A stretch of DNA of 64,000 nt. Origin: Hyaloperonospora brassicae. Lineage: Eukaryota > Oomycota > Peronosporomycetes > Peronosporales > Peronosporaceae. This document shows, piece after piece, positions 1-64,000 of this stretch (positions are counted from its first letter, which is position 1; the number at the start of each line of letters is the position of its first letter). The stretch is from contig CANTFL010001234.1 in assembly GCA_947650285.1 (NCBI GenBank), positions 62,001 to 126,000 of the forward strand, in the 5' to 3' direction. Below the pieces are notes generated by a model. That model saw nothing but the letters and a program-made list of their open reading frames with translations, was not told the origin of the DNA and did not search any database. The position numbers were made by a program, and so were the translations under genes.

Positions 1-3000
1 TATTCTGAAAGGACTGTCAACGGATTACTTAATATTACGTGACAATGAGTCTGAGGCAAATTGCTTGGATGGGTAATCTCTTCATCCTTTGACAAGGATA
101 TCAGCTCTGCAATCGTTTACAATCTTTATTACGGGGTCATTAAAACCTAACGTAGAAAGGGTTTCAAATCATTTATACCTAAAGCAAATGGTGTCTTAAT
201 GGACGGTTGAAAGCTGGATCGATTAAATTCTGTCATCGACGTTTTTGTTACTGTTGATTTATAAAGACCGCTTAGTCCAGCGCCTGTAATTTCTGTCAGA
301 ATATGACGAGCTTGACGAAATAGTCTCGAATATTCCGGAATAAATATAGTGAAATCTGATGGATCATCAACATATGTACAATATACAAGATATGTTTCAT
401 TGTGTTTCGTATGTACGATACCTACGGGTGCACATCACGCTGTTGCCATCCTCTTTTTTCCAGTGGAGGAGCTTATCTAATGGTCGTTTTTTCGATACCT
501 TAGGATCTTAAGATCTTTCCATGCCTACTCTTGATTTTGTCGTCATATTGATCGTATATGGGATATAAGGATTAGGCTTCATCGTCTACGATGTAGCGCG
601 TTCAGCAAAGAAAACAACAAAAACTTTACCTTGCATATTCTCTTATAATGAGACGATGCCAGAAATTGTCGTACAATTCGACGAATGACGCGTGATGCTT
701 GACATGTTTGAGCTTCGAGTATCGACTCTTGAAATAATGGGTCGATGTATACGCGTCATCCTTGCAACAGTCGCATTGGCTTGCGTAAGAATTCAAAAAT
801 CTTGTTGATTTCAAATCTTGTTTCTACAATTGCTACGACTGACGTGAAAAATTGACAGTAATATACAATATTTGTATTTCGGCTTCTTCACTTAGAATGG
901 ATGGACTCGGCAATCATGGAATACTGCTCGTCCGAATTATTTTTTGAAGAGAAACATGTTTATGACGGCTGATTTTGCAGCAATTAGCCGAATATTTCGG
1001 CCTCTTATTATTCGTACTTAATCTAATGAGCAGATCCTTTCAATTTAAAAAAAATGTGTTCTCTTGAACAATGGCGACATTCATATAATGATGTAAGAAC
1101 ATAAGATATATATATATATATATATATAGTTTGCCATTATAAGAATAGATTAATGAAATAGTACAAATATCTGATAAACCTCGTTAAACTCCACCATATT
1201 TCAGCTCATACTTCAATACCTATGGTGAATATTTTGACCCCTCTTTTTGGGCGTCAATCTCTACCCATATAATTGCTGCTTGAGAGTCGGCGTTAATATT
1301 CATTCCCTAGCGTGGAGTTAACTTCTCTCCAATATTGAATTCACATGTGATAGCGTTCACTATGATTGGATAGGCTTACAATATATATATATAGGATGTT
1401 ACATCCAATCTAACATGTACGGCATTACTTCCATTTTACATTGTTCTATTTTTGCACCCTACTCTGTTGTACGTCACATCCCTTCATGCCACCGGAAACT
1501 GCCCGACCCCTGTTTGTGGGTACGCTGATACGTAGACTTTCCCTATAAAACAGCTATGGTGGCTCAATTAAAACGTAAATATTCGCTAGATGGCTTCATT
1601 AAGAGGATTAACTAGCTACGGCAGTCGATTAGGCACTATTTGCATTTATTATAAATACCTTACCTTTTTACAAATTGGTAAAATATTAGATACATCGACA
1701 TATTACATAGGAACCTTTCGTTGTATCATAATTGTAAAATGGTTGGACCCATGAAACGATACGAAAAATCAAGATATGGTTCAAATTAGTACCTCGTCAA
1801 TGGATGAGTTTATAAATTATAAAGTATCATGCATAATAAAATTAAAATATTGAGATTTGTGCGTGTGTGTCGACAAACTAAAACTTACTGGTATTTACAA
1901 ATATTTATCGCCACCTCCGAGTGTTCTGACAGTTATAGCAATATAAATATGATATCATAGTAGCAAATTAAAGTTGATGGTAAGTGCGGATAGATTATAG
2001 TATTGTTGAAAAAAATACAAACAAAGGGGTTGCAGCTTCGTAAATCTATATACACTTCCTCATTGGAAATAAATTTACTCGATATGTCGCTTCGTACTAT
2101 TTGTCATACGAAATCAATAGTTATTAGTGATTGTTGCATGAAGTTATACACAAATTTCCCGGATTCTACTTGTACATGACTTATCAGTTTGTGTCAAGCA
2201 ATGTGTAACGTCCAACGCCTAAAACTCGCTACGTATTCGGTAGTCTAATGACAAGAAGGGATGCAAATTAAATATGATTTGTACATAGTACTGCATCCCA
2301 ACAAGGAATTCAGGTCATTTGCATGCAACAAGCAAGGGTTGAAAGTAAAAACCTTGATGCAGAGAAAAGAAACAAATTGTCCGTACCGTTGAGCAAAGAA
2401 TCTGGAATCTCTAGCGTTATGCATATATGTAATCACCATCAACACCATCGATGCGACTTTTTATAAACCCGCATGATAGCAAGCATTGATGCTCGACGAA
2501 ATGTCGGTGGAAGAAGTAGAAAAGGATGATGTAAGCTTCCCGTATACGATTCACGATCCATTTTTTGACAATTTAAAGTAGTAGCCATTAGTCTTATCAG
2601 GTATCAGGATAGCAATCTTGCGGTAAACGCATCTTTAGCATCAAAGACGGTAGCAGAGCAGAGCAGATACACGACAGCAATTAAGGTAATTTTGCGGATT
2701 GTATCGGTTTAAAACCTTTTACTTTCTTTGTGTTAGTAAGATAAACAGTTTTAAAGTATACACATTATATCATATCTTGATACACGATCATATACAGTAA
2801 TTATCGATACTAAAGCTCTCGGCATATTTTTTCTAATACACATACGTTTTGTATTACAATAGAATTAGTCGTATTCGAAAGTTTAAAAGATAATGGTGAA
2901 AAATTAAATAATTGTCAATATAATGTCTCAGAAATCATAGCAAGGCAAGCAAGAAATTTCTCAAATTCGAAATGTTTGGTAAATATATTAATTTTAGAAA

Positions 3001-3145
3001 CATACAAAATTGTAGACTTACTTACAACTCGTTCATAGTTTCTATTTTACATCGTCTTTTGTTCCGCATTTTCGTGACTATGTCTTGTCGCGATAAAATA
3101 TCGCTTAGCAGGAAATAAAAACAATTTAGTTGTCAAGATGTGCTG
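1..3145. other. AT-rich DNA without a recognisable gene
   Basis: Short open frames only, the longest about 60-70 codons, with no recognisable domain and no consistent codon pattern. A TA dinucleotide run lies at 1106-1128 and a shorter one near 1380-1394. I see no tRNA, rRNA or transposon end in this stretch. Confidence 0.6.
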
Positions 3146-3318
3146 TGTAAAGGGGTAGCCCATTGGGTATTCTTTAAACAATATCACTACGTATAGTGAT
3201 ATTGTTTGGATGACTGAAAAATCTACTCATTGGCAAAAATGTTAGTGACCGACCGATGTCAATTGACCGGTCAATTGACCTGGTCACTTATCTTGAGTGA
3301 CCGAAAGTGACCCTATAA
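3146..3318 (-). repeat. Degenerate gypsy LTR remnant (family of element A)
   Basis: The left edge TGTAAAGGGG matches the reverse complement of the 3' end of element A's LTR. About 30 bp inward is a perfect hairpin (3176-3207, 14-bp arms, loop CGTA) corresponding to the AATATCACCA hairpin of A's LTR. Further in is a perfect 20-bp palindrome TCAATTGACCGGTCAATTGA (3259-3278), a motif also present in the LTR remnant at 15.6 kb. The remnant is cut on the right by the Mutator-like element whose target duplication starts at 3319. The assignment rests on these shared landmarks, not on an alignment. Confidence 0.55.
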
Positions 3319-4140
3319 TAAACAAAGGGAATTGCTATATTCACACCCCTTTTCTTTATATTCACACCATTCTTTCAAAATCTTATACACATAATCCCTT
3401 TTCATTTTAAGATTTGATTTCTGACAAATGTATTACTCAACAATTTAGGCCATTAATTGGCAATCAATACGTAAGAAATACATACGATACTACTCACGGC
3501 TGTGGTCTAGCTCCTTCAGCGTTTACTGATAGGACAACACGCAATACCACGCCTCCTCCTCCCGAGGTTGAGTATGCCAGTCGGGAGCAACTTATGGATA
3601 CTGTGCAGACGTTTTCACGTAGCCAAGGCTATGCTGTTACGATCAAAAGTCAATTGCAGGATAGCGTGTCTACCCTTAATGTGATCGAGGTGCCGTAATC
3701 GTATAAAGGTTGGAAAAGAGCGCCAACGCCAGACCAGCTCACGCCGGATGGATGCCCGTTCATTTTCATTGGAAATTTCTGCAAAAAAGGGGTAATTGGA
3801 AGTTAAACGTGATGAATGGATGCCACACTCACGAGCCGTCACTCCATCCGTCTGGTCATTCGACTCATAGAAAAGCTAAATAGCGCTTGATGACGTCCTT
3901 ATGATACCGACGACAATCTCGTCAGTCACAAGTGTGTTCGACTCTATCGTGGATTTGACCTTTTTGCCTATGTCGTTGCCAGCAGCTACAGCAGCGCGCA
4001 AGATGTCGCACGTAGCTAGGTGGCAGAGAAATTACTCGTCTTTGTCCACAGCGATTGCGTACCTAGTATATATAAGATTTTGAAGGAAGAATGTAAATCT
4101 AAGGAAAAGGGGTGTAAATTTAGCAATTTCCTAAACAAAG
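3319..4140 (+). mobile_element. Non-autonomous Mutator-like element (MULE) with 9-bp TSD
   Basis: The element spans 3328-4131 (804 bp). The 9-mer TAAACAAAG occurs directly on both sides (3319-3327 and 4132-4140), a perfect 9-bp target site duplication of the size expected for Mutator-like elements. The ends are long imperfect terminal inverted repeats of about 60 bp: left starts GGAATTGCTATATTCACACC, and the right end is its near complement. The interior keeps a fragment of a FAR1-type DNA-binding region but no transposase core, so the copy would need a helper. A second related copy in the opposite orientation lies near the right end of the window. Confidence 0.8.
3546..3862 (+). pseudogene. 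FAR1-type DNA-binding fragment of a MULE transposase
   Basis: A proline-rich start (PPPPEVEYASREQLMDT) is followed by QTFSRSQGYAVTIK. After a frame change comes a segment ending WKLNVMNGCHTHEPSLHP, resembling the C-terminal W...H.H part of FAR1 domains, the N-terminal DNA-binding region of many MULE transposases. The first part is in the frame of the 3414-3698 ORF; the rest needs frame shifts around 3700-3790. No catalytic DDE region follows before the terminal repeat. Domain identity is inferred from motif resemblance. Confidence 0.5.
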
Positions 4141-4331
4141 CATTGAAATCGAATGCGACCAACGCGACCGACATACAAATGTAAAGATAAAAAACCCTTT
4201 TACTTTTTGACCAATAAAAACCATGTTCAGACTTCTCATCATTTGTATATTGTCATCTATTTTTCTCGAGGTTTTCATCATTTTCTTGATTCCTCAGGTG
4301 GTGCTTTTAATTCTTCTTTCGAAGCTATTGC
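4141..4331. other. Spacer between MULE and MITE
   Basis: AT-rich; no recognisable feature. Confidence 0.5.
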
Positions 4332-4864
4332 TACATTGGACATCGTATTTAGTGTCCGCGACACTAATTCATGTGTAGTAACCTTCGAGTCCAAGCACAG
4401 GATATGGTGTTCATGACAATCAATATGGTGTGACACTAATTTGTGTACGATATAATAAGTGTCCAGGACAATATTGAAGCAAATTCAGAATTAGTGTTTG
4501 CGCCAATTGTGTATCGTAGTGGGGACCAGTGCAAGATAAATACTAAACTCAAGTTGGAGGATATAAAGCCGAGGGTACCCCCGTAAATTTTGTGGGCACG
4601 TAGTTAAGTTTGCGAAATGCGAGCGATCTAATATGTAGTCAGGGGTTGAAGCCGAGCATGGGGCTGTGTATCATTTGCTCTGAAGTAGTGCGACAATACT
4701 TTTTTTTGTTTAAGTTCATTCAGAATCACCATTTTTACATGCTTGATTCTGGTTTAGCGAACATATTTGTATGGAGATTTTATTCCTAAGTGAAGTAGTG
4801 TTCAGGACACTAATAACGGTGCGACACTAATTCTGAACGGACACTAAATACGGTGAGCACTGTA
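4332..4864. mobile_element. Tc1/mariner- or pogo-like MITE with TA duplication
   Basis: The first about 25 bp (from 4334, CATTGGACATCGTATTTAGT) match the reverse complement of the last about 25 bp (CAGTGCTCACCGTATTTAGT), with 4-5 mismatches and a shared core CGTATTTAGTGTCCG. TA flanks both ends (4332-4333 and 4863-4864), as in Tc1/mariner/pogo insertions. Subterminal repeats of GACACTAAT occur inside both ends. The 529-bp interior has no transposase-like frame, so it would be non-autonomous. Confidence 0.6.
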
Positions 4865-4869
4865 CTGTC

Positions 4870-5388
4870 ATATAAGGGCTCGCACAGTTAAATGATTGAT
4901 GACTCGCTCAAGATGATGGGTCTGGACATACTTTTTACCAGTGTCACCTGGTTCTCGAAATGGCACTTGTACCTTCTGCAAAATTGTTTACAAGGGTGGA
5001 AAGACCAATCGTATGCTTGTGCATCTCGCCAAAGCCTGCGAAAAGATTTCTGCTGAGGTAACCAGAAGGGCTTAATCACGTCTTCCTGCTACTGAAATCT
5101 TATTAAATGAGTCAGCCGATTCAGAACGTTGTGTAGATATATCCGACACCAGCACTATCTGTATTAGGATTTGGTGATGGTGGACAACCATTATTATCGA
5201 GAAGACCGCGCGATGATGGATTTATTTCAGCTGATGACAGAGAAATGGAAAACCCTCCCGGATATTTTACAAAGGCCGCATGGATAGCGGGAACTAAACA
5301 TACTTTAAAGAAGAGCACAATCAATATCTTCGGGTGGTAAATAAAATTTAGGTGGTCTATTTGCTTCAGCAGTATACGTCAGCGGTTT
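4870..5388 (+). pseudogene. hAT transposase remnant 1, N-terminal part with BED-type finger
   Basis: At about 4965-5040 the plus strand reads GTCTFCKIVYKGGKTNRMLV followed by HLAKAC. This C-x2-C ... H-x4-C pattern is that of the BED zinc finger found at the N terminus of hAT transposases. Downstream codons have several stops. The reading continues on the far side of element B1 (13064 onwards), which interrupts it with a perfect 5-bp duplication (GGTTT, 5384-5388 and 13064-13068). The left end of the transposon was not located. Confidence 0.6.
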
Positions 5389-5918
5389 TGTAGCGGAGCT
5401 ACACATCTCCTTATGACAGATGAAGACTATAATGCTCTACGAGCAACTCTGGTTTTATGAACCCGAATCAGAGTCAACAGCTCAGAGATATAAGGTTTGG
5501 TTCAAAGAACACGACTCAAAGAGTCAACAAGCTCAGAGAACTTACGTTCCCTGTTCCAGGGGGGCCAAACGATTCAGACAATCGACGCACAGAGTGCGCA
5601 AGGAGTAGCTGTCTTAACAAGGCGTTGCTATCTCCCCAACGATCACAAGACACCTCAAAGAGGCACGTGTCTTTTGGATCAAAATAAGAACTCAATTTTG
5701 TTTCTTCTTTTAACCCAAAAGAACACATTAAAACAACCCAATCAACCTACTCGCTAATGTCCTAAAAACAGCTCTCAAAAGATCTCGTAATCAATGGTTG
5801 ATAGACATCGGTCTTCAACAATTGATACTAGTGTTCTAATATCACTTTAAAGGGGATCCCATCCCTTGTGTGCACCACACCTATTGTCGACTACCAGTCG
5901 ATGTGTAAACCCGTCACA
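5389..5918 (-). repeat. 3' LTR of B1
   Basis: 530 bp; differs from the partner LTR at 12535-13063 by about six positions including one 1-bp indel (about 1.1%). On the minus strand it begins TGTGACGGG where the partner has TGTAACGGG. It is preceded by the purine-rich tract at 5919-5929. Confidence 0.9.
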
Positions 5919-6133
5919 CCTTCCCCACCCGACTTACGTTACCACAAAACGTCAATCAAATTCTTTTCTCGATGAGGACGGTGTGTGTCCGCGTCAACAT
6001 TCACGGTTGGCAAAACACAAAATAACATGGCACCGCCACCCAATGAGTCGTCGACTCTCTCTCTTCCTACCTCGGTATTGATGTGGAGGTGGATTATGGT
6101 AGCGATATCGATATCTAAGGTAAATAGAGGACA

Positions 6134-7377
6134 ATGTCCGAATCACCAGTGCAAGAACCACCTCCTCCTACTGCACCAAACCCATTTGCCGAGCGTGGCG
6201 AAGCTAACGCGCCATCGGCGCCGCATCAAACAGCCATCGTGGGCGATGCTATCATCATTAATCCGCTCAATGAGCAACACAGCTGTCTATCCAACGAGAG
6301 GAGAGCGCTAAGCGCCGTATGTAGCTTGATGCAACCCTTGAGGGTCGTCATGGCTATCTTTTTACCCACTCGGTGTGGAAGAGCGTATACGCCAAACGAC
6401 AGACCGTTCTTTGGCAACGTGGGCCATTGGCGCTGAGCCATTATCTCCTGATGGGGTGGAGAGTCTACAGGTACTTTGCGCGAGGTACCTGCAATTTTAC
6501 TTGACGACGTAGAGTCAATAAAAGTTGGGACTTGACAGGCAATCACAGGGTGCACCAGTTCCACGGATAAAGAGTATACCTATCCTTCCATTCGCAGTCG
6601 AATCACAGGAGGAAGAAGTCAACGTGTTTGTTCTCTGGTTGCATCGAAAACGATATCTTAGCAGCGTGTTAGCTCTCAGAGCAAGTGCTGAAGTGGTAGA
6701 CGTTCGTCTGGAAAGAAAGCTTCAGTGTGATTTCTCCAAGCTTAAGGCCAGAGGCCAGTTGCGAACTCGCACACGCTATGCTCCAGCTGTGCCGGCTGAT
6801 GTGGGTGTTAGTCAATCGGTGCCCAACTACCCACTTGCTTCTACCACTATTGGTGAGATGCGTCTTTGGACACTTGAGGACCCTTGCCGCAATGTTTAAA
6901 AACATCCAAGGCATTTGAGTAATTCTGCCGAAGGAGTAGTCCCATTCATTCTCCAACTTTGAATGATCGCGTCAAAGATTTTCACCAGATACTGGTATTG
7001 TCCATGACGATGATGTCGTTTCATTGGTCTCTCGGCACGAAACTAGTGGTTCCCTTGGACGTCATACAGCGTCCGTGGTGATCGTTGTACCGAGGGAAAA
7101 ACATGAGAAGGTGCTACTCAAACTAGGTGGTCTTCGTGAGACATTGGATAAGACCCAGAGTGCGTTTGACGCGATGCGAGCCCGTGTCCAGGCGTTGGAG
7201 TTGGGCCAAGCCCGGATGGAGGCTCAGCTTGACCTCCTGATACGGATTCAGCAACCGATGGCAAGGCCAACCTATGCGGCGCAAGCGCCCCCAAGTTCAC
7301 GTGGGACGGATCCCGATACAGTTAAACCAAGCCAAAGCAGAACACGGAGTGTGTGCTCCATTTTCGCGGAAGGTTGA
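6134..7377 (+). pseudogene. Antisense (plus-strand) gene remnant inside B1, coiled-coil C terminus
   Basis: Three plus-strand frames lie in series between the 3' LTR and the integrase end, antisense to the retrotransposon: 6134-6436 (begins MSESPVQEPPPPTAPNPFAE), 6525-6899 (RxR-rich) and 7024-7377. The last is rich in heptad-like Leu/Ala spacing (KVLLKLGGLRETLDKTQ, RARVQALELGQARMEAQLDL), consistent with a coiled coil. The frames differ, so at least two frameshifts separate them. B2 holds the same arrangement in mirror orientation (7024-7377 is identical at protein level to B2 39557-39910). Element A has a longer antisense frame in the same place. No known domain recognised; function unknown. 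Confidence 0.5.
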
Positions 7378-8888
7378 GCGTGTACGCAAGTCCCTTCTTG
7401 GCGACGATCGTGAATGGTCCAATGAAGCGCGGACGCAACTTCGTCACGACAGCAAACAATACATTTGTAGGTAAGTTTTTAGCATTAAGTAGAACTGGGT
7501 CTCCGACCTCATAACGTTCAATACAACCTCTGCCTTTATCATCAGCTTGTTCCGTCTGATTGTTTTGGCTATCAGCCAGTGCGTCACGCAAATGTCGTAA
7601 GATATTCAATCGCGTTACGAGAAACTCGCTTACCTGTTTTTGAACAGTTGACGGGATTATATCATCAAGACGATCGGCACCTTCTCTCCCACCAAGCCCT
7701 GAACCACGTAGTGGTAGCATTAACGGAACGCGAGGAGGTGTGAGACCTTTCACATAGAACGGTGTGTAGCCGGTAAAGGCATGCACGGAGTTATTCAACG
7801 CAAATTCAACGACAGGGAGCATCGAACTCCAACGATTAGGCGTTTCAGCGCAAACACTGCGCAAGATGTCACCAATGATGCGATTCACTCGCTCGGTTTG
7901 ACCATAGGTCTGCGGATGATCCGCTGTGGACATGTCCAATCGTGTGCCGAGCACTTTGAAGATGGTTTTTTAAAACTTCCCAGTGAAGCGAGGATCTCCA
8001 TCAGAGACAAGTGCCAAAGGCAAACCGTGTTGTCGAAACACTCGATCAATAAACAGCGTAGCTGTACCTCCAACATCAATCGTATCCGGCACCGCCGTTA
8101 AATGAGCCATCTTGCTCAAACGGTCAACAAAGACCACAATAACCGTATTGCTAAACGAATCTTTCGGTAGACCGAAAATGAAATTCATGCTGATAAACTC
8201 CCAACGCCCCATCGGGTATAGGCAAACTAGCCAACGGCGCGGCCGCGTGAGGTGAGGGTTTCGCCTATTGACACGTTTCAGACGTACGCACATATGTGCT
8301 CACCCATTTGTATAGTTTGGGCCACCAATAGTATTGGCTCACAGAGCCATGGGTCTTCTCACGACCGAGATGACCACTCAACGCAGTATCATGTGCCTCA
8401 TAGAGGATCCGATACTTCAACTCCTCATCATGAGGTACAACGATGCGAGGGGTATCCTCCACATCCGTGCTATAGCACAACAGGCCCTGATCGATGGAAT
8501 ATCGATGTAACCTCGCACGTAATCGTGACGACAATTCTATGTCCGAGTCCTTGAACTCCTCGCTCCATAGAGCACGTAGCAGAGCTACACGATGTTCATC
8601 CTTGTCGTAAGCCATACGGATGAAATTAATGACAGACGACGACCGAGTGGTAACATGAGCAAGCTCATAATCAGGCCTGCGTGACAACGCATCAGCCAAA
8701 GCATTCTGCTTGCGCGGCTTGTACTTCACCTCGAAGTTGTACTCGGCAAAGAAGGAAAGCCAACGAGCCATTCTATGAGAGAGGTGAGGCGACTGGGTCG
8801 CAGTGATTTGTGACGCCTTATCTGTATAGATTACAAAAGGCTTAGAGCCAAGAAGATAAACTCTAAATTTGACGAGAGCATACTTCAT
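7118..8888 (-). pseudogene. B1 pol: RNase H end, integrase, degenerate chromodomain tail
   Basis: Frame 8265-8888 holds the RNase H C-terminal part (FVIYTDKASQITATQSPHLS, YKPRKQNALADALSRRPDYE) and the integrase zinc-binding N terminus (H near ALSGHLGREK, then CQ). 7970-8293 carries integrase core text with GLPLALVSDGDPRF (second catalytic Asp). 7322-7954 has TERVNR with the catalytic Glu and GPF..VAKKGLAYTLNLPRKW of the C-terminal domain. The first catalytic Asp, expected in MDF, reads MNF (Asp to Asn). TAA at 7322-7324 interrupts the frame, which otherwise runs to 7118. Beyond it, about 6895-7060 in other frames, GQYQYLVK resembles a chromodomain. Defective. Confidence 0.85.
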
Positions 8889-9358
8889 TGCAAGTAGCTA
8901 TTTGTCATGAACAGGATAGTTCTTTTTTGCAGCCATCAGCTACCGGGAATCAAACGCAATGACGCGTTTCCGTCCATCAGAATCTGTCTGTAACAGAGCG
9001 CTGCCTATGGCAATGTCAGATGCGTAACAGACGACACTGAAAGATCGATCATTATCAGGCAAAGCCAAGATTGGCGCATTAGAGAGACTCTCCTTTACTG
9101 CTTGGAAAGCATCACGCTCTGTGCTAGTTTAACACCATTCCACATCCTTTTTTAGGAGACCAGATAATGACCGATCCATGTCTGCGTAATTCGCACTGTA
9201 CTTGTGTAAGTAATTGCCAAGGTCAAGCCACTTACGTGAGTCCTTTTGGTTCTTTGGAACCGGCCAATCAACAATGGATTTGACCTAAGCGGGGTTCGCT
9301 CGAAGGCCTCGCTCCCCAATAAAGCACCCTAAAATAAAAACTATCCTGCACCATAGAT

Positions 9359-10270
9359 TCACTTAGACGCGTTGGTGTACAGCTTATTTGTGCGCATGCA
9401 CTCGAGCACCGCTCGTAAATGGTCAATGTGATTGTACACATCCGACCGACCGTTCATAGCACGACTGTGGACAAAGATGTCATCAAAGTACGTCTGTGCA
9501 TATCCTATGTGAGGTCTGAACAATTGTGTCACAATACGATTGAACGTAGACGGGTCATTAAATAACCCTTGCGGCATAACAAGCCACTCCCAGAGCATAC
9601 CGCTTGGAGTGCTGACCGCTGTCAGCAGAATGTCTCTCTCTCTCTCGCATGAGCAGCTGATAATAACCATCGACTAAGTCGAGCGCACTGTACATTGTAC
9701 ATCCCACCATATTGTTTTGAAGAACATTCTTCATCGGAATTGGTGTCTTAGCCGGAATGGTGGCCGCATAAAAAACTTATTGTAAGCCTGTACAATGCGC
9801 CACTTTCGATTGGAATTCCTGACACAAAATTCCGGTGTGGAATGAGGAGATTTGCTCTCACGAACCATTCTCGCCGCGTGTTTTGCACGAAAGAATTCGT
9901 AAATGACGTCACACTGTTCCTTCGGTAAAGAACACTGCCGTGTTACGCAGTATTTAGTTCCAGAAACCAAGTCGATTTCATGACGTACACTTTTATCGGG
10001 AGGTAAGACGGACGGTGGGCTGTGACACACCATGTCGTGAAACTTCTTTACCAAAGGATAAAACGGATCAAGAGCATTCTTAATGATCGAACATCCACTA
10101 CGGGCATTCAATTCCACCTTTGTGTTCTCAAGGACAGACTCGTCCAATAACGAGGATGAGTTCAACTCAGTATCCGGCCGAATGACCACTAACTCGTATA
10201 ATTCTCCTTCCTGCAATGCTTGGCTAGATTCGCCGTCAGACATTTCGTCTAGGTCAAATAGAGTATCCAA
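9359..10270 (-). pseudogene. B1 pol: linker and reverse transcriptase
   Basis: Frame 9731-10270 has the RT entry region (HEIDLVSGTKYCVTRQ, PHSTPEFCVRNSNRKWRIVQ). A frameshift near 9770 and a second within a (GA)7 run near 9641-9654 separate it from the palm frame (9359-9670), which holds TPSGMLWEWLVMPQGLFNDP and the catalytic YFDD box in TYFDDIFVHS. Stops follow directly downstream (from about 9361) through to the RNase H segment at 8888. B2 has the same two frameshifts at the equivalent bases. Confidence 0.88.
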
Positions 10271-10480
10271 GGATGGAAGAGTCTCAAGACTATTGTTGCC
10301 ATCAACCTATCCAGTCAACCCATTGACAAGTATATATAGTGTATTATTATTTTGTCAATTCGTGACGTTCTAGACGTTGGGCGCTTAAGTGTTGCCACCC
10401 GATGCTGGGATTGCTTTCTCAAATAAACCTTACACCTCATAGAGGCCGGGACCGTAGGGTCCCCGTGGTTGGTATTTATC

Positions 10481-11407
10481 TTAGCACTCTCTATACGAGA
10501 GCTCATGTCCTGAGCGACATCTAGTGAAGTTACGTAACTCAACCACTTCACCCGGTTGATTTACACGTACCACCTCACGTACATCATCCGGGCCTAGTCC
10601 TGAACACTCAAGCTCCTTGCCAACAATGTCAATACCGACATTCACTGAGGTGCCATATCGTCCGCCCTCACTAGGTGGAATTTCACGTGCCACCCCACTC
10701 ACATCAGAGGAATTACATTCTTGATGTCTCGGCCCTAGGCCAACCATGCCTGCAGCATGCAGTGACTCAGTATTAGAACGAGTATCACTCAACGGAGCAT
10801 AGCTCCCTTCACATACGGTGAAAGAGCTCCGCTCAATATTAGTGTCATTGACATTGGAGTTAATTGACTCTGACATACCAATGTCCAGCACATTGACATC
10901 TTCCGTCAATGGCTCCCGCCAATAGCGCTTTTGTTGCCTAGCAAAGGTGGGTTCATGACTCTCCAAAGCTTCGCTAGGAACATTGCGCGTGGAGCCTAAG
11001 GTCTTAGACCTCCAATCAATCCATGGCTCATGGCGTTCAAGCCAAGCCATACCTAGGATGAGATAATATTTCGAATCCAAATCGAGGACAAGGCAGCGTT
11101 CAATGCTGTCAAAGTCCAAAAACTTCACACCTAAGTTCAACGGAACTTTAGGCACCGTGAAGCGACTACCAGTCGCTAAACGAACGGTGATTGAATCACC
11201 CTCATGCGCTTTGAGCGCTTCAGCGTATCGCTGACTTCCCTCAAAGGAAAGACGTCGAGCATAATTGCATGATGCTCCGGAGTCAATTAGGATCGACCAA
11301 TGCTTCTCAAAGCCTTTAACTTTCGCACCGGCGATTAACAAGCCAGGCTTGTATCCACGCCTTGTGCTGGCGGGCACAGAGCTCTCTGGGGCTAAGCCCT
11401 GTTTCAC
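10481..11407 (-). pseudogene. B1 pol: aspartic protease region
   Basis: A 308-codon open frame containing the retroviral-type protease active site LIDSGASCNY (Asp-Ser-Gly) near residue 42 and the flap/hydrophobic segment YYLILGMAWLERHEPWIDW. It lies in the -1 frame relative to gag and is open upstream to the frameshift signal at 11446-11485. The C-terminal half is Ser/Glu-rich with no recognised fold. It is identical in protein sequence to B2 35527-36453. The first codon of the open stretch is GTG, consistent with synthesis as a gag-pol fusion instead of a separate start. Confidence 0.85.
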
Positions 11408-11445
11408 TCTACCTCGTAGAGAAGCAACAGATATCAGTTCTACCT

Positions 11446-11485
11446 CAGTAGGGCGCCCCGCACCTACTGGGTGTTGTGGTTTCCA
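11446..11485 (-). promoter_or_regulatory. B1 gag-pol -1 frameshift signal (hairpin over gag stop)
   Basis: On the minus strand a heptamer TGGAAAC (11479-11485) is followed by 9 nt (11470-11478) and a GC-rich hairpin (11446-11469: CAGTAGGTGCG, loop, CGCCCTACTG). The gag stop TAG sits in the hairpin's 5' arm. The protease frame is -1 to gag. The heptamer is one base from the classical G GGA AAC. The layout is the same in A and B2. This is inferred from architecture and not tested. Confidence 0.6.
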
Positions 11486-12476
11486 CGCGCCATACCAGGT
11501 TTCTGATTGTGGCTGGGGTTTCGCTCCATAGGAGTCGGTTGTTTTTTACGCAAAGTACAAGTAAGACGAAAGTTCTTAGTGCTTACGCACATATAACAGC
11601 GTCTCACTTCCTGTCGTTGCTCTGCAACATGAAGCTCCGCTTCAACTTCATCCTAATTTTGGCTGAAATCCATCGTTTCTGGCCTACAGTAAGCCGAGGT
11701 GCTCACAGAGGCTGCCCTCGCAAAGCTTGGGTTGTACCCATTCCAACCAAGTCTGGTCGACTTGAAGTTTTGCTCATCATTCTGATCTATGCTCACAGCC
11801 ACTTCAAAAGTAATGGGATGGACCCGAAACACCTCGGTTCTGGCAACGCCATTACGAAGACCTTCCATGAAGACAGTCACACAGACTGTCTCAGGGAGAG
11901 GGTCGACCTGCATAGCAGCCATGAGAGTTCTCAACTCTTGGACATAGTTCGTCAGCTCATTCTTACCTTGACGGGTAAACAAGAAGCGTGAGCGCACGGG
12001 GTAAGCCGGATTAGGCGGCGAGAAAACTCGCTGAAGGTCTAACTTGAACGAATTCCATGTGGTAAACGCAGAGTCGACCGTTGTGCCACACGACAGAGCC
12101 CCCTCTCTAGCTCTTCTATCGAGATTGGAGATAGCCAGCGAGACCCGCTGGTACTCCAGTGAGGTAAGGCCAGATCACAAGGCCATATCAATCTCACGGA
12201 TCCAGAGGGTTATGTTTCCCCCTCCTTTCCGGAGTAATGTTTAACGTCCACCCGAAGGGGACGAGACTTAGCCTCTTCTGTTGGCATAGCCGACGCTTCC
12301 TGGTTTTGAACCTGCCCTAACAGGGCCGTTTTATACTGCATGAAGTTCTCGACTCGTGCATTGAGCACATCGGGACCTTGTGCAGCTAGAAACTCCACAT
12401 ACTCTGGGCCTACGGCCGCGATCAGCTTCTCAAGAGCGACCTTTTGGGCCTCAGAGAGGGGTATGGATTGCTACAT
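11464..12476 (-). pseudogene. B1 gag
   Basis: Gag-like frame from ATG at 12476, immediately followed by TAG as codon 2. Capsid-like text includes GPEYVEFLAAQGPDVLNARV (12398 downward) and, in a later frame, TRQGKNELTNYVQELRTLMA (11653-11997). A frameshift lies near 12215 and a TGA near 12176. The nucleocapsid knuckle reads CYMC....N....C, so the expected His of C-x2-C-x4-H-x4-C is Asn. The gag stop lies in the frameshift hairpin. The 11464-12009 part is in the block nearly identical to B2; the N-terminal part is only loosely similar. Confidence 0.8.
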
Positions 12477-12534
12477 ACTAACAGATAATCAGTCGTAACG
12501 ACTCAGGCGTAGATTGACTACGAAAGCTATCAAG

Positions 12535-13063
12535 TGTAGCGGAGCTACACAGCTCCTTATGACAGATGAAGACTATAATGCTCTACGAGCAACTTTGATT
12601 TTATGAACCCGAATCAGAGTCAACAGCTCAGAGATATATGGTTTGGTTCAAAGAACACGACTCAAAGAGTCAACAAGCTCAGAGAACTTACGTTCCCTGT
12701 TCCAGGGGGGCCAAACGATTCAGACAATCGACGCACAGAGTGCGCAAGGAGTAGCTGTCTTAACAAGGCGTTGCTATCTCCCCAACGATCACAAGACACC
12801 TCAAAGAGGCACGTGTCTTTTGGATCAAAATAAGAACTCAATTTTGTTTCTTCTTTTAACCCAAAAGAACACATTAAAACAACCCAATCAACCTACTCGC
12901 TAATGTCCTAAAAACAGCTCTCAAAAGATCTCGTAATCAATGGTTGATAGACATCGGTCTTCAACAATTGATACTGTGTTCTAATATCACTTTAAAGGGG
13001 ATCCCATCCCTTGTGTGCACCACACCTATTGTCGACTACCAGTCGATGTGTAAACCCGTTACA
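12535..13063 (-). repeat. 5' LTR of B1
   Basis: 529 bp, about 98.9% identical to the partner at 5389-5918. On the minus strand it runs TGTAACGGG to GCTCCGCTACA. The first gag ATG is about 58 bp inside. I could not assign the primer-binding site to a tRNA. Confidence 0.9.
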
Positions 13064-15110
13064 GGTTTGCCGTTGTCGACATTTATTTCTGAAGAATGGA
13101 AGGAATTTTACAGAGCTAAATGCCCGGCGTATGAGATGCCATCTCAATTTGTTCTCTCGAATCGCTTCTTGGATGATGAATGTGTAAGGATTAAGCAGAT
13201 TGTGGAGCATTACCTGAAAAGTAGCCCTGCAGGATCATCAATTATAACTTGCAACGGCTGCACGAGTATCAAAATGGATCCTGTAGTCAATATTATGATT
13301 GCCACACGAACGCTGATATTATATAAAGCTGTGTAGACTGCAGATAATTTTCATACTGGAGAATACATGGCTACTATCATATAAGAAGGAACTATTTCCG
13401 TGGACGGGATGGTTGACTACGCCGATTTTACAAAGTGTGGGATATCAGCTGTCGTGACAGATGACGCCTCTGCAAAGAAAAAGGCATGATGAATTCTTAA
13501 AAACGATTATCCAACTTTGATTACCCTACTTTGTCGGGCGCACACCTTGCATCTGGTTATCAAGGACCCTTTGGGGTATGGCCATTTACCATAGTGGTCG
13601 ATAATTGTTTAAACGTGACCAAGAAAATTTGAGTCACCATCCCCCGAAGGCAATTCTTGAAACGTGCATGACGGCAAGCAACGTTCAATTTGGAAAAACC
13701 TTAAATTTTCCAGGTTACACCAGAAGGGGCTCAAACTTTTGGATGATTGATGCTGTCTTAAATGTAAGGCTAGTCTTCCATAACTTTGTGTTAACCGCTA
13801 GTGAAGAAGTACAGAAAAGAAATGCTTATCCGTGGGAGAAGACCATTCTCTCACTCTTAAAGTCTGACGAGATATGAAATGACTTGCCATTCTTCCATCG
13901 AGTCTTAGAGGAATTTAACAAGATTCTCGATAAGTTTCAAAGCGACGTACCCACGTTAGGAGATGTTTTAATTGTTATTAAGAGCATCTGTACTGAACCA
14001 TTCATGGTCTTTTTGAATGGAACGAAGGGATCGTAGAGACAGACGGACAATATACTTTCATAAGTCACCGAAAGATAAAATAAAAGTCACTACAAGCCAG
14101 GCTCGATGATTGTCTCAAAATGATGCATTGCGACGAAGTTTTTCTTGCAGACTTGTTGGATCCCAAACACATATGTAAGAGGTTCTCGTCGAATCAGGAC
14201 ACGCGTGTCAAGGACCTTCTTAAAAAGCTTTTAAACGGAAACTAGGCGGTTTACGACTAGATCACCAATCCGTTAGATTGTCTATAGAGCAGAAGTGAAG
14301 AATTTCCCTTTCCTGAGATATGGCGTCATATCGATAACCCATCCTCCAGATGTGGAATTTTCTGCAGCAGATTGGTGGCTTTTCCTGCCAAGTTTCATCT
14401 CCATTAAACATCCCAAGCTGAGACAGGTAATGAAAGTTTGTTTATATCATTGCTTAGTGTAACTAAGTCCTATTTTTGTTGTTGTAGATTGTCATAAAGC
14501 TCTTGTCCATACCATCGTCAGCCGCCTCTGCTGAACGATGTTAGAGCAATTTGGGCTTCATACACTCTTAGAGATAAAATCTACTATTTGGATCAAGAGC
14601 AATTAAATTGGGCTAGGTTTACATGAACACGCAAAGCATCAAGTGCATACAAAGATCCAGTAGGGATAAACTCGGCCATTTCCGACCTCAAAAGAAGAAG
14701 AGTAGAGTCTTCGTATCATCTGCAGAGGTTCGTATCAGAGCTAGTGGTGGAGATAGAAATCAGACCGTTATCTAAGCTCAAGATCGCGTGGAAATTGACG
14801 GGGAACAAACCCATGAACAGTCAGCGATGTCACTTTCGGAATATAAAGGGAAATTAAAGATGACGTCGATGTCGACTTCGGTCTTCATACCGGTGCTGTT
14901 ATTGTAGCCGACGCGGTCGCAGAATTAAGCTTTCATGCTGATATCGCTTCTCTAGAAGAAGATAGCGATTGTGATGATGAAAGCAGCAATAGCAGTGAAG
15001 ATGGCACACAGCAATATCTATAGTGCCACATACATAATCATTTGCAAACTTAGCGTCCAACAACATGAAATCATTACCTTTCATTTTCTAACCCGACGGC
15101 ACTTGCTCTC
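13064..15110 (+). pseudogene. hAT transposase remnant 1, catalytic and dimerisation parts
   Basis: This continues the BED-finger fragment left of B1. In order: EEWKEFYRAKCPAYEMPSQF and FLDDECVRIKQIVEHYLKSS (DUF659-like); AVVTDDAS (13.44 kb), the catalytic Asp region; LCRAHTLHLVIKDPLGYG, matching the hAT C-x2-H signature (13.53 kb); VEFSAADWWLFLPSF and IPSSAASAERC (14.35-14.54 kb), the C-terminal dimerisation region with its SAxSAER signature. A GT...AG segment at 14427-14487 (61 bp) falls exactly between HPKLRQ and IVIKLLS, a plausible intron. Many stops and shifts; inactive. The right transposon end was not found. Confidence 0.75.
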
Positions 15111-15550
15111 TCCTGAGATGGTTGCAAAGTCTTTTTAGGGTATCCGGCCCATGGGACGTTCATGTGCAGAGCCAATAAATACTGACGCGTACCTACACAA
15201 GATGCTAGAACCACATGAGACTCATTTATTCCATCGCATCTCTTCTCACCGTATGCACATCAACTTCAGCACTTACAGTTTCGACTTGCGAATGAAGTAG
15301 CCTTTGTCACGTCTGCGGCGTTCGCCTTGACCTCCAATCCGATAGCAACCTCGTTATATCTTGTATATCAGGTAGAATGAATGCGCATAAGCACAACACA
15401 TTATGAAAGGCGTTATACTTATATCAATATACGTACTACATAGTCGCACCCATGCTTCACACGTCTGCAGGTTTCAAAGACGCTGTCGGAATGCAGTAGA
15501 CAGGCCTATAGCGGTTAACATTTTTTGTTAACCATAACGATATTTCAGAA

Positions 15551-16014
15551 TGTATTAAGCCCCGTCCCGAAGGGAATTAAGATTGTAATATGCCGTGATC
15601 GCTTATGGTCACTTATGGTCAATTGACCGGTCAAGTAGCCAGCGACGGTCACTTATGTTATGCGACCGGTCAATTAACAAGCCTGCTCATTCGTTGATGT
15701 CATAATTATATCAATCTACCAATCCCTGATAGACGCGCGCAATGGGTGGTGAGTAGACGTCATCATACTTTTAGTAAGATTAATATAATTAAGTCAGGAC
15801 GAACAGAGACATAAGATTGATAGGACTTTATTGTATTAAATACCGGTCTACTTTTACCACCATAAGAGTCTTTACCTTAGTCGTTACCTTCCGCTCTGTA
15901 GTTCTACACCTAGCTGGGCCCCTGGTCGCACGATGAAGGTCAGGACCTTCACTGTTGTCAGTGAGAGTTAACTCCGTACTGGTAGACCAGTACGGAGTCG
16001 TTGGTGCCCCGTCA
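15551..16014 (-). repeat. Solo-LTR remnant related to element A's LTR
   Basis: On the minus strand it begins TGACGGGGCACC (compare TGTAACGGGGCACACC in A). It contains the A-type landmarks TTAATTATATTAATCTTA, GATGACGTCTACTCACCACC and CATTGCGCGCGTCT in the same order. It ends near CGGGACGGGGCTTAATACA. Like A it is hairpin-rich: 12-bp arms at 15971-15998 (loop TAGA), and TGAAGGTC/GACCTTCA near 15935. Two TTGACCGGTCAA palindromes lie near 15626-15675. No target duplication seen; boundaries approximate. Confidence 0.6.
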
Positions 16015-19000
16015 CGCGATGCGATATATATATGATATAAATTGCATCATTTTTAAGATCTCATAAGGAAGTCATTAGCCCATAAGAATACATCACATGT
16101 AGATACAGCTGTAATGCGCATAAAACTAAGTAAAGACTTTCTGATGAGTAGCATGCGACCGAATAGACATATGATTGGAATAAATAGAGATTTTTTGATT
16201 TATGGAGTTCATACATTTTGGTCGCTATTCTTGAATGGAATCATAGTGACTAGCGAAATGAGTATGTTGGACAAGACAGTTTTTACCTTCTGTAAGTATG
16301 ATATAATATGTAAGTTGTCGAGACACCGGTATCTGTTCCATAGAATATGCAAACTCGATGATGCATGCGGCATTGTTATTTTTCTTTTGTGCTTGGAGCT
16401 ACCATGACATGTATTATCTAGATAGACTGCCAAACACTGTGCTTTGTACTCCTTGTATATTTTGAGGACATAGATTCTATGATCATGTAGCATGTGTTCT
16501 GTACTCTGGATAGCATAAATCTTTAATTTAAATAATATCATACATAATATTTGGATTTTTATAATTTTTTTCTCAAAATCACCATTTTATACCCATTCTG
16601 GAATAAACAGACATATTATGGCATCACTTTCACCATCAGTAGCTTCATTTGTATGACAAGCACGATATCTCCAAGCATTTTGCACATGTCTTAGCATCAC
16701 ATTCACCCCATCGTTCCATTCAAATCTCATTAACATCTGCAATTGCATTAACCTCATTCCTTCAGCACATAACCATCTTGTCGCCTCTTGATGCTCATGT
16801 GATTCGGCACTTCATGCTACCTCGCGTCGTGCCTCATGGGAATAATACAGCCATGTGCACGCACCGTTTGTTGCACAATGATATATCATTGTAGTTTTAC
16901 TTACGTTCACTTAAGAGTACACCAAGGTGACAGCTAAACGTAATCACAATACTAAACTAGTATAATCTGGGTGAAAGATCCAGATGCAACGTAAATTACA
17001 ATTAAACGACGTACAACATTTGTAGCACTGTACCACCTTTAGCTTACTAACACCTTGGTTCGAAAAACAACTTTAGACGAAGAAAGAGAGGGTGTTCTAA
17101 TAACTGTAGACGAAGAAAGAAATAGGGTGTTCTACTTATTCAATAATGAGGGGAAAAAGAAGTATACTTTAATGTATACAATACTGCCAAGTATCCATGT
17201 ATTTGACCATTTTGTATACCTCTGTGACGAACAAACAGCTTATTTCACGACATTTTGTGCAATATTTTTCATGGTAGGAAACATCTATTTGTTTTTGATC
17301 AATTGATGCATACTTCATATGAAATGTTGGGGTCATTTTTGGATTGTTGTGATAAATTAATGCTTTGTACTTATTCTTCAATCAGGAAATCATGTTAACG
17401 TGGTTGTGTATCCGAACACAACCGCTCGCAACATAAGGTAGATGATTGATCAATCTTAAGCTAGGTAGGCTCAAGATTCGCGAAAAATCACTGTGCGAAA
17501 TGATCCAAAGCCTTGCACCACGAATGTCGAAGGAGGAAGTGACAACTACTAACAATTTGCATATCTGTCGCAAAATCGCTCTACAAATGGACATAAATCG
17601 AATCTTAGAGAGCTCACGAAAGTTGGGCAGCAAGGACTAACCTGTCGACCTTGCAATCGATGCTGTGCCAAAGCCGCAATAATATCACCGAAAAATCACT
17701 TGTCAAACACCATCGTGCACTGCTGTTATAAAACGTTACAGATATCCGACTGAATTACTCATTGTGTATGGCGACATACAAGATTGCTTCTCTGTCCTAT
17801 TACCCGTTCTGACAGTGCCTATCAAAAAAGCATTCACGGAACGAGCTCCGTTGCGTATAGTCTAATATATAACGGAAGCGACGGTTGCGTTTGTAGTTAT
17901 CGATAGCCAAAATTTGAAGCTACTTCTTTGTTGTGTAACTGACGCAGGGTGACCACACACGCTCAACCGTTACATGTCTACAAGTTGTTCATTGTAAAAA
18001 GGAATTACAGATTATCTGTAGCATTTTTGTAACGTCACTAGTCGCATCATGATACAGTTCTGTGGGTCGTCCGCACACACGAAAGCAATTGATTTAAAGC
18101 TGTCCGAGGTGCAAAAACGCAAACGCTTGTTACTTATTGACGGCAAATATATCGTACCAGAAGCGATTCAATAAGAGGTTTCCTTTGGGGTGGAGGCCGC
18201 TTCATATTGGCCTTCATGAACACGCAGTGACATTAAGCAGTAGGTGACGTATTCCAGGAGACACCGCGCACAGAGCTGTCGAGCCAGGCATACCACCTCG
18301 ATAAGTTAGACTACCACAGATGGCTGATCGAAGATGTAGCACTAAGACGGTGTGCAGCAAAACTTAAAGCTGCTTCGATAAAAGCGGTTTCAATTCCCAC
18401 CCCTTGATTCCCGTTCACAATCTTGCTTTCATCCACCCGTTGTGTCATTGTATATTTTTGTCAGCTAGGCGTACAACGCTGATAGGTTCGTCGAGGCGTA
18501 TGCACACCTTTCTCATGGCACAATGGGTGTGCTGTAGATACCGACAGGTTACTTGTAAGGCTTGTTACGGGTGGATCTACAATGGTCCAAGGTAGCACTC
18601 ACGGAGGTTGTGTCACCTACGCATCGACAACAGAGGTGCATCACTAACAATGCAACATTAACATACAACATCCTTTTGAATCCTGCGTTCACAAGAAAAG
18701 GATGAATAGCTGAGGACTCAATGGTCGTCACTCTCCTCTCGAATAGGCAGCGAGAGCTTCCATACTTAATTCTCTTGCTAAGCACTACATGTCGTCGGTT
18801 GAGTAACATTTTGTTGTTGTTGTTGTAGTTGCACAGGCGAGATGGTCGTCGATTATCAGTCCCCCATCTATAGCGCCAGCACAACTACATCCACAAGTCG
18901 CTATATCACACAACCGTTACGGCTAAACTGCGCAAAGCTCATCGCTGGCTCCAAAACAATCCAATCCTCCATAATGGGTACATCGATTTCTAAAGCTGAT

Positions 19001-19480
19001 TTGTTCTCCGGACTAGATATTTGATTTTGAAGGGGAAGATCCTTAACTCGCTACCCTTTCTCATTAAAGGGGTATTTAATGATGTCCGCGATTAGGTAGC
19101 ATGCATTCTTGAACGTGATGCAGCATAGGAACGATTACGAGCGCAACAGCGAACGTGGCCTTCCATACGGTAACATCATCCTGATCATCAAGGACTCATA
19201 TGTGGGTGTGGTCGGTACACCAGTTTTTTTTGTGTAAGAACGAGGTCATTTCATGGTCAACCAGATTACATCTGCGCAGTTTTCACACAAAACAAGGACG
19301 AAGCTGCGGTAGCCGGTGCTGTAGCCGTCAGAACGAGGGCAGGAAGTCTGATCCTGTTCTAAGCTGACACCGACGGCTTCGAAAAAAGCCAACGTATGCC
19401 ATAGAAAGGATTGACGCCTACTCTTCAAATGGTCGTCTTTTCCGTCGACACCATCTTATCCGATAGCTTTGCATGTACTA
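16015..19480. other. No recognisable gene
   Basis: AT-rich to 17 kb, mixed composition afterwards. Short frames (up to 111 codons) show no family signature. Near 17074-17135 a phrase TAGACGAAGAAAGA is repeated imperfectly about 33 bp apart. The more GC-balanced 17.4-19.0 kb stretch may be decayed coding or repeat DNA that I cannot identify. Confidence 0.5.
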
Positions 19481-19489
19481 ATTTTCCGA

Positions 19490-19504
19490 CCACTCCAACA
19501 TTCG
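19490..19504 (+). promoter_or_regulatory. Candidate oomycete initiator upstream of the effector gene
   Basis: CCACTCCAACATTCG lies about 37-51 bp before the ATG and resembles the oomycete initiator (YCAYTYYNCAWTTT), with one extra base and an imperfect 3' part. Spacing is plausible for the short leaders of oomycete genes. Weak match. Confidence 0.3.
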
Positions 19505-19540
19505 CTCACTCGCCCCCAACCAAACCGACATCCACCAAGC

Positions 19541-20785
19541 ATGCGTCTCTATGCTTTCGCACTCGCGGCTTCCACTCCGATCCTGGCACACAACACGACC
19601 TTCACAAGAGCACCAGTCTCCACGATGAGGGATGTTAATCTTGCGGCCGGTCCACGTCGCTCTGACGGTATCCACAACGATGTCCATCTTGATCAGTCAC
19701 TGGAGGTGCGTAAATACACGAATGGTGAAGACAGGACGCGACTTCCTTCATCACCCGAAATGAGGGTGAAATCGGCAGCATCTTATCTGATGGCTAGACT
19801 GCACGAGAACTATCCGCGCTTGAGCAAGCTCCCCAAATACATACTGGAAGATTTACATGAAACGGATGGAAATGTCATCGACCACATCACCAAGTTGTAT
19901 CCTGACTTCACCACCAAAACGAAAGTTGACTTGGTGCACGCGCGTGCCTTCCTAAATCGTCGGAAGAATATGGTAACGACACTTGAAGATGCGGAAAACA
20001 CGATACAATTTATCCGAAAGACCATTCAATCTCGTCAGCAGAAGAGGGCCCAGGAAATGGAGGAGGAGCAAGCAGAGTGGTTGCGAGCCGGATCTCATCC
20101 TAACAAAGTCTTCAAAACGTTGTCCATTGCTCAGGGAACGTATGGAAGAGCATTGATAAACCCTCTGGCATCTCCAGACCTTGAGGTGTTGAGGCAGTAC
20201 ATTGAGAGGTACAACAAGCTGTTCATTGACGCACAACGTAAGGAAATCACGTTAGTGGGAACTTTGTACGAAGGCTTTGGACGTGATCTCGCGCGCTACT
20301 TGTTTGCTGCAAGTCACAGTCCTATCTTTGGGCCTGATGCGATGAAGATGCATCAAACCCTTTTGGAGGAGTGGTATCGAGATGGTATGACAATCGACGC
20401 GGCTGCTGATAAACTGGGGATTGCAACTACGACCGTCAAAGGCACCTGGATCAAATATCTGTACACCTTTATCGAGTACAGCGCACTGCTCCACACAAAG
20501 GGTCGTGTGAAAGAGGGTACTACCTTCTCGTATCTGAAGACAAGGATTGGCGACTACTTCTTCTCATTGCTGATAGCAGATGCAAGAAATCTTGGTAACA
20601 CTTACTTAGTGGATTGGGAGAAAGAACTGTTCAAGATTTGGAAGAAAGAGGGCGTGACGCCCAACGATCTGTACAGAAAGGTAATTTTACGAACAAAGTA
20701 TTATAAAAGTGATCCAGACAGAATGCTGGAGGAAGTCATCCGCAATCGATTCGCTACATGGTGGAACAAGAACGAGTTTAATTAA
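19541..20785 (+). CDS. Secreted WY-repeat effector-like protein without canonical RXLR
   Basis: 414 aa, intronless. The ATG at 19541 is chosen over 19469 because it starts a short signal-peptide-like segment (MRLYAFALAASTPILAHN, cleavage near residue 16-18). The N-terminal 25-70 region lacks RxLR; RRSD (39-42) and GEDR (62-65, EER-like) sit where RXLR-dEER would be. At least three W...Y units follow: EEEQAEWLRAGSHPNKVFKT (W180) with RQYIERYNKLF (Y220/Y224); LEEWYRDGMTIDAAADKLGI (W278) with WIKYLYTFIEY (Y307/Y313); IWKKEGVTPNDLYRK (W367, Y378). Such tandem WY/LWY helical bundles are typical of oomycete host-translocated effectors that act inside plant cells. It is isolated between transposons, as is common for effectors. 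The specific host target is unknown. Confidence 0.85.
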   Translation: MRLYAFALAASTPILAHNTTFTRAPVSTMRDVNLAAGPRRSDGIHNDVHLDQSLEVRKYTNGEDRTRLPSSPEMRVKSAASYLMARLHENYPRLSKLPKYILEDLHETDGNVIDHITKLYPDFTTKTKVDLVHARAFLNRRKNMVTTLEDAENTIQFIRKTIQSRQQKRAQEMEEEQAEWLRAGSHPNKVFKTLSIAQGTYGRALINPLASPDLEVLRQYIERYNKLFIDAQRKEITLVGTLYEGFGRDLARYLFAASHSPIFGPDAMKMHQTLLEEWYRDGMTIDAAADKLGIATTTVKGTWIKYLYTFIEYSALLHTKGRVKEGTTFSYLKTRIGDYFFSLLIADARNLGNTYLVDWEKELFKIWKKEGVTPNDLYRKVILRTKYYKSDPDRMLEEVIRNRFATWWNKNEFN

Positions 20786-23700
20786 CGCACGCCGGTCCAT
20801 CACAACTCCTTTCCGCAGTATATACCTCTTGTAAACTAACTGTCCATGCATCTTAACTACAAATACATCGTTTTCACATACAAATTGTCCTTTTTCATCG
20901 GTGTCAACTCCTTAAGTTTGGCGATTGCGTTGTGGTGTTCGACAAAGAAAACGAGATGAAGGGTAGCGGCACAACGTCCCAAATTACTTTACGACCCCAA
21001 CGTAGATAACATGTCTTGCGAAAATACTGACTTCGCTCGTGGGAAAACATCACCTATGCAAAAAGGTTTATGAAATGTGCCCCCATACATATAAAAGCAG
21101 CTATTTTTAGCTCCATCGGCATGTCCCTGCCACCGCTAATTGCATCAGGAGAGTATGCCGGACAATGCTTCGCAAATTGTGGACAAGACTCCGGTATGCG
21201 ACATCATTACTGTGATTTTTCAAATCGTATTTCTAGTACGTATTTTGTGCAGCACCTAATGCACGTTAGTTTCGCTCTTGAGTAGAAATATAGTTCTGTT
21301 CATCAATTCGCATCAATGCTTGAGCGACTTGCACCAGTCAAAAAAAATTGATATCAACGCCGCATATGACATTCATTTGAATTTGTCAAAATTATGACTC
21401 AGTATATTTCGTTTTAGATAGATTTCGTACATTGAGGGGGGTCTGTATTGCCACATGTAGTGCTTATACAATGGCATATATGCAGACGGCATTATATTGC
21501 ACAATTTCTCTTTCTATGCTACCTATAGACACGCCATGGCATGCATCGCATCCGATGCGCACAGCAAAGCAGTGGATATGCGCGCCCTGCAATAACTGGG
21601 ATCGTTTATATATGAAGAAGCTGTACTTTACTTGGCTGATCAACTTTTTTTTGTTCAATATAGCACCAACTTTTATCTAGCGTTGTTCAATGTCGATACA
21701 GTCCTCGTTTGCCGTTCGATTACGATCTAAAATTCGTGCGTGCATGTGTAACTTTATGAGGCAAATGAACACCAATGAAGATCATTGATACATCTGCGAA
21801 GTCGCGTACGAATCCATTCCGATTGATAGTCCTGGCGTAACGACGAGAAGGTCTATTGAGAAACAATGATGTCCATGACAAAGAGTTCACTTTTTCGGAT
21901 GCATATTTAACGATTCGCACAAGGGCCCGATGGATGTCTAAGTAAGTGTTTGTTTTAATGAAGGAATCCGTCACGATAAGTATCGCAAAATGACAGATCG
22001 CACGTGGTTTGTTACTACCATTTCATTCGCATTTAATATTGCATTTTAAGAGTTATAGCTCCTATGCGCAAATTCTTGTGACGGGGTTAAAGCTCTCTGA
22101 CGCAATTAAGGATTTTATCACTAATAAGTGAGAGTGCTGGGCACATTATTCGTACAAAGTACGTACATCGGTAAACTTGCGGGTGGCAGCCACTTATGAC
22201 GTCTATATGATATACTTATTCGATGGATAGCATTTAAACAATGCTTCGGCGAATAAAACAACATGGACCAATTACGTATGTCAAGAAGATCTCGTTTAAA
22301 TGATGAAGAGCTCAAACCTGGTATAATCGTTGACTCTACAGCATTTGTAATGTAAACTCTTACGAAGCTATGCGACCTTCTTACTAATTCTATCAGTAAT
22401 TTTTCCCTATGTCACTAGCAGAAATTCTATTTCGTGATGATCTAGTTACTGTAATCAAAATAGTTTTTTAAAGACGTAATTTTTAAACTTTAGCACTTAT
22501 GGCAGCTCCCTTACACGCTACACTCGATACCAATTCACTAAATCTGCAACAAAGCATTTTATTATAGGCTACGTTCGAGGATGGCGAGACTTACGCACTT
22601 AAAGCCCGAGCTTGCGACTTTATACTTTAAAGCTGATCGTAGTGCTCGGAATATTTGAGACACACGTTTTTGATATCAATGACCATCTATCTCTATGCAC
22701 GTTACAAGATCTTCATAAACATCACGCAATGCTGGTAGGGCTCGATGTAGAACAGTAGCAATGAATTAGTCAACTTGCCAACCAATAGACGTTTAAGGTA
22801 GGTTACGAATATTTCCGCACATTGAAAGCGCGAGAATTTTGGAGGAAAGAACGGAACAATAATACCCTCGATATTGATTTTTTCAACTGGGTCAAATTCG
22901 AACTTAATATATTTGGATATTATCATTAGGCCACGGTGAACATCTAAAAGCTTTTCGAAAGAAGCGAAGAGTTGGTAACTACTGCAGCGAACAAATAAGG
23001 TTTTTTGTTTTCGACGACACATGATAAAAACACTAAGCTTAAGCTTATATTCGCCTTATTATCCAGACCATCGGGTAATAACACGATGCTATTATTCATG
23101 CACGTGTAAGTCATATTAATGATTGTATCCATGAGTTACGTACTCTGATCGCTCTTTGAAGGATAAAAGTCCCTTGTATAGTTCCTTTCACACCGTATCA
23201 TTGGTGATCGAAAGATGTCATCCTTGCCAAATTTATTCACTCTTAAATATGTGCAGCTACCGAAAATGTAGCATCTTAGGCGGAGTTGGGCTCGAGTCGG
23301 CATGAGTTAATACTAAATATATGGGCATACATTCTTCTCATTAATCTCGTGAAGCACTCAATCAGATTCAAATCATAGAATTTGCTTTCCTTGGCGATAT
23401 TGAAGATGAAAAAGACGTTGTGAAGCGCTGCATTAATTTAAGACCATTTTTAATTCATTCTGTCGCCGAGGTTGTCCCGTACGAAAGCCGTGTCATAATC
23501 TGTAGAGCCGAAAACCTAGCCTTTGATATTAACTTTAGGAGAAAACGGCTGCACCGTCAACCTCAAGTAAGTACGGAGCAAATGTGGAAGCAAAATTGCG
23601 TTAATTTTTTAAGTTGAACTAGGCTCAGCTACATATATATAGTAGGGTGGACTTAGCGTTAGTATTAAAGTCGAGCTTGCTAGTCACAGAGTCATCTGTA

Positions 23701-25262
23701 TATAGATTCAATCTTTTATTACAATATTCATTGCCATAAGTCGTCATATTAGTACAATTGACGTCTCTATTGGAATGCTCGATTACTATACTCAGGACAA
23801 AAAAATACAATTATGTGATATCATATTTTTTTCTTACACGGTTGCGTGCCACGGTGTTATCTTGGTCCAGAGCTTATAGGATACTAGTGTAGTGATAACG
23901 GCTTTATTAGATGTTTATGCCCAGCTTTAGATCTGATACATTTTTCCATCCGTGGTATAGCCTATTTAATAGAGCCGCGAGCAGTCGGTATATTATCTAA
24001 CAACTTTGAGCATTGCAGCATTCCCCCTATACTCTATGGTGTCTCAAAGCAACATAATTAGGGATTAAAATTGAGATAAAAGCTTGATGATAGCACAGGT
24101 TGAAATGTTCTGTAAATCGAAAGGCCATAGTATTTCAATCTGGCGATAACAACGGCCTATGTCGTCGGCCTTACTGGCCATTGTTTTTTTAATATCGCTT
24201 ACCATACTAAGTGGAAATATCTAGTATAGTTATTTGCAAGATATAAAGGTTTGCGCAATCAGGATATGTTAACGAGAGATATGTTCGGCTGAATCGCATG
24301 AGAATTCAAACACATTTCTAAAGCGTGACAATGTTTGCGATATCCGTTCATTGAATGTCTATAACGACAATTAGTTGGAAATATGTCAATCAGAAGGATA
24401 CGTGGTATGCGGATCTATTGCGACAGAAATATATTAGGTGAAGAGACCGAGACATGTAACTGTTAGCAACTGTTGGAATTGGCACTGGTTCTAGCACTTC
24501 ACTTCAACGACTGTCAGTCGAACTATTACAAACTTTAGATACGACGAGAGAAACGGCGTATTAAAATAGAAGCCATCAGCGCAGTACAAACGCGGTATAT
24601 CTGATATATCACATTTGGGGTCAAAAGATTGCCATAATTGCACTCGTGCAAAAATTTTTTATTAAATATTGTCTTTTTTCGTGGTTAACGCTACATCATG
24701 CATTACAACGGCACTGCATCTTGACCATATCTAAGCTGCAACGACGTCCATTCAGTCTAACCATCATTTAAAAAATTTCCGTGTTAGCCTTAATAATCGG
24801 TCCCATCTACTTTGCTACTTCGAACGTCCACGTAGCGTCTCTCTTATTTTATCTGATTTGTCAATGTGGCAACATTATGACCATCATGTTATTTCGGATC
24901 TTACCTGTCACAAAACTGCCTTTGAAATTAATATCCTCCATTCCTGTAAAAAATGTCAAAAACAATAACGATCAACAGCTAAGGCTAGTGATCTAGGCAT
25001 AAGTCAATGGCACGACATAAAATTTTGTTTTGTATGCTGATGAGGCTTCATAAACGTAAAATTATCGAAAAGATAAAAAAATTGAAACGTTTTGGACTGG
25101 ATTAAATACGACCTTAGTTCGATATGGTAGTCATAGGACCTAATAGTGAGAAATGTAAATATTTGATCGTGGCTGAAGCTACTTTTTAAGAATAAGGCGA
25201 TTAGAGCGCGCGTGGTGGGTAAACTAATACTATCCCTTTGTAAAAAAAAAACTTATTCGATA
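20786..25262. other. No recognisable gene; AT-rich
   Basis: Downstream of the effector the sequence becomes AT-rich with many stops in all frames. Open frames of 60-106 codons carry no family signature. Nothing else supported. Confidence 0.5.
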
Positions 25263-25515
25263 TATATGTACACCCTTAACCCTTGATACGTACAACTTTC
25301 TTTGAGATAGAGATCCCTCCTTAAGTACCGTAAACTCCCCAACTAGGTACTGCACACTCAAACATACATAATGTCATACAAATTACTTTGCTTTGTACAC
25401 TCCCCTCCTTGATATAGGCCTCTTTTTGTGTAAAACAACAGCCTTGCGTATGATATTCGCTCTCATTATCCGGAACTCCCACCTATAATTACCCCTCATA
25501 CTACCATATTCCCCT
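25263..25515 (-). repeat. Left arm of a diverged inverted repeat flanking B2
   Basis: The reverse complement aligns by eye with 42135-42393 over about 250 bp at roughly 80% identity. Shared phrases include GGATAATGAGAGCG, TTACACAAAAAGAGGCC and TTGGGGAGTTTACGGTAC. Both arms can be read as a related peptide (...RIMRA.IIRKA.VLHKKRPIS...), so the repeat may be the end of a coding mobile element. Class unknown. Confidence 0.6.
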
Positions 25516-25545
25516 TTTCGAACAGCGTCCAGAACAACGTCAAAA

Positions 25546-25893
25546 ATGAATGAGACGCGACTAGCGATCCAGCCGTACCGCAGCGTGAGCTCCCACGGCG
25601 AGAAGCAACGAGAAGCAGCATGTGACCTGAGCGTTGCTCTGCTCATTGTCACACCCGCCATTTCTCTCGTTGTGGTTCTGTACGAGTTCATACATCTACT
25701 AAAGTACACTTCCTGCACGACCGAAAGAGACCGTCTTTTTGCTGAGCTGAGCGGCATTTGCGCACGGACGACAACGCAGCAGCTGCGACTTCTCTGTCTC
25801 AGTCAATTAAAGCTACTAGGTCCAGTTGCATTAAACGGCGCACGATCGTCCTGGTTGCCAACTATAGCGACTCGACCAGGTGATCAGGTGTAA
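25546..25893 (+). CDS. Truncated ORF with a predicted membrane segment, cut by B2 LTR
   Basis: 115 codons from ATG at 25546. About 50% G+C, clearly higher than the surroundings. Residues about 28-50 (SVALLIVTPAISLVVVLYEF) look like a transmembrane helix, followed by Arg/Glu-rich text. The stop codon is made by the first bases of the B2 LTR (GTGTAA at 25888-25893), so the original reading frame was cut there and is not resumed. An overlapping minus-strand frame (25383-25757) includes the repeat peptide and may be the relevant one instead. No family recognised. Confidence 0.3.
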   Translation: MNETRLAIQPYRSVSSHGEKQREAACDLSVALLIVTPAISLVVVLYEFIHLLKYTSCTTERDRLFAELSGICARTTTQQLRLLCLSQLKLLGPVALNGARSSWLPTIATRPGDQV

Positions 25894-26380
25894 CGGGGTA
25901 CACCACGTGTATGATTTACACAACATGCATTTGTTACATAACATGTGTGATTTACACAAGGGATGGAGTCCAATTAAAGATGGTATTAGAACACCATATC
26001 GATTGTCGGAGGCTGACGCGTGTCAGCCCATGAATTCGGAGATCCTTTTAGAGATATTAATTAGAACATTAGTGTTTAGATCAAGTAAGTATATCAAGGT
26101 GTTCTTTTAGATTAAAAGAAATAAAGTTCAGCTCCCATTTTGATCACTGAAGACACGTGCCTCACGAGGCGTCTTTGATCGTTAAGAGTCTAGCAAATAC
26201 TGTGAAGGTAGCTACTCTTGATCACTAAGTGCTGTGATTTTTTTGAATCGTTGGTCCCCCAAAAGAGGGACCGTAAGATCCTCGAGCTTGTTGACTCTCT
26301 GAGTCGGGTTCTGTGAACCAAAGTTGCTCGTTGCGCGCTAAGTCTTCGTCTGACTTAACAAGCTGTGTAGCTCCGCTACA
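25889..26380 (+). repeat. 5' LTR of B2
   Basis: 492 bp, TGTAACGGGG to GCTCCGCTACA. It differs from the 3' LTR by about seven positions (1.4%), one being a T-run indel. It shares the start, end and scattered blocks with the B1 LTR but is otherwise strongly diverged from it. Confidence 0.9.
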
Positions 26381-26499
26381 CATGGAAGCTCCCAAAGTCA
26401 ATATACACCAGTGTTTATATAGACTGATCCTTTGTGAGGATAAAGCAATTTACATCCCTAACTAAGGCATAAAAAGTAGTCCTTGATAGTCTGACCGCT

Positions 26500-26793
26500 G
26501 CCGTGGGACTAGAATATATGGAGTTGTCGATGCGCAAGGTCTTAAAGCGCTCAATGCACGTGTCGAGGCTTTCATGTAATATGAAGTGGTCTTTCTTGGG
26601 CAGTTTCAAAACCAAATGGCGTCGTCTACGCCGACACGCTTTACGGAAATGCCAGACGAAGAGGCTAAGTCTCGTTCCCTCAGAGTCGACGTCAAACACT
26701 ACTTCGGTAGAAGAGAGAAAAATAACCTGTGCATCTTTGATATTTGGATGATTATGAGGAATCGCCCAACTTTACTTGAGCACCTGCTAATCT
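26500..26793 (+). pseudogene. B2 gag, 5' part (before insertion of A)
   Basis: Phrases AAVGLEYMEL, LKALNARVEAFM and DEEAKSRSLRVDVKHYFG parallel B1 gag (AAVGPEYVEF, DVLNARVENFM, EEAKSRPLRVDVKHYSG) in the same order, at clearly lower identity than the rest of the element. Several stops and frame changes. The fragment ends at the LTR of A. Confidence 0.75.
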
Positions 26794-27186
26794 TGCAATG
26801 GACCACACCCTTGCGTGAACTTAACGAAAGGGTTTTGGTACGCCCGACAGAAGTACACGAGGCAAACGAGGAAGCGTAGATAAGGGAAAAGTAGAACTGT
26901 TATATTAATATAATTAAGTCTTTAACCACTATCTCTCTGTTTGACTTAACTTAATTATGTTAATCTAACCATGTGTATGGTGACGTCTCGTCACCACTCA
27001 TTGCGCGCGTCTTGCGGCGATTGTTAGGTTGATATCGTCAAGATATCAACCAATGAACAGACGCTTTGGTCGACCCATCAATATCACCACTATTGGTGAT
27101 ATTGTCAAAAGAATATTCAACATAATATTCGTTATTGTCATTATCTCTCCAATGACAATTTCCACGTAACGGGCTGCCCCGTTACA
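26794..27186 (-). repeat. 3' LTR of A, with six consecutive hairpins
   Basis: 393 bp. The right half (26979-27185) is a string of perfect stem-loops: GGTGACG (26979-26995), GGTTGATATC (27027-27051), AATATCACCA (27080-27103), GAATATT (27111-27130), TTGTCATT (27135-27158) and GTAACGGG (27166-27185). It is about 9% diverged from the other LTR. Confidence 0.88.
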
Positions 27187-27322
27187 TCACCCCCCCTTAA
27201 CCGATAGTCACCGTGTGACTATCAAAATATGCCGGCCACCCGTTGGACACCATTGGGACAGGGGGCACTTGTTGGGTCCGTTCCATTCACTTTCCGCTTG
27301 ACTTCGCATAGTTAACATATCT

Positions 27323-27700
27323 ATGCGAGGTGACTCAAGACACGCACAGCCCGCTGGTGTGCCAGCCTCTGCGGCAGACGATTCGTCGCCTGCAGCAACA
27401 GGTGCCGCAGGTGCACGCAGTACCACACCGCGTGCGCATGATGACCCCGACATTGAGGTCATCTACTCTGGCGAGTCAGACGTGTCTGACTCGGGCAATG
27501 TTCCAGAGACGTCTCGATCACCGGCGACGCCTCAGTATTCGCCAAGGCCACTGCCGAACGAACGGAATCGTGATTTGCATCACAGTCTGTTCGGCAGTGA
27601 TGATGAAGGTGATCAGAGTGGTGAGGAGTATTATTCCTTACCACCGCCGACTCGTGCTTCTTCGCACAAGCGTGATGACGATGGCGTGAGCCGTCGTTAA
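27323..27700 (+). CDS. Antisense ORF of element A, N-terminal part
   Basis: 125 codons, starting 137 bp after the 3' LTR and reading away from it, antisense to pol. It is in the same frame as the 27764-28909 ORF and separated only by TAA at 27698-27700 and about 20 open codons, so the two look like one gene of about 528 codons with a single nonsense change. Composition is low-complexity and acidic (DPDIEVIYSGESDVSDSGN, GSDDEGDQSGEEYYSLPPP), suggesting a disordered region. No family recognised. A TCCATTCACTTTCC stretch near 27283-27296 loosely resembles an oomycete initiator. Confidence 0.5.
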   Translation: MRGDSRHAQPAGVPASAADDSSPAATGAAGARSTTPRAHDDPDIEVIYSGESDVSDSGNVPETSRSPATPQYSPRPLPNERNRDLHHSLFGSDDEGDQSGEEYYSLPPPTRASSHKRDDDGVSRR

Positions 27701-27763
27701 TCTGGGAGCCGTGGTACCGACAGAGGTACCACTTCGAAGCGTGATGAGCTGAAGCCGTGGCGT

Positions 27764-28909
27764 TTGCCCGAACGGATCATCAATGGCTTGTCTCACGAGA
27801 CAAGCCAACACCATCGAATACCCTTATTCGATGCGACTGAGCTTCACGGCTTGAGTTCCAGCGCGAAGAACTTTCGCACTGAAGAAGATTTTTATCTCGA
27901 TGTCTTTCTTAGACATCGATGGTACAATGGCAACCAAAAGCGTGACAAAGCATCGCTTTTGGCTGCGTGGAATAGGTTCGTCCAAAACGTAAAGAATTTT
28001 GGACGAGAAGGGTGGCTCAAGAAACTTGAGACGACACGCCTCAGGTTCGAAAGGCGAACGCCAACCGATGCTAGGTACCGGTTGCACTGTTTGTCGAGTG
28101 AGGCAGACATTCTTTGCCTCGCATGGGGAGACCGTTGTGCGAGTTGTGTTGACAACTCGCAGCGTGAATATAGGGACGTGCATTCCCTAAGTTCGGCCTG
28201 GGGAAGGGCACACATCTTGGATGAGATGCGTGACACGATTGCAAACTTGCAATCCGTCTACAAGCGCCAAAAGCGCGTTTTTACCGATGGGCCCGAGGAC
28301 CTATCGGATGAGTCTCGTCATACTGTCGGGCGAGACCTTCAGCATCCATCAACAGCTGAGAGCGGGGCTCCCAGCTGTTCCAAGAGGGTGGATACCCCCG
28401 CCACTGGACGAGGTAGCTCGTCCTTGATCCTGAATCGTCGCGGTGATTCAAGATACGCTCCACTAGAAAGCTTTGACCACCGTGATCATCCACCAAAGGA
28501 TGTGGTGGAGGAGGAAAGACCTCCTCCAGATGATTCTGCTCACCATTTCGACCCTTACGAGATGGATCGCGCAATCGACGAATTGCGCGATGACTTGAAG
28601 CACGAGCGCGACCGGCGCTACGCTTGGACTGACACCGTGCGGAAGAACCGCAAGGATCGCGAGGATGATCGGGCGAGAGACCGCGCCGATTACGCCACAG
28701 CGCAGCTTCAGGTCGAGCGGGATGTCCGCTCCCATTACGGCGAGCTGGCGACAGCTCGCGGGGAGATATCTCGGTTGAGTTCCGAGGTATCATATCTGCG
28801 CGAACAGACGGATCTTCTGGAGCGCAAACGCAAGAACTTGAAGGATGTTCTTGAACGTGGGGGCTATCTTCATCGGAAGAAGAAGGCTCGTACCGACAGT
28901 ACGGTCTGA
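27764..28909 (+). CDS. Antisense ORF of element A, globular plus coiled-coil part
   Basis: 381 codons on the strand opposite to the retrotransposon genes. Residues about 20-140 are W/F/L-rich and look folded (FYLDVFLRHRWYNG, LLAAWNRFVQNVKNFGREGW, ILCLAWGDRCASC). Residues 150-260 are polar. Residues about 262-370 are strongly charged with heptad spacing (DELRDDLKHERDRRYAW; LSSEVSYLREQTDLLERK), a likely coiled coil, ending in basic LHRKKKARTDSTV. It overlaps the minus-strand chromodomain ORF over 28281-28909, with codon first positions facing each other. The matching antisense remnants in B1 and B2 support a real gene. Function unknown; a regulatory or structural accessory is only a guess. Confidence 0.6.
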   Translation: MPERIINGLSHETSQHHRIPLFDATELHGLSSSAKNFRTEEDFYLDVFLRHRWYNGNQKRDKASLLAAWNRFVQNVKNFGREGWLKKLETTRLRFERRTPTDARYRLHCLSSEADILCLAWGDRCASCVDNSQREYRDVHSLSSAWGRAHILDEMRDTIANLQSVYKRQKRVFTDGPEDLSDESRHTVGRDLQHPSTAESGAPSCSKRVDTPATGRGSSSLILNRRGDSRYAPLESFDHRDHPPKDVVEEERPPPDDSAHHFDPYEMDRAIDELRDDLKHERDRRYAWTDTVRKNRKDREDDRARDRADYATAQLQVERDVRSHYGELATARGEISRLSSEVSYLREQTDLLERKRKNLKDVLERGGYLHRKKKARTDSTV

Positions 28910-29513
28910 GTCTCCCCACGTAAAACGTAGGATGCGTGCGCATCCTACGTGGCAGTTCAATCGTGTATGCACTGCCCTTGCGATGCAACACTCGAAATGG
29001 CCCAATGTACTTCGGCAGTAGTTTACTACTGCCGACACTAGTGAATGCATGTCCAGGTAAGTTTAATGTAGACAGTAGTATTAGGTCGTTAGCTTTAAAT
29101 GAAAGAACATTTGCTCTTCCATTCTTATCTGCGTTCCGTTTCTGGCGGTCCACCGCGTTTGCGATGGAGTCCTGAACGAAACGGACTACCGCCTCTCGAG
29201 TCAGCAGGAAGTTCTCTGCTGACTCTTTGTTTTGTCTTTCAGTGCGCTTCGTGCGCACTGCTAAGAGATTATTCTCGTCTTCAGCGAGGTTGTCTTCTTC
29301 CTCGCTGGAATAATCGTTGACGATGCTGAATATACCAGCATCGTCATCATCATCCGAGTCAGTGATAGCGTCGCCGCTATTATTGAGGTGATCTTCTTCA
29401 TCGATGTCGACCTGATCGACATCGGCATCATACGTGACGACGTTAGCGTCGACACGTGATGAGCAAGAGCCAGAACGGTTTTTGCTCGAATGATTCCCTC
29501 CCCCCTTACCCAA
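28281..29513 (-). pseudogene. A pol C terminus: integrase C-terminal domain and chromodomain
   Basis: 410-codon frame containing an acidic segment (TDSDDDDDAGIFSIVNDYSS), the integrase C-terminal SH3-like/GPY part (SKLLPKYIGPFRVLHRKGSA, YTIELPRRMRTHPTFYVGRL), a Ser/Pro/Arg-rich linker, and near the C terminus a chromodomain (FLVERILNHRDD, SYLVQWRGYPPSWNSWEP). The chromodomain lies at about 28310-28475. The frame is joined to integrase only through a shift in a C-run (29500-29505). The last 629 bp are also coding on the opposite strand. Chromodomains of this type guide integration to marked chromatin. Confidence 0.85.
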
Positions 29514-30217
29514 GAGTCACACTCTAGAAGGGTGGGCACTCGTGGATGGTGTAGGCCATTCACGTAAAACGGTGTGTGCTGTGTGGAAGCATGCACCGAA
29601 TTATTGATGGCGAATTCCACCATTGGAAGGAATTCGCTCCAACTCGAAAACGAGTGGACATGTCCTGGAATGATCTCTTCGAGGACACGGTTCGCACGTT
29701 CCGTCTGACCATCTGTTTCCGGATGGTCAGAAGTGGACATCTTCAATCGTGTTCCAAGAGAACGGAACACGGTTTGCCAAAATGCCACCGTGAACCGAGG
29801 GTCAAGGTCGGATACGAGTTCACGGGGTAACCCGTGGAGTCTAAAGACCGTGTCGAGAAAGACACGACCACAACCTTGAGCCTTGATCGACTCGGGTACA
29901 GCAGCAAGATGGACCATCTTGCTGAATAGGTCAACAAACACAAGAATACCATTATTCGTGTGAGCGTCTTCGGGAAAACCGAAGACGAAGTCCATTGAAA
30001 CGGACTGCCAGAACTCTGTCGGAACAGACAGAGGCTGAAATGGCGCACGGGATGAAGGACTAGGCTTCAACCGTTGACAAACCTCGCAAGCACGTATGTA
30101 CTTGCGTACAAACTGATACTGGCGGGACCAGTAAAAGTCACGACTTACTGTGAGGTAAGTCTTTTCTCTACCACGATGGCCGCCTGTTGGGGAATCGTGA
30201 CACTCATACATGATGCG
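29500..30217 (-). pseudogene. A pol: integrase zinc finger and core
   Basis: Begins right after an in-frame TAA (30218-30220). The HHCC finger reads YECHDSPTGGHRGREK ... CEVCQRLKPSP. The core has all three catalytic residues in context: Asp in SMDFVFGFPED, Asp in LVSDLDPRF, Glu in DGQTERANRVLEE. The frame is lost in the C-run at 29500-29505. Unlike B1 and B2, the catalytic triad is kept. Confidence 0.88.
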
Positions 30218-30931
30218 TTAACGCAAATCACGATGAGCGGGTACGACGACACGAAGCGTGTCGTCGGCAACAGCTGTATAGGACAGCAATCCGTTGCGTG
30301 CCATATACCAATCCGATGAGGATCGGTACACAGCCGGTATATCCCTCATTGATTTACTGGATGGATTCACCAGATGATCCATCAATCGCAGAAGATCCTT
30401 ATCTTCCGCGTATGCCTTTCGTACGTCGTCAAGTAAACTTGACGACGGGACACTGACTGACAGTGTCGCAACAGTGGGCTTATCCTCACTGTTGGGTTGT
30501 GCGTCCGGCTCGAAATCGGGCCGGCGCGAAAGCGCATCAGCGACGACATTTAGTCGTCCTGGTTTATACTCCACGGAGAAGTTATACTCCGCGAAGAAAG
30601 ACAGCCACCTCGCCATTCTTTGCGAGAGGTGTGGGCTGTTTACGGCCGTGCGTAATGACGCATGGTCCTTGTAGACGACAAACGGTCTATCTCCCAAGAG
30701 ATAGACGCGAAACTTAGCCAGTGCGTACTTCATGGCAAGGAGTTCCTTGTCATGCACTGGGTAATTACGCTCAGCTGCTTGCAGCTGACGCGACTGATAA
30801 CAGATGACGCGCTCCGCGCCATCTGCATCGAACTGCATTAACGCACAGCCGATTGCAAAATCGCTGGCGTCACAGACCACATGAAATGGTCTGTCCTGAT
30901 CTGCAACCGCCAAGATCGGCGATTGCGTCAA
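30218..30931 (-). pseudogene. A pol: RNase H
   Basis: Frame starts TQSPILAVADQDRPF and carries the Ty3-type RNase H landmarks HVVCDASDFAIGCALMQ (first catalytic Asp), HDKELLAMKYALAKFRVYLL (Glu), FVVYKDHASLRTAVNSPHLS and PGRLNVVADALSRRPDF (last Asp). It is out of frame with RT because of a 1-base deletion near 30942. It stops at TAA 30218-30220. Confidence 0.88.
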
Positions 30932-31773
30932 GCTTTGCTTGATACCTCAAAGGAACGCTGGCACTCAGCGTTCCATTTACACTTGACATTTTTCTTGAGC
31001 AAGCAAGAAAGATCTACCGTCATCTCGGCGTAGTTGCGCGAGTACTTGTGCAAGTACGCCGCTAGACCAAGGAACTTTCTTAGTCCCTTGACATCGACTG
31101 GCACTGGCCAGTCGGTGATCACCTTGATCTTTGCGGGATCAGGGCGTACGCCGTGTTTACCCACGATGTACCCAAGAAGTGGTATTTTGCTAGCCGCGAA
31201 TATACACTTCTTGAGGTTGGCGTACAACTTATACTTGCGCATAAGTTGAAGAACCTGTCGAACGTGAGTTCTATGAACTTCAACGTCCGTCTTTCCGTCC
31301 ATAGCCCGGCTATGGACGAACACATCGTCGAAGTAACTCGGTGCGAAGTCTCGCACCGGTCTCAACAGATTTGTGACACATCTGCTGAATGTTGAAGGGG
31401 CATTGCTCAGCCCTTGTGGAATAACTAGCCACTCCCACAGCATCCCTCTGGGGGTACTCACTGCTATGTACGGGATGTCTCGTTCACGCATGAGTATCTG
31501 ATATAATCCATCCATCAGATCCATGGACGAAAAGATGGTACTCTTTGACATACCATCTATGATTACGTCCTTCCTCGGTATAGGCGTCTGAGCCGGTACC
31601 GTTGCAGCATTCATTTTGAAGAATGCGTGCACTATCCGCCATCCTTTTGTGGCCTTTCGCACACAGAAGGTCGGAGAGCTGTGAGGGGATGTTGATTCCC
31701 TCACATGGCCCGCTCCAACGCGATCGGCCCAGAACTTGTCGATCGCTAGTACTTGTTCACGAGGCAGTGGACA
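30928..31773 (-). pseudogene. A pol: reverse transcriptase
   Basis: RT fingers/palm text PHSSPTFCVRKATKGWRIVH, STIFSSMDLMDGLYQILM, TPRGMLWEWLVIPQGLSNAP and the catalytic box SYFDDVFVHS (near 31335), then LGYIVGKHGVRPDPAKIKVI and FLGLAAYLHKYSRNYAEM. Upstream the frame is the same as the linker ORF but separated by TAG at 31774-31776. Downstream it runs into a stop after a 1-base deletion near 30942. Length and motif order are normal for Ty3/gypsy RT. Confidence 0.9.
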
Positions 31774-32259
31774 CTACTTCATGACACAGTACTTTGAGCC
31801 CGGTATGATCTCGATCTCGTTTCGACTGCCTTTGTCCTTAGGCAACTCGCAAGGTACGGATTCAGGGAACACATCCCTGAATTCGATCAAATCCTTATAC
31901 AAATGATTTGCCTGAAGTGACTCCCAGGATTGAGACGTGTATCGCTCAATCCGAGTCTTCTCATCGACGACACTTTCGTCCATCGATGAGCTGCTGAGAA
32001 CCCGTTCGTTCTCAGCAAATACTGTGGCCGACCGAATTTCGGCCACATACTCATCCTCTGTGACGAGTATGCAGACCTGCTTGACTTTGCCACTACGCAG
32101 ATCACGCAAGAACCATTTCGGTTCTAGCGTTGCCAACTGATTTATCTCCGAAGTTGACTTCGGAGGCACAATCAGATCAAGCGTATAAGCGCCTACGCTT
32201 GATCCGTCATTAACCAAGACGTTCAACGTCTCAGTTTCTTCCTGGGAACTTGCTTCCAC
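31774..32259 (-). pseudogene. A pol: protease-RT linker
   Basis: 161 codons in the same frame as both the protease ORF (TGA at 32278-32280 between them) and RT (TAG at 31774-31776). Contains NVLVNDGSSVGAYTLDLIVP, EPKWFLRDLRSGKVKQVCIL and, at the end, ELPKDKGSRNEIEIIPGSKY, the usual entry to RT in these elements. Two nonsense codons thus split an otherwise continuous pol. Confidence 0.8.
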
Positions 32260-32277
32260 AGGTTGCTGAGGGCCTGA

Positions 32278-33195
32278 TCACTCAGCAAGCGACTCTTGAG
32301 GAATTCCTTCCTCAAGTACGTGGGGACTTATTCCCTCGACGTTTTCCGACTGTGGCTGTGCAACCACAGTCAGGGACCGATCCTCTACGGTCGACTCTCC
32401 AGTCGACCTAGGATTTCCATGTTGCCCCTTGGAGGCAACAGGTTTCTTACTTCTAAGATGCTGCCCGCGAGGCATGCATCCATGTCCCGGTTCACTCGAC
32501 TTATTCGAGTGGTGGATCTTCGGCGCAGCCTGTACCTCTGTACAGCCGCCGGGAGCTTGCTCCACAGTGTAGTGATAAGCTACACTGTGATCTTGTGCAG
32601 TCGTGATAACGACCGTACCGCAAGTGAGGCCATCGCACTCTCTCGCAGAACATCCACACGCTTGTGGACGCTCCAAGATGTTCATCAGATGGCCATCTGA
32701 TGAACAAGCGGCAGGCATCTTCACGGATCGATGCTGCCAGCTCACCCTTGGCTCGTACTTTCTGAGCCAAGGTAATCCCAGGATGACATTAAATTTGTCA
32801 TCCAGATCCAGTACGATGAAGTCATCATCGTACTGTTTGCCCTCTAACGTGTAGTGGATTCCTACTACACGTTTCTCAACGGTTATCGATGCACCTGTTG
32901 CAAGGCGCACCGTCATCCTCGTGAAGGGAATGTCGCGCTCAACGAACTTGAGCCTACGACCCTCTAGTGACTGTCGACGAACAAAGTTGTTCGACGCCCC
33001 ACAGTCTACTAGGACACGAAGCGACAATCCATTTGTCGCTTCCAACTTCAAGGTGATGAGCGAAACGTCATCACCAGGTGCAGAGACACACACTGATTGT
33101 GTATCTGGAGCAACTTTTGTCAAGAGATTTGCAAATTCTCTTGAGGTTGCTGGATCAGTAGGGCGCTCCGCCCCTACTGACCCCGACCATTTTTT
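32278..33195 (-). pseudogene. A pol: aspartic protease, entered by -1 frameshift
   Basis: The frame is open from the slippery site at 33189-33195 (first residues IKKWSGSVGAERPTDPATS) to TGA at 32278. The protease motif is VLVDCGASNNF near 33006; the usual Asp-Thr/Ser-Gly is Asp-Cys-Gly here. The second hydrophobic motif FNVILGLPWLRKYEPRVSW follows. There is no need for an internal ATG: the open frame begins with a TTG-containing stretch, consistent with a gag-pol fusion. The C-terminal part is low complexity. Confidence 0.85.
33156..33195 (-). promoter_or_regulatory. A gag-pol programmed -1 frameshift signal
   Basis: On the minus strand, gag codons TCA AAA AAT contain the heptamer A AAA AAT (33189-33195). 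Nine nucleotides follow (33180-33188), then a hairpin (33156-33179; CAGTAGGGGCG / CGCCCTACTG, one bulge, loop about 3 nt). Gag ends at TAG inside the hairpin; protease is exactly -1. Heptamer, spacer and stem all fit the known -1 frameshift pattern. Confidence 0.75.
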
Positions 33196-34346
33196 GATGG
33201 TCCGTCTCGCTGTTGCGGCTTCGTAACAGCGCTGGACCCACGCCCATTGCCCTTTCTGGCAAATGGTAGTCCATTTCGCTCAGTACTGTTTGGTACTGGG
33301 CGTGGAGCGCTACACTCGTATGCGTAGTGCCCTAACTTCTGATAGCGATTGCACTTCTGCAATCGCTTGTTGTTTGAAGAGCGAGGTCTCTCGCTCTCAA
33401 CATAGCAGAGTTCCATTGGTTCTGGACCTCCGATCTCTTGTCGTCTCGGTGGCCGATAAGAGTTCGAGCTAGCATGAGCCTGTCTCATGCTAAAGTCTTC
33501 CTGTTCCGCGGCTGACATCGCCTCTTCCAGCGCATTCAGCTCAAGGCGGAACAGGTGGCTCATGACGGGCCCTTCTGCGAGCCCTTGCATGAATACCGTA
33601 ATCAACGTGTGTTCATGTACTGGGTTAGCAGTTATACTACTCGCGAGGAGTCGTATATGGTGAGCGTAAGCGTGCACATCACGCTTACCCTGCTTGAGTT
33701 TCAGGAGCTCTGAACGAGCTCTGAACGAGCCCTAAACTCATCCCGTGGAGGCTCAAACGTTTGTCTGATCCGGGACTTGAAGTCATCTAGCGACCTAAAC
33801 ACATGTGGGTCGCTACTCTCGAGCCCCAGGGACCAAGTTTTGGCACGTCCTGCCAAGTGGGTTTGAGCAAATGTGAGTTTCATTTGCTCATCTTCGACGC
33901 GACGAGCCCTTAAGGCTCTGTCGAGTTCGACAAACCACAGTAACAGGGAGTCCTCCGGGGCTCCACTGTACTTGGAGATGTCAACTTTCATGACCTCGGG
34001 ACGACGCGCATGCGCCGTCACGCCCACAGCAGCATGGAATTGCTGCTGTCCTAACCGCTCACAGCTCTGTCTGTTGAGCACCGAGTTCTCTCAACTGCTC
34101 GGCCTGTTGAGAGCCTTGCTGGTGAAGCAAGGCTACCTTTTCCCTTTTGGCGACAAGTTCATTTTGAATGAACCTGGCTATAGAGGCATGTTGTTGGTCT
34201 CTGTCTAGAGACTCCAACATGGCGCTAATGGCGAACTCGCCTACGGTAGAACTCATTCGTTCTACCGCACCCCATTCGATGTCACTCAAATGGGTTAACC
34301 CTTTACGCGTGGCGTGAAAGGTCTCTTCATCATCCAACACGTTCAT
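33174..34346 (-). pseudogene. A gag
   Basis: Three frames in series: 34346-34059 (DIEWGAVERMSSTVGEFAIS, Gln-rich coiled part), 34081-33701 (capsid: KVDISKYSGAPEDSLLLWFV, LTFAQTHLAGRAKTWSLGLE) and 33677-33174 (LITVFMQGLAEGPVMSHLFR, then nucleocapsid). An exact 11-bp tandem duplication (GAGCTCTGAAC, 33705-33715 and 33716-33726) explains the second frame break. The zinc knuckle reads CNRYQKLGHYAYEC, so the second Cys of C-x2-C-x4-H-x4-C is Tyr. The start ATG is about 50 bp from the 5' LTR. Stop TAG lies inside the frameshift hairpin. Confidence 0.85.
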
Positions 34347-34396
34347 GTTGGATGTTGTGGAGGTGGTCCTTGGAAGGACTACAAAGTGCTAGCAGG

Positions 34397-34788
34397 TGTA
34401 ACGGGGCACACCCTTGCGTGAACTTAACGCAAGGGTTTTGGTGCGCCCGACAGAAGTACACGAAGCAAACGAGGAAGCGTAGATAAGGGAAAAGTAGAAC
34501 TGTTATATTAATATAATTAAATCTTTAACCACTGTCTCTCTGTTTGACTTAACTTAATTATACTAATATAACTGAGTGTATGAAGACGTCTCGTCACCCC
34601 TCATTGCGCGCGTCTCGCGGCGATTGGTGGGTTGATATCGTCAAGATATCAACCAATGAACAGATGCATTGGTCGACCCATCAATATCACTACTTTGGTA
34701 ATATTGTTAAAAGAATATTCAACATACGAATCTTTGTTTTCATTATCTCTCCAATGACAATTTCCATGTAACGGGCCGCCCCTTTACA
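34397..34788 (-). repeat. 5' LTR of A
   Basis: 392 bp, minus strand; edges TGTAAAGGGG... and ...CCCCGTTACA read on that strand. About 36 differences from the 3' LTR. The same six hairpins are present, partly degraded (for example AATATCACTA / TTGGTAATATT has mismatches). Confidence 0.88.
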
Positions 34789-35470
34789 AATATCGCTTGC
34801 CATCATTAAGCCCGATGGGAAAGCTAGAGAGTAGACTCTGACGTTTGACACGTCTGTCGAGATGGCTTTATTCACATAGGATTCGCCAAAGTTAGACCTT
34901 CCGCGTGTTCTCTCGCCGCCTAATCAGGCTTACCCCGTGCGCTCACGCTTCTTGTTTACCCGTCAAGGTAAGAATGAGCTGACGAACTATGTCCAAGAGT
35001 TGAGAACTCTCATGGCTGCTATGCAGGTCGACCCTCTCCCTGAGACAGTCTGTGTGACTGTCTTCATGGAAGGTCTTCGTAATGGCGTTGCCAGAACCGA
35101 GGTGTTTCGGGTCCATCCCATTACTTTTGAAGTGGCTGTGAGCATAGATCAGAATGATGAGCAAAACTTCAAGTCGACCAGACTTGGTTGGAATGGGTAC
35201 AACCCAAGCTTTGCGAGGGCAGCCTCTGTGAGCACCTCGGCTTACTGTAGGCCAGAAACGATGGATTTCAGCCAAAATTAGGATGAAGTTGAAGCGGAGC
35301 TTCATGTTGCAGAGCAACGACAGGAAGTGAGACGCTGTTATATGTGCGTAAGCACTAAGAACTTTCGTCTTACTTGTACTTTGCGTAAAAAACAACCGAC
35401 TCCTATGGAGCGAAACCCCAGCCACAATCAGAAACCTGGTATGGCGCGTGGAAACCACAACACCCAGTAG
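34789..35470 (+). pseudogene. B2 gag, 3' part (after insertion of A)
   Basis: Resumes B2 gag: RRVFSPPNQAYPVRS-like text, then TRQGKNELTNYVQELRTLMA (open 34937-35281), TAG after DFSQN, and a knuckle CYMC....N....C with His replaced by Asn, as in B1. From about 34928 it is virtually identical to B1; before that clearly diverged. Gag ends at TAG 35468-35470 within the frameshift hairpin. Confidence 0.8.
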
Positions 35471-35488
35471 GTGCGGGGCGCCCTACTG
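35449..35488 (+). promoter_or_regulatory. B2 gag-pol -1 frameshift signal
   Basis: TGGAAAC (35449-35455), 9-nt spacer (35456-35464), hairpin CAGTAGGTGCG ... CGCCCTACTG (35465-35488) with the gag stop in its 5' arm. Same layout as B1 and A. Confidence 0.6.
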
Positions 35489-35526
35489 AGGTAGAACTGA
35501 TATCTGTTGCTTCTCTACGAGGTAGA

Positions 35527-36453
35527 GTGAAACAGGGCTTAGCCCCAGAGAGCTCTGTGCCCGCCAGCACAAGGCGTGGATACAAGCCTGGCTTGTTAAT
35601 CGCCGGTGCGAAAGTTAAAGGCTTTGAGAAGCATTGGTCGATCCTAATTGACTCCGGAGCATCATGCAATTATGCTCGACGTCTTTCCTTTGAGGGAAGT
35701 CAGCGATACGCTGAAGCGCTCAAAGCGCATGAGGGTGATTCAATCACCGTTCGTTTAGCGACTGGTAGTCGCTTCACGGTGCCTAAAGTTCCGTTGAACT
35801 TAGGTGTGAAGTTTTTGGACTTTGACAGCATTGAACGCTGCCTTGTCCTCGATTTGGATTCGAAATATTATCTCATCCTAGGTATGGCTTGGCTTGAACG
35901 CCATGAGCCATGGATTGATTGGAGGTCTAAGACCTTAGGCTCCACGCGCAATGTTCCTAGCGAAGCTTTGGAGAGTCATGAACCCACCTTTGCTAGGCAA
36001 CAAAAGCGCTATTGGCGGGAGCCATTGACGGAAGATGTCAATGTGCTGGACATTGGTATGTCAGAGTCAATTAACTCCAATGTCAATGACACTAATATTG
36101 AGCGGAGCTCTTTCACCGTATGTGAAGGGAGCTATGCTCCGTTGAGTGATACTCGTTCTAATACTGAGTCACTGCATGCTGCAGGCATGGTTGGCCTAGG
36201 GCCGAGACATCAAGAATGTAATTCCTCTGATGTGAGTGGGGTGGCACGTGAAATTCCACCTAGTGAGGGCGGACGATATGGCACCTCAGTGAATGTCGGT
36301 ATTGACATTGTTGGCAAGGAGCTTGAGTGTTCAGGACTAGGCCCGGATGATGTACGTGAGGTGGTACGTGTAAATCAACCGGGTGAAGTGGTTGAGTTAC
36401 GTAACTTCACTAGATGTCGCTCAGGACATGAGCTCTCGTATAGAGAGTGCTAA
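35527..36453 (+). pseudogene. B2 pol: aspartic protease region
   Basis: 308 codons, protein identical to B1 10481-11407, with the active site LIDSGASCNY and ILGMAWLERHEPW. It is in the -1 frame to gag and open back to the slippery site. The frame closes at TAA 36451-36453 (after LSYREC), before the linker region at 36664. Confidence 0.85.
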
Positions 36454-36663
36454 GATAAATACCAACCACGGGGACCCTACGGTCCCGGCCTCTATGAGGT
36501 GTAAGGTTTATTTGAGAAAGCAATCCCAGCATCGGGTGGCAACACTTAAGCGCCCAACGTCTAGAACGTCACGAATTGACAAAATAATAATACACTATAT
36601 ATACTTGTCAATGGGTTGACTGGATAGGTTGATGGCAACAATAGTCTTGAGACTCTTCCATCC

Positions 36664-37575
36664 TTGGATACTCTATTTGACCTAGACGAAATGTCTGACG
36701 GCGAATCTAGCCAAGCATTGCAGGAAGGAGAATTATACGAGTTAGTGGTCATTCGGCCGGATACTGAGTTGAACTCATCCTCGTTATTGGACGAGTCTGT
36801 CCTTGAGAACACAAAGGTGGAATTGAATGCCCGTAGTGGATGTTCGATCATTAAGAATGCTCTTGATCCGTTTTATCCTTTGGTAAAGAAGTTTCACGAC
36901 ATGGTGTGTCACAGCCCACCGTCCGTCTTACCTCCCGATAAAAGTGTACGTCATGAAATCGACTTGGTTTCTGGAACTAAATACTGCGTAACACGGCAGT
37001 GGTCTTTACCGAAGGAAAAGTGTGACGTCATTTACGAATTCTTTCGTGCAAAACACGCGGCGAGAATGGTTCGTGAGAGCAAATCTCCTCATTCCACACC
37101 GGAATTTTGTGTCAGGAATTCCAATCGAAAGTGGCGCATTGTACAGGCTTACAATAAGTTTTTTATGCGGCCACCATTCCGGCTAAGACACCAATTCCGA
37201 TGAAGAATGTTCTTCAAAACAATATGGTGGGATGTACAATGTACAGTGCGCTCGACTTAGTCGATGGTTATTATCAGCTGCTCATGCGAGAGAGAGAGAG
37301 ACATTCTGCTGACAGCGGTCAGCACTCCAAGCGGTATGCTCTGGTAGTGGCTTGTTATGCCGCAAGGGTTATTTAATGACCCGTCTACGTTCAATCGTAT
37401 TGTGACACAATTGTTCAGACCTCACATAGGATATGCACAGACGTACTTTGATGACATCTTTGTCCACAGTCGTGCTATGAACGGTCGGTCGGATGTGTAC
37501 AATCACATTGACCATTTACGAGCGGTGCTCGAGTGCATGCGCACAAATAAGCTGTACACCAACGCGTCTAAGTGA
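36664..37575 (+). pseudogene. B2 pol: linker and reverse transcriptase
   Basis: 36664-37203 matches B1 except for a few bases (for example TRQW where B1 has TRQC). It ends at the same frameshift near 37165, followed by the same (GA)7 frameshift near 37287. It then has its own extra stop where B1 has Glu (GGAGTGG to GTAGTGG near 37346). The palm frame 37357-37575 holds MPQGLFNDPSTFNRIV and TYFDDIFVHS. Defective. Confidence 0.88.
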
Positions 37576-38045
37576 ATCTATGGTGCAGGATAGTTTTTAT
37601 TTTAGGGTGCTTTATTGGGGAGCGAGGCCTTCGAGCGAACCCCGCTTAGGTCAAATCCATTGTTGATTGGCCGGTTCCAAAGAACCAAAAGGACTCACGT
37701 AAGTGGCTTGACCTTGGCAATTACTTACACAAGTACAGTGCGAATTACGCAGACATGGATCGGTCATTATCTGGTCTCCTAAAAAAGGATGTGGAATGGT
37801 GTTAAACTAGCACAGAGCGTGATGCTTTCCAAGCAGTAAAGGAGAGTCTCTCTAATGCGCCAATCTTGGCTTTGCCTGATAATGATCGATCTTTCAGTGT
37901 CGTCTGTTACGCATCTGACATTGCCATAGGCAGCGCTCTGTTACAGACAGATTCTGATGGACGGAAACGCGTCATTGCGTTTGATTCCCGGTAGCTGATG
38001 GCTGCAAAAAAGAACTATCCTGTTCATGACAAATAGCTACTTGCA

Positions 38046-39816
38046 ATGAAGTATGCTCTCGTCAAATTTAGAGTTTATCTTCTTGGCTCTAAGCCTTTTG
38101 TAATCTATACAGATAAGGCGTCACAAATCACTGCGACCCAGTCGCCTCACCTCTCTCATAGAATGGCTCGTTGGCTTTCCTTCTTTGCCGAGTACAACTT
38201 CGAGGTGAAGTACAAGCCGCGCAAGCAGAATGCTTTGGCTGATGCGTTGTCACGCAGGCCTGATTATGAGCTTGCTCATGTTACCACTCGGTCGTCGTCT
38301 GTCATTAATTTCATCCGTATGGCTTACGACAAGGATGAACATCGTGTAGCTCTGCTACGTGCTCTATGGAGCGAGGAGTTCAAGGACTCGGACATAGAAT
38401 TGTCGTCACGATTACGTGCGAGGTTACATCTATATTCCATCGATCAGGGCCTGTTGTGCTATAGCACGGATGTGGAGGATACCCCTCGCATCGTTGTACC
38501 TCATGATGAGGAGTTGAAGTATCGGATCCTCTATGAGGCACATGATACTGCGTTGAGTGGTCATCTCGGTCGTGAGAAGACCCATGGCTCTGTGAGCCAA
38601 TACTATTGGTGGCCCAAACTATACAAATGGGTGAGCACATATGTGCGTACGTCTGAAACGTGTCAATAGGCGAAACCCTCACCTCACGCGGCCGCGCCGT
38701 TGGCTAGTTTGCCTATACCCGATGGGGCGTTGGGAGTTTATCAGCATGAATTTCATTTTCGGTCTACCGAAAGATTCGTTTAGCAATACGGTTATTGTGG
38801 TCTTTGTTGACCGTTTGAGCAAGATGGCTCATTTAACGGCGGTGCCGGATACGATTGATGTTGGAGGTACAGCTACGCTGTTTATTGATCGAGTGTTTCG
38901 ACAACACGGTTTGCCTTTGTCACTTGTCTCTGATGGAGATCCTCGCTTCACTGGGAAGTTTTAAAAAACCATCTTCAAAGTGCTCGGCACACGATTGGAC
39001 ATGTCCACAGCGGATCATCCGCAGACCTATGGTCAAACCGAGCGAGTGAATCGCATCATTGGTGACATCTTGCGTAGTGTTTGCGCTGAAACGCCTAATC
39101 GTTGGAGTTCGATGCTCCCTGTCGTTGAATTTGCGTTGAATAACTCCGTGCATGCCTTTACCGGCTACACACCGTTCTATGTGAAAGGTCTCACACCTCC
39201 TCGCGTTCCGTTAATGCTACCACTACGTGGTTCAGGGCTTGGTGGGAGAGAAGTTTCCGATCGTCTTGATGATATAATCCCGTCAACTGTTCAAAAACAG
39301 GTAAGCGAGTTTCTCGTAACGCGATTGAATATCTTACGACATTTGCGTGACGCACTGGCTGATAGCCAAAACAATCAGACGGAACAAGCTGATGATAAAG
39401 GCAGAGGTTGTATTGAACGTTATGAGGTCGAAGACCCAATTCTACTTAATGCTAAAAACTTACCTACAAATGTATTGTCTGCTGTCGTGACGAAGTTGCG
39501 TCCGCGCTTCATTGGACCATTCAGGATCGTCGCGAAGAAGGGACTTGCGTACACGCTCAACCTTCCGCGAAAATGGAGCACACACTCCGTGTTCTGCTTT
39601 GGCTTGGTTTAACTGTATCGGGATCCGTCCCACGTGAACTTGGGGGCGCTTGCGCCGCATAGGTTGGCCTTGCCATCGGTTGCTGAATCCGTATCAGGAG
39701 GTCAAGCTGAGCCTCCATCCGGGCTTGGCCCAACTCCAACGCTTGGACACGGGCTCGCATGGCGTCAAACGCACTCTGGGTCTTATCCAATGTCTCACGA
39801 AGACCACCTAGTTTGA
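38046..39816 (+). pseudogene. B2 pol: RNase H end, integrase and tail
   Basis: 38046-38669 carries the RNase H C-terminal part and integrase finger; 38641-38964 and 38980-39612 carry the integrase core and C-terminal domain, with the same MNF substitution at the first catalytic Asp as B1 and the same TAA at the end of 39612. The in-frame tail runs to 39816. Differences from B1 are few (for example GLPLSLVSDG for GLPLALVSDG; YEVEDPIL for YEVGDPVL). Confidence 0.85.
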
Positions 39817-40980
39817 GTAGCACCTTCTCATGTTTTTCCCTCGGTACAACGATCACCACGGACGCTGTATGACGTCCAAGGGAACCACTAGTTTCGTGCC
39901 GAGAGACCAATGAAACGACATCATCGTCATGGACAATACCAGTATCTGGTGAAAATCTTTGACGCGATCATTCGAAGTTGGAGAATGAATGGGACTACTC
40001 CTTCGGCAGAATTACCCAAATGCCTTGGATGTTTTTAAACATCGTGTCCAGAGTCACCTTGCGACCGAGGTCGCTTCTCACCAATAGTGTTGGGAGGTAG
40101 CAGGTTGCTCTGTACCCCCGATTCGACACTCGCGGCTACCGGCGTAGCCGAAGCATAGCGTGTGCAATTACGCAACTGGCCGCTAACCTTGGCCTTGGCG
40201 CATTCGTACCAAACCTTTCGCTCCAGACAAACGTCGATCACATCCGCACGTGCTCTAAGAGCTGTCGTACTGATGAGGTGTCCCTTGCGATACACCCAGC
40301 GAATGAATTTTTGGTCCTCCTCTTCATATAACTCACGGACAAACAACAATATGGGGAATCCCTTGATCTGTCAAACCGAAAATACGACGAATCAGTCTTT
40401 TAAAGGTGTGTCTTGTACTGACCTTGTGTGGTCAAGAAGTGTTCTAAATACTTCTCGTGCAGAATCTGGCGAAAGGCGAAATCTTCAGGCGACGTAGCCT
40501 CTGGATTTATGGCCCATGTTATAAAATTAACAGCTTTGATGTTGGATTGAGACCTTCCTCCACGTCCGGTGTTGATGACACATAGCCGCGCCGGTATTGG
40601 ATGACCCTCTTGGTCTGACTGGGACGAAGATCTCTCTCCTCTCTTTGGAAAATTAAATATTAATGCTCGTCGAGCGGGTTGGTGATGGTGCGTTCACCAG
40701 CATCTGCTGAATGATGTCGCACCAGGAGCGCGGTGGTTTCACCACGTCCGATGAACGGATTGGATGCTGTAAGAGGTCGTTACTCAGCAACAGGTAAGTA
40801 GGACAACGTCTATTCATCTCCATGGACATTGGTGTCGATTCTATCGTACACATCCTTATCGAAGTCAAGGTAATAGGAAAGATTCCGAGACTCGTGCGGT
40901 GGCGATGGCATGAGGGTTGGTCTTTGGTAAATCGAATGATTGTAGACCACAGACCGCCCTCTACGAAGAAAGAGATCGAT
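39557..40980 (-). pseudogene. Antisense gene remnant inside B2
   Basis: Minus-strand frames 39557-39910 (117 codons, coiled-coil-like, identical in protein to the B1 copy) and 40035-40349 (VRELYEEEDQKFIRWVYRKG..., parallel to B1 6525-6899). Further upstream, traces such as TNPLDEH near 40675 parallel the B1 N-terminal frame. The part left of 40042 is in the near-identical block; the part beyond is much more diverged from B1. Function unknown. Confidence 0.5.
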
Positions 40981-41017
40981 TGACCTTTTGTGGTAATATC
41001 AGTCTGGTGGGGGAGGT

Positions 41018-41510
41018 TGTTATGGGGTACACCACGTGTATGATTTACACAACATGCATTTGTTACATAACATGTGTGATTTACACAAGGGATGGAGTCC
41101 AATTAAAGATGGTATTAGAACACCATATCGATTGTCGGAGGCTGACGCGTGTCAGCCCATGAATTCGGAGATCCTTTTAGAGATATTAATTAGAACATTA
41201 GTGTTTAGATCAAGTAAGTATATCAAGGTGTTCTTTTAGATTAAAAGAAATAAAGTTCAGCTCCCATTTTGATCACTGAAGACACGTGCCTCACGAGACG
41301 TCTTTGATCGTTAAGAGTCTAGCAAATACTGTGAAGGTAGCTACTCTTGATCACTAAGTGCTGTGATTTTTTTTGAATCGTTGGTCCCCCAAAAGAGGGA
41401 CCGTAAGATCCTCGAGCTTGTTGACTCTCTGAGTCGGGATCTGTGAACCAAAGTTGCTCGTTGCGCGCTAAGTCTTCGTCTGACTTAACAAGCTGTGTAG
41501 CCCCGATACA
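41018..41510 (+). repeat. 3' LTR of B2
   Basis: 493 bp; starts TGTTATGGGG, ends CCCCGATACA; about seven differences from the 5' LTR. Preceded by the purine tract at 41006-41017. Confidence 0.9.
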
Positions 41511-42134
41511 ACGGGTGCCACATATATACATTAAGGTACTTGTGTCTGTCGAAATCCGACTTGTAAATTTTTATTTGCTAGCTTTTGTCAATTCGAAATG
41601 TGTTGATGACCTGCTCAGGCGCTCGGAGTCGCTGCGGTCGATCTTTGGTAATGCTGCAGCTTCGAATAAATGCAAGAGTATCATTCTATGTTCAAATTTA
41701 TTTTCAAGGAACAATAGCTCGTGCGCCGACGTGTTTTCTGACCTCGTTCGGTGAGACGACTGTCATCGCGCACAACTGATGTCGTCTGAGATCGACGCTG
41801 CTAATGCGACAGTTGGTCATTGACGAGGCATCTGGCAGATATTTCTTTGGGGGCGGTTGTTGACTAATTGCTTCTGCTTATGAGTTTGCGTTTGACTGGA
41901 TGCGGTATAGGGGCTCAGTGCTGCGCGCTACGAGACGTAAAAGGCCATCATGAACGAGCATTCATGCCTGATAATTGACTATGCATGAATTTTGGTGCGC
42001 GATTGGGACGAGACGATCACCGCGTAGTCGAGAACGATCGAGAATCCAAATGTCATCATATTGATCTACCCAGAGACCACCAAAAATTTGACGGATCACG
42101 GGGTAGATGAACTGCATTATTATTATAAATAAAA
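41511..42134. other. Flank of B2, unassigned
   Basis: Moderately GC-balanced DNA with frames of up to about 100 codons (41443-41754, starting inside the LTR) but no recognisable family. Possibly the right half of the sequence into which B2 inserted; no match to the left flank apart from the inverted repeat that follows. Confidence 0.4.
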
Positions 42135-42393
42135 TAGGGAATAGGGTAGTATGAAGGGTAATTATTGGTGGGTGTTTCGGATAATGAGAGCGGGAATCAT
42201 ACGCAAGGCTCTTGTTTTACACAAAAAGAGGCCTATATCAAGGAGGGTTGTGTACGAAGCAAAGAATAGTTGAATGACATTTTGTATGCATGAGTGTGCA
42301 GTACCTTGTTGGGGAGTTTACGGTACTGACAGAGGGGCCTCTATTTTAAGGAGGGTGTTCGTATCAGACGGTGGATGTGTACCTATGAGTCAT
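42135..42393 (+). repeat. Right arm of the diverged inverted repeat flanking B2
   Basis: Matches the reverse complement of 25263-25515 at roughly 80%. Reads in one frame as MKGNYWWVFRIMRAGIIRKA followed by LVLHKKRPISRRVV, against MRGNYRWEFRIMRANIIRKA in the left arm. Confidence 0.6.
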
Positions 42394-45300
42394 TTAAACT
42401 TAAATGACGTGGTGCACCCAGCTTCGAGATTTGTTCTGTTCAGGTGATTGAAAGAGCTGAGATTGGCTCATTAAAAAAGTTTTAATTTGCGTTAAACGAC
42501 ACTGAAAACCTATTGTGTATCTTTTTATTCTAATCATTTGTATGAACTACGCGTCAAAAACTGTCCGTAAACGAGTCTTCACACCCCGCACCACCCTTTG
42601 TATACAAAATCGTAATATTAAGCTTATCGTTAAATAATAAAAGAAGCTAAAATCGGAATTATTCTATCCATCAGCGCCGTTTTAAATAGGATATGTAAAG
42701 AAAATAGTTAAATTGCTGAAGCTTAAATAACACTCATCTCATTATGTTTTGCTTAAACATGAAAATATTGCAAAAAAACCTCTTACAACACATAGCACAC
42801 CAACGTGAATATTTGACAGGTATATCGACATTTCAACTGGCTATTTGTGAAGACGTTAAACCGCGTATAGACAAAGTGGTCCCACCTATCATCAATACTA
42901 AATTGTTTTTATTTAAAAGCATAAGAATAGTATAGAGACGTAAGAAACACAGATGTTACGGTGTGGGCGATTATGTCGCGTACTTTTGCCAGAGCGCGCA
43001 CAATAAAAAAAAGTAGATATCCTATATACATAAAGGCTGCTGGAACATGGAATAATAATAAGTATTCTTTGTTGATAAAATATGACCTCCTTGCAGATTC
43101 TACTACATAAAATGTTATATTAAGTTTACTTGTATATTAATGTAAACGACACATTTGTTAACCCGTTTACACAGGTAAAGAATGTGTACGGTATAATTGG
43201 CCGGTCAAATTGTGTTAATAAAATCGATGCAACGTGATGGTCGGACTTAGATCACTCGGATAATGTTGTAGCTTTAGTATAGCCATCTTCGAACTAACGT
43301 TTTGGTTTCGGTCTCTAGATTGACCTTTATATATTATTTAATATCTCTATAACAAAGCCAGGGAAAGCTAAATAGACAATAGACAATTTAAAAATATTTA
43401 CGTTACCATATTCCAATACCTTTAAATTTTTATGCCTTTATAAACAATTATTTTATGATAAGCAGTAACACTAGTACACTATGCTTGCGTCGAGGACCGA
43501 TTACATCTGCTTTAATCTTAGATAGGTTTATAGGTATGAATATGCATCGATGTACAAATCGACGTATTATCCTCACCAATTGGATTAAAATTGACCAACA
43601 CGAATGTTAGATTAGTTAGTATTGTTTGATGTTAGTACTTCAAATTTTAGAAATTCAAGTATGTGGGAATATGGATTGGTTTGCATTACTGTTAATAAGC
43701 CAAATAATCGACACGAAGTTGACATTGTCAATATTGAATGATAGAAAAGAATATGAATGGGTTGACCGATATTCGCTTAAGCATATACTAATATTTTTAA
43801 AACATTGAGCAAAGTATGCGTGGTCGGCATTGCTACATATATTGTTTTTTTAAATTGTTTTTCTTTAGTGTATAAATATTGATTGGACTCTTTCTTTAAC
43901 ATTTCTCAACATATTGCTCGATACTAGGACACAATCTTGTCTAGCTTATACACAAATGTCTATTCTCCAGTCTAAGAGACGTAGGACTTCTGAAGGCATG
44001 ATCGTAGTAAAATTATATGTGTACTAACCGTAAAAGCATCACAAGCTTGCCGCTTTAACGCGTGCAAGCGACCACCGTGATATGTATCACAACTTCGTCA
44101 GATCTGAATATGGTATTCGAAGTATTTGCAATTACGATGTCGCTTACTTAGACGTTCAGTTTTTGATGCGCTTTTTTGGCATCTTATTTTTTATTATATA
44201 AAAATTAGTCTTTTTATATTTCAATGCGTTCACCTAGTTTACTCGCATAAAAAGGTAACCTCAACCTTATAAGCCCTGGAAACTTTTTATATTTCATAAC
44301 TATAGTGCATATATAGGCTTTTCGATTTATTTGTAAAATTTTATGCATAACGATCTAGTTATACGAAAATTTTGACTTAATGTCTCCCGAACATTGAGTA
44401 CAATGTAGTCCCTTTTGAATATAAAGCCTAATTCTTGTCGTCCAAATAAGTGAATTTAGTCTTTGTAAGAAGCATGAAAGTATTATTACATGTCGTATTG
44501 TAAATTTAAATTGGTTCGATGATGTTAAGAGATCAACATTTATGTTTCTTTATACGTTGATTAGTAGCCAAATACGTGTTGAAATCCATTTAACTTCTTC
44601 GTATCAAAAAGTCGGGGGTTGTGATAAAAGCGCGGATAAGATAGTAGGTCTGGACGTTAAAGGGTTAACGGTTTATTAAATAAATCTTGCGATTATTGAT
44701 AGTAAAAACTGAGATTCATAAAATAGCATTTTATATAGTGGATGTCTATTTTTTTTAAAAATCACATTCCAATCGAATAAATTTTGCAAGAACGCTGTCA
44801 TGAACACATGTCAATTAGTTATTTTATTTGTGCGATTAGTGCTTCTTAATTCCAAGGATAGCACACAATCTCTACCATTATCTAGCTATTCATATACTTA
44901 GTAAACATTTTCAATATTTGAATACATATTAAGATACTGAATAAGATAAAAAAGGTGACGAATGTCTGTCATACAACTTCCTCGCACCAATACGAACCAA
45001 TCTTTTATCTCCAAGTCAAACCAGAATTGTTTTTTTAAAACCACCAGACAAGGGGATTCATGAAAAATGCTACCTCTGGTCATAATCAGTATTTTTCCGT
45101 ATAATTTAGAAAATATATCTGTATGAAAAATTAATATATGAGGTATTATGTTATTATCCACTCACCATTAACCAACGACATAATAACTTGGTTTTCTTGC
45201 ACCTTCACTTAAACCAGAAATATATCTTTGTGTTAAAATATGCGTGCAAGATTCCTCAAGCCTAATTTTTTCGCTCATACCCTATTCATTTGAGTAGATA

Positions 45301-47840
45301 TTACTAAATCTAAGGCAACTTGGTGTAGTTCGTAAAAAATTGGTTCTTCGAAATGTATGCTGCGTTAGGCTTGCGACAGTGCTTACGCAAGTATACCTGG
45401 ACGTTTCCATGTCTTATAATGCGTAATTCTTCACCCAACATATCTGAAAATGACATTTACTTTATACATACTCATTGCCCAAAAATATCATTAACGTTGA
45501 AATTATCAAGTAGTATATAAAGGGTTTATCCTAAATTTTTATTGGTCTAGCCAACATTTTTCACACCATATTCATGCTTGAGTATGTCGGATACGTTCAG
45601 TCTCTTTCGGGATTGCAACAGTGGCGACCGATTACATCTTCCATTGTAGTATATATATTTCAATAAATAGTTGTGAATTAGACGCCAAACTCGATTTAAC
45701 TTTTTTGTTATTACCGAAGACGCAAAACATTTATAAATCTATGTTTCCGCTGGCAATCAATCTTGTTCTATTATACATCCAAAAAATTACGGCTTATCGT
45801 TGTACACCATGGTATATAAGTGCGTATGGCGTATAAATACCCCTCGTGTTTGCGCACAAACCCCTAAAAGGTGCTATCATTTAATTTAGTGAGATAAAGG
45901 GAGAAGTTGTGCAATTTCTACGGCTAATTGCACTTCTTTTTACAATGCAATTTTTAAATTATTTACTTGATGTTTTAAGTAAATATTTGTGTGTCTATCA
46001 TTCGTCAGAAGAGATTACCGGTCTACTTTCAGCTTATCCAAATTTGTATCGATGATAACAAGTTGCGATATTTTTTTAAATTCGAGAAAATGCCTTTTAT
46101 GCCAAAAAATGTTATAATAATTGAAAGCATCTGTCGCACCTATATTGCATATTCTGCCGTGAGAAGCGTTATCATTCTAAATTTCTTAAAATTTTGAGGT
46201 CCGTGTTTAAGACAAATTTACTGTAATTTGTAATTCGGTTATGCATCACAAAACAAAATAGGATTGGATTCCAAAAAAGATTGTTTGAAAGACGATTATA
46301 TTTTCGCGCAAGATATTCATGGAAATTTTGTCGGAAAGGAACTTCATACTTATCGACATCCAAGCCATGAAATTTTAGGGCTAATGTTCGAGTAAATGGG
46401 GCGAACCCCTGTATTTGTTATAAAGTTTCGTGATGGCTTGCTTTCCGTCATAAAATTAAAACATTTTTATACGTCAGAAGGACACCTAAAACCTAGACGG
46501 AAGGAGATTGCGGGTCCTGTGATAAGGAATTTGCGTTATCCAGATAAAAAAACATCTACAAGTATGTATAAAATTTGGCGAACTTTTTGCAGGGCTTGAG
46601 GGCGTCACCAAATATCATCCGATCGATCTATTTAAGGTCGGAACGAATTGACGTACGTAATTACAATTGTTGAATTTTATTTTTGAGGAAACAAGAATGA
46701 TAAATAGTATAGTAAAGAATGCATCGCAATTACATCTTCTATGGGGTAGTATTTGCCTGGGTCAATTTTTGGTATATATGATAATACAGAAGTCAAAGGG
46801 AAGCCTGATGCAATCCAACAAAATATCTCAAAACATCAGAAGTGTCTAAGAAGACACGTTCAGAAATATATTTGATCCATTACGTTAATGCACAAGAATT
46901 TTTCTTATCAAGTGTAAATTCGTGAAAGAATACATGTAAGCAGACATCATAATATAGTTGATTGTTTTAAAGAGATTCTAACGCTTTTAACTTTATAACA
47001 AATATTCATAGGCTACTCGATCTATCGTTGACTCAATACAATGTTGGATACGAAGGTTTTTTTTCATTTAAAGCTGTTTTAATGCACAACTAAACAAGGA
47101 ACTTTAAAGCTGACCATGACCCCATTGAGACCATATGTGCGCATACCGAGAACGGTATACTTTAATAATTTGTTGTCTTATATTTCAAATGTATCGTTGA
47201 GCCTTTAAAGCGCATATGACAGACGTGGACGGCGTCGAGATTTAATTATATTATATTAACACTTCGAGTTTTATGTTAAACTATGGAATATAAGATCTTG
47301 CACTCGTTATATACATAGAGTACTGTCTTAAGCTATATAGCTAGCACAAGGTTAAAGGATGACAAAATAAAATATGGTCACAAAATAATGGGATTAGTTC
47401 ATGTATGTATCATGAGCGCAAATTTATTAAATGCTGTACGAAACCTCCGAAAACAGAATGTATGTTTTGTGCGATTTGGAATTACAACCATCACAAGTTT
47501 ATTTTTTACCCAAACATGCCGTGACGCATGCGTATATATGGAATCTGCACGTTCTGGCCACACAGAGAGTTAAAAAGAAATACCAATTAGATATACAAAC
47601 TTACACAAGTATCCTTCGCTGATTATACAAAAAATGGACCATCCATGTATGTTTGCAGCTTTTGGCAATCCTCAATTTGCCAGCTGCAGTATAAGTGGAT
47701 GGAAATTCTGCAATCTTACTCATCCGGTCTTAATTTGACTGTAGAGTTTCTTTACACCCCAATCGAATAGTTGTGTGCTTTAGCTTTAACACTACGTTTT
47801 TCTGACTACTTATAAAAGTTAGGCGGCTGCAATTTGCCAG
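42394..47840. other. AT-rich gene-free stretch
   Basis: Open frames do not exceed about 87 codons, and all are AT-driven (Ile/Lys/Phe-rich) without motifs. No transposon ends, tandem repeats or RNA genes noticed. Confidence 0.55.
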
Positions 47841-47849
47841 TGTGATCTC

Positions 47850-50640
47850 ACCCAGAGCTCCAACCCGGTATTTTTAAAAGGTCGAGGGCTTTCCCAAACC
47901 CAACCCGACCCCCCTAACTGGATACCCACCCCCTGGGCCCCATAATTATTTTTCGGTGTGTATATACAATACGTGCTCTGCCTTTCTTATGTAACTCTCC
48001 AATTTTTAGGCAACGCAGATCATTTTAATCGATTGTGCAAGTGTCACTAGTGGTATTGTCGCCTCGTGACGAAGCAACGCGCTATTAAATAAAAACCAAA
48101 CACCGGCTAAAAACGACAAAACCCTCACTCTGAACAATGGTGCCCTATTTTACTCCACATGTTGCCATTCACCTTGTCTAAAACCAGTTCTGACGTGCTG
48201 AACGATACCCTTGCACCTCCCACCACCTCACGTGCCAAACGTAACTCAGTTTTGGTTCATTTTGAGGATGATGCCGACGCCAAATAATCCCTTTGCTAAG
48301 TCTTCACAAACCGAAATACAACTCGTGCATGTGTTCGATCCCTTAACCTTGACACGTCCGGCAGCACCTAGAACCTGAAGAAGCACCTGACAAAGGTCCA
48401 CAATCTCAGGGATCCGAAGAAGAAGGACGAGAACAATGCATCGATTCAGAAGTATTTACAAAAGGAAACCTTCGAAAAGGTAAGCTTGTAAAACACATGT
48501 AAATAGAATTTGCAAAAGACTGAATCAATCCATGCTGTAGCATGAATGGCCCGGAGAGGACCTATAAACTTATATCGTATACTGCATTGCTGATGCCTAA
48601 CCGCCGTATGCTATCATCGAACGAAGCTCTTTATCAATCTTTCAGGCGCCTGTAACGAGAATATACTTCATATGATGGTCAAGTTCGACGCCATCCAGAG
48701 CCATCTCTTCCGAATGCCTGACCAGCACTGTAAATTATTAAGATCAGTCTTTCCAAGGTCAAATGGATGACAATTATTCTTGATGGTTGGACTTCACCAA
48801 ACGAAACGTTTTTGTTGGCGATCACTGGTCATAGTGTTGACTCCGATTAGAAAAGGCAATAACTATTGCGGAAGTTCCTGCAGTGATGGGTAAGTGCGTT
48901 TTTCTAAATCCATGGGTAATGCGAGATTTGACAACTAGATCTTCTTCTTCTTACCTTTACCGATTACTTTTCCAGTTGAGCATGCCGCTCAAAATTTTGT
49001 AGAACTGCATCACAACGTTCTGTTCGACTATGGCATCGTTGTTCCATCTCTGCCATTACTGCTGACAATACTAGCACAAACTACGCTATGACTCGAGCAC
49101 TTTCCCACATGGAGCATGTGGAGTTATACCATGAGGAGCTGCTGTTTGGTTGCATGTCTCACTCAATCCATTTGGCTGCAATGGATGGAAGCGCGGCCCT
49201 TGGAGGTAAAGAATACCTCAATAATTAATAGAAAGACTCCGCCACCACATGTGTCATTTCGGTGCACAACATCACCACCCATCCTTATGTTTTCAATTTC
49301 AACTTGGTTGCGGTACTAAAGCGTGTACACGGAATCTCAGTCTATGTACTATCTTCTGTTATACGCCGCCAGCGTTTTGCCCAAGTTGTGGAGTACCATC
49401 AACAAGATTTTACTGTGAACTGCTAGATTTTCAATTTAAAACGCGGTGGAGTTCGACTAATCAGATGTGCTCGCGCTTTTTGATCTTACATTATGTATTT
49501 TTAAATTGTTTTTGTCTCATTGGTAAAAATATTTTTCTAGTCGATTCAACTGTCCGACCGTGACTAAATCCTCCCTCAGCGATGTCGATTATAAAAAATT
49601 TGCGCTTTCAAATGAGGAACGGGGAAAGCGCGGTCAGCTCATGACGTTTCTTCAACCTTTGAATACGGCCACGGAAAGGCTTTCGTGTTCAAGTTTCCCC
49701 ATGCTTGAGAAAGCTCTCCCGATCTTTTTCTCCCTCACTGTTCAATTGCAAATGGTGAGAAGCTACGATTCTGAATTAGAGAATCCGAGATATCAATATT
49801 CATGTTCAAGCATATTTGAATTTCGCAGGTGGAACAGACCTACGACTCGGAGGAGCTTCTACAGCCAGCGAGTGACATTTTCTTAAAAGCTTATAATGTA
49901 TCTCAAGGTAGCTCTCATGAACCCTGTCAACGGCACGCCGTCACTCTCGATCCCCGCATCGAAATAATTTTTCTTCAGCAAGCAAGCAGGACATTCTGCT
50001 CAGTATGGAATCCATACTCGCATAATTCTTAAGATATTTCCTGTCGCTGCAAGCCGCTACAGTACTCCTGCAACCGTTCCCACGGCCACAGAATAAACAG
50101 GTAAATAGGTCACAGATTTTAAAGATTTCATGAATGCAAAGCGGCTGAAGATTGCCAACGTGGACAGGGATATTGTGACGTATTTGGGAGACTACCCGCC
50201 GATATGGATGTGGATCCTTTGGTATATTGGCACCGTCGACAGGTGAATTTTCCTAGTCTCGGCGAATTGGCGAAAGCTCTTCTGGCAATTCCTGCTACCA
50301 GTGTCCCTTCCGAGCGTGCTTTCTCGAAGGGTGGGTTGATTTTCAGGGATGAAAGGTCATCTAAGAACGAGTAATCGGTTTAGATGCTGATGCATATGCA
50401 GGTCTGATACAAGAAGTTGTCAAGGGGTGTTATGTAGAGAGGGCATAATATCTGTTGTAAACGTTATGCAATATATATCGATACACATCTACAAATACAT
50501 TTAAACTCCCCCATGGCCCCCCCCCGCGGGGTTGACGTATCGCCCAATGCCCAATTCTACCAGGTCAACCCCTGGAAAATTCCCCTAGGGGGTTACGATC
50601 GGGGTAGGAACCCTATTCTCACCCCTGGTAGCTATGACGG
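47850..50640 (+). mobile_element. Decayed hAT transposon 2 (approximate limits)
   Basis: A GC-richer block containing a hAT transposase pseudogene, bordered by C-rich segments (47870-47940 CCCAACCCGACCCCCC; 50515-50630 with CCCCTAGGGGG and CACCCCTGG). These may be degenerate terminal regions, but I could not pair them as clean terminal inverted repeats and see no 8-bp duplication. Confidence 0.5.
48290..50440 (+). pseudogene. hAT transposase remnant 2
   Basis: In order on the plus strand: LKKHLTKVHNLRDPKKK (BED-like end, 48.37 kb); KVKWMTIILDGWTSPNETFL (48.75 kb, DGWTS motif with a catalytic Asp); ITADNTSTNYAM and LLFGCMSHSIHLAAMDG (49.06-49.19 kb, the C-x2-H signature); then after stops VDPLVYWHRRQVNFPSLGEL and AIPATSVPSERAFSKGG (50.2-50.34 kb, dimerisation domain with SERAFS). 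GT...AG segments at 48480-48540 and 48890-48975 sit between matching text and look like introns. Many stops; inactive. Its sequence differs clearly from remnant 1, so it is another family. Confidence 0.75.
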
Positions 50641-53518
50641 GATAGGACTTACCTAATTTGGCCTTAAATCATTTTTTGAAGTGGAAAATAATCATCGAGG
50701 AATGTAAATTCTTACACGTGCTCAAGCTCAATGCCACACGGGCGTGTTTGTTAAAATGTTTAAGCTACATAGAATATTATGAACACTAAGAGTTAGACTA
50801 GACCTTCACTCGTACAAATTATTGAGTTGCTTTTTACCGATACTTAAGTGTCTTCAATAAAGCAGATGCAGCTCCCGCCTTTAAGTCTTCGACACGTTTT
50901 GACATAGTCTCTGACGACTATTTCCATATACGCTGCTTCGACGGTGTATAACGGGTCATTGCTTCTTCTCATCTGCTCAATAATCCCAGTTACAGATGTT
51001 TCTGCGATACATAAGTGGTACAGCCCTTCTAGTAATTACTGTTCAATTATAATGGAGAATGTCGGTGGCTGTTAGAGGGATAGGCAATGGCGTCAAGACT
51101 CGTAGATAACCGCTCCGAAGTCATTTTTCTCGCCTGAGTGACAATTTCTTTGAAACGTCCGATTGTATTATTTTATATACTGTTCAATAAGTCGATAACA
51201 AGGGGTAGGTTGGTCTTACGGGCGTGCCTAAACATATTTTGTCTAATCTGTCTGTTCATAGGTGTAATTCGCCAAACAAAATTTCGAGTATTGGATCCTA
51301 CACGGAACTAATGGTAACGGTGGCTTGCCAACACAATCATTGTTGTGACCGCATATACTTTGTCGTTTTTTGCGACATTTTAAAATATCGAAGCTCCGGT
51401 AAAAGTTGTTTGTGTACTGATCAGTACATGTGTACAGAATGGGGGTAGCAACGGGAGCCTTTGCTGCAGCTAATTTAAAGGCCAAACGTACTTAAAATGA
51501 TATCTTTGGTACTACAGTGATCTTCAGTATCCTATTAATCACATGTAGAATGGGCTTATTTATGAAAGGTTGTATAAGGAGTACTCGACAATTTTTTTAG
51601 TGCACCGGCTAAGATTGATGGCGTTCGTTTCTCTCTCCATCGTTGGGTGAGATCACAAAGAATAATAATTTACTGTTATGCTCGTTCTATCATTGAAATT
51701 TTTATAAACTTATAATATTAATACCAATTGCATTCACCTTAAAGCTTACTAAGAGTTTGGACTTTGTACTTCTACCAAAGTTACCTTTAGAATCCGTAAA
51801 GGCCATCAAGAGCCACCTGCTTCATCGTGTAATTCGATGAGGTGCAACATTGTTTAGAGGCTCAAATACGCACCATACACTTTTATCGCGGCGTTAAAAA
51901 ATACAATTCGAACGAAAAATATCAGACCTTATGCAGCAGTGTTGCCGGTGTGATGAAATACCGCCTGCATTTTCAATAAGTGTGCCTCGGGCAACAATAC
52001 CCTATATAAATGACGATTTCAGTCGGACGCCTAGCCGCATCGAAGAAATCCTTCATAAATTCACCCTTGTCCGCTTAGTGAAGAAGCGCTTCATTATATC
52101 GTAGACCGGAGTGTTTAACTGGAATCTCTACCTCTTCCAGATTGTATTTCCTCTTTTTTTAACGATCAATTTCTACCAATTCCAAAATAGAATGCTGGCA
52201 GCTAAATTCCTTCTAACTTATCCATCATTATTCAGAATCTATCGAATAATCGCCACGTTCATTCCGTTTGCATTAAAGTTTTTAAGTGTGTTTAGAACCA
52301 TCCTATACGATAAAAGAACTTTTTTTAAATTTAAGGAATTTTGTGCTGTATTTAAGTACTTTTAAGAAGCTGTTGCCTTAGTGCACGATTCATTTTCCTT
52401 ATATCTTACACCTCAAGCTTATCTTCGTCTGTTTACGTGTTCTTCTAGCTACTAAGCTTTGTAAAAATTTTAACACCTCCGCGCCAAGGGTTTTTATTGA
52501 AATACTTCGCGTCTCTGCCCCCCCCGCGTGTAGATGTCACGGGCAATTAACAACTTATAATGAGGCTTAAAAACTTGTATACTGCATTGACGGACTAAGT
52601 ATTGTAACTAGCCTTAGCCTGCTTTTCCCCGATATTGACCATGACTGAGGACAATTTCTATTGGCTGAGTTTTATCGGATACTAAATTATTGAATTGAGC
52701 ATGTCTGTACCCTGGTAAATTAATCAATATATATATGAAAAGGCAGAATGTGCCTTATCCCACCAGTTATTTCATTAATGCGAGCAGAATACAACGTCCA
52801 TTGTGCTGTCTTCGCTTGTAAAAAATAGTTAATGTACCGCGGTCCCAGCCGATCTTCACGACCCTAGATAGATATAAGGAACATAAGTACCTATACGGTT
52901 ATCAACAAATGAAAAGTACCTTAAGACGCATTGGCACGTGGAGGGTGTTTAGTTATAGCTAAAGTTTGTAATGCCGGTGCACTTTCGACACATTGATACC
53001 TTTTTAAAAATATATCCACGTGGTCGAATTTCATAGAATCCCTTTAATGAGGATATGGGTTTATGGGGATATAATCGGGATGGAATATCTAGCTGACAAC
53101 TTCCCATCTTACAGCAAATTTTAGTAATTAGAAAATGTGTACTCTTTCACGGGTCTGATGGGTGTGCCATCGCTAGCTTCGAAGGCTTGTACAAAGTTTA
53201 GATCTCAAAACGTACATCGTGAGATCTGCGCAACACATGCCTCGTCACTTGTTAATGCGGAGGCTGTAGATCAATATCTCACCCAACATTATGGAGTGTA
53301 TGCCTATGTTAGCTCAGATCCCGAGCGAGAGTGTCTTCAAGGCTTCCTCGTTGTTGAGTGATCAAGCTGGAAAGTAATTGGCGAGGCCTTAACAATAAAA
53401 GAAAAAACGATATGACTACTACTTATACATGCATCTCATGGTCAATATCCTTGGTCTTATGGCCTTATCCTGATTGCGCTTTTTAAGCTTACACTTGATT
53501 GATGTGTAGCCTTATTAT
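50641..53518. other. AT-rich, no gene recognised
   Basis: Short frames only. C-runs occur near 52520. Nothing assignable. Confidence 0.5.
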
Positions 53519-53662
53519 GATGATTATACCTTGCATTATCAGGATAACTACACTTGGCATCATCACGATGACTGTACCTTCCACCGTCACAATGAATGAA
53601 CCTTGCACCATGAAGAAGGCTTTACCTAGCATCATCACGATGACTGTAACTTGCATCATCAT
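53519..53662 (+). repeat. 24-bp minisatellite, six units
   Basis: Six consecutive 24-bp units with boundaries at 53519, 53543, 53567, 53591, 53615 and 53639. Consensus is near GATGACTGTACCTTGCATCA plus TCAC. Units are 60-85% alike; a partial unit may precede. The period is a multiple of three and all six are open in one frame (53499-53684), but the translation (Met/Ile/Thr repeats) does not resemble a known protein. Confidence 0.8.
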
Positions 53663-56600
53663 TATTTTTGAGCACTCGTATTAATTTATAATTTCACTTC
53701 CACATACGATGGTGCCACTATCAGATTCAACAACACCGACATTAAATTATTAGCAGATCTCTAATATCGATGGTAAATTCGACGTGTTCGTTGTCACTTC
53801 CAACAATCTCATACGTCGAAAACCTATCTCGCTGTGATATTAGTCGAATTTAATATCTCCTTCGCTTAGTGATATGGCCAGCAACTGTTTCGGTGGTCAG
53901 ACGAAATTATTTACGCTCACCATAAGACACTTGAGAAATATTAGTTATAGAAAATTTGCATCAGCCACTTTAAAAAACAAGTCTTCCATATTGTAATGGG
54001 AGACTTCCATACGATACATACGAGTTGACTGTCTCAGGCTCGTTCGAACGATCAATCTTGCTGACAAGGCCATAATAATTCGCTTGACAGGATTAAAGCG
54101 ATACGATTCGTCAATTATAGCCATTTTTATTTATAAATGTCGAACATTAATCAGATATACAAGTTCATTCAAATTGACACTCTTTTTATGAAACATCGAA
54201 TCAATTGATAAGTGCCCTAGGGAATGATGATACGGCTAAGTCCGGCATGGGGCGTATTACCCCCCTGCGGACCATTTATCCGGGTATTACTTGTTATAAT
54301 CTGACCGGACGTTCCCCTCAACAATGACCACCATGAATTACTCAACTACCTGGATCATCTTTATGCTAAGCGATTTATTACAGAGGTTAAAAGCATAACT
54401 ATATTCAGGGATTGAAAAAAAATCGGGATTCTTGCTCAATGGGCTCGAATTTCATGACGAATTAATTCTTCGTAAATGTAATCGCGAAGAATGAACGTCT
54501 ATGCGCTTTAAATACCGACAAATATTAGTTTATTGGCTTCAGCATCTGCAGGCATTAAACACTTTGGAAAAGTATATCCTCAAACATATCTTACGAAAAT
54601 GGAATATAAATAAAAAATTAGGGGATTCCGCAAAAATTTCTTTAAAGGTGAAATTCGCCCCTCGCATATTAAAATTTAATCTTAATCCCAAAACTCATAT
54701 TTCCTGTTCTGATCTATAACTATGACGCCCGTTCGGGCAACCTTGCCTACTATTTAAATTCGACTTTTTGGAGCTTGAAATGTGCGATTGTAGTATCTAC
54801 AATTCGCCTTCACGAGAATTTGGTCATGGGCAACACGCATGATATTGCATGGAGCTTTCTTAGCTTCTATACCCACAAAGGTCATATCGTACTGAAAGAA
54901 ACTGGCTTATTCATGCATCCCAATAACAGCAAATATTAGGTCTAGTCTTATAAACATGCCTTGTAACAAGACGAATTAACGTAATGGCCGTACCACTATA
55001 ACCCTTACCTCAAAGTACACCATCTGGAGCCGCATTTTTACGACATTATACGGTACCCAGTTTGATTGGGTACATATGACTAAATTCTCGCGACGGCGGC
55101 AGCTTACACTGACAAATCAAATCGGCGATCGCAAGTTTTTTGGAATATGTTATACTATTCCCCGCCTTGATGTGGATGCTAAAAAACCCTAAAAATTTGG
55201 TCACCGGCTCGGTCGGGTCTTGAATTCTCTTTGAACACTGGCCAATAGGGCGATGTTCCAGGTCGCGCAATTTGATGTTTTATATTAGTATTTAAGCACT
55301 AAAATGTCTTAATTTGGGCTACGATGGTTCATCTGAAGCTCATTTACTCGATTTAGTCAAGGTCTTCTACTATGTCGTTTGGGGTGCTAAAACCTAAAAA
55401 ATATGGTTTGAATTTGAACATGGCTATCGACTATAAGTACGGATTCTGTACCTCAATCTAATGTTTTCTGACTGTGATATAATTCCCATTAATTCCATTT
55501 GAACTCAGTGTAGGGTCTTTCTAGCGTAAATCTCTATCGCTCTGGCATACTCCGTATTGCCAATTGAGACTTAACTAAAATTATATTTAGCTTTACTACC
55601 AAAAACTTCGTAGCGGCTCTTCATTCTATTCGGTCATAGGTTTGCCGATATATTATTCGGCCTCCTACACGACGTCCGACAAAACAAACAACTCCATCAG
55701 CTACATAAAAACGTTGTTTTTAATACATTGAATGACACTGTAGTAGGCCAAGACAGTGTTGCTGCCCATTCGGACCTCGTATGTGTCTTCTTAGCCTCTT
55801 CTCAGCGCTCTAAAATATTAAGGGTTGATTGGGGGAAATTGTAATCGAAGCAATAGATCGGCATTCAAGATTGACTTAATTTAGATCTCCCGACCGGCTC
55901 CGAAATAAACTATATAAAATGTAGTCGATCTGTCCACCTTGGACTCACCGCTTACTATATCAACGTGGTCAACTTGAAATTTCAGGAGATCATGTCACCC
56001 ATATTGCAAATGATGACCAATTACCTACCACATTTTCGCGACCGTGTGCCAAGACCAATAAAACTTGCTTGCATTTTGCTTTTATTATAAGTTCAAGCCA
56101 CGTAGTGCCTTTCCAATAGACTATAGTTTTTTTAACTTTCCAAGGAGATGACTTATTACTCAATCCCGAGCAATAGTGAACAACTGACAAATCCACATGC
56201 GGTGAAAATTATATTGGCAGCCAGGCCGTACACCAACCAAATTTTCTTACGTAACCGGAGCCTGTTATCTGGATATTTGACCAAGCCATTTCCCATTGGA
56301 AGCGTGCTTCTAAAATCGTCTTTGAGCGTGTAGTATCCAATTGGATTATACACTGTATCCGAAACTCCTCGCAAGGTCGATCTTAGCACCTACTGGTACC
56401 CGATACTCACTATGAAAAAATCTTCTTCCATTAGAGGTCAGCCGCTGTAGACCCAAGGTCTACAAAATTATTGCGCTTTGCTAAGCAATACTGACGTCAT
56501 TTATTGAGAGCGAAGGTTGCTGCGAGTATTTAAAAGATGTAGACGGCGTTAAAAAGGGATTGCTGATTAAATTGAGTTGTGTTTGATGATATTTGCGATT

Positions 56601-59600
56601 CGAAAACAATGGCTGTCAGAAGCCGAAGGCTTTCAGTCGATGATGCTACCTGTCCTTCTCCTACTTGGCTATAAAATTACATGCCCTTGAGTAATTACTA
56701 TTTTAAGTGTTTGCAGTATAACTACGCTACGCCTTATTCAAATTGATAGTATTTCGTGCCATTCACCTACTTGTTAACGCCGGGGATCCAACCCGCAGTC
56801 ACTTGCATGATATTCCCCTCACCAGACGACCGATTCAATCCGGTGTCTTACTTAAGCGACGAATCGCAAACAATTGAATCTACACAATGCCCTTACAGCG
56901 TCTACTAATATGATATATACACCTTGAACACATCTTTACAACATCATTTGCTAACAAATTATTATGCAAATGAACGCTCACTAGCAAGACGTTGCATTAA
57001 TCAGCGTTAATAATACTATTTACCGACCTCAGTTTTACTGCCCCGGCATCTTATTTTTTCAGGATAATAATCCCTTAGTTTCGAAAAAAATCTTTTTTTC
57101 TTCTCTTCTTTCTCCAGGACCATGTCTTTTGTAAAAATGGATGCGATACGTTAATTAATTCACGGTTTTAATATCAGTACGTATATTATTTATGGCCCGA
57201 TCCCGACATACGAGCGCTTCGGCACATGGCATTCCTAATTTTCCATATCTACGCCTTGCCCGAACTCGTTGAGACGTGCATCAGACATATGTAAAATATC
57301 CTGCCTCTCATGTGTTACCATTGTCGCGACTGTGTCTTAAAAAGAGTTCACCGAAGGTATTGTAGGGTTGCAACCGTGTTGTAAAAGGATTTATCGCTTT
57401 TTATTTGTGCTTACTTACCTCATTGACTCCAAAAAGGCTCTTTGTCTTTAAAGTCCGTATCAACACCTACCGGGTGCCACCACAATTTCCAACAATGTTG
57501 GAGATTCCTGGAAATTTTTGTTGTGAGTATCTTTTTTCTGCGACTTCCAGCTATTTTTGATTAGCGTATCTGGACCGTTTAATTTCACTGTTTAAATCTT
57601 TTTTGAAGTAAGGGTCGGAACTTTTCCTACCGTGTGGAGCCTACAGTAATTGAATAAAAGTCCTATCTCTTTAACCTTTTTGAGTTATATTCATATTGTG
57701 TGGGCGGTCACTCTTCGCTATAATAAAATGCATTGGAACAACATACGATTAAATGATGCTGAAGCACGCCGTTATACATCTTTAGACTGAGTGGTATTTT
57801 AATAATTTAATCAACCGTAGCGTTCTTCATTCTATATCTGCCTTTCTTCTTCTCCCGCTTTTTTAATCGATTCAAGAAATTTGGCTGATCAGCCTGTACG
57901 TTAACGAGTGGATTTGCTTGGACGGATTGAACCTGCCTCGCGATTTTTGCAGAGTCTACTCCTTCCCATTTTACCTATTTGACTGTACGTGCCTAATCTT
58001 CTATTCAAGGATGGAAAGGTATTGATTTCATTTGATCGACGCCTTACAATTGGGTTCCTCTTACTCAGGGTGGTCTACTTACGTCTATTACGACTTTCTA
58101 CTTTGCTATTGCCCATGCGAGAATATATATTCTAAAAGCTTTTAGACGACTTCGTTACTTCTCGGAGAGGTATGACGGATGCTCGTTCTTGGCTATTGAA
58201 ACTGACTTTTCGTGTGGCAATGATATTCTTTTGTGCTCGTTTTCCATCGAACTCATTAATTAGATTTACGATCCACGACTATTTGTGGGCACGGCTTACG
58301 CTTATTGAAAAAACTTATTGTGACGTCAAATTATATAAATCAGATTCATATGTAATACTGAAAATTAAATTTCTAAATATCCTACTAATTGAGTATTAAT
58401 AACGTCTACCTAACTTCGAAAATTTCCGACGCGAACCCCGACGTGACCTCATAGGAAGGGACACACACTTTTCTAACAACGTCAGTAATTATTCCTACAT
58501 GACAATATATGAAGGGGATTTCCGCAATCAGTGTCATTGTTCAATCTACATTGTTGATAAGACTTGTCTTATGCCAGCGGATTAAACAGGTGGCGCTTTA
58601 ATTTTTTCAAATTACGTGAAAGATCGAGGAAGCACTATACCACAGCACCATCTTATAAAAGCTTGCAATCGATAACTTTTATTTATATTACGTGCCATTC
58701 CAGTCATCACCCACGCTTCATTGCTTTGCTCTTCACCCATTTTTTGGAGCTACATTTTCTTATTCTAAATGCAATAATTTAATCTTATGTAAATTGAGAA
58801 CACAACTTCTTTTCATCCACTCACTGTGTATATATCATCTTAAAATCTACTTACCTAGTGGTTTACGAATTGATTTTTGGACTATACGTCTATATACGTT
58901 TTGTCGATAACCGTGCAATAAATAAGACTTAGTGTTGGATTTTGGTGTAATGAAATTTATAGCCCCATCGGCAGTGGATCAAGGTTTAAGCTCAAAAGAT
59001 TGGTATGTTATTAAACTTTGAGATCGAGTGTGGAAGCCTTATACATAACCTTATCTGTCTTAGATAATTAAAACTCTAATCGGTAGCTTTTGTTCTAGGC
59101 AACTAACATATATTCAAATAATAGAGGACACCAGTTCAAAATTTATGCTTCTACATACATTCAAATTTCTGGCTAATAGGAATAAGGTGTATACACAAAC
59201 ATTCGAGCAATAATTTCGCACGATCAAGTTGAACGTCGTCCCTAAATTTGATTCGGCCATTGAGGCCGGATGCCACTGACACCCGCTCAAACTCCTGACT
59301 GCATAGGGTAAGCAAGACAACGAAAATATTGTACAATCCGCATGTTGCATTGCGTAATATGATCAATTGATAATTTATATCAATCGAGAGGTTAAATGAT
59401 CGTCTTTTGCTGGAAGACAAATGTACTTATATTGGTATACAAGCGAATTGTACGATCAAACTTTGTACACGGGTCTTCTAAATTCCCTAATTCTTACAAC
59501 ATGTGAGGTACTTTGATTAGAAATTACCGCTGCACTTCGACAAACAAACTTTGTTTTGTCCAGGAAAATGACTTTACTTACCGCCATGTTATAGTCTGTT

Positions 59601-60035
59601 TAGGACCAACCCAGTAAATATGTACGATGTAACATGTAATCCCCTCTAGCGTGTATACTCCTTTCGTCATCGGGTGGAATATAGTAAAAGACAATATTTA
59701 TAGGAACGTTTTTAGCATATTGATTAATTTTGACAGGACATAAATCAATTAAGACATACAGCGTCTTAGGATAAGATTTACTCGAGTCCAAGTAAAACTG
59801 AGTTCTTTACGTGCAAGCATGACACTAATGCTCATTCGAAATCCTTATCAGATATTTTAGCTTTGATAACCACTTGACACTTTAAAGAGTCACGGTCTAT
59901 CTCCATTCGAATATATAGGCCCCGCTCCGGTAAAAGATAAGAAAAAATTAAATTTTCAATTTCAGTCATTATCTGATTGGTCTATTCTGATGAAACTTAC
60001 CTAGCAGCTCAATTTCTTCCTGGAGGCGATTCGAT
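53663..60035. other. AT-rich, no gene recognised
   Basis: No frame above about 77 codons and no family motif. A short GC-rich island lies at about 54230-54330. Confidence 0.5.
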
Positions 60036-60063
60036 TTTTGTAATGGGCCAGCCCATTACAAAA
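60036..60063. repeat. Perfect hairpin resembling the gypsy LTR terminus
   Basis: TTTTGTAATGGGC / GCCCATTACAAAA, 13-bp arms and loop CA. The core TGTAATGGGC...GCCCATTACA resembles the terminal stem of element A's LTR (GTAACGGG...CCCGTTACA). May be a trace of an old LTR; neighbouring DNA shows no further match. Confidence 0.45.
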
Positions 60064-63000
60064 GTAGTTTTAATGAAGTTTACATGTTACTTTAGAAGGG
60101 GAGCTACATCCATATTAGCGGATATAGCACGTCGAATATTTTAGATGGATCAACGGGGTTAAACCCATTGTTAGCCTGTAAGATGTCGACACGTAGATCA
60201 AGTGGTTCCTATGAGTCCAAGGGAACCATTTGTACTTAGTATTTCAAAACAAAAAAAGAGAGTTCAGTTTACATATTACCTAATGCTTGGTCTTGAGATT
60301 TCCGCAAGTTCAGGTGTAGGCTTTTTACGGGTTCTTCTAATCCCATTACACTTCTTTAAACAATGACTTTTAATTTTAGAAGACGTGAGGAACCGCCTCC
60401 AACTTTTTGTGTACGTCTAACGGCTACAAGTTACTGTCATTAGTGGTTTAAACATTGCTACCGTGAAAATTTCCTTTCTTAAATCGCACGATCAATATAA
60501 GTTTTTCAGTCACTTTAAAAATCTAGTTTACCATTTATATTACACTTCCATATTATTGTGGGTGGATCTATGTAAAGCTAATATAACCAAATCGACTGAA
60601 ATTTTAAAGTTGGCCCGAAGTCAATATAATTCATCAGCTATAGTATTTAGAAACTTATAATTAAATAATTTTTGATCAAACTACGGCTAACACAAAACCA
60701 ATAAAATAAGTAAGAGTAGATAATATTAGACAAGAAAAGTACGAAGTACAGTTTATAAGTCATGGACTAAAATCCATCTATTATCATTACCTATCCCGTA
60801 TTATCTGTTAAAAAAAGTACATTAATAAGCGATGAAGGCGCGAGATGTATACAAATACGCAACCAAAATATTACTGAATGAGCATCTAGCTTAGATGCTA
60901 ATGGATGGTGCCTATTTATTAAGCATAAATAGTATGGTGTGTTCATGAAGATAAGGTAACATGTGATCTCGTAAAAATCTTCGGGTTAGGTTTTCAGTTT
61001 CTCATACTGAATCAAAAGGTCTTAATTTGTTAAGCGTACGTCATAAGCTTTTTATGTGATCTTTATGGTTAGCTGCACAAAATTTGACTGATATCATCGT
61101 ACGCAGTGTTCCCAAAAGATGCGGATCTCACCAAAGCTCCAGCACAAAGAGAATAAAGAATACTGCATCGCGTAAAGTCAGAAGAGGGAGTTATATAGCG
61201 CATCGCCGACGGCGAAAGTCCAAAGGCTGAAGTTGAGATCAGAATACAGTAAGCCAAATCTGAAGGCAAAATTGAAGAGGAAACGAGAAGAAGAATGATT
61301 TTAACTCACATCGGTATAAGCAAACATTGAAAAGCCGTTTTATCCTTACTCATTCCACGTTATAATTGTAACCTCATTTAATAGTAATTGTTAAAAAGAA
61401 ATCCATAAATCTTAAATGAGCAAAAGCGATAACGACTGTGTAAAATTATAAAGAAGCGGCAAGAAATACCTGTGATCACTTACGCGGGTATCCAAATCTT
61501 AGTGACGCTTTGAAGATATGGGAATAGTAAAGCCCAAGTTTTTTATATATTTAAAGGCGATAAATTATTTATCTAAAGTATGAATGATATTTATTAAATT
61601 CCTTAATGTGTAATGACTAAGCCTTGGGCAAAGCTACAATATATGGGTACGGTCAACAGCGTGGTTTATAGATCAAACATTTAGTAGGCCTGCAGCAATC
61701 CCTGATCGAAATCGTCTGGGTACCTCTAACGATATAAATCGACGACTGTTTTCCTTAAATCATTAATCATGAAAAGGAGCTGAAGCCATAAGTCTTTTCG
61801 CTTGCATCGCTAATTTTGCATCCAATCCAAAAGTAAATTATATCTATAAATCTAGTCATCTGATGGTGGAAACAGGTTGATTAAATGAATTTAAATTATT
61901 GCTGCAAAGCTGTTAAGGTGTGATTAGATGATAGGCGGTCATCGATGCTGCATTCATAAAATTACAAATCGCGGTACCAAAAAGATATATGTACTTCATC
62001 CGAAGCCGAAAATTTACGTCGGCATTTGACCGGAAAGTAAGGATTTCTCTTAATCCAGATATCTACCGAATACCCGAATCGAGGCTCAGGCGACTTACCT
62101 TTACCCTAAGGTAGCCAACATGAAAGGAAGAATAAATGTATTTGCGCTTCAGTGAGCTTATCCCAATGCATCGACTCAATGGAAACACCAGCTATGGAAG
62201 TTTTTTTCAATGTGTGCTTTGTACCGCGTCTATATATAGAGTCATGACGGGATGAACATATAAATAAGTAAAGCTAACATTTTTATACAAGCTCCTATAC
62301 TTGAGCGTAAACTACATGCGGAAGCAGCGGCAAATTAGAGACAATTTATTAGAAATAAAGAGCGACAAGCCCGAACCAAAGTACTAGGCCGAAGCAAATG
62401 TCCTCGAATTAAGTGATTTTATGCTGGTCACCGATCTTGACCAGCCAAGAAGCTCCAATCAGCACTAAAGCTATAAAAGTGTATAAAGCAATGGCAATAT
62501 TTTCTTCGAAATTTACGTATATGCATTTAAATTTTGAGCTCAAAAATATTCCGGATAGAGATTTTAAAAAGTTAAAAGTAATGAAGTGCTTCTTAGCCGC
62601 GAAAACTTCCCAAAAGTCTGTTATTCCGATGTTGTCTGGACAAGCATATCAGACATCAAGATTTATCCTTCTAAGAAATTTAATGAATATTATAGTCAAA
62701 TGAAACGCAGCAATTAAATGTGAGTAATGTTAAAAAGGTAAGCTGGGGACGCTAAAACTGATCATCTAAAAAAATGAACTTGTACTCTATGGACTAGCAG
62801 CGTAGCTTATCATATAGAATTGTAATTTTAACATTATATTGCGGACTGAGTAAATTATAAGCCCTCTTACTACAGCCGAGAAAATAAGTGGCTAATTGAT
62901 ACATTATATAATGGACTAGCTCATTCAAAAAAATAGGAGCGACGAGTAGATCATTAGATTTTGCTGTTAGGTCGCAGGAATGTAATAGTTGTTGGCCGTG

Positions 63001-63289
63001 CTAAACCAAACCTTTACTACAATTGGCTGCATAATCACCACCGACCACAAAGATTTGCCTGTTAGTTGGGCTCGACGAACATTACGCGCCCGCATATACG
63101 TGATCAAAGGTTAAACGTTGTCGGCATAGCGTTGTAAAGGTCTTCTATACAAAATATGAATACCTTGTTCGCCCATTTTTTATCCCAATGTTAACCTTTG
63201 GCTGGTCAACATCAAGACTTGGAAAACGAGGCCTAGTATCGTGTGGCAGCACCACATTCTTATCCGTACTAATTCAAATAAAATTATAT
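60064..63289. other. AT-rich, no gene recognised
   Basis: Frames up to 96 codons without motif. Nothing assignable. Confidence 0.5.
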
Positions 63290-63963
63290 AGAATTGCTAA
63301 ATTCACACTTCTTTTCCTTATATCCACACCCTTCCTTCTATTTTTATATATAAAATGCCTATTCATTTTCTTTCTTTGCTCAAGACAATATAAAAACACA
63401 ACCTTCGATCAAAAACTTATGTTTACAAATCCCTATTCATTTTGACGCCGTGCCCAACTTCCTCTTCTTATTCATCACGTTTAACTTCCAGATAACTCTT
63501 TTTTGGAACAATTTCCACTTAAAAGGAACGGGCAGTCAATTCGGCGTGAGCTGGTCTAGTGTTGGCGCTCTTTTCAAACCTTTGGTACGTTTACGGCACC
63601 TCGATCACATTCAAGGTAGACACGCTTTCCTGAGATCGATCTTTAAATCGCAACAGCTTATACTTGGCTACGTGAAAACGTCTGCACAGTATCCATAAGT
63701 TGCTCCCGACTGGCATACTCAACCTCGGGAGGAGGAAGCATGTTATTGCGTGGTGCCCTATCAGTAAACGCTGAAGGAGCTAGACCACAGTCGTGAGTAG
63801 TATCTTATGTATTTCTTACGTACAGATTGCCAATAAATGGCCTAGATTATTGAGAAATACCTTTTTCAGAAATCAAATCTTAACATGAATATGGATACAA
63901 AGTAGAAGATTTTGAAGGAAGGGTGTGAATCTAAGGAAAAGGGGTGTGAATTCAACAATTCCC
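63290..63963 (-). mobile_element. Second MULE fragment (inverted relative to the first)
   Basis: Left end GAATTGCTAAATTCACAC and right end (complement) GGAATTGTTGAATTCACACC match the terminal repeats of the 3.3-kb element. The interior carries the same FAR1-region DNA on the minus strand (MDTVQTFSR..-type text around 63690 down to WKLNVMN near 63470). About 674 bp. No 9-bp target duplication visible, so older or rearranged. Confidence 0.7.
63430..63740 (-). pseudogene. FAR1-type fragment in second MULE copy
   Basis: Minus-strand equivalent of 3546-3862: EVEYASREQL-type text, then KRAPT-like and WKLNVMNKKRKLG. Interrupted by stops and frame shifts; no catalytic domain. Confidence 0.45.
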
Positions 63964-64000
63964 TAAGTACAAACAATTATATAAAAAATGTGTCGTACTT

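What the first reader, a model, noticed from the sequence alone, without database searches (positions are those of the whole stretch)
26794..34788. Element A is a near-continuous chain of short perfect inverted repeats
Perfect stems of at least 9 bp with loops of 0-8 nt: 27785-27806 (10 bp), 27897-27919 (9), 28139-28160 (9), 28566-28591 (10), 28925-28950 (12), 29198-29225 (10), 29319-29345 (10), 29902-29924 (11), 30244-30266 (10), 30424-30447 (10), 30685-30706 (9), 31860-31882 (9), 31993-32016 (9), 32023-32047 (9), 32146-32165 (9), 32175-32204 (11), 32563-32589 (10), 32679-32706 (14), 32810-32834 (10), 32846-32873 (10), 33018-33042 (10), 33345-33366 (9). Many 6-8 bp stems fill the gaps. With equal base frequencies about 0.3 such stems (arm 9 or more, loop 0-10) are expected in 7.2 kb (7200 x 11 x 4^-9). 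They cross gag, protease, RT, integrase, chromodomain and the antisense ORF, so no single protein explains them. In B1/B2 I noticed stems only up to about 7 bp. Possible causes are template switching by RT that perfects imperfect palindromes, or selection for a globally folded genomic RNA (packaging, nuclease or RNAi resistance).
Basis: partly seen in the sequence, partly recalled or inferred. Interest (0 to 1): 0.92.

Follow-up and report, generated by a model that had tools for sequence, protein, structure and literature searches.

The report
Retrotransposon built from selected perfect hairpins
A jumping gene of a downy-mildew-like microbe is written, end to end and on both strands, as a chain of about a hundred short perfect hairpins that natural selection keeps intact in its active copies, perhaps to hide its RNA from gene silencing.

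Summary
All 22 stems are exact; element A has 49 perfect stems of arm 9+ (loop up to 10) against 0.39 in shuffles. They belong to the family: the eight youngest complete copies have 102-106 stems of arm 8+, A and its two nearest kin 72-75. A young pol frame has 53 stems against 1.2 in synonymous-codon shuffles. Folding energy is about 50% below shuffles on both strands. Between young sublineages arms diverge 3-5 times less than unpaired DNA (p about 1e-8), whereas private mutations of older copies hit arms and other DNA alike (ratio 0.96). Two-sided changes exceed slid controls, 16 against 3-9. So folding is selected; template switching predicts about 36 two-sided changes between two young copies and 3 were seen. 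Mismatches show no G-U preference (21 G-U, 28 A-C), so sense-RNA folding alone fits poorly. Related families show the trait in graded strength, mostly at other positions. Inferred, not shown: hairpins on both strands hinder sense-antisense pairing and silencing. Nearest known kind: genome-scale ordered RNA structure of RNA viruses.

The parts
26794..34788 (-). Element A: decayed chromodomain Ty3/gypsy LTR retrotransposon (fam1), gag-pol on the minus strand, carrying 74 perfect stems of arm 8+
26794..27186 (-). 3' LTR of A (in the sense of gag-pol)
   Evidence: repeat pair with 34397-34788; 91.6% identical over 383 nt
34397..34788 (-). 5' LTR of A
33177..34346 (-). gag remnant, in three frame pieces
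   Evidence: tblastn with the gag of L028; weak Ty3_capsid and Retrotrans_gag matches below cut-off
29264..33123 (-). pol remnant (protease, RT, RNase H, integrase), in frame pieces
   Evidence: RVP_2, RVT_1, RT_RNaseH, Integrase_H2C2 over cut-off, rve just below cut-off; tblastn 92% to L028 pol
28281..29513 (-). pol C-terminal frame with SH3_Tf2-1 and chromodomain
   Evidence: PF24626, PF00385 over cut-off
27317..28906 (+). antisense gene, damaged in A (ORF 27764-28909; 87% over 536 aa to the 535-aa ORF of L028)
   Evidence: homologs; under constraint between young copies
27079..27104 (.). perfect hairpin, arm 11, loop 4 (in the LTR)
27784..27807 (.). perfect hairpin, arm 11, loop 2
28925..28950 (.). 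perfect hairpin, arm 12, loop 2
29012..29035 (.). perfect hairpin, arm 11, loop 2
29318..29346 (.). perfect hairpin, arm 11, loop 7
29902..29924 (.). perfect hairpin, arm 11, loop 1
30424..30447 (.). perfect hairpin, arm 11, loop 2
31296..31318 (.). perfect hairpin, arm 11, loop 1
32175..32204 (.). perfect hairpin, arm 11, loop 8
32679..32706 (.). perfect palindrome, arm 14, loop 0, the longest in A
32809..32835. perfect hairpin, arm 11, loop 5 (these eleven of arm 11+ are the longest of the 74 listed)

Best explanation
A belongs to a chromodomain gypsy lineage of a peronosporalean oomycete whose whole nucleic acid, LTRs and both coding strands included, has evolved into a chain of short perfect local hairpins (span mostly 20-28 nt, arms mostly 8-11, loops most often 4-5). 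Natural selection for local folding keeps them in transposing copies; dead copies lose them. Shown: excess over shuffles, fewer stems in older copies, constraint on arms in active lineages, excess two-sided changes, avoidance of the least wobble-rich codon register, graded presence in related families. Supported, not proven: what is selected is Watson-Crick pairing that works equally on both strands. Inferred: the element also encodes a constrained antisense protein, so both strands are probably transcribed; self-folding of sense and antisense RNA into hairpins too short for Dicer (general knowledge) slows their annealing and hides siRNA targets, so the element partly escapes RNA silencing. 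My odds: selection for folding 0.85, two-strand action 0.65, silencing escape as the reason 0.35. The single figure below is for selection on folding acting on both strands, whatever the reason.
For: Stem excess. Stem number falls with LTR divergence over 17 complete copies. MFED about 50% on both strands of L028, 33 of 33 windows with z under -2 on each (48-49% at 350 nt). Young-young divergence: L028/L009 arms 24/2105, loops 24/633, outside 179/5228; L028/L019 arms 11/2103, outside 118/5229 (p 9e-9 and 2e-8); third codon positions alone p 0.0001-0.004. Private mutations of six older copies: arms 101/2182, outside 252/5209. Two-sided Watson-Crick types at 16 of 1190 pairs against 3-9 in ten slid controls. 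Codon registers 25/23/5, p=0.001. Arm length against GC rho -0.27, p=0.004, n=113. Strand symmetry: active-lineage mismatches 21 G-U, 28 A-C, 27 other, G-U share interval 0.29-0.58. Antisense protein constrained: codon-position differences 18/20/37 of about 324 each between young copies, p=0.003, against 24/23/25 for dead A. In Phytophthora infestans small RNAs map along Gypsy elements in both orientations and 21-nt ones depend on Dicer (PMC3522703, passages).
Against: No expression, small-RNA or probing data. fam0 and B1/B2 have antisense ORFs but few long perfect stems, so an antisense gene alone does not bring them. Compensatory changes between fam2 and fam3 are no commoner than in control pairs (20/374 against 31/542). 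At third positions alone the older-copy control was not flat (14/470 in arms, 61/1303 outside). Some young comparisons lean to A-C over G-U (L028 to L009: 10 against 2), unexplained. Spacing is random, so there is no sign of tiling against siRNAs.
Confidence: 0.6

Rival explanations
1. Selection acts on the sense genomic RNA only (compaction, packaging, stability, or shielding as in structured RNA viruses).
For: Everything that shows selection on folding; hairpin positions mostly not shared between families, as described for GORS (PMC7642675, passages).
Against: G-U is tolerated no better than A-C (21 against 28; 25 against 21 inside stems of L028). Folding excess and G-U share of predicted pairs are equal on both strands (50.5 and 48.8% MFED; 5.7 and 5.5% G-U).
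Confidence: 0.2
2. Selection acts on DNA: hairpins in single-stranded cDNA during reverse transcription, or cruciforms in the integrated copy.
For: Strand-symmetric Watson-Crick pairing; LTRs are included.
Against: No known step gains from about a hundred hairpins in cDNA, and structure usually hinders RT (general knowledge). For cruciforms in chromatin, integrated copies should be kept too, but they decay.
Confidence: 0.12
3. Reverse-transcriptase template switching at quasi-palindromes rewrites one arm as the complement of the other; the hairpins are a by-product without function.
For: Stems are perfect and Watson-Crick, and mismatches inside stems are mostly transitions, as if once-perfect stems decayed (46 of 61 in L028). 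The trait is tied to the transposing element. Four of 161 hairpins have a centred inversion variant.
Against: Symmetric copying predicts about 36 two-sided changes between L028 and L009; 3 were seen, with 17 one-sided. Avoidance of one codon register points to protein-compatible change, though purifying selection could also filter copied arms. Arms top out at 14 bp in the copies examined for it.
Confidence: 0.08
4. Chance or base composition.
For: None found.
Against: Dinucleotide shuffles, synonymous-codon shuffles, five unrelated RT families of the same genome with 0-1 stems per 1.5 kb.
Confidence: 0.005

Closest known systems
[quoted passage not shown]
   Same: Many consecutive local stem-loops through coding sequence, energy far below shuffles, positions poorly conserved between relatives, less diversity at paired sites (PMC7642675, abstract and passages).
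   Different: Here it is an LTR retrotransposon; MFED is about 49% at 350 nt against 15% for SARS-CoV-2 and at most 23.4% for the vertebrate RNA viruses quoted there (another shuffling method); stems are perfect; no G-U preference and equal folding of both strands.
Gypsy elements with antisense ORFs between pol and 3' LTR (plant Retand, Grande, RIRE2)
   Same: An antisense ORF between pol and the 3' LTR in most or all members (PMC11963269, passages); here in all four families examined.
   Different: Those are plant elements, and the paper calls Retand non-chromovirus; the antisense proteins scanned here (fam1-fam3) match no Pfam family over its cut-off. The words 'secondary structure' occur 0 times in that text.
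Foldback elements and MITEs
   Same: Inverted repeats in a transposable element (recalled, not tested).
   Different: Those have terminal inverted repeats; here hairpins fill the whole of an LTR element.

Membership tests
Chromodomain Ty3/gypsy LTR retrotransposon (chromovirus) | LTR pair | tested here: met
   26794-27186 / 34397-34788, 91.6%
Chromodomain Ty3/gypsy LTR retrotransposon (chromovirus) | PR-RT-RH-IN order | tested here: met
   Pfam matches in that order on the minus strand; rve itself just below its cut-off
Chromodomain Ty3/gypsy LTR retrotransposon (chromovirus) | chromodomain C-terminal to integrase | tested here: met
   PF00385 in 28281-29513, E 2.4e-13
Chromodomain Ty3/gypsy LTR retrotransposon (chromovirus) | RT phylogeny within chromoviruses | not tested
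   no tree against named reference clades was built
Genome-scale ordered RNA structure | genome-wide folding energy below sequence-order controls | tested here: met
Genome-scale ordered RNA structure | less variation at paired sites | tested here: met
Genome-scale ordered RNA structure | pairings poorly conserved between relatives | tested here: met
   fam1 against fam2, fam3, fam0 at chance level; fam2/fam3 share 9 of 26 against 1.7 by chance
Genome-scale ordered RNA structure | structure formed by the sense RNA of an RNA virus | tested here: inconclusive
   it is a retrotransposon; both strands fold alike and G-U is not preferred; no probing data
Template-switch palindromes | two-sided changes about as common as restored pairs | tested here: not met
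   3 two-sided, 17 one-sided, about 36 two-sided expected

The most novel reading that the evidence does not exclude
A retrotransposon lineage has turned its whole genome into a two-strand hairpin code: the genes on both strands are written so that sense and antisense RNA each fold into hairpins too short for Dicer, a cis-encoded armour against dsRNA formation and siRNA targeting that lets an element with a selected antisense gene keep both strands transcribed.
Probability: 0.3. Interest if true: 0.92.

Novelty: new variant of a known kind. Interest (0 to 1): 0.8.

Why it matters
It shows selection on nucleic-acid folding across a whole LTR retrotransposon, at a strength beyond the RNA viruses quoted in the paper seen, with related families in graded states in one genome. 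That makes an open question testable: does genome-wide structure serve replication, or hide RNA from the host? Strand-symmetric pairing without G-U preference is a new clue that the complementary strand matters too. Sense protein, antisense protein and hairpins are three layers of information laid on the same DNA.

Tried and rejected
Regular spacing: rejected, hairpin gaps are random (CV 1.04 against 0.99). Antisense gene as sole cause: weakened, because fam0 and B1/B2 have antisense ORFs but few long perfect stems; L035, without hairpins, shows no antisense ORF over 148 aa in itself or in 3 kb downstream, a sample of one whose LTRs were not located. Conserved positions as cis elements: rejected for fam1 against the others; partly true for fam2/fam3, where two-sided changes are no better than control. 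Loop inversions as template-switch footprints: 4 of 161 hairpins (the later part of that output was cut). Relatives in viral contigs: none. Rfam matches in L028, L054, L055: none at gathering score. Of 21 copies, four (L012, L017, L018, L020) were dropped as not spanning the element in one alignment. The 20 other RT loci were picked by me from the 150 places listed (3546 first-look candidates), so family frequencies are unknown. Ten literature searches (two of them returned nothing) listed no title or abstract beginning that reports such a retrotransposon; beyond listings I saw passages of three papers only.
Full report
Observation. All 22 stems are exact. A scan of 26794-34788 finds 74/49/27/11 non-overlapping perfect stems with arms of at least 8/9/10/11 and loops up to 10, against means of 1.21/0.39/0.12/0.04 in 100 dinucleotide shuffles. 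The rest of the 64-kb window has 9 stems of arm 9+.

What carries them. A is a decayed chromodomain Ty3/gypsy element with gag-pol on the minus strand in several frame pieces. The genome (100.6 Mb, 898 contigs) holds many copies: 40 places were scored, of 2103 first-look candidates. Protein relatives point to Peronosporales: Peronospora effusa 89% over residues 440-1000 of the pol frame of copy L028, with Phytophthora and Globisporangium below. L028 has an antisense ORF of 535 aa, damaged in A. It has 8 protein hits: the best full-length ones are unnamed ENA proteins (48% over 95-96%), the named ones Hyaloperonospora arabidopsidis (49% over 71%) and Peronospora matthiolae (36% over 72%).

Family property, lost with age. 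Of 20 fetched copies plus A, 17 were complete by my cut-off. The eight with LTR identity of 99.2% or more have 102-106 stems (arm 8+, loop up to 10); five with 95.3-98.4% have 98-105; L021 (90.6%) has 94; L013, L014 and A (91.2-91.6%) have 75, 72 and 74. So stems belong to the transposing element and decay after insertion.

Geometry. In L024, hairpins of arm 7+ and loop up to 12 cover 40% of the bases. In its internal region stems of arm 8+ occur mainly at loops 0-13, most often 4-5, and are near background from about 17 on apart from a few at 22-23; the span has its mode at 23 nt. At arm 6 a weaker excess (2-4 times) persists to loops of 40 in L028. Arm and loop are anticorrelated (rho -0.40, n=101 for arm 8+; rho -0.17, p=0.05, n=128 for arm 7+). 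Longer stems are AT-richer (rho -0.27, p=0.004, n=113), as expected if a stability threshold is selected. Gaps between hairpins are random.

Folding. MFED of L028 is 50.5% sense and 48.8% antisense at 240 nt (33 of 33 windows with z under -2 on each strand), 49.1/48.3% at 350 nt; A has 38%. A published yardstick gives 15% for SARS-CoV-2, 7.5-10.7% for HCV and 23.4% for the highest vertebrate RNA virus there (PMC7642675, passages), with another shuffling method.

Selection. With stems defined in one young copy and changes counted in another: L028 to L009 arms 24/2105, loops 24/633, outside 179/5228 (p=9e-9); L028 to L019 arms 11/2103, loops 18/633, outside 118/5229 (p=2e-8). Over the six ordered pairs of L028, L009 and L019 the outside/arm ratio is 3.0-5.4. 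Third codon positions alone: arms 0.6-2.3%, outside 3.9-5.8%, p=0.0001-0.004 in three comparisons. Control: private mutations of six older copies fall on arms 101/2182, loops 31/657, outside 252/5209, arm/outside 0.96; changes fixed in a young sublineage 18, 15 and 83, ratio 0.52; the two differ at p=0.03. At third positions alone the older-copy control was 14/470 in arms against 61/1303 outside, so it is not perfectly flat. A fast-changing 3' segment shows arms 3-5%, outside 12-13%, loops 19-29% between L028 and L009. Pairs with two Watson-Crick types: 16 of 1190 over 19 copies, against 3-9 in ten slid controls; two of the 16 are LTR pairs counted in both LTRs, and several rest on one copy. 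The pol frame has 53 stems of arm 8+ against 1.2 in synonymous shuffles, with codon registers 25/23/5 (p=0.001): the register with fewest wobble pairs is rare. Codons wholly in arms are less conserved in amino acid against the other families (0.51-0.57 against 0.65-0.67), so stems sit where the protein tolerates change; residues identical in the three other families are kept about equally (46/54 in arms, 186/208 outside).

Against template switching. If an RT copied one arm onto the other whenever a mismatch arose, half of the corrections would be two-sided. At outside divergence about 72 of 1051 pairs would be hit between L028 and L009, hence about 36 two-sided changes; 3 were seen, with 17 one-sided (the expectation is my arithmetic and assumes symmetric, complete correction).

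Which strand. Mismatches carried by at least two copies outside the A trio: 21 G-U, 28 A-C, 27 other (95% interval of the G-U share 0.29-0.58). Single-copy mismatches: 76, 61, 103. A sense-only RNA constraint should favour G-U (general knowledge). Predicted structures hold equal G-U shares on the two strands (5.7 and 5.5%). The part of the antisense frame outside the sense frame is constrained between young copies (codon-position differences 18/20/37, p=0.003) and not between L028 and dead A (24/23/25, p=0.80). I read this as a demand on both strands.

Relatives. Twenty other RT loci were sampled. Stems of arm 8+ (loop up to 13) per 1.5 kb of RT-RH: fam1 members 12-19, fam2 (L029) 8, fam3 (L042, L047) 5-6, fam0 (L030, L036, L050) 0, five unrelated RT families (L031, L032, L033, L035, L038) 0-1. 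fam0 to fam3 are about 58-63% identical in amino acid across families and fam2/fam3 77-79%. At arm 6 and loop 3-6 the enrichment over five shuffles is graded: 17, 11, 8 and 5.8 times for fam1, fam2, fam3, fam0; 2 and 0.9 times for L031 and L032. Hairpin positions are not shared between fam1 and the others and are partly shared between fam2 and fam3 (9 of 26 against 1.7 by chance), though without an excess of two-sided changes. All four families of the clade have an antisense ORF in the copies examined. fam0 is folded too (17% sense, 23% antisense), so the trait may be old in the clade and extreme in fam1.

Mechanism. Shown: selected, strand-symmetric hairpins. Inferred: protection from RNA silencing. 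In P. infestans most small RNAs come from LTR retrotransposons, they map along Gypsy elements in both orientations, and 21-nt ones depend on Dicer (PMC3522703, passages). That hairpins slow annealing, escape Dicer and hide targets is general knowledge, not tested here. Sense-RNA-only and DNA-level rivals stay open.

Noticed in passing
25886-41510, with A at 26794-34788: A lies inside gypsy element B2 (near the start of its gag), yet A's LTRs differ by 8.4% and B2's (25886-26380, 41014-41510) by 1.6%: by the LTR clock the guest is older than its host. A's flanking 5-mers AATCT/AATAT agree at 4 of 5.
   Followed up: partly
6671-12116 against 40263-34819: B1 (5389-13063, minus) and B2 share 5.45 kb at 97.9% while their LTRs and adjoining ends are only 67-75% alike (B1/B2 LTRs about 72%), which suggests a recent chimera or gene conversion.
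   Followed up: partly
L055:127-7941 (fam0): fam0 folds more on the antisense than on the sense strand (MFED 23 against 17% at 240 nt, 21 against 17% at 350 nt), unlike fam1.
   Followed up: no
12000-20000: Plus-strand folding excess (mean z -2.3 and -1.7 in two 4-kb bins) beyond the end of B1 at 13063; not identified.
   Followed up: no
1-4000: Three isolated perfect stems of arm 10+ within 4 kb, in a stretch with otherwise few stems.
   Followed up: no
L054:273-667 and L053:748-1292: fam1 LTR-like sequence (91-96%) lies just upstream of a fam2 and of a fam3 element.
   Followed up: no
5912-7323 (+) and 39611-40989 (-): B1 and B2 carry antisense-ORF sequence related to that of fam0 (39-77% in pieces), so the antisense gene is wider spread than the perfect hairpins.
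   Followed up: partly
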